DNA of 24,191 nt, taken from a virus. Every line of letters begins with the position of its first letter. Within the stretch, counting starts at the first letter, position 1. Below are positions 1 through 24,191 of this stretch, piece by piece. Below the pieces are notes generated by a model, which searched no databases, was not told where the DNA came from, and worked only from the letters and a program-made list of their open reading frames with translations. Location: positions 1 through 24,191 of the IMG/VR virus record IMGVR_UViG_3300020141_000786. The stretch is one strand, 5' to 3'. Both the position numbers and the translations under genes were made by a program.

Positions 1-2
1 AC

Positions 3-350
3 AAGATCCTAAGCGTTGCAGTTAAGGGTTCAGTACCAGCCAGCGACATGCCAGCCATGTTGCTGATCTTGTCAGACATGCAGTTTAACCAATGTGCTCG
101 TTACGACGACACAGCAATGCAAATGATTGAACGTAAGTTCGCAGATGCAGGTTACACTGTGCCACAGATTGTTTTCTGGAACCTGAACAGTTCGGACAAC
201 GTACCTGTTGCGTCAGACAAGAGTGGTGCCGCATTGGTAAGTGGATTTAGTCCATCGATCATGACTAGCTTGCTAGCCGCTGATTTGGATCAGTTTACTC
301 CAGAAGGCATCATGCTTAAGACAGTAATGAGTGATCGTTACAGTCTGTAA
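3..350 (+). CDS. DUF2828-like (vWA/TROVE-like) protein, C-terminal fragment
   Basis: The reading frame is open from the left edge to a TAA at 348-350, so this is the C-terminal part of a larger gene whose start lies outside the window. The visible end contains a hydrophobic strand followed by LILSDMQFNQ, then KFADAGY..PQIVFWNLN and a GAALVSGFSPSIM segment. I recognise this order from the C-terminal vWA-like half of DUF2828 proteins: a SDMQF metal-site-like turn, a 'PxIVFWN' strand and a 'VSGFSP' loop. That family is common in large phages and its function is unsettled. An in-frame ATG at 48 exists, but the frame continues upstream and SDMQF would sit too close to the N terminus, so 48 is not the likely start. 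A strong terminator follows directly. The family call comes from memory of its motifs. Confidence 0.75.
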   Translation, partial: KILSVAVKGSVPASDMPAMLLILSDMQFNQCARYDDTAMQMIERKFADAGYTVPQIVFWNLNSSDNVPVASDKSGAALVSGFSPSIMTSLLAADLDQFTPEGIMLKTVMSDRYSL

Positions 351-365
351 AAACAATGTTTTTGG

Positions 366-391
366 ATAGCACCTTCGGGTGCTATTTTTTT
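366..391 (+). terminator. Rho-independent terminator with UUCG tetraloop
   Basis: An 8-bp perfect stem (ATAGCACC / GGTGCTAT) is closed by a C(TTCG)G tetraloop at 374-377 and followed by seven Ts (385-391). It starts 16 bases after the stop of the DUF2828-like gene and ends before the convergent gene at 405. There is no T-tract on the other strand, so it serves rightward transcription. Confidence 0.92.
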
Positions 392-404
392 GATGCTATT
401 GTTA

Positions 405-1127
405 TCATAAGACGGCAAGTACCCAGTCGGCAACTTTCTTATTCCATTCTGGCCCAGGGTTTACTCCGTCTCTACCTTTATCACCACTTTCTATCCCATC
501 CGGATAAATGCTTATTGGAATACTAATAAGTCTAACGGCATTTGCTTTACATATTTGGTCTACAAAATGAGCATTCAGTTCTGCGTTATGAGAATTAGAA
601 GTGTCATCTAACAATTTCCAAAATTCTGGAAACGGCGGCGTGCCGCCTGTATTTACTGACTGTTTATAATTGTCTAGAAATACTTCTCGCCTTGAAACAT
701 ATGACCATCCAACTAACACAATAACAGTTTTTGCTTTTTCCTTAAAATACGGAACAGTACAGCTTACCATTCTTGCTATAGTGTCAGATGAGGCTCCAGG
801 AATTCCAAAATTTAATACTGTGATTCCAGTATGTTGTTCTATTAATTTTGAATAAGTTTGTTCTAGACGGATCGCAATGCCCGTTGTCGAACTCATACCA
901 AATGATAATATTACAGTGTCATATTGATCTTTATATTCAGTATCTCTATAACCAAAAGAATTAAACTGATAACTTATTTTGGGATCATGATACTTCTCGT
1001 GTTTAGCAGAATCTGTAGATCGAATAAAAACATCTCCAAGAAACAATAATGTTGTAGATTTGGCGTGTTTTTCAAGTGCAGGAAGAGCACGCCAACTTGG
1101 AGGAATATGTGGGTGAAAGTAAGTCAT
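405..1127 (-). CDS. SGNH/GDSL-hydrolase-like protein with His-to-Asn at the catalytic position
   Basis: This 240-aa protein matches the other SGNH-like proteins of the window in three places: an NSxGYRxxE motif near residues 56-64, a nucleophile-type block FGMSS-x3-G (S79) followed by LEQTYSKLI, and FGIPGASSDTIAR near 108-118. Family members are esterases or lipases acting on acyl groups of glycans or lipids, with Ser and a C-terminal DxxH. Here the C-terminal block reads DGVNPGP, so Asn (about 223) replaces the catalytic His, and activity is doubtful. I chose the ATG at 1127; a TTG two codons upstream is possible. There is no Shine-Dalgarno sequence, and a late-promoter-like AATAAATA ends 7 nt before the ATG. 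The gene stands alone between a convergent terminator and a divergent operon. Confidence 0.85.
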   Translation of the reverse strand: MTYFHPHIPPSWRALPALEKHAKSTTLLFLGDVFIRSTDSAKHEKYHDPKISYQFNSFGYRDTEYKDQYDTVILSFGMSSTTGIAIRLEQTYSKLIEQHTGITVLNFGIPGASSDTIARMVSCTVPYFKEKAKTVIVLVGWSYVSRREVFLDNYKQSVNTGGTPPFPEFWKLLDDTSNSHNAELNAHFVDQICKANAVRLISIPISIYPDGIESGDKGRDGVNPGPEWNKKVADWVLAVL

Positions 1128-1134
1128 AATCAAC

Positions 1135-1142
1135 TATTTATT
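1135..1142 (-). promoter_or_regulatory. T4-type late promoter-like element (AATAAATA)
   Basis: Read leftward this is AATAAATA, one mismatch from the T4 late consensus TATAAATA. It ends 7 nt before the ATG at 1127, so transcription would begin within or next to the start codon region. It resembles the elements at 7331 and 10717. Confidence 0.5.
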
Positions 1143-1165
1143 AATTACCGATTAATCAAAATTAT

Positions 1166-1183
1166 TGTTGTAAAAATACAACA
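1166..1183 (+). repeat. 18-bp palindromic repeat, copy 1 (putative operator)
   Basis: TGTTGTAAAAATACAACA is a perfect 7-bp inverted repeat with an AAAA centre. It ends 10 bp before the -35 box of the promoter at 1194. The identical sequence in the same orientation lies at 2643-2660, upstream of the second consensus promoter. It has no T-tract, so a regulator-binding site is more likely than a terminator. Confidence 0.75.
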
Positions 1184-1193
1184 TATTTGTCTA

Positions 1194-1222
1194 TTGACAT
1201 TGTAGCCAAATGGTGCTATAAT
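1194..1222 (+). promoter_or_regulatory. Consensus sigma70 promoter (TTGACA-17-TATAAT)
   Basis: TTGACA at 1194-1199 and TATAAT at 1217-1222 are separated by exactly 17 bp. The expected start point is about 1229, which is the A of the ATG of the next gene, so its mRNA would be leaderless. Confidence 0.88.
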
Positions 1223-1228
1223 TAACAT

Positions 1229-1786
1229 ATGAAACAAAACGTACAAGCTATTCGAGAAGTTTTTGAGCAACTGGGTTTTGATTGGGTTGAACCATATCAA
1301 ACTACAGAAGGCGCAATTAACAGACAGGAAGTAGGCAACCATCGTGGATTGTATTACATCTATCCTGAAGTAAATTTTTACTTTGGTAAGGCGGCCACTA
1401 ATACAGTTATTAATCGTCACCAAACACATCGTCCAAAATTGGATGTGGACTTGGCCTGCTTGTACAGTACACCAGTTGAAAAAGTGGAACCAAAATGGCA
1501 GTTCCCAGAAGGATGGAAAGAAGGTGTATGCAAATACATTATTGAAGGTGTGGATAGTATTCCTAGCCACTATGTTAAAATTGGAAAGAAGAAGGTAGCA
1601 CCTGGTGTGCTGGACTTTCCAGTACAACATAAAGTTAACGTTGATACGTTGACTGTTCTAGTTTGGAATTTGGATCACATGTCCGCTGAACAAATTAGTT
1701 TGATTGAAGAGGCTATAATTCCGGTGATTTGGCCTTATTGTAATAATGAGACGTATAGAAAAAGAAAACGAGAAAAGAATGTATAA
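1229..1786 (+). CDS. GIY-YIG-like domain protein (putative)
   Basis: This 185-aa protein has features reminiscent of a GIY-YIG nuclease domain: GLYYIY at 40-45, then YFGKA at 51-55 after a short gap, R63/H64 in the following helix, and IEEAIIPVIWPYCNNE near 159-174, which resembles the E...P..N end of the domain. Family members cut DNA (homing endonucleases, UvrC, phage nucleases). The match is by motif order only, and the lysine- and arginine-rich tail would suit nucleic-acid binding. The ATG at 1229 lies 6 nt after a perfect -10 box with no Shine-Dalgarno sequence, so the message may be leaderless. There is no later Met near the N terminus that could serve instead. It is the first gene of a rightward operon and overlaps the next gene by 8 bp (ATGTATAA). 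Confidence 0.72.
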   Translation: MKQNVQAIREVFEQLGFDWVEPYQTTEGAINRQEVGNHRGLYYIYPEVNFYFGKAATNTVINRHQTHRPKLDVDLACLYSTPVEKVEPKWQFPEGWKEGVCKYIIEGVDSIPSHYVKIGKKKVAPGVLDFPVQHKVNVDTLTVLVWNLDHMSAEQISLIEEAIIPVIWPYCNNETYRKRKREKNV

Positions 1787-2009
1787 AGTGATATGTAATA
1801 ATGCTGAGTTAGATAGATTCATAACTTTGAACGAAGCAATGTCCTTTGCTAAGTTAGTAGGAACATTTGTAGTAATCAAAGGCCCTAATTTTGAAGTAGT
1901 AGGTAGATTTGGTGTTGACAGCGTTGTAGAAGGCAAGTGCCCAGACGGTGTTGCATACGATTGGAATAAAGCGAGCCGTATTGGCCGCGTTAAAAAGGAG
2001 CGTGTATAA
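1779..2009 (+). CDS. Small unknown phage protein (76 aa)
   Basis: I do not recognise this protein. It is 76 aa, begins MYKVICNNAELDRF, has a FVVIKGPNFEVVGRFGVD segment that looks like a beta hairpin, and ends in a basic tail (RIGRVKKERV). I chose the ATG at 1779, not the in-frame ATG at 1746, because it is preceded by a purine-rich stretch (GAGAAAAGA) and overlaps the upstream stop by 8 bp, an arrangement seen repeatedly in this window. Its own stop overlaps the next ATG (TAATG), so it sits in a coupled operon between the GIY-YIG-like gene and the phosphatase. Confidence 0.8.
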   Translation: MYKVICNNAELDRFITLNEAMSFAKLVGTFVVIKGPNFEVVGRFGVDSVVEGKCPDGVAYDWNKASRIGRVKKERV

Positions 2010-2476
2010 TGCCATGGATTGAAAATGTCGCGGCCGCTGATATTCCTACAGGATTCCATCACGCGGCTGGAGAAAATAGTATGCTGATCAGCATTGTTGA
2101 TCCAGCTAGTTGGCGCCCCGAAGCCAAACATGAATTCAAAGAGCGTCACAACTTTGAGTTTCTGGACATTGAAGAAAAAGACTTTGCCCTTGACGAAGCC
2201 ATGCGTTGTAGTCATGAGCAAGCCGCTGAACTTGTTCGTTTATTGCAACACGCCTTGGACAATCGTATGAATGTGGTTGTGCATTGCTATGCAGGCATTT
2301 GCAGATCGGGTGCGGTTTGTGAGGTTGGAGTTATGATGGGCTTTCAGGATACTGAAAGATTTAGGAGTCCTAACTTATTGGTCAAGCATCGAATGATGAA
2401 GGCTTTAGGTTGGACATATGATGAAAATGAAAAGCCAAACATTGATGACTGGCGTACATTTAGGAGTGTAGATTGA
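2009..2476 (+). CDS. Dual-specificity / tyrosine phosphatase-like protein
   Basis: This 155-aa protein carries the CX5R signature of protein tyrosine phosphatases: VVVHCYAGICRSGAV, with H92, catalytic C93, R99 and S100, behind a hydrophobic strand. An upstream acidic region (DEAMRCSHEQAAELV) and the C-terminal helix fit a small dual-specificity-type fold. Such enzymes remove phosphate from proteins, nucleotides or RNA ends through a phosphocysteine intermediate; the phage substrate is unknown. AAGGAG (1995-2000) lies 8 nt before the ATG, which overlaps the upstream stop. The next small gene starts within its stop codon (TTGA). A kinase-like gene and a metallophosphoesterase lie downstream, so this stretch is rich in phosphate-transfer chemistry. 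Confidence 0.88.
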   Translation: MPWIENVAAADIPTGFHHAAGENSMLISIVDPASWRPEAKHEFKERHNFEFLDIEEKDFALDEAMRCSHEQAAELVRLLQHALDNRMNVVVHCYAGICRSGAVCEVGVMMGFQDTERFRSPNLLVKHRMMKALGWTYDENEKPNIDDWRTFRSVD

Positions 2477-2640
2477 AAATTCAATTTGATAAAGATACAA
2501 TGCCCGACGAACTTTATAATGCGCTACTACAGCACTTTGTAAATGAAGCAGTAGGATTGGGCGTTGAAGTAAACAAGTTTACTCAGTTTGACAACTGGAT
2601 AGTTGAATGTACTGTAGACGCTAGAGAAGCAGTACACTAA
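2473..2640 (+). CDS. Small unknown protein (55 aa), TTG start
   Basis: This gene is short. A TTG start at 2473 overlaps the upstream TGA (TTGA) and has AGGAG (2462-2466) 6 nt upstream. The product begins MKIQFDKDTMPDELY and continues as a mixed alpha/beta sequence with NALLQHFVNEAVGLGVEV and FDNWIVECTVD. An in-frame ATG at 2500 would give 46 aa but has no ribosome-binding site, so I prefer TTG. It ends the first rightward operon, just before the second palindrome. Function is not recognised. Confidence 0.7.
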   Translation: MKIQFDKDTMPDELYNALLQHFVNEAVGLGVEVNKFTQFDNWIVECTVDAREAVH

Positions 2641-2642
2641 AC

Positions 2643-2660
2643 TGTTGTAAAAATACAACA
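2643..2660 (+). repeat. 18-bp palindromic repeat, copy 2 (putative operator)
   Basis: This is the same 18 bases as at 1166-1183 (TGTTGTAAAAATACAACA), starting 2 bp after the stop codon at 2640 and ending 20 bp before the -35 box at 2681. In copy 1 that distance is 10 bp, so the two sites differ by about one helical turn relative to their promoters. Confidence 0.75.
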
Positions 2661-2663
2661 TTG

Positions 2664-2690
2664 ACCCTGTCAGTCTCTGGTTGACAGGGT
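2664..2690 (+). repeat. 9-bp inverted repeat overlapping the second promoter's -35 box
   Basis: ACCCTGTCA (2664-2672) and TGACAGGGT (2682-2690) are perfect inverted repeats around a 9-nt loop, and the right arm covers most of the TTGACA box. It could be a second operator, or a weak terminator for the upstream operon; the downstream bases are only moderately T-rich. Confidence 0.6.
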
Positions 2691-2709
2691 GTTCGTTTGG
2701 CAGTATAAT
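2681..2709 (+). promoter_or_regulatory. Consensus sigma70 promoter (TTGACA-17-TATAAT)
   Basis: TTGACA at 2681-2686 and TATAAT at 2704-2709 are separated by 17 bp, as in the promoter at 1194. Both promoters have TTAACATA a few bases at most after the -10 box. Here there is a leader of about 24 nt with an AAGGAG site before the ATG at 2740. Confidence 0.88.
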
Positions 2710-2739
2710 ATTAACATACAGACACAAAAGGAGCGCAGA

Positions 2740-2931
2740 ATGGGATTTCGTATTTTAGGCATGTCAGCAGACTTAATGCAAGGTTATGAATCTCGCAAAG
2801 GTTTGGAAGGCCCATTCAACTTCAACGGTGTTATCCTGTACTATGATCCTAAAGAAGGCAAGTACTGGAATCCAAAAACAGATTTTTATATACCCCACGA
2901 CGAATATTTTCGTCTGGTTGGATTAATTTAA
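2740..2931 (+). CDS. Small unknown protein (63 aa)
   Basis: This 63-aa product begins MGFRILGMSADLMQGY and contains FNGVILYYDPKEGKYWNP and FYIPHDEYFRLVGLI. The aromatic-rich short strands suggest a small compact beta fold. I do not recognise it. I chose the ATG at 2740 because AAGGAG (2728-2733) lies 6 nt upstream and because the consensus promoter's start point falls just before it; an upstream in-frame ATG at 2689 lies inside the promoter. It is the first gene of the operon that continues with the metallophosphoesterase and the kinase, 15 bp away. Confidence 0.8.
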   Translation: MGFRILGMSADLMQGYESRKGLEGPFNFNGVILYYDPKEGKYWNPKTDFYIPHDEYFRLVGLI

Positions 2932-2946
2932 AGAAAGGAGGGTAAG

Positions 2947-3552
2947 ATGCCTAGTGTATTTTTAGTTAGCGATACGCACTTTGGTCATACAGGTGTTTGC
3001 CGCTTCACTCGTAACGATGGTATTACAAAATTACGGCCATGGGATAGTCCTGAAGAAATGGACGAAGCTATGGTTAAAGCATGGAACGAACGTGTTAAAC
3101 CCACTGACAAGGTCTATCATTTAGGCGATGTTGTTATTAACCGTAAGGCATTAAAGACATTAGCTCGCTTAAACGGCGACAAGGTTTTAATCCGCGGAAA
3201 CCACGACATCTTCCGTGATGACGAGTATAGGACTTACTTCCGTGAGTTACGTGCCTACCATGTTATGAACGGAATGATCTTAAGCCACATCCCGTTACAC
3301 AGTGACAGTTTAGGTCGTTTTGGTGTTAACATTCACGGACATACTCATGCAAATCGTGTGAAAAAGGCTCGTGGTGTTGATGCCAGGACTGGTGAAGTTT
3401 TATACAGCGATGAAAACGATGTTCGTTACCATTGTGTTTGTGTGGAACAAACTCCAGACTTTGCGCCTATCTTATTCGAAGACGTTGTTGCACGGATCGA
3501 AGCAGAGGGTGGAAGTATTGGATTTAAGTCTGGCAACGGCCCAACAATGTAA
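2947..3552 (+). CDS. Calcineurin-like metallophosphoesterase
   Basis: All metal-binding motifs of the calcineurin-like phosphoesterase fold are present in order: SDTHFGH (D9, H11), LGDV (D61), GNHD (N85, H86, D87), SHIP (H114) and GHTH (H132, H134). These enzymes use two metal ions to hydrolyse phosphomono- or diesters of nucleotides, nucleic acids or proteins. The 201-aa length suits a single-domain enzyme. AAGGAGG (2935-2941) lies 5 nt before the ATG. The gene is followed at once by a polynucleotide-kinase-like gene whose Shine-Dalgarno sequence overlaps this gene's stop, so the two are co-expressed. Kinase and metallophosphoesterase domains are also paired in bacterial Pnkp RNA-repair enzymes, which hints at nucleic-acid end processing; this is inference. 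Confidence 0.93.
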   Translation: MPSVFLVSDTHFGHTGVCRFTRNDGITKLRPWDSPEEMDEAMVKAWNERVKPTDKVYHLGDVVINRKALKTLARLNGDKVLIRGNHDIFRDDEYRTYFRELRAYHVMNGMILSHIPLHSDSLGRFGVNIHGHTHANRVKKARGVDARTGEVLYSDENDVRYHCVCVEQTPDFAPILFEDVVARIEAEGGSIGFKSGNGPTM

Positions 3553-3560
3553 GGAGTGTT

Positions 3561-4022
3561 ATGTTAACGTGTTATCAACTTGTCGGAGTGTCAGGCTCGG
3601 GTAAAAGTACTTGGATAGATACTCAAGACTGGGCTATTACTTGTGCTAAAGTAAGCACGGACAAGTGGGTAGAAATTTATGCTAAGGAAGTGGGTCGTAC
3701 CTATTCCGAAGTATTTGCAGATTTCATGCCTACTGCTGTGGATCTTATGGCTAAGGAAGTTGTCATGTCTCGGGAGATGAAGCGTGACATTGTTTGGGAT
3801 CAAACTAGCACTACTGTTAAAAGTCGTGCTCGTAAGTTTAATATGCTTCCAGACTATAAACATATTGCTGTGGTGTTTAGAACTCCGGAACATACTGAAC
3901 TCATGCGTCGATTGCAGAGCCGTCCAGGCAAAGATATACCTGATCATGTTATTGCTAGTATGATTGCTGGGTGGGAAGAACCCACCGAAGAAGAAGGTTT
4001 TAAAGAAATTTGGTACGTTTAA
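3561..4022 (+). CDS. P-loop kinase related to T4 polynucleotide kinase domain
   Basis: This 153-aa protein opens with a strand and Walker A motif (VGVSGSGKST, K15, S16), followed by a VSTDKW segment at the place where T4 polynucleotide kinase has its 'NRDDYR' strand, then DIVWDQTSTTVKSRARK (lid and substrate helix with an Asp) and HIAVVFRTPEHTELMRR. The end, KDIPDHVIASMIAGWEEPTEEEGF, resembles the 'PIDVLRSMYKSM' end of the T4 kinase domain. The likely reaction is transfer of the ATP gamma-phosphate to a 5'-OH of a nucleic acid or to a small molecule. There is no phosphatase domain in the same polypeptide, but the preceding gene encodes a metallophosphoesterase. AAGGAG (3551-3556) lies 4 nt before the ATG. 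A strong terminator follows. Confidence 0.85.
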   Translation: MLTCYQLVGVSGSGKSTWIDTQDWAITCAKVSTDKWVEIYAKEVGRTYSEVFADFMPTAVDLMAKEVVMSREMKRDIVWDQTSTTVKSRARKFNMLPDYKHIAVVFRTPEHTELMRRLQSRPGKDIPDHVIASMIAGWEEPTEEEGFKEIWYV

Positions 4023-4033
4023 ATGCGTACATA

Positions 4034-4060
4034 ATAGGGCTCTAAGAGCCCTATTTTTTT
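4034..4060 (+). terminator. Rho-independent terminator
   Basis: A 9-bp perfect stem ATAGGGCTC / GAGCCCTAT (4034-4042, 4046-4054) has a TAA loop and is followed by a run of Ts to 4060. It ends the operon that begins at the promoter at 2681 and separates it from the late gene at 4119. Confidence 0.93.
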
Positions 4061-4084
4061 GACTTGTGCTTCTCTGTATTCGTG

Positions 4085-4092
4085 TATAAATA
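4085..4092 (+). promoter_or_regulatory. T4-type late promoter (TATAAATA)
   Basis: An exact match to the T4 late promoter consensus TATAAATA, 26 nt before the ATG of a structural gene that has its own GGAG site. It implies a gp55-like late sigma factor in this phage. Confidence 0.85.
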
Positions 4093-4118
4093 CACTATAG
4101 AATATTGGAGATAGCACG

Positions 4119-5147
4119 ATGTCGCTAAGAATTAGAAGAGGATTAAATAGTCAACGAAGCTCTGTCCTTTTAGACACGGGCGAAATTGCATGGGCAACCG
4201 ATACAAAAAAGCTGTATGTTGGAGACGGTAGTACCAGTGGCGGCGTTCATGTACTTGCAACTAGTGTGGACGAAACATCCGGACTTGCTTGGGACAGTAC
4301 TACACAAAAAATTAAATATACCGGTGCTTTAGGTACTGCGTTATCTAACATAGTTGAAGATCTTAGCCCAGAGCTGGGTGGTAATTTAAATTTAAATAAT
4401 AGAACAATTAACGGTACTGGCACTATTAATTTCACCGGCGGAATTACAGCATCAACACTAAGCCTTGCTACTGGTTTAAGTGCTAGTTTGTCGTTGAACA
4501 ATCAAAATATTACTGGAACTGGTAATATTGGTATCACTGGTAATCTATCTGCTACTGGTACAATATCTACTACAACTGGTTTAGGTGCAAATTTAGCATT
4601 AAACAATTATAATATTAATGGTTTTGGTAATATTAATATTGTCGGATTCTTGGCTGCAACTGGGCCAGTTACTGTAGGAAACACAATTACTGACGGTACG
4701 TTGAATATTTATAATCAACAAAGTTCGTATTGCGTATTCAATTCACTTGCTGGCGCTAATACAGCATTTATGGAGATGCAAGTTTCCAACGGGACATTTG
4801 CTACTCCTACTCCGGTAACACAAAACGACTTGATGGGCGGGATAATTTTTCGAGGCTACGTTACAGGCGGAACGTTTGAACGAGCTGTTGTTATAGGATC
4901 CCAAGCAGATGGAAACGTGGTAAACGGCCAGGTTCCTGGTAAGTTCTTGGTAGTAACTACTAATGCGGCTGGTGCTGGCTTCAATACATTATCTTTTGAT
5001 AAGAACGGAGTGTTGTCCACTCCAATACTGCAAGTTGCAAATGTTTCTGGAACATTACCTACATCTCCAGCAATAGGTATGATTGTACTAGATGGCACAA
5101 TATTTAAAGGATACACGAGTGCAGGCTGGGTAGATTTAAATGTTTAA
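4119..5147 (+). CDS. Tail-fibre/adhesin-like structural protein with repeats
   Basis: This 342-aa virion-type protein starts with RIRRGLNSQRSS..DTGEIAWATDTKKLYVGDGST (residues 4-39), the short N-terminal module found at the start of many phage fibre and receptor-binding proteins (compare the Mtd N-terminal domain: 'GEIGYETDTGKLKIGDGTT'). Residues about 90-185 hold three degenerate repeats of 34-35 aa, each with LxLNN..I.G.G.I.I.G, a glycine-, asparagine- and threonine-rich beta-structure expected of trimeric fibres. The C-terminal part (LPTSPAIGMIVLDGTIFKGYTSAGWVDL) resembles short fibre-tip ends. It has a perfect late promoter and GGAG (4107-4110) 8 nt before the ATG. Its stop overlaps the convergent gene at 5144 by 4 bp. 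It is the only clear structural gene in the window and a possible target of the neighbouring modification enzymes (inference). Confidence 0.87.
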   Translation: MSLRIRRGLNSQRSSVLLDTGEIAWATDTKKLYVGDGSTSGGVHVLATSVDETSGLAWDSTTQKIKYTGALGTALSNIVEDLSPELGGNLNLNNRTINGTGTINFTGGITASTLSLATGLSASLSLNNQNITGTGNIGITGNLSATGTISTTTGLGANLALNNYNINGFGNINIVGFLAATGPVTVGNTITDGTLNIYNQQSSYCVFNSLAGANTAFMEMQVSNGTFATPTPVTQNDLMGGIIFRGYVTGGTFERAVVIGSQADGNVVNGQVPGKFLVVTTNAAGAGFNTLSFDKNGVLSTPILQVANVSGTLPTSPAIGMIVLDGTIFKGYTSAGWVDLNV

Positions 5148-5701
5148 TTCCATCTTGGATACTGGTTCAACTGAGTAAGGAAGGTATTAACTTTTAACTT
5201 CCAAAAAGTTTGTAAATGTCCTCGATATTCTAACTCACAGGTACGCTCAAGTGTACCTGTTTTCACGAGAGTAGGACAGTAAATATTATGCACTGGCCGT
5301 TGTTTCCCCACTTCGCTAGGATGACTAGATATGTACATATTGCTATCGGCACCACACCACTCTATACACATAGGTATAAAGAATTGAGCCGTTAAGTTTT
5401 GATGCTCTTTAATTTGTCGATTGGCTGTTCCTAATGCGTGTATCGGACGAGCATCGGCAAATATACAAGTACGGGCACATATTCGATAAGAATTAAGACC
5501 TAATTCAGGTAGTGAATGTGCAGCAACACTACCTACCGCTCGATCATCTCGATACAATATCCATACACAACTACGTTCTTCTTTGGCAAAACAATCTACC
5601 ATAACCTGTTGGCTTGAATTATTTGTAAAGCCGCATCGTTCTGCTTCTGCGTAGAATGCAGATAAATCTAAATCCGAACTCCATGGTATTAATTTATACA
5701 T
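5144..5701 (-). CDS. Unknown protein, possibly GNAT-like acetyltransferase
   Basis: This 185-aa protein begins MYKLIPWSSDLDLSAFYAEAERCGF and has a CVWILYRDDRAVGSVAAHSL segment that resembles the central strands of the GNAT fold (hydrophobic strand, turn with charged residues, 'vGsvaa' strand). However, the acetyl-CoA-binding signature (R/Q-x-x-G-x-G/A) is not clearly present, so the family call is weak. It has several cysteines, including IEWCGADSN. It is the last gene of a leftward block that starts at 7326 and overlaps the aminotransferase-like gene by 8 bp (ATGTATAA). Its stop overlaps that of the convergent tail-fibre-like gene. A role in modifying a product of the same block is plausible but not shown. 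Confidence 0.8.
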   Translation of the reverse strand: MYKLIPWSSDLDLSAFYAEAERCGFTNNSSQQVMVDCFAKEERSCVWILYRDDRAVGSVAAHSLPELGLNSYRICARTCIFADARPIHALGTANRQIKEHQNLTAQFFIPMCIEWCGADSNMYISSHPSEVGKQRPVHNIYCPTLVKTGTLERTCELEYRGHLQTFWKLKVNTFLTQLNQYPRWN

Positions 5702-6605
5702 TTTCCAAATACCTTAATAAAGGTGCAACACCTAAAATCTTTCCGTCTTTAGTAGCCATATGTATTGTATCGCTAGGTGTCAATCCAAAATCATTACATA
5801 TCTTAAAATATTTGTCACCGTGAATTTTCCATAAATGATCAGTTTCTAATTGTTGTAAGAAATAATTTCCTATTACAACTGAGTAAGTGTTTATTTGTGC
5901 AAAGTCGTTTAGTACTGTAATAGAATCTTCCTGTATATCTTTAGTCCATCGTAATCCTATTCTGTTCCATGCACTTAGCCCGTAACCCTTGCTCATACTT
6001 ACAGAGAAGCTTTTAATAGCAGGATGTGACAAATCTATATTGATATTCCTAGCTGCGGTTATCCATGCACCATCGATGTGTACAGGACTATTAATTTCTA
6101 AACACTTATCTAAAATGAGTTGCATCTCAGGATGTGTTTTACCTAATGCGCAGAACGGAAGAGAAATGATTAAATGCTTATTAGCTTCTAAAGTATCTAA
6201 GGTTTTAGGAACTAATGTTGGGTTGAGTCTCTTGTGATAGTTGTATTCATATTCTAATATCTGTACATCATGTTTGATATGTAAGTTATCTATATACTGA
6301 GCACATCCTAGACATATATCTGTCCTAGCAAAAGAATCAAATCCTGTGATATTATTAAGTATTGAATTTTCTAAATGGGATTGAAATCTTCTTTTAAAAT
6401 TTGCAAATATTGGCCTTAGCAAGGTATTATCAACACCTGTAGCATGGTAAGACTCATCAAAGAATGTCCAATCATCGTAAGGTACTGATTTATTGACAAC
6501 TTGCAGCATCAACTTTTCTTGCTCATTGTCAATAAACGGCCTACATTTTTCTATCTCAAGATACTCTACAGAATATGATACCGGACGAACAAATATATTA
6601 TGCAT
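5694..6605 (-). CDS. PLP-dependent aminotransferase-like protein (fold type I)
   Basis: This 303-aa protein contains the core signatures of fold-type I pyridoxal-phosphate enzymes: SPVHIDGAWI (D178, the Asp that contacts the PLP nitrogen) followed 28 residues later by SVSMSKGYG (K206, the Schiff-base lysine) and NRIGLRW (R215). An ICLGCAQYIDN segment near 97-107 sits where the family's cofactor phosphate loop is expected. At about 300 aa it is shorter than typical aminotransferases (roughly 350-450), and both termini look divergent. Likely chemistry is amino-group transfer or another PLP reaction on an amino acid or amino sugar; the substrate is unknown. It is the middle gene of the leftward block, with 8-bp overlaps on both sides (ATGCATAA upstream). 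Confidence 0.82.
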   Translation of the reverse strand: MHNIFVRPVSYSVEYLEIEKCRPFIDNEQEKLMLQVVNKSVPYDDWTFFDESYHATGVDNTLLRPIFANFKRRFQSHLENSILNNITGFDSFARTDICLGCAQYIDNLHIKHDVQILEYEYNYHKRLNPTLVPKTLDTLEANKHLIISLPFCALGKTHPEMQLILDKCLEINSPVHIDGAWITAARNINIDLSHPAIKSFSVSMSKGYGLSAWNRIGLRWTKDIQEDSITVLNDFAQINTYSVVIGNYFLQQLETDHLWKIHGDKYFKICNDFGLTPSDTIHMATKDGKILGVAPLLRYLENV

Positions 6606-7326
6606 AGATTTTGTTTTTAAAATCTGCTACAAACTTACCTTCAATTTTAATAGTCAACGATGCTCTATCATATGCTTCGGTATTACCATGCCAATTATAA
6701 TGATTAAATGTAGCACTGTATCCTTTTACAGGATGCACTTGCAAAATATGTCCAGCTGAATCTAAATCGTACAAATTAAATTCTCTTTCTAAATCAAATC
6801 TAAACCAAATCAAGTCCTGTACAGTATCAGGCACATCCGGCTTATCTCCAGTTTCTATAGGAAAGTAATTGTAATCTCTGTGATACTTTAAAGGACAATA
6901 GTGGTCGTTATAAAAAAATGACACCATATCAATAGAGTCAAACGGCAGGCTTTTAACCCAATCTTTAATAGTAGGAGTGACCCAATCTTGTAAGTCTTGT
7001 TGATATTCAGATAAATGCAGTATCTTATACGGATTAAAAGATCCATATTTTAATTGTAAATATTTGGCAAGTCCTTGCCGGTCATTCTCAAACTTGCCAA
7101 TCTTAGGATCATTAGATTTATGAAACGTGTGATACAATAATGGATTGTCGTTCAAATACGGCCAGGGCGAATTAATAGGAATTCCGCCTGAATTCCAAAC
7201 ATCTTTAGTACGTTTAAGATTACTGGCGAATAAAAAATAAAAGTCGTCCTGCAGGCCTAGAAACTTATCAATATCTAAGTACGTATCTAAGGTATGTGAA
7301 GCGTGTCCGTTGCTAAGTAATATCAT
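6598..7326 (-). CDS. 2-oxoglutarate/Fe(II)-dependent hydroxylase-like protein A
   Basis: This 242-aa protein has an iron-binding triad typical of the double-stranded beta-helix oxygenases: YHRDYN (H149, D151) and HYNWHGN (H213), followed by R221 and a closing strand SLTIKIEGKF. It is clearly paralogous to the protein at 15831-16610, which ends SFSIRVDGTFTDDFRNKI against SLTIKIEGKFVADFKNKI here. Such enzymes hydroxylate protein side chains or small molecules using 2-oxoglutarate and O2; the aspartyl/asparaginyl-hydroxylase branch is the nearest fit. I chose the ATG at 7326 because a perfect late promoter TATAAATA ends 4 nt upstream; the frame stays open further upstream but crosses the divergent gene. 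No Shine-Dalgarno sequence is present. It is the first gene of the block 7326-5144. Confidence 0.85.
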   Translation of the reverse strand: MILLSNGHASHTLDTYLDIDKFLGLQDDFYFLFASNLKRTKDVWNSGGIPINSPWPYLNDNPLLYHTFHKSNDPKIGKFENDRQGLAKYLQLKYGSFNPYKILHLSEYQQDLQDWVTPTIKDWVKSLPFDSIDMVSFFYNDHYCPLKYHRDYNYFPIETGDKPDVPDTVQDLIWFRFDLEREFNLYDLDSAGHILQVHPVKGYSATFNHYNWHGNTEAYDRASLTIKIEGKFVADFKNKIYA

Positions 7327-7330
7327 ACGA

Positions 7331-7338
7331 TATTTATA
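7331..7338 (-). promoter_or_regulatory. T4-type late promoter (TATAAATA), 4 nt from start codon
   Basis: Read leftward this is exactly TATAAATA, then TCGT, then the ATG at 7326. T4 late transcripts begin a few bases after the element, so the mRNA would begin at or beside the AUG. The whole divergent spacer (7327-7350) is only 24 bp. Confidence 0.75.
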
Positions 7339-7350
7339 GCACTGGTAAAC

Positions 7351-8031
7351 ATGAAGAAAATTATACAACCAACTACATGGTTTGCAAGCGGAATTCCAAA
7401 TGCTAATCTTGTAGCACCTTGGCAACCACCAAACTTAAATACAAATATAATGTATCCAGACGAAACTGGCACTATACAATACGTGTTGAATTCAAAAGGT
7501 TACAGAGATGTCGAATGGCTTAGTATGGACGGCATGTGGTGTGTAGGACATAGTGATGTCTTCGGCATAGGTGTTAGTGTTGAACAAACTTGGCCTAGAT
7601 TAATAGGCGGCATGAATTTGGGAATTGCTGGGGCAAGTTGGGACACTATTTCTCGTACCATCTGCGCAGGATTATCAGTACATACTCCGTCATGCATTAT
7701 TATCCAGTCAACAACTAAAGAACGCAAAGAGTTTATTTCAAACAGTAAATGCCAAGTTGTTCTTCCTAATATGCCTACTGAGTTATTGCCACATAAGGAA
7801 ATTTGGAAATACAGCGACGACACAAGTGAACAATACTCTTATGAGAAAAACTTAGCTTTGATTATATCAGTTTGCCGTGCAAATAATATTAAACTCATTA
7901 TGTTTGAATTAGAAGATAGATGGGAAAGTATTCGACAAGACCCTGCGGTAGATAATCAACATATTGGCCCAGCCACTCATTTTAAGATAGCTCAGTACCT
8001 TAAACAACAATTACTTGATAATGAGAAATAG
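7351..8031 (+). CDS. SGNH/GDSL-hydrolase-like protein
   Basis: This 226-aa protein has NSKGYRDVE (47-55), then CVGHSDVFGIGV (nucleophile block, S68), EQTWPRLIGG, NLGIAGASWDTI (Gly and Asn blocks) and a C-terminal DNQHIGP (D201, H204), giving an intact Ser and DxxH. It is a relative of the proteins at 405-1127 and 22094-22876, which share NSxGYRxxE. SGNH enzymes remove or transfer acyl groups, for example acetyl groups on glycans. The ATG at 7351 has no clear Shine-Dalgarno sequence and no recognisable rightward promoter in the 24-bp divergent spacer, so its expression is unexplained. It overlaps the next SGNH gene by 11 bp. There is no signal peptide, so it should act in the infected cell or as part of a complex. 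Confidence 0.87.
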   Translation: MKKIIQPTTWFASGIPNANLVAPWQPPNLNTNIMYPDETGTIQYVLNSKGYRDVEWLSMDGMWCVGHSDVFGIGVSVEQTWPRLIGGMNLGIAGASWDTISRTICAGLSVHTPSCIIIQSTTKERKEFISNSKCQVVLPNMPTELLPHKEIWKYSDDTSEQYSYEKNLALIISVCRANNIKLIMFELEDRWESIRQDPAVDNQHIGPATHFKIAQYLKQQLLDNEK

Positions 8032-8653
8032 ACTTGTAACATTTGGATGCTCTTATACGTTTGGCCAAGGATTACCAGATTGCCAGTCAACCAATGTGTT
8101 AATATTCACCTTTGATAGTTCTAAACCAAGCAAACTAGGATGGCCGCAACAAGTAGCAGACAATTTAGGATTAGAACTAGTTAACAAGTCACAGCCCGGT
8201 GTAAGTAACTTAGAAATTTTATATTCTATATTAGAATTTAAATTTGAAGAAACCGATACAGTTGTTATTATGTGGTCTCATTCTTTAAGAGATATGTTTA
8301 TCAAAACAACATTTAATATGTTTCCTTCTCGTAAAATGTTAGGAGTTTGGAAAACATCAAGTACTGCTTTGAAATGGACTGCACAATTAAGCGAGCACGA
8401 TTATGCCATGCGAACTTGGATATACATGCATCATGCCGGCCTATACCTTGACCAGAACAAAATAAAATTTATCCACTATCCGGCCACGATGCAAGAGTTG
8501 AATAAATTTAGGATGCCTAATTTAGCAATTAATAATCTATATACATCTGGCATTATACATTTAGATCAGTGTATAGGAGACACACATCCTGGCCCAAAAT
8601 CAAACGAGGCTACTGCAAATATTATTACCGGAATACTACAGCAGGTGGGCTAG
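8021..8653 (+). CDS. SGNH-hydrolase-like protein, short form
   Basis: This 210-aa protein begins MRNRLVTFGCSYTFGQGLP: the GCSYTFG block with S11 as nucleophile lies right at the N terminus, without the NSxGYR extension of its neighbour. A later NKSQPGVSNLEI segment fits the Gly/Asn blocks, and DTHPGP (H189) near the C terminus supplies the catalytic His. The ATG at 8021 overlaps the upstream gene; a TTG at 8015 is in frame but two codons earlier only. It ends at 8653, 18 bp inside the convergent radical-SAM gene that ends at 8636. It is tandem with a second, different SGNH gene, so the two may act on the same product. Confidence 0.85.
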   Translation: MRNRLVTFGCSYTFGQGLPDCQSTNVLIFTFDSSKPSKLGWPQQVADNLGLELVNKSQPGVSNLEILYSILEFKFEETDTVVIMWSHSLRDMFIKTTFNMFPSRKMLGVWKTSSTALKWTAQLSEHDYAMRTWIYMHHAGLYLDQNKIKFIHYPATMQELNKFRMPNLAINNLYTSGIIHLDQCIGDTHPGPKSNEATANIITGILQQVG

Positions 8654-10048
8654 TTCGGGAAAAACACTGGTGAATTCTATATTGCGTAATGGTTGTAACT
8701 TTTCAATATATTCTTTGAACGCCGGTAACAAATCCGTGTGGTCTTCTGCATCCATAAAGTCTAACACTGCTTGCCAACGTTTCCATCCATACGGATTATT
8801 TTTCCAAAAGTCGGCATCTTGCCTGTAGTTATCATACAGCCATATTTTTAGTTCGGCAAACGTCTTTCTTACTTCTAGTTTGTCTGTAGCTGGTAAACAT
8901 CTAATGCTTAAAAATGTAGGTATATATAACAAGTGCATATTAAAAATACCACCACCTGCTTGTATATCACCAGTAACATTACCAAAGTTAATCTTTTTAA
9001 AATTTTGTTGGACTTTCCATTTAGCAAAATCTGCTAAATGTTTGATATTTAAAATTTGTATGGCAGTGGCAATACTAGTTTGGATATTATCAGGTGTATT
9101 ATCTAGTCTGTGTAAATTTTTTACTACAGTGGCCCACTCACTAGGATAGCGTATGTAGTAATTTTTATCTCCAATAGCATCAATACTAAATCCCACTTTA
9201 ACTTTTTTAAACTTACTCCATAATTCAATAATGTTATCGTCTATTAAGAGTCCGTTAGTGTTGTAACGTATAAGAATTTTGTCTGCGTACCCTTGACGAA
9301 TGATTTCTTCAAGGAACATTTTATGCTCTTTAATCATGAGCGGCTCGCCACCAGCAAAGTATACTTGTTTTAAATTAGGAATTTGTGCATACATTTCTTT
9401 CCAAAAGTCTGGATTTTCGTGCCACTTATTATTGAATTCTTTACGGTCCCATTGCATCTGAGATTTTAGTTCAGGTGCTTTAAATAGAGGATAAATCTTT
9501 TTATGATCTGCTACCCACTTACTGCTGTCGTGTGGGCTGCACATAACGCACTTTAAGTTACAAGTATGTCCAAGTCGAAGATCAAGATAGACTAACTGTT
9601 CAGGAATAGTTCCATCTTCTTGCGTTTGACGGATTAGTTCTTCTAAATCAATTCCTTCTTCGTGCCATGTTGCAGTTTCCCATATACGTTTACTAGCAAC
9701 ACCTTTGCTTTCTTCATCGTAACATTTTTTACAACTTGCTGGAATTTTTCCTTCTAACATAGTTGTTCTAACATCGCGCATATATTCATTATTCCATGCA
9801 CTCATTGGAGTTTCACGGCCAAAATTAGCAGGCTCGCCTTTTTCATTTTTAACTAATCCTACAGTGTGGTTTTCACCAGCACCACTAGCATTAGCACTAC
9901 AGCATAATCTCATATCGCCGTTAGGCCTAGTAGCAAAGTGTATCCATGGCAACACGCAGAATGTACTGCTCTTAGTTAAAGTTTCTATTTTTTTCTGCCA
10001 AAATCCAATTTTGGTATCTTCAGGTTGAATCCAAAATGTTTTAAACAT
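8636..10048 (-). CDS. Radical SAM enzyme with N-terminal Twitch/SPASM-like domain
   Basis: This 470-aa protein starts with an auxiliary-cluster-type region, FCVLPWIHFATRPNGDMRLCC (C31, C49, C50), then CKKC (C106, C109). The radical-SAM domain follows: CNLKCVMC (C163, C167, C170) binding the [4Fe-4S] cluster that cleaves S-adenosylmethionine, and FAGGEPL (GGEP 233-236) contacting the methionine. This order, with the extra cluster domain before the radical-SAM barrel, is that of 'twitch domain-containing radical SAM proteins', often found in aquatic phages and in peptide- or sugar-modification loci. It is paralogous to the gene at 11416. Its start overlaps the upstream oxygenase gene by 8 bp (ATGTTTAA). 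Its 3' end overlaps the convergent SGNH gene by 18 bp. The substrate is unknown. Confidence 0.92.
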   Translation of the reverse strand: MFKTFWIQPEDTKIGFWQKKIETLTKSSTFCVLPWIHFATRPNGDMRLCCSANASGAGENHTVGLVKNEKGEPANFGRETPMSAWNNEYMRDVRTTMLEGKIPASCKKCYDEESKGVASKRIWETATWHEEGIDLEELIRQTQEDGTIPEQLVYLDLRLGHTCNLKCVMCSPHDSSKWVADHKKIYPLFKAPELKSQMQWDRKEFNNKWHENPDFWKEMYAQIPNLKQVYFAGGEPLMIKEHKMFLEEIIRQGYADKILIRYNTNGLLIDDNIIELWSKFKKVKVGFSIDAIGDKNYYIRYPSEWATVVKNLHRLDNTPDNIQTSIATAIQILNIKHLADFAKWKVQQNFKKINFGNVTGDIQAGGGIFNMHLLYIPTFLSIRCLPATDKLEVRKTFAELKIWLYDNYRQDADFWKNNPYGWKRWQAVLDFMDAEDHTDLLPAFKEYIEKLQPLRNIEFTSVFPELAHLL

Positions 10049-10712
10049 ATGTTACCTTAAATTCAGATGTGATGAGTTGTTTAAATTCTTCAAGTAATTC
10101 GCATTCTAATTTAAATGATAAACTAAATGTACTATGTAAAAAATCTGCTAGTTTGTATCGCTGATTTGCACGATTTAAAAAAGGACTAAAGATTTTATCA
10201 AACTTGTATCTAAAGTCGTGTTGTTCATACGCAGGCTCCATAGCAATGCTAACTAAATCAATTGGTTGCCGACTATTACGTAATGGCTCGCGTACCACTA
10301 ATTGTAGTCGTGGAATAGATCCGTAGTTAGTAGCCGCATGTATACGACTAGCATCCATATAAGCCCACCGATTGTCCCCGACACATTCGTGCATAACTTT
10401 GTTATCCAAATCAACCAAGTATGCTTGCTCGCCAGTCAAGTTCAAGTGCCAGCGGTTGTCTATGTCAGCATGAGCCATATAACTTTCACCTGGCGCTAGT
10501 TTAATAATACGTGCTTGCCCAATGGACATAGGCAGTGTGTCTAATACTTGTTGCCAAATTGTATCTTTATACGAGTCTTTAATCTTCCACATATCGTAGA
10601 AGAAGTCACCTGTCGGCTCGTTAAGTACAGTACCTTCGCCCGTAACTGGATGCTCTTTAAGTGCTTGTTCAATCAGTCCTTCCGGACACACCCATATTTG
10701 TTTGGTAATCAT
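10041..10712 (-). CDS. 2-oxoglutarate/Fe(II) oxygenase-like protein B (AspH-like)
   Basis: This 223-aa protein has the motif series of aspartyl/asparaginyl beta-hydroxylase-like proteins: IIKLAPGESYMAHADIDNRW (H81, D83), a DLDNKVMHECVGDNRWAYMDAS strand pair, RIHAATN (H125) and PRLQLVVRE (R135), an HxD...H...R set for iron and 2-oxoglutarate. A helical C-terminal extension of about 80 aa follows. Likely chemistry is hydroxylation of an amino-acid side chain. I chose the ATG at 10712 over an in-frame ATG at 10736 because a perfect TATAAATA late element ends 4 nt before 10712 and would lie inside the coding region of the longer form. There is no Shine-Dalgarno sequence. It leads the two-gene leftward block with the radical-SAM gene at 8636. 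Confidence 0.87.
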   Translation of the reverse strand: MITKQIWVCPEGLIEQALKEHPVTGEGTVLNEPTGDFFYDMWKIKDSYKDTIWQQVLDTLPMSIGQARIIKLAPGESYMAHADIDNRWHLNLTGEQAYLVDLDNKVMHECVGDNRWAYMDASRIHAATNYGSIPRLQLVVREPLRNSRQPIDLVSIAMEPAYEQHDFRYKFDKIFSPFLNRANQRYKLADFLHSTFSLSFKLECELLEEFKQLITSEFKVTYV

Positions 10713-10716
10713 GAAA

Positions 10717-10724
10717 TATTTATA
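10717..10724 (-). promoter_or_regulatory. T4-type late promoter (TATAAATA), 4 nt from start codon
   Basis: Read leftward: TATAAATA, TTTC, ATG (10712). This is the same 4-nt spacing as at 7331. It lies in a 39-bp divergent spacer shared with the gene at 10752. Confidence 0.75.
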
Positions 10725-10739
10725 TGTTGTTATCACTTG

Positions 10740-10747
10740 CTTAAATA
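10740..10747 (+). promoter_or_regulatory. Weak late-promoter-like element (CTTAAATA)
   Basis: CTTAAATA matches the last six bases of TATAAATA and ends exactly 4 nt (TATC) before the ATG at 10752, mirroring the leftward element of the same divergent spacer. The fit is only 6 of 8, so it is a suggestion. Confidence 0.4.
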
Positions 10748-10751
10748 TATC

Positions 10752-11432
10752 ATGGAACTGTATTTAAAACATAATTGGAAGAGAATTGGCATAAGCATAA
10801 GCGGCGGCGCCGATAGTGCATTACTAGCATACTTAATATGTTCAAATACAGACGCAGATATACATTTTACAAATCAAATTAGGCTTTGGAAAACACGCCC
10901 GTGGCAAGAACATGTAGCTGACACAATTATTGCTTGGTTTAAGGATCACTTTAAAAATAACTTTTATCTACATAGAAATTTAATTCCGCCAGAATTAGAA
11001 TGGGCCGACAAAGGGCCAACTATCGTAGATGAGTACGGAAAATTAAAAAGCGGCAATCAAATTATACTAAGATCACACAATGAGTATATTGCTCACAAGT
11101 ACAAACTAGATGCATTGTACGGAGGCATTAACAAGAACCCAGATATTGAGATAGAAGGATCATTAGCTGATCGAGATACTGGACACATACCCCCTCATTT
11201 TATACACAACGGTGTTGATATTTGTCATCCATTCGTGTATACTAAGAAAGATTGGATTATTAAACAATATTTTGAAAATGGTATAGAAGAATTGTTAAAT
11301 TTAACTCGTAGTTGTGAAGGCGAATTTAAAGATATAGATTATACTACATACACCACGGGGCAATACGTTCCTGTGTGTGAACAATGTTTCTGGTGCAAGG
11401 AAAGAGAGTGGGCAATTGAACAAACAAAGTAA
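10752..11432 (+). CDS. QueC-like PP-loop ATPase
   Basis: This 226-aa protein contains the PP-loop pyrophosphatase motif SISGGADS (17-22 core) of N-type ATP-using enzymes, and a C-terminal four-cysteine set: SCEG (C188) and CEQCFWCKERE (C209, C212, C215). An SGGxDS loop plus Cys-x2-Cys-x2-Cys close to the C terminus is the arrangement of QueC (7-cyano-7-deazaguanine synthase), which adenylates a carboxylate and turns it into a nitrile. No QueD, QueE or FolE partner is recognisable, although one of the many radical-SAM genes could be mistaken, so a different adenylation or amidation reaction is equally possible. I chose the ATG at 10752; the frame is open upstream but covers the divergent gene. 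It leads the rightward block ending at 15825, with three radical-SAM genes following. Confidence 0.83.
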   Translation: MELYLKHNWKRIGISISGGADSALLAYLICSNTDADIHFTNQIRLWKTRPWQEHVADTIIAWFKDHFKNNFYLHRNLIPPELEWADKGPTIVDEYGKLKSGNQIILRSHNEYIAHKYKLDALYGGINKNPDIEIEGSLADRDTGHIPPHFIHNGVDICHPFVYTKKDWIIKQYFENGIEELLNLTRSCEGEFKDIDYTTYTTGQYVPVCEQCFWCKEREWAIEQTK

Positions 11433-12681
11433 AACATTTTGTATGCATCCTTTTACAGGATTGGCTACACGCGAAGATGGTGCAATTAAAGTTTGCTGCC
11501 GAAGCCTGCCTATTGGTTGGATTCAGGAAGAGAGTTTAGAGAATGTTTGGAATGGTGACAATATGCGAGAAGTACGGACGCAAGTTTTAAACGACCAAAG
11601 ACCGCTTGTTTGTATGCCATGTTTTGATTTAGAAGATCAAGGCGTAGAAAGTTTGCGTCAAAGACATATCAAAAATTCTATCCCAGAAAGCCGTATCAAT
11701 CTTTACCCTAATGCACTTGATACATTAACTGACAACTACACAATGCCTTTTGAATTTCCTACTATGGAAATTAAACTTAATAATTTATGTAATTTACGTT
11801 GCCGTATGTGCAATCCGTTAGACAGTACCAATTGGAGTGATTGGGGTGAAGTAGTTCCTTTTTACAAAAAAGAAAATAACTATCTTGTGCCTACAGTGGA
11901 AAAACTAGTAAAACATCCAGGGCAATATATTGGGTCGTTCGACGATACTGATAATTGGTGGTCTAGTTTTGAAAAATTGTTGCCGCACTTTAGACGTGTG
12001 GAATTTGCTGGCGGTGAGCCATTAATGGATCCGCAACACTATAAGATTTTAGATATGCTCAAACCCTACGGCAAGAACATAGAAATTAAATATGCTACAA
12101 ATGGTACAACATTAGGAATCAGTAAAGGAAGAACTATTCACGACTATTGGCCACATTTTAGAAGCGTTGCCGTTAATATCAGCATTGACGGTATTAACGA
12201 TGTCTATAATTATATTCGCAGTAACGGCGACTTTAGCCAACTTGAAAGGAATATTAAAGAGATTCAATCTATTCCAAATGTAAGCCGAGTAGTAGGTGCA
12301 TTTACAGCACAAGCTGGTAATATTCTTCAGGCTGCGGAGTGCGTTGATTATTTTATCAACAAGCTAGGCATTATATTCTACAGTCATCGAGTTAGTTACC
12401 CTAATTGTTTGTCCGCACAAGTATTACCACAGGAACTGAAAGATTTAGCAATAAAGAGATTGCAAGAAGTGAAGGCCCGTGTAGATACGTTTGAAGCTGT
12501 TAAACAAAATGCACTATTAGGTAAAGTTACGCATCAGCAAATACAAGATAATATTAACTATTTGTGGGCAGCTGACCAAGAAGATTTATGGAGAGACTTT
12601 GTCGAGTTTAATCAAAAGTTAGATGTTGGCCGCAAGCAAAGTTTAGTAGATACAGTTCCAGAGTTTAAACCATATGTATGA
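11416..12681 (+). CDS. Radical SAM enzyme with N-terminal Twitch/SPASM-like domain, TTG start
   Basis: This 421-aa protein is paralogous to the one at 8636. It has FCMHPFTGLATREDGAIKVCC (C9, C27, C28), CMPC (C66, C69), the radical-SAM motif CNLRCRMC (C125, C129, C132) and FAGGEPLM (GGEP 199-202). The start is uncertain. TTG at 11416 gives an N terminus (MNKQSKTFC) that keeps the first cluster cysteine and follows GGAAAGAGAG. ATG at 11377 lies deeper in the upstream gene, and ATG at 11443 would lose C9. The gene overlaps the PP-loop gene by 17 bp and the next radical-SAM gene by 8 bp (ATGTATGA). Presumably it binds two [4Fe-4S]-type clusters and acts by abstracting H from its substrate. Confidence 0.88.
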   Translation: MNKQSKTFCMHPFTGLATREDGAIKVCCRSLPIGWIQEESLENVWNGDNMREVRTQVLNDQRPLVCMPCFDLEDQGVESLRQRHIKNSIPESRINLYPNALDTLTDNYTMPFEFPTMEIKLNNLCNLRCRMCNPLDSTNWSDWGEVVPFYKKENNYLVPTVEKLVKHPGQYIGSFDDTDNWWSSFEKLLPHFRRVEFAGGEPLMDPQHYKILDMLKPYGKNIEIKYATNGTTLGISKGRTIHDYWPHFRSVAVNISIDGINDVYNYIRSNGDFSQLERNIKEIQSIPNVSRVVGAFTAQAGNILQAAECVDYFINKLGIIFYSHRVSYPNCLSAQVLPQELKDLAIKRLQEVKARVDTFEAVKQNALLGKVTHQQIQDNINYLWAADQEDLWRDFVEFNQKLDVGRKQSLVDTVPEFKPYV

Positions 12682-13654
12682 ATTAGCAAACATTCGAGAT
12701 ATTCATTTGGAATTAACTAGTAAGTGCCAAGCCCGATGTCCAATGTGCCCACGGCGTATTAGCGGCGGCATACTTAATCCGTTAATAACATTAAACGAAA
12801 TAACATTAAGCCAATTTAAAAAATGGTTCTCCGTTGAATTTATACAGCAGTTAGATAGCTTGTTTATATGCGGCAACTTAGGCGATCCTATTATAGCACA
12901 AGATTGTTTAAAGATACTCCAATACATCAAGGAAACAAATCCTGCAATACAACTGAGTATGCACACCAACGGTAGTGCTAAAAATACACATTGGTGGGAA
13001 CAATTGGCCTACACCAAAACTAGGGTTGTATTTGGCATCGATGGTCTTGCAGACACTCACGCACTTTATAGAGTGGGTACAGACTATAATAAAATTATAG
13101 AAAATGCATCAGCTTTCATACAGGCCGGCGGCGATGCGGAATGGCATATGCTAGCGTTCGAGCATAACGAACACCAAATTATAGAATGCCAAACTATTAG
13201 CAAACATCTTAAATTTAAAAAATTTACAGTTAAACATACTAGTCGGTTTACCAGCGATAAGTGGCATGTTATAAATGATGAAGGCAAAACAACACACATT
13301 TTACGACCTACTCGAATCAGTCAAGATATGATATCCAAAGTTAAAGCGTCAACGACTGTAGTTTCAGAAATACAATGTAAGGCTGTAAAGTATAAACAAC
13401 TATATATTGCAGCTGATGGGTCTATTAGTCCTTGTTGCTGGTTAGACGTTAGTTGGATGCTGCCAACGCATGGCTCTCGCATTGATTATATGGATACCAT
13501 TGGACACTTTCCTAATCTAAATAAAAATACAATAGAGGAAATATTCGAGTCCGGACACTTTAAACAAATAGAAGATACATGGAATATCAAACCGCTAGTC
13601 GAATGCAGTAAGCAGTGTGGCAAGTTTGATAAATCAGGAGCACAGTTTGTCTAA
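12674..13654 (+). CDS. Radical SAM/SPASM-like enzyme (LGDP type)
   Basis: This 326-aa protein has CQARCPMC (C18, C22, C25) for the SAM-cleaving cluster. At the GGEP position it has ICGNLGDP (LGDP 69-72), and GIDGLADTH follows. The C-terminal domain has C235, then CC at 254-255 in DGSISPCCWL, and C311/C315, an SPASM-like auxiliary-cluster pattern. The closest relative in the window is 18849-19901, which shares LGDP, IDGLADT, FxHNEHQ and the C-x18-CC ... C-x3-C spacing. SPASM enzymes modify peptides or sugars. It starts within the previous gene's stop (8-bp overlap) and overlaps the next gene by 8 bp (TTGTCTAA), so the three radical-SAM genes in a row are translationally coupled. Confidence 0.92.
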   Translation: MYELANIRDIHLELTSKCQARCPMCPRRISGGILNPLITLNEITLSQFKKWFSVEFIQQLDSLFICGNLGDPIIAQDCLKILQYIKETNPAIQLSMHTNGSAKNTHWWEQLAYTKTRVVFGIDGLADTHALYRVGTDYNKIIENASAFIQAGGDAEWHMLAFEHNEHQIIECQTISKHLKFKKFTVKHTSRFTSDKWHVINDEGKTTHILRPTRISQDMISKVKASTTVVSEIQCKAVKYKQLYIAADGSISPCCWLDVSWMLPTHGSRIDYMDTIGHFPNLNKNTIEEIFESGHFKQIEDTWNIKPLVECSKQCGKFDKSGAQFV

Positions 13655-14534
13655 AGTAACTAGTCGTTGGCCGCATCAGGGCAGTATTAAAGTGGAATGG
13701 AATCTCGGCAAACGCTGCAACTATGACTGTAGTTATTGCCCGTCTAGTATTCACGACAGCACAAGCCCGCATACTGATATAGAAATACTAAAAGCAACTG
13801 TAGACAAACTAGTAACATTAGGCAAACCTATACGACTTAGTTTCACGGGCGGAGAGCCTTGTGTACATCCTAAGTTTGCAGAACTTATCACATATTGTAA
13901 TTACAAAGGAATTAGTTGGATTAGTGTAACAACTAACGGAACATTGCCATACGAATTTTATGCTAGTTTGAATGTTGATCAGTTTGTGTTTAGCCTGCAC
14001 TTAGAATACAATTGGCAACGTGTTTACAACACTATGAGCAAAGTTGCTGATCGCACTAATCTTAGACTTGTGGCACAAATTATGTGCCATCACGATCATA
14101 TGACTTCGGCTATGACTATTTTTGCTAGATGCCTTACAGATCATATACCAGCAACCTTAAGGCGTATACGCTGGACCGAAGGAGATCACGATTTGTTTGA
14201 TGATATGCGATATCATCCAGACGATTTAAATTGGATTAAGAAACAAGAATCCACTGTACAAGGAAATTGCGTAATAGATGATACACAAATAATTCATGCA
14301 AACGATGTGATTAAATTGCATTTAAATAAATTCAAAGACTGGACTTGTAATGCAGGCATCGAAAGCCTGATGATTAATTGGGATGGTGATGTTCACAGAG
14401 CAACTTGTCGTGTAGGAGGAAGTTTAGGTAATATATATAACGGCACCTTTTTGCAACCTGTTGAGGCTATTACTTGTGATAGGAACTTTTGCACATGCGC
14501 TGCCGATATACCGTTAACAAAATATAAAATATGA
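13647..14534 (+). CDS. Radical SAM enzyme with C-terminal Cys array, TTG start
   Basis: This 295-aa protein has CNYDCSYC (C24, C28, C31), FTGGEP (GGEP 68-71) and VTTNGT as the third strand. Its C-terminal array C234-x19-C254 ... C277-x4-C282-x-C284 suggests one or two auxiliary clusters. The genes at 21044 and 22878 share CNxxCxYC and the same C-terminal arrangement, so these three form a subfamily. I chose TTG at 13647 because AGGAG (13636-13640) lies 6 nt upstream; GTG 13617 and TTG 13626 are in frame but have no such site. It starts inside the stop region of the preceding radical-SAM gene and is followed by an oxygenase-like gene (ATGA overlap). The substrate is unknown. Confidence 0.9.
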   Translation: MSKVTSRWPHQGSIKVEWNLGKRCNYDCSYCPSSIHDSTSPHTDIEILKATVDKLVTLGKPIRLSFTGGEPCVHPKFAELITYCNYKGISWISVTTNGTLPYEFYASLNVDQFVFSLHLEYNWQRVYNTMSKVADRTNLRLVAQIMCHHDHMTSAMTIFARCLTDHIPATLRRIRWTEGDHDLFDDMRYHPDDLNWIKKQESTVQGNCVIDDTQIIHANDVIKLHLNKFKDWTCNAGIESLMINWDGDVHRATCRVGGSLGNIYNGTFLQPVEAITCDRNFCTCAADIPLTKYKI

Positions 14535-15001
14535 AATTCTTAAAAAACATTCAAATAGATCAACGTGCATTAGATTTCATGATTAAAAACACCGGTTCAA
14601 AACGTCCTATATTACCACCTGCAAATTATCAAAAAGAAACATATGAAAAATGGATTGCTGCCGGGTGCGATATTAATCGTTTATATTGGGAATCATTTAG
14701 TAGCGACAACTTTCCTTTTACAGTTGATTTGCCCTTTGTTGGAAATTGGTGGTTCAGCAAGTTATTACCTGGCAGCGTATTTCCATACCATCAAGATATA
14801 TATTCAAGTCTTGAACCTAAGAGCAGATTGTGGATTGCATATCAGGATTACCAACCTGGCCACCTGTTTTCGTACGGTGATAAAGTGCTAACCGATTACA
14901 AAAAAGGCGATGTTTTTGAATTTGATGATACTGCAATTTTCCACGGTGCCGCAAATTGCAGTCTTATACCTAAAATTAGTTTGCAGGTAGTTATTATATG
15001 A
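14531..15001 (+). CDS. 2-oxoglutarate/Fe(II) oxygenase-like protein C
   Basis: This 156-aa protein is compact and cupin-like: WWFSKLLPGSVFPYHQDIY (H87, D89), LWIAYQDYQPGHLFSYGD, KKGDVFEFDDTAIFHGAANC (H138) and PKISLQVVI (K148). HxD...H is intact; the basic residue that would bind 2-oxoglutarate is Lys instead of the usual Arg, as in some known members of the superfamily. The prediction is a small hydroxylase acting in the cytoplasm. It begins within the stop of the upstream radical-SAM gene (ATGA) and overlaps the next SGNH gene in the same way, suggesting coupled production of all three. Confidence 0.83.
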   Translation: MKFLKNIQIDQRALDFMIKNTGSKRPILPPANYQKETYEKWIAAGCDINRLYWESFSSDNFPFTVDLPFVGNWWFSKLLPGSVFPYHQDIYSSLEPKSRLWIAYQDYQPGHLFSYGDKVLTDYKKGDVFEFDDTAIFHGAANCSLIPKISLQVVII

Positions 15002-15825
15002 AAATACAGAATCTTGACCCAACAAAATATAAAAGATTTTTTGCGTTTGGATGTAGTTTTACTAACTACAACTGGCCTACTTGGGCAGACATTATAGGTA
15101 AAGATATTGAAGTATATGCAAATTGGGGCAAGCAAGCCGCCGGCAACTATTTTATATTTAACAGTGTCATGGAAGCCGATGCACGTTATAATTTTACCAA
15201 AGATGATTTAGTAATTATTTTCTGGACTATCAAAGAACGAGAAGACAGATATTCTGGTAACGAATGGGTACACTTTTCTCCTTACAATATTGAGGCAAAT
15301 TATGGTAAAGAGTGGACCGAAAAGTATTATTTTGATAATCGACATTATTTAATGCGTGACCTTACTTTAATTAAAGCAACCCAGGATATTTTAAAAACTA
15401 AAGAGTGTGACTGGGCGAATTTATCATGGGGAGAATTTTTACACAGCGACGAACTAAAACCCAAATATGATATTGCTAATAAATCTCAAAAAATAACAAT
15501 GATGAAAGAATGGAGAGCTCAGTGTAAAAATATATATAAAGGCGGAGAAATTCCAAAATATATTGACAACAATGATATAATAACATTATACCAATCAATT
15601 TTTAATGATTTTAGTGGCGTGTATAAATGGTTTCGCACAGAATGTCTAGATGAAGACCGGCGTGTTTCTCCAGGAAATGATTTACATCCTATGCCAAGTG
15701 AAGCACTGATGTTTCTAGATTGGGTATGGCCTGATAATTTATTAAGTAGTAAAGCTAGAAACTATGCTAATAACTGGGTTCATTCGGGCCACGCAATGCC
15801 ACGGCCAACAGTGATTAGGTTATAG
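14998..15825 (+). CDS. SGNH-hydrolase-like protein with insertions
   Basis: This 275-aa protein has FFAFGCSFTNYNWP (S20 nucleophile block), DDLVIIFWTIKEREDRY (a strand equivalent to the other SGNH proteins' VIIMW/VLVGW), and DLHPMPSEALMF near the C terminus (D228, H230). A large middle region (about residues 85-215) is helix-rich and aromatic, probably a lid or substrate domain. It starts in the stop of the upstream gene (ATGA) and ends the rightward block, 5 bp before the convergent stop at 15831. It is the most divergent of the five SGNH-like proteins in the window. There is no signal peptide. Confidence 0.83.
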   Translation: MKIQNLDPTKYKRFFAFGCSFTNYNWPTWADIIGKDIEVYANWGKQAAGNYFIFNSVMEADARYNFTKDDLVIIFWTIKEREDRYSGNEWVHFSPYNIEANYGKEWTEKYYFDNRHYLMRDLTLIKATQDILKTKECDWANLSWGEFLHSDELKPKYDIANKSQKITMMKEWRAQCKNIYKGGEIPKYIDNNDIITLYQSIFNDFSGVYKWFRTECLDEDRRVSPGNDLHPMPSEALMFLDWVWPDNLLSSKARNYANNWVHSGHAMPRPTVIRL

Positions 15826-15839
15826 TATTATTAATAACC
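15818..15839. repeat. Weak hairpin across the convergent junction
   Basis: GGTTAT (15818-15823) and ATAACC (15834-15839) can form a 6-bp stem spanning both stop codons. There is no strong GC content or T-tract, so it is at best a weak bidirectional terminator. Confidence 0.3.
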
Positions 15840-16610
15840 AGCTAAGTGACCTATACCAATTTTATTACGGAAATCATCAGTAAATGTTCCGTCAACTCGG
15901 ATACTGAATGATTGTACAATTGCCCTGCCACCGTTATGCCAATCTTGATCATTAAAGAACAATGCGTGTGATGTGGTCTCAACTTTGTTATCAGTATCAG
16001 GATCCCATATATAAAATGGCTTGCTTATTTCAGTACGCAAGTGTATAAATTCGTGACGATGATCAAAGTATGTAGTTTCTTCAGGATATATTAAATCTCG
16101 ATGCATAGCAGTTAATCCGTCATGTTCTGCTTTAAAGATAATAATGCGTCCTAAATGTGTAAAGACGCTAGGAACTAATTTTTCTAACCATTGTTTTAAT
16201 TCAGGAAAAAATCTTGCATCTGAAGTCCATGCCTTTTCTTCAAACCTAGTTTCCCAACCACCTTCTTCTGTTTTAAGAAAAATAAACTGATACGGATCGT
16301 ATGCACCTAATGCTAATTTTAGATACAATACAAACTGATCTCTGTTTTTCCATTCGCCTATTTCTCGGCCCGCTATTCTGATTTCGTGGTCTTCGGGAAG
16401 TGCAAAGTATTCATCTACTGCTTGGAATGTTGGTTTGATTGTAAGTTTGTATGCATTGTCAAATCCGCCAGGCCGCACAACATTACCTTCTTTCTTATTT
16501 TCTGACAACACTATACCTTTGCATATTCTGTAATGCAGTTTTTTCAAACCTTCAATATCTAAAAACGGATCAAGGTTAATGTATGGTTGAGAATTTATTC
16601 CGCGGATCAT
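15831..16610 (-). CDS. 2-oxoglutarate/Fe(II)-dependent hydroxylase-like protein D (paralogue of A)
   Basis: This 259-aa protein has AMHRDLIYP (H170, D172), FFNDQDWHNGG (H225) and SFSIRVDGTFTDDFRNKI at the end, with R229/R238 as candidates for binding 2-oxoglutarate. The C-terminal strand and DFRNKI tail match the protein at 6598-7326, making them paralogues; the N-terminal halves are more divergent. It is a single-gene leftward unit. The ATG at 16610 has no Shine-Dalgarno sequence; AATAAATA read leftward (16644-16637) lies 26 nt upstream, the same spacing as for the tail-fibre-like gene. It stops 5 bp from the convergent SGNH gene. Likely chemistry is side-chain hydroxylation. Confidence 0.85.
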   Translation of the reverse strand: MIRGINSQPYINLDPFLDIEGLKKLHYRICKGIVLSENKKEGNVVRPGGFDNAYKLTIKPTFQAVDEYFALPEDHEIRIAGREIGEWKNRDQFVLYLKLALGAYDPYQFIFLKTEEGGWETRFEEKAWTSDARFFPELKQWLEKLVPSVFTHLGRIIIFKAEHDGLTAMHRDLIYPEETTYFDHRHEFIHLRTEISKPFYIWDPDTDNKVETTSHALFFNDQDWHNGGRAIVQSFSIRVDGTFTDDFRNKIGIGHLAGY

Positions 16611-16636
16611 AATAAAGGATAACTAGTATATAATAA

Positions 16637-16644
16637 TATTTATT
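16637..16644 (-). promoter_or_regulatory. Late-promoter-like element (AATAAATA)
   Basis: Read leftward this is AATAAATA, 26 nt before the ATG at 16610. This matches the 26-nt spacing from TATAAATA to the ATG at 4119. One mismatch to the T4 late consensus. Confidence 0.5.
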
Positions 16645-16653
16645 TGAAAATCT

Positions 16654-17331
16654 ATGACAAACCTTGCAAAGTGGGATCTTTATTACAACTTAGAAGGCGA
16701 CCAACCGGTCCGAGCTAATTTAGTGTACACACCTTACATCAGTCCAGATCAAAAGACTATTTGTATGAGCTTTAATCGAGATATTGCATATCACAAATAT
16801 CCTGAAGAAAATGTTATGTGGACCGAAGAGCTTCTTTCAGACAGATTTAATAAAGAATTAGAATTTCATAAACTGGCTAGTATGACAATGCCAACACTTA
16901 GACTATTGGATGCAGACACTACTAAACGAGAAGTTTACTTTGAATGGCACGGTGCTGACTTCTTTATGCAAGGATTAGCAGCTGGCGGCTATGATAATGT
17001 ACTACCCGACTGGCAAGAACAATGGTTGTCGTTAATTGAAAAAATGTGGGCAGCAAATATTTACAAAATTAGCTTACATCCAAACAGCTGGATTGCACAT
17101 GACGGCAAACTCATTCCGTTTAACTGGTTCTTTTGCTATCATAAAAATAGCAGTCCTGTTACTGTACAATCATTACTTCTGCAAATTAGTTCAGGCCGGC
17201 AAGAGAAGTTAGCAGGTATCGAATTGGAAACTCCATTCACTCCTATTCAGTTACAGACTATTGCATTTAACAGCTTCAGGCAAAATTATCCTAAAGAACT
17301 AATAGAGAAATCAGTATGCCGTATAACGTAA
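16654..17331 (+). CDS. Degenerate kinase-like protein (putative)
   Basis: This 225-aa protein is not firmly recognised. Parts look like a shortened aminoglycoside-phosphotransferase/protein-kinase-like fold: RFNKELEFHKLASMTMPTLRLLDAD (a helix then strands, as around the kinase Glu), VYFEWHGADF (hinge-like), and YKISLHPNSWIAHDGKLIPFNWFF (137-160), which resembles the 'HxDxxxxN ... DW' catalytic and metal loops but lacks both aspartates (PFNW where DW is usual). If the fold is right it would be a pseudokinase, perhaps binding a substrate or nucleotide. It leads the rightward block to 20464. A TATAAT (16629-16634) lies upstream with no good -35 box, and no Shine-Dalgarno sequence is evident. It overlaps the next gene by 16 bp. 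Confidence 0.78.
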   Translation: MTNLAKWDLYYNLEGDQPVRANLVYTPYISPDQKTICMSFNRDIAYHKYPEENVMWTEELLSDRFNKELEFHKLASMTMPTLRLLDADTTKREVYFEWHGADFFMQGLAAGGYDNVLPDWQEQWLSLIEKMWAANIYKISLHPNSWIAHDGKLIPFNWFFCYHKNSSPVTVQSLLLQISSGRQEKLAGIELETPFTPIQLQTIAFNSFRQNYPKELIEKSVCRIT

Positions 17332-18845
17332 TACTTTTTACAGATACTCCTAATCCTGAAAACTTTACTAGAGGATACGGTGCTTACAGAATTGCAAGTG
17401 AAATTCGTAAACACGGATACACAGTACTTACTGTTGATTTTGCCAGTGCGTTGGATGAAGAAACTTTTGCTGAGATATTAAATCGTAGTATAAGTTACGA
17501 AACGCTGGTAGTTGGATTTAGTACTACATGGTTCCCATTCCGTAGTAAAGATGTAAAAAACGATAGATTCATACTAGGAGAAAAAAGTTTAGAAATTAAC
17601 CCAAGATGTGATTTTGATCCGATAACACAGCACTGGTATGCTAATAGTTTAGCATATCGAATTGGGAAAGGTGAGCTTGAGGTATTTGCAAATCTTATAA
17701 GATCTCGGAATCCTGCTATTAAGATTGTCATTGGTGGCGCCAAGGCCAACGAATACATCTATGAAAAATATGTTGATAATGTGTTTATCGGCTACAGTGA
17801 AAATCAGATTATAGATTACCTCAAAAAGAAACGTATATTCAATAAAATTATTAATTATGATATTAAAGCACTGTCCGGAGAGTTTGATTTTAATACTAAT
17901 ACTACGGAATATGTAGACACTGATTGTTTGATGTCTGAAGAATTATTAACTATGGAATTTTCTAGAGGATGTATTTTTAATTGTACATTCTGTTCATTCG
18001 CACACCGCGGCCAAGATACTCGAAACTTTGTCAAGTATCAAGAAACAATTAAAAAAGAATTAATGGATAACTGGACTAAATGGGGAATTTATAAGTATAC
18101 AATCACCGATGATACATTCAACGATTATACTGAAAAATTAATATTAATAAATGAGGTTATCCAAAGTTTACCATTTAAACCTGTTTTTACATGGGCATAT
18201 TGTCGATTAGATTTAATAAGTCGAAATCCAGAACAAGCCCAATTGATGAAAGATATTGGAATTAAGGAAATTTATTATGGATTAGAAACTTGGTGTGAAG
18301 CAACATCAAAATCCATTCGAAAAGGCGGCAGTCGTGCTAAAAAGATAGAAGGCATGCGTATTGCCAAGGAATGTTGGGGAGATGAAATTTCTATTTCAGC
18401 AGGCATTATTGTTGGTCTACCTAACGACACTGTACATAGTATACAGGAATCCGTAAAATGGTATATCGAAGAAGGACACTTGTATATTGATCGTCTTAAG
18501 TATGTTTCTTTAATGTTGCGTTCTTATAACGAAACTTTTGATTATCAGTTTCTAAGCGATATTGAAAAAGACCCAATACAATGGGGATATACTTTTGAAG
18601 ATGGCGGTAATGAATTTCACTGGACTCGTAAAGATGCTGGCGATATTAATTCGATGAGCCAAGCAGATATAATTATGTTGGAAAGCAACAAGAGAGTTAA
18701 TCCTTACTATAATAAAAAGTCTAAAGGTAACTGGATGAATATTTATAAATCGTACGATTTGGACTACTCTAGTAAATCTCAAAGCGAGCTTTTTGTAAAT
18801 CATACACGCACCCATTATTTTCCAACACTATTAAATAAAATATAA
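17316..18845 (+). CDS. B12-binding-type radical SAM enzyme (class B-like)
   Basis: This 509-aa protein, the longest in the window, has an N-terminal Rossmann-like region (1-170) with GYGAYRIASEIRKHGYTV, KIVIGGAKAN (136-145) and VFIGYSENQIIDYL (156-169), as in B12-binding domains that precede a radical-SAM barrel. The histidine motif of cobalamin-ligating domains (DxHxxG) is not visible, so cofactor binding is uncertain. The radical-SAM motif is SRGCIFNCTFCSF (C219, C223, C226), followed by TITDDTFN and EIYYGLET strands. Relatives methylate unactivated carbons or rearrange substrates. It overlaps the kinase-like gene and is followed 3 bp later by another radical-SAM gene. Confidence 0.92.
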   Translation: MPYNVILFTDTPNPENFTRGYGAYRIASEIRKHGYTVLTVDFASALDEETFAEILNRSISYETLVVGFSTTWFPFRSKDVKNDRFILGEKSLEINPRCDFDPITQHWYANSLAYRIGKGELEVFANLIRSRNPAIKIVIGGAKANEYIYEKYVDNVFIGYSENQIIDYLKKKRIFNKIINYDIKALSGEFDFNTNTTEYVDTDCLMSEELLTMEFSRGCIFNCTFCSFAHRGQDTRNFVKYQETIKKELMDNWTKWGIYKYTITDDTFNDYTEKLILINEVIQSLPFKPVFTWAYCRLDLISRNPEQAQLMKDIGIKEIYYGLETWCEATSKSIRKGGSRAKKIEGMRIAKECWGDEISISAGIIVGLPNDTVHSIQESVKWYIEEGHLYIDRLKYVSLMLRSYNETFDYQFLSDIEKDPIQWGYTFEDGGNEFHWTRKDAGDINSMSQADIIMLESNKRVNPYYNKKSKGNWMNIYKSYDLDYSSKSQSELFVNHTRTHYFPTLLNKI

Positions 18846-18848
18846 GGA

Positions 18849-19901
18849 ATGCAAGTGTTTTATCAAACACTAACTGAACTCCAAATAGAAAATACATCTA
18901 TTTGTAATGCTGCCTGTCCTATGTGTCTAAGAGAGCATACTCCTGACAATAAATCCTGGTTTAAAGAAACATACCTCAGCACCGATTTTTTTGCTAACAA
19001 TATTCCTATCCATATTTGGAACGAAGTTAAACATATATTATTTAACGGTGTTCTGGGCGATCCGTGTGCAGCACCTAACTTTTTAGATATATGTCGATTT
19101 ATCAAGCAACAAAATAACAACATACGAATTACAATCTCCACTAACGGTGGCCTTCGCAATACAGAATTTTGGAAGCAACTTGCCGTGATACTAGGCCCTG
19201 AAGATATTGTAATATTTGCCATAGACGGATTAGCAGACACAAATCATATATATCGTGTAAATGTTAATTACAATAAAGTTATAACAAATGCAACAACATT
19301 TATTAAACACGGCGGCACTGCACATTGGCAATTTATTAGTTTTGCACATAATGAACATCAATTATTAGAGGCAGAGGCAACATCAGTAAGTATTGGATTT
19401 AAACAGTTCGTAATCAAACCATCTTACAGATTTATTCTAGACGAAATGACAGGTGCACAGCATTTTGGCAGTGATAATGTTTTGCTAAAACCGCCTGTTG
19501 GTAACACTGTACATAAACTAATACAATTTAAACAAAAGAAATTTACTGTGGAAGAATGGCAAAAAAGTTCTAATACAAGTAAAATTAATTGTTATGCAAT
19601 ACACAACAATAGCGTATACATAGATCACTTAGGAAGATTGTTTCCTTGCTGTCCATTAGCTAGTGGCATGATGGTAAGACGGACCGTGCATTCATTTAAA
19701 GACGGCTGGGATAATCTATGGGAACAATATGGTAAAGATAAAATTAATCTACATATAACTAAATGGGACAGCATTATTGAAGGAGAATTCTTCAAAGGCG
19801 TGAAGGATAGTTGGGACAAGGACTACTCGTCGGGTAGGTTAGCAAGCTGTGCTGGCACCTGTTCTAACTCTGACTTAAAATTTAATCATAAGGCAGTATA
19901 A
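18849..19901 (+). CDS. Radical SAM/SPASM-like enzyme (LGDP type), paralogue of 12674
   Basis: This 350-aa protein has CNAACPMC (C19, C23, C26), NGVLGDP (69-72) instead of GGEP, AIDGLADTNHIYRVN and FAHNEHQLLE, all shared with 12674-13654. Its C-terminal domain has C248, CC at 267-268 and C334/C338, the same spacing type as its paralogue. The start is open to question: AAGGA (18844-18848) touches the ATG at 18849, whereas GTG at 18855 has an ideal 6-nt gap and gives a protein two residues shorter. The stop overlaps the next ATG (TAATG). Its neighbours are the B12-type radical-SAM gene and a sulfotransferase, so it may install a group that is later sulfated; that is inference. Confidence 0.91.
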   Translation: MQVFYQTLTELQIENTSICNAACPMCLREHTPDNKSWFKETYLSTDFFANNIPIHIWNEVKHILFNGVLGDPCAAPNFLDICRFIKQQNNNIRITISTNGGLRNTEFWKQLAVILGPEDIVIFAIDGLADTNHIYRVNVNYNKVITNATTFIKHGGTAHWQFISFAHNEHQLLEAEATSVSIGFKQFVIKPSYRFILDEMTGAQHFGSDNVLLKPPVGNTVHKLIQFKQKKFTVEEWQKSSNTSKINCYAIHNNSVYIDHLGRLFPCCPLASGMMVRRTVHSFKDGWDNLWEQYGKDKINLHITKWDSIIEGEFFKGVKDSWDKDYSSGRLASCAGTCSNSDLKFNHKAV

Positions 19902-20464
19902 TGTCTGCAATACATTTACCCAAACACAATTTAACATTTATACACATTCCTAAAAATGCAGGATCAAGTGTTGTTGATTGGTTATTGAATAACTTTCAAA
20001 CTGATATAATTAATGGCCATCCAAATTTGAATATGATCAAATGTCATTGGGATGTCAAAGAGACATTCTCCATTGTGCGTAATCCATGGGCTAGAATGGT
20101 AAGTGCATACTTCTATTTAAAACAGTATGGATTTTATTGGGAAGATAATAATATAAAATCTATAGATGATTTTCCAACATGGGATTCATTTATTGATAGA
20201 TTAGATTATGATACTAAAAGTTGGAACTCATTAAGTACTAATCAGTGCGAATGGATTCATCCTGGCGTTGACTATTTGTTAAAGGCAGAAACTCTTACAG
20301 AAGACTTCAAACTAATACAAAGTTTGTTAGGATGCAGTGAGCCACTGCCATTTATCAATACGTCAACACACGACAACTATAAGTTATATTACACAGATAT
20401 GCAAAAAAATAAAATAGCAAGTATCTTCAATCGAGACATCGAATTATACAAATATTTGTTCTAA
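19901..20464 (+). CDS. Sulfotransferase family protein
   Basis: This 187-aa protein has both PAPS-binding signatures of sulfotransferases: FIHIPKNAGSSV (residues 13-24, the 5'-phosphosulfate loop) and FSIVRNPWARMVSAYFYL (57-73, the 3'-phosphate motif with R60 and S68). Short, carbohydrate-type sulfotransferases of this form move sulfate from PAPS to a sugar hydroxyl or a tyrosine. It lies last in the rightward block from 16654, with AAGG 7 nt before its ATG, which overlaps the upstream stop. Its own stop overlaps the convergent methyltransferase stop by 4 bp. PAPS must come from the host, as no ATP sulfurylase or APS kinase is visible. Confidence 0.9.
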   Translation: MSAIHLPKHNLTFIHIPKNAGSSVVDWLLNNFQTDIINGHPNLNMIKCHWDVKETFSIVRNPWARMVSAYFYLKQYGFYWEDNNIKSIDDFPTWDSFIDRLDYDTKSWNSLSTNQCEWIHPGVDYLLKAETLTEDFKLIQSLLGCSEPLPFINTSTHDNYKLYYTDMQKNKIASIFNRDIELYKYLF

Positions 20465-21054
20465 CGTTGCAGTCCTATTATCATAAATCTTGTATATAAC
20501 GGTAAGTTCATCTCTCCAGCCCATATAACATTAATGTTGCATTGTTTTTTAAATTCTTCTAAATCTGTTGCTGTTCTAATATGCTCAGGTATATTGTAGT
20601 TGTTACTTTGTAAAACAAGCAAACTGTTATAAGGCATACCTGATTTCCACAAGTCAAATTGATCCTGCGTAATATGTTCACAACTTGTGTTAATAATAAC
20701 ATCAGCATCACTGCGTAGTGTACACATATCTGCTGTTACAGCACGAAACCGACCTTCTATTTCTTCGCCTTTGTTCATCATGGCAGCAATAGCTTCGCAA
20801 GATGGGTCTATATCAATTGAGCGAATACTTTTAACTGTTATCTCACTTTGAAATAGCATACTAGCTAAGACTCCTACCCATCCGCCGTATATATCAATAC
20901 TAACAGGATTATGTAATCTATGCCTTAGATTTTTTATTAACCATTCTTTACTATTAAGTTGCCCGCTCCAAAATGCATCCATGGTACGCAGGGGATCTGG
21001 ACTTTGTCGGATAGCTTGCATCCAGTAGTGTAGGTGCTCAGTATCAATTAACAT
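20461..21054 (-). CDS. Class I SAM-dependent methyltransferase
   Basis: This 197-aa protein has a Rossmann methyltransferase core: SIDIYGGWVGVLASML (52-67, SAM-binding loop I with a Gly-Gly-Trp variant), SIRSIDIDPSCEAI (76-89, acidic loop II binding the ribose), FRAVTADMCTL (loop III) and VIINTSCEHIT (motif IV). The substrate is unknown; a small molecule or peptide is more likely than DNA because there is no target-recognition region. It is the last gene of the leftward block 23858-20461 and overlaps the upstream radical-SAM gene by 11 bp. Its stop overlaps that of the convergent sulfotransferase. Confidence 0.87.
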   Translation of the reverse strand: MLIDTEHLHYWMQAIRQSPDPLRTMDAFWSGQLNSKEWLIKNLRHRLHNPVSIDIYGGWVGVLASMLFQSEITVKSIRSIDIDPSCEAIAAMMNKGEEIEGRFRAVTADMCTLRSDADVIINTSCEHITQDQFDLWKSGMPYNSLLVLQSNNYNIPEHIRTATDLEEFKKQCNINVIWAGEMNLPLYTRFMIIGLQR

Positions 21055-22057
21055 ATATTGGTATTATCTTATTCTTTGTTGTAAAATCTACTTTGCGTTT
21101 AGGCATGTTTGTTTCAAAACCACACCAGCATCCATTTTGCGTACAAATCACCGGAACGATTTTTGGAGCAAATTTAGTAGTCAAGTCTATATCGTATATA
21201 TTATAAGCGATGTTATCGTTATATAACAAATTGTTGCATGCTCCAACAAATGAGCCGTCAATTTTGATTGAAAACCAGTCTACTCCTACATTGCACTCCC
21301 ATCCTCGAAAATCGTTTAACCGGTTTAAAAGAATGTAATTATCTGTTACTTTTTTCTTCTTACCATCAAGTCCGGTAATGTAAGGTGTAATACGAGGGGT
21401 TTTATTATTCCACAAGAACCAAAATATATTTGATCCCCTAGCTCTAACTTTTCCTATAACTTTCTTTTGTTCATCTGTGTAGTTGACATCTTTATGAAGA
21501 ATTTCGCCATACCTAATAGACCATCGACGCTTACTCTTCTTATAATATTCTATAGTTTCTAAACATTTGTCCCAGTCCCAAGGATCCATTAATACAGTAG
21601 TAACTCCAATCACGCCCTGTTCATAGAGTAAATCAAGCAAATCTCTATTGTGTTCTACTTTGGAGAATTGTTGATGATGGCTAATCAGTACATAGTCTAA
21701 GTAAGGTGCTGCTTCTCTCCACCACGATAATTTTTTTGAACCGTTAGAAATCAAATTAAAAATGCAATTGTAATTTTCCTTGAAGTGTTTTATAAAATCA
21801 AGGAAGCGAGACCAGTGTGTAACTTCTCCGCCTAACAGACAAAATTCAAATCGTCTTTTATTAGTGTTTGCAATATAATAATCTAATACGTGCGATAAAT
21901 TTTTCACTAATAAATCGTAATCAGGCCATTTATACTCGGCAGCGTGTGACTCAGGCCAACAATACCAACATTGAAAATTGCAGATATCTCCGACAGAAAA
22001 ATCTATTCTTAGATAGTCATCTGGCCATTTCTGTTCTACTCTTATTATTGTATTCAT
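21044..22057 (-). CDS. Radical SAM enzyme with C-terminal Cys array
   Basis: This 337-aa protein has CNFQCWYC (C26, C30, C33), LLGGEV (76-79, GGEV in place of GGEP) and LISNGS as the third strand. The C-terminal array C255-x18-C274 ... C305-x4-C310-x-C312 matches 13647 and 22878. Cys-rich ends of this kind usually hold auxiliary [4Fe-4S] clusters. The ATG at 22057 has no Shine-Dalgarno sequence. A one-mismatch late-like element (TATAAACA, read leftward 22090-22083) lies 25 nt upstream and could be an internal promoter. It lies 36 bp after the SGNH gene at 22094 and overlaps the methyltransferase gene, all on the minus strand. Confidence 0.9.
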   Translation of the reverse strand: MNTIIRVEQKWPDDYLRIDFSVGDICNFQCWYCWPESHAAEYKWPDYDLLVKNLSHVLDYYIANTNKRRFEFCLLGGEVTHWSRFLDFIKHFKENYNCIFNLISNGSKKLSWWREAAPYLDYVLISHHQQFSKVEHNRDLLDLLYEQGVIGVTTVLMDPWDWDKCLETIEYYKKSKRRWSIRYGEILHKDVNYTDEQKKVIGKVRARGSNIFWFLWNNKTPRITPYITGLDGKKKKVTDNYILLNRLNDFRGWECNVGVDWFSIKIDGSFVGACNNLLYNDNIAYNIYDIDLTTKFAPKIVPVICTQNGCWCGFETNMPKRKVDFTTKNKIIPIYVN

Positions 22058-22093
22058 TTGTTAGTTAATTCTATATGAACATTGTTTATATTC

Positions 22094-22876
22094 TTAAATT
22101 TTATTTTTTTGTAGTGAAGCAGCTATGATTTCTGCAGTTTGCTTACAAGCAACAGGGCCAGGATGCATACAGTCTCTAGCAAAATCAATGTTTTTAATTT
22201 TTTCAAAGCTATTACTAAAATCTAATAATTTTTCAGTCTCATGATCGAACGAGTATTCATATACTACTGTTCGAGTTTTCCATATTAGTTGAAACATTTT
22301 CTGAGCTATAATTGCGTTAGCTTGAGGGTTATATTTATTTTTAGTCCACAAATCCATGTAATTATATTTTTCAAAACTCCAAGATCCATAATTTTCTACT
22401 CCAGTCTGATTGTAAGTCATACACCGGTCATAGGCAGGCCATCCCATTATCACAGCCTTCGGAGTAGGATAACCATCAGCTAAGATTACAGAATTATGTA
22501 AATTAAAATTCATAGATGTGCCGCCTTGGCCTAAATTTATAACCGGTATTTTTAGAATATTTTCTAGTTGACAGCTTATTGTATGAGAATCATCAACGCC
22601 TACACCGTATACATTAGAACAACCAAATATTACAATTGAATCTGCCCAATTTATTTTATCAAATTCTGTGGTCCTATATCCGTTAGAATTGTTGGTATAT
22701 TTTACCAAGTTAGTTCTATAGTACCAATCTTGAGGCTGTATTTTTAAATTTTTTTCATAAAGTAGTGGGGTATCCATTCCAGCCCATTCCCGTACCCCAT
22801 CACTATTATTCACAGGTATAAATTTGTTTTTCTTTAGATGTTTATCTATGTCAACAGGTAAAACGATATCTAGCAT
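22094..22876 (-). CDS. SGNH/GDSL-hydrolase-like protein
   Basis: This 260-aa protein has NSNGYRTTE (63-71), IVIFGCSNVYGVGV (S87 nucleophile block), INLGQGGTSMNFN (Gly and Asn blocks), VIMGWPAYDRC and a C-terminal DCMHPGP (D235, H238), giving an intact Ser and DxxH. It belongs with 405 and 7351 by the NSxGYRxxE motif. Likely it is a deacylase or acyltransferase acting on a glycan or lipid. It starts only 1 bp after the stop of the upstream radical-SAM gene, so the pair is co-transcribed. There is no signal peptide, so it is cytoplasmic. Confidence 0.87.
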   Translation of the reverse strand: MLDIVLPVDIDKHLKKNKFIPVNNSDGVREWAGMDTPLLYEKNLKIQPQDWYYRTNLVKYTNNSNGYRTTEFDKINWADSIVIFGCSNVYGVGVDDSHTISCQLENILKIPVINLGQGGTSMNFNLHNSVILADGYPTPKAVIMGWPAYDRCMTYNQTGVENYGSWSFEKYNYMDLWTKNKYNPQANAIIAQKMFQLIWKTRTVVYEYSFDHETEKLLDFSNSFEKIKNIDFARDCMHPGPVACKQTAEIIAASLQKNKI

Positions 22877-22877
22877 A

Positions 22878-23858
22878 TTATATTTTTATTTTAGGTATTT
22901 TACTATCAGCTGAGCTAACACAACTAGGCGTAGTGCATTGAACTGATTGTTTGAATAATTTAAATCCGCAATCCAATGTTCCTAATATTTGATCGTGACA
23001 GCTATAACTGCGTTTTACCTCATTGCCTCGTATTATAACACTTTGGTAGCCACTATTGCAAGACCAGTTTTGAAATTTATTAAATCCAAATGCATTAAAT
23101 CTTTCGGCTTGGTCGAATAAATGTTCAGTGCCATCTTGTTCATACAGTGCTATTTGATAAAGTTCTTCGCCGCTTGCACGTTGCGGAAATCCTTGTTGCA
23201 TTAGTTCTATCATTCTAGGACTATAACCATCCACTACCGAACTTGCTGTAGGATCACTTTGCGGTTTAAGTGTTACATTAATACCCCTGTCGGCAAAGCG
23301 TTGTAATCTTTTATACAAATCATAAAATTGCTCAGGCACCATTACTTGATTTATTGTTACATGAACACCGTCGTCCATTAACTGTAATATTTTGTGGGCA
23401 AAATCAATTTCATTGGCAAACTCTGCATGGAAGCTGGCTGTGATGCTCCTACGTTGTAACAACGAAGTATTACTTGCCCAATTTGCCCACCATTTGTTCC
23501 CTGGACTGAGATTGGTGGTCATATGTACACTTTGGTAAGGTGTAGTAGGACCGTCATCCAAATGTTTGATTAATTCGAGTAAATGTTTATAAGCAGTAGG
23601 TTCACCACCACTGAACGACCAATGGAACTGGTTAAACCCGTTGTCTCGTGCTTGACGCTTAATCTCATCTACAGTAGATTTATATACTTCAAGTGGTTGG
23701 TGATCAATTTGGTCACTGCGGGCATAGGGCCAGCAATAACTGCAATTATAGTTACAGAATCTACCCAAAATCCAACTGGTGGAAAATAATGGACGATCTA
23801 GCATTGTACGTTGTCCAAAACGTACAATATTTTGGAAAGGAATATTGTCGAAGCTCAT
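22878..23858 (-). CDS. Radical SAM enzyme with C-terminal Cys array
   Basis: This 326-aa protein has CNYNCSYC (C35, C39, C42), FSGGEP (84-87), HMTTNLS and a C-terminal set C267-x19-C287, C297, C308-x4-C313. It is closest in layout to 13647 (EWNLGKRCNYDCSYC against SWILGRFCNYNCSYC). It leads the leftward block 23858-20461, which runs radical SAM, SGNH, radical SAM, methyltransferase. The ATG at 23858 has no Shine-Dalgarno sequence; TAAATA of CGTAAATA (read leftward 23872-23865) ends 6 nt before it. The start codon overlaps the -35 box of the divergent tRNA promoter. The likely product is an Fe-S enzyme with auxiliary clusters; the substrate is unknown. Confidence 0.92.
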   Translation of the reverse strand: MSFDNIPFQNIVRFGQRTMLDRPLFSTSWILGRFCNYNCSYCWPYARSDQIDHQPLEVYKSTVDEIKRQARDNGFNQFHWSFSGGEPTAYKHLLELIKHLDDGPTTPYQSVHMTTNLSPGNKWWANWASNTSLLQRRSITASFHAEFANEIDFAHKILQLMDDGVHVTINQVMVPEQFYDLYKRLQRFADRGINVTLKPQSDPTASSVVDGYSPRMIELMQQGFPQRASGEELYQIALYEQDGTEHLFDQAERFNAFGFNKFQNWSCNSGYQSVIIRGNEVKRSYSCHDQILGTLDCGFKLFKQSVQCTTPSCVSSADSKIPKIKI

Positions 23859-23886
23859 TGACTTTATTTACGTTCGACTATATAAT
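23858..23886 (+). promoter_or_regulatory. Near-consensus sigma70 promoter (TTGACT-17-TATAAT)
   Basis: TTGACT at 23858-23863 and TATAAT at 23881-23886 are 17 bp apart. The predicted start point, about 23893, is the first base of the tRNA-like gene. The -35 box starts inside the start codon of the divergent gene that begins at 23858. Confidence 0.75.
23865..23872 (-). promoter_or_regulatory. Weak late-promoter-like element (CGTAAATA)
   Basis: Read leftward this is CGTAAATA, matching the last six bases of TATAAATA and ending 6 nt before the ATG at 23858. It resembles the short-spacing elements at 1135, 7331 and 10717, but the fit is only 6 of 8. Confidence 0.35.
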
Positions 23887-23892
23887 TAATAC

Positions 23893-23992
23893 GTAGACGT
23901 GAGTGGAACTTGGTATACCTCCTCCCTTCGGGGAGGGAACAGGGCTAGGCTATTAGCTGCCTTTGTAGGTTCGAATCCTACCGTCTACACCA
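23893..23992 (+). tRNA. tRNA-like gene with encoded CCA; anticodon unresolved
   Basis: A perfect 7-bp acceptor stem (GTAGACG 23893-23899 with CGTCTAC 23982-23988), a perfect T arm (GTAGG, loop TTCGAAT, CCTAC at 23965-23981), discriminator A and encoded CCA (23990-23992) are unmistakable. The D region (GTGGAACTTGGTATAC) resembles leucine tRNAs. The total of 100 nt is long even for a tRNA with a large variable arm. Where the anticodon arm should be, the sequence favours a hairpin CCTCCC-TTCG-GGGAGG. Alternatives are CTCCT/GGGAG with a 7-nt loop CCCTTCG that lacks T33, or TCCCT/AGGGA with a 6-nt loop. AGGGC/GCCTT (23941-23945 with 23959-23963) could be a long variable arm. I therefore assign no amino acid. 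Confidence 0.68.
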
Positions 23993-24016
23993 ACTTAGGC
24001 AAACGAAAGGCTCATG

Positions 24017-24191
24017 ATGAAAAAGATTGTTTTAACTGTAATGTTACTAGTATCAACTGTTGTCAATGCTGAATCAGCATATGATAAATTTCCAACAACT
24101 GGCGGCAAGTATTCTACTGTAGTAGTTACATATCGGCCGGTTGATAATGTTCAGCAAGCCTGCGATGCAGAAGCTCGCAAGCGTGACGGTA
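24017..24191 (+). CDS. Secreted small protein, N-terminal part (truncated by window edge)
   Basis: The frame runs from an ATG to the right edge without a stop. It begins MKKIVLTVMLLVSTVVNAES: two lysines, a hydrophobic core and VNA before a likely signal-peptidase cut at about residue 18. The mature part starts ESAYDKFPTTGGKYSTVVVTYRP and continues VDNVQQACDAEARKRDG, with a Cys that may pair with one further on. I do not recognise the family. ATG at 24014 is also in frame; I chose 24017 because AAAGG (24006-24010) is then 6 nt away. It follows the tRNA by 24 bp and probably shares its promoter. An exported phage protein would act in the host envelope. Confidence 0.75.
   Translation, partial: MKKIVLTVMLLVSTVVNAESAYDKFPTTGGKYSTVVVTYRPVDNVQQACDAEARKRDG

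Follow-up and report, generated by a model that had tools for sequence, protein, structure and literature searches.

In the phage clade to which the window belongs (the whole stretch of 24,191 nucleotides of viral DNA analysed here) and in the Pelagibacter myophages, a large minority of the T4-type late promoters lie 4–5 nt before the start codon and very probably produce leaderless mRNAs. The probability that these are gp55-read late promoters of the T4 type, whose box is set for a start at the A of the AUG, is estimated at about 0.86. According to this reading, the host RNA polymerase bearing a phage gp55-like late sigma would read an 8-bp box positioned so that transcription begins on the A of the AUG. 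Late genes would come in two designs: box, a leader of 16–40 nt usually with a Shine-Dalgarno (SD) sequence, and AUG; or box, 4–5 nt, and AUG. In the latter, the host ribosomes would initiate at the 5′-terminal AUG without SD pairing. Leaderless mRNAs are defined by such a 5′-terminal AUG without a leader; for the most part, 70S ribosomes bind them directly (review, PMC9031893).

A preliminary description of the window had proposed leaderless late mRNAs of a kind unusual for T4-like phages. This proposal is supported by the peak in spacing, the scarcity of SD sequences, the exclusive use of ATG, a pyrimidine at position −1, weak 5′ structure, the terminator of the terminase gene and the probable position of +1. 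The 5′ ends of the transcripts are inferred from the spacing and the initiator signature, and translation in a leaderless mode is likewise inferred. The design is a property of the clade that is shared with the Pelagibacter myophages, and not a peculiarity of this contig.

Late Promoter Boxes in the Window

The three gap-4 sites of the preliminary description are present as written: TATAAATA-TCGT-ATG (7338-7324, minus strand), TATAAATA-TTTC-ATG (10724-10710, minus strand) and CTTAAATA-TATC-ATG (10740-10754, plus strand). Its two weaker copies, GTAAATA at gap 6 before 23858 and AATAAATA at gap 7 before the ATG at 1127, were also recovered, and none of the five starts has an SD sequence. The short-gap sites of the window thus comprise gap 4 and one gap 6 (Table 1). 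The gene at 6598-7326 has relatives, L021 and L022, in which the box likewise stands at gap 4 (TAAATACTGCATG).

Table 1. Putative late promoter elements of the window and the genes that they precede.
Position	Strand	Feature	Remarks
1135..1142	-	AATAAATA, gap 7 to ATG 1127	Beyond the enriched range, membership doubtful
4036..4061	+	Hairpin and T-run directly upstream of the 4085 promoter	Terminator judged by eye
4085..4092	+	Conventional late promoter TATAAATA, 26-nt leader	Internal control
4107..4110	+	Shine-Dalgarno GGAG within the 26-nt leader of gene 4119-5147	
6598..7326	-	Gene, ATG 7326-7324 placed 4 nt past the box	Without match in Pfam or PHROG
7331..7338	-	TATAAATA box of a late promoter, gap 4 (TCGT)	Exact match
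10041..10712	-	Asp/Arg-hydroxylase-like gene (weak)	Heads a leftward operon that includes radical-SAM gene 8636-10048
10717..10724	-	Late promoter box TATAAATA, gap 4 (TTTC)	Gap 4 or 5 in 17/18 relatives
10740..10747	+	Late promoter box CTTAAATA, gap 4 (TATC)	Divergent from the 10717 box
10752..11432	+	QueC-like gene, ATG 10752 placed 4 nt past the box	phrog_1550, E 6e-7
23865..23870	-	TAAATA, gap 6 to ATG 23858 of radical-SAM gene 22878-23858	Weaker, at the margin of the spacing peak

The promoter at 4085 has the layout of a textbook T4 late promoter: a hairpin with T-run, TATAAATA, a 26-nt leader with GGAG, and the ATG at 4119. Together with the gap-4 sites, it shows both designs side by side in the window. 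The bare motif is not enriched here, with 94 one-mismatch matches against 84 expected; since this count is close to expectation and the 4085 copy has an ordinary leader, the signal lies in the spacing and not in the number of motifs.

A megablast search of the window against known phages gave no match. Its genes do match large relatives, designated G003, G017 and G018; for example, the phosphoesterase at 2947-3552 has 90% identity in G017 and the gene at 10041-10712 has 85% in G003, which makes these genomes fair test material. The genomes of this group are metagenomic and belong to giant T4-related phages.

Spacing of the Box across Genomes

Plain counts of TAAATA-N4-ATG and TAAATA-N5-ATG, forward versus reversed, were too noisy in AT-rich genomes, and gene-aware counts were used instead. 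Genes were called with a simple caller whose starts are picked by coding score alone, so the motif was unable to bias the choice of start; an apparent loss of the box at G018_223471 was traced to an error in start calling, TAAATACTAGCATG being found upstream at 223409. Chance expectation was obtained from 300 runs of a second-order Markov simulation.

In G003 (364 kb, 340 genes) the box stands at gaps 4, 5 and 6 in 6, 11 and 2 genes, at gaps 0–3 in none, and at gaps 7–15 in four in total; a second, broad mode at gaps 16–38 consists mostly of genes with an SD sequence. Against the 19 genes at gap 4–6, simulation yields 1.0 on average and 5 at most. A distribution of the same shape was found in G017 (18 genes) and G018 (11 genes), and the Pelagibacter phage HTVC008M has 10, eight of them at exactly 5; over the four genomes the simulated means were 0.9–1.1 and the maxima 4–5. 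TAAATA is the commonest hexamer at gap 4–5 in G003, ahead of every SD hexamer, and permuted AT-rich hexamers gave no comparable peak in this genome. Mosig EXVC030M has 5 short-gap genes, each with a gap of 5. Low counts, outside the simulation set, were obtained in Melnitz (2) and in P-SSM2 (3, with a gap of 5).

Among 2196 distinct starts pooled from relatives, gap 4 occurs 59 times, gap 5 159 times and gap 6 12 times, while each of the other gaps below 16 occurs 1–5 times. The short-gap starts span 42 protein families; because the sequences within a family are related, pooled counts overstate independence, and counts by family and by genome are given for this reason. Counted against random expectation, the short spacing of the TAAATA box is sharply enriched genome-wide in the relatives; a lack of such enrichment would, by the terms of the preliminary description, have refuted its proposal, which therefore withstands this test. 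The preliminary claim of exactly 4 nt holds for the three window sites but not in general, the gap being 4–5 with its mode at 5.

That such sites arise by chance in AT-rich DNA is an explanation whose probability we regard as practically negligible: the unremarkable motif count of the window would agree with it, but it does not predict 19, 18, 11 and 10 genes where simulation reaches 4–5 at most, and AT-rich T4 and PA5oct have no short-gap peak. The gap 4–6 class is absent from T4, S-PM2, Syn9 and GAP32 (0 genes each) and is limited to one gene each in PA5oct and Phosso, all six of which have the long-gap class. In this sense, the preliminary description was right in calling the arrangement unusual for T4-like phages.

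Signatures of the Short-Gap Genes

An SD sequence precedes 1 of the 48 short-gap genes, versus 80 of the 117 in the long-gap class and 326 of the remaining 736 (Fisher test, 9e-11 against the others and 7e-17 against the long-gap genes). All 48 start with ATG, a codon used at 294 of 340 starts in G003 as a whole. At position −1, a pyrimidine is found in all 24 gap-5 starts of G003, G017 and G018, versus 56 of 117 long-gap starts (p 3e-7). The four largest families show it without exception in 126 sequences, although each family has 10–18 different N5 sequences; among gap-4 cases, 11 of 59 have a purine instead. The first 45 nt of the short-gap reading frames are less structured than those of other genes (MFE −2.6 vs −4.3 kcal/mol, p 5e-5). 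The class holds the terminase, the tail tube and virion structural proteins (gap 5), and in HTVC008M it includes the DNA end protector, the tail tube cap, and baseplate and tail completion genes.

A rival view is that the ATG at gap 4–5 is not the true start. If translation began instead at a further downstream codon with an SD sequence, the mRNA would have a normal leader, and some alignments of short-gap orthologues do start 10–20 residues in. This reading is nonetheless very improbable. An in-frame downstream start with an SD sequence lies within 30 codons in just 2% of short-gap genes, fewer than among other genes; 34 of 48 short-gap orthologue pairs align from residue 1–3, with the terminase, tail-tube and structural orthologues aligning from residue 1; RefSeq annotates identical starts in HTVC008M; and the spacing is tuned to this ATG over many different N5 sequences.

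Terminators, Neighbouring Genes and Orthologues

Upstream of the terminase gene, the box is found at gap 4–6 in 29 of 33 distinct regions; the other four lack a box, and two of them have AAGGA ahead of the start. An intrinsic terminator (hairpin and T-run) nearly always precedes the terminase box, its T-run ending 2–4 nt before it, and a terminator placed directly before the box leaves no space for a leader. The G003 tail-tube gene (33558-34652) and its G017 and G018 orthologues also have a T-run just upstream; here a hairpin was detected on none but the opposite strand, so no terminator is claimed for this gene.

Many short-gap genes start 8–13 nt past a gene on the same strand and could also be read from upstream transcripts. 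It might accordingly be argued that they are served by compaction and translational coupling, with ribosomes reinitiating on an upstream polycistronic mRNA and the absent leader being a by-product without any leaderless mode of translation. The upstream gene can even take its stop codon from the TAA of TAAATA when the gap is 5, and SD sequences are missing from more than half of the genes of the clade overall. We consider this explanation unlikely. The terminator of the terminase gene would stop such a transcript ahead of the box, divergent pairs (10712/10752 in the window; 14 short-gap genes in three genomes) lack any upstream gene to which translation could be coupled, and compaction predicts neither the sharp peak at 4–5 nor the pyrimidine at −1 nor the exclusive ATG.

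The region around the gene at 10041-10712 illustrates how closely the box follows the start. Relatives of this gene are encoded by 18 viral contigs, and in 17 of them TAAATA lies 4 or 5 nt ahead of an in-frame ATG despite differing surrounding DNA. The L011 and L015 proteins are longer by four residues at the N-terminus, and in both it is the upstream ATG that stands at gap 4, which suggests that the promoter holds its distance to whichever ATG is first. The relative in L009 sits behind another coding sequence and has no box, while in G018 the radical-SAM neighbour heads the operon and bears TATAAATATTTC-ATG; box and gap go with the leading position in the operon and not with a particular gene. 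A divergent pair of facing boxes, as at 10717-10747, is present in most relatives and leaves no space for leaders.

The short gap is kept across G003, G017 and G018 in the terminase, two virion structural genes, the tail-tube gene and others, at 41–91% protein identity. In the orthologues of PA5oct, Phosso and GAP32, the box often lies 21–32 nt upstream, mostly with an SD sequence, which indicates that these late genes have moved between a design with a leader and one without. These orthologues also bear on whether TAAATA beside the ATG is a promoter at all. It could be an AU-rich translation enhancer, given that ribosomal protein S1 can bind AU-rich leaders, or the site of another regulator, with the mRNAs beginning elsewhere. 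Such a role is extremely unlikely, as the identical box stands 21–32 nt away from the start of the same genes in other phages, the order terminator, box and ATG gives no space for another start, and permuted AT-rich hexamers lack a comparable peak.

Probable Position of the Transcription Start

The first base of the T4 late box is numbered −13, and a −35 element is not required at T4 late promoters (PMC2988020). Past long-gap boxes, nucleotide 6 is a purine at frequencies of 0.76 in T4, 0.84 in PA5oct, 0.82 in S-PM2, 0.85 in HTVC008M, 1.0 in Syn9 and 0.93 in Melnitz, matching this numbering, so a gap of 5 would set the A of the AUG at +1. In G003, G017 and G018 the purine peak is blurred across nucleotides 5–7, which makes +1 less certain in the window's own clade. 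The clade with blurred purines is the one that employs both gap 4 and gap 5. Applied to gap 4, the T4 rule would make the U of the AUG position +1, so that the start must shift by one. The usual bacterial initiator is Y(−1)R(+1); with Y at −1 and A at +1, the pyrimidine may help to set the first transcribed base at the A of the AUG.

Relation to Known Systems

The short-gap promoters resemble T4 late promoters (dependent on gp55/gp33/gp45) in having the same TATAAATA/NATAAATA box before virion genes and a gp55-family sigma in relatives; a start about 6 nt past the box may be a further likeness. Unlike them, T4 has the box at gap 4–6 in 0 of 207 called genes, and its late genes are leadered, mostly with an SD sequence. 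The late promoters of the cyanomyoviruses S-PM2 and Syn9 use the NATAAATA box (PMC2984593), but at 15–40 nt upstream, and S-PM2 and Syn9 are without short-gap genes, the three of P-SSM2 notwithstanding. The Pelagibacter myophages HTVC008M and Mosig have a gap-5 class with a pyrimidine at −1, which in HTVC008M consists mostly of virion genes. They differ from the window clade in using nearly only gap 5 and not 4, in their far smaller genomes and, in HTVC008M, in a terminase that falls outside the class.

A box, a short gap and an AUG are also found in the leaderless genes of Deinococcus-Thermus, with a −10 box a few bp before the ORF, and are predicted in Cluster O mycobacteriophages (PMC12340547, PMC4351075). 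These are host-type (housekeeping or SigA-like) promoters, without a phage late sigma and not of T4-type late genes. Since leaderless promoters have been predicted for some mycobacteriophages (PMC4351075), the leaderless principle is already known, and what appears to be new is its coupling to the T4 late system. No description of leaderless T4-type late transcripts, in pelagimyophages or otherwise, was found in the open-access literature.

Implications

Although late transcription in T4 is treated in every textbook sense as a model system, its promoters are not known, in the open-access literature searched, to yield leaderless mRNAs. A group of aquatic phages that includes Pelagibacter isolates appears to use the T4 late promoter minus the leader for essential virion genes. 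The starts of late genes in uncultured phages would become predictable to the base, and the box would give gene callers a cue where the SD sequence is missing. In one study, methods for cyanophage late promoters failed on pelagimyophages (PMC7029224), and the short-gap design may help to explain the difficulty of finding them. It also raises the question of how so much of the virion mRNA could be translated by host ribosomes in the absence of leaders.

A tentative extension, possible but rather doubtful, is that one late sigma serves two late translation programmes, one led by SD sequences and the other leaderless (terminase, tail tube, cargo operons). The leaderless one would use its own route of initiation, perhaps favoured by late-infection changes in initiation factors or ribosomes. 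On this view, the 15-bp cassette TATAAATA-TTTC-ATG might be a portable cap that plugs new cargo operons into late expression.

Late Sigma Factor and Translation Machinery

A gp55-type late sigma is encoded in G003, G017, G018, HTVC008M and Mosig; the 24-kb window is without it, the homologue being known from relatives. As this type of sigma occurs in short-gap and comparison groups alike, the difference would lie in the placement of the box and not in the kind of sigma. A single T4 gp45 query, run without a positive control, gave no match in three relatives.

As a clue to the host, phage-encoded S21 gave only one distant match, in a Bacillales MAG. The phages compared are too few for a conclusion to be drawn from the distribution of IF3 domain proteins and S21: the former are found in none of the short-gap phages, are also absent from T4, S-PM2 and PA5oct, and are present in Phosso, Atu_ph07 and GAP32; S21 is found in both short-gap and comparison phages.

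Initiation Factor 3 and Leaderless mRNAs

Some leaderless mRNAs are disfavored at high levels of IF3 (PMC9031893). An IF3 C-terminal domain protein is encoded by the relatives Phosso, Atu_ph07 and GAP32, and was not found in the phages tested that carry short-gap genes, i.e., genes with a T4-type late box (TAAATA core) 4–6 nt before the ATG. In the gap counts, which covered Phosso and GAP32 of these three, neither has such a class (one such gene and none, respectively).

Architecture of the Late Promoters

In several short-gap genes of the large relatives G003, G017, and G018 and of the Pelagibacter phage HTVC008M, the ATG lies exactly 8 nt past the end of the upstream gene, so that the TAA of TAAATA can double as the stop codon of the latter; judging by sequence, stop and late promoter can be merged there. 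The terminase late promoter is immediately adjoined by a conserved intrinsic terminator (also in the related contigs L065–L144), which places terminator, promoter and start codon within ~40 nt.

Two late boxes are opposed across ~40 bp, in the window and in the related contig L012. Each half of the L012 pair is TATAAATATTTCATG, forming a near-perfect inverted repeat, which could be a cassette boundary for cargo operons. The cargo block of this T4-type jumbo phage possibly encodes a modification pathway for a peptide or sugar, and its gene order is reshuffled among the relatives.

Coordinates of the features described
Feature	Position	Remarks
Terminase terminator	L027:11156-11179	
Facing late boxes	window 10717-10747	
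Cargo block	window 8636-23858	
Radical-SAM proteins	window 8636-23858	eight, several with SPASM domains
Sulfotransferase	within cargo block	
QueC-like protein	within cargo block	
Oxygenase-like genes	within cargo block
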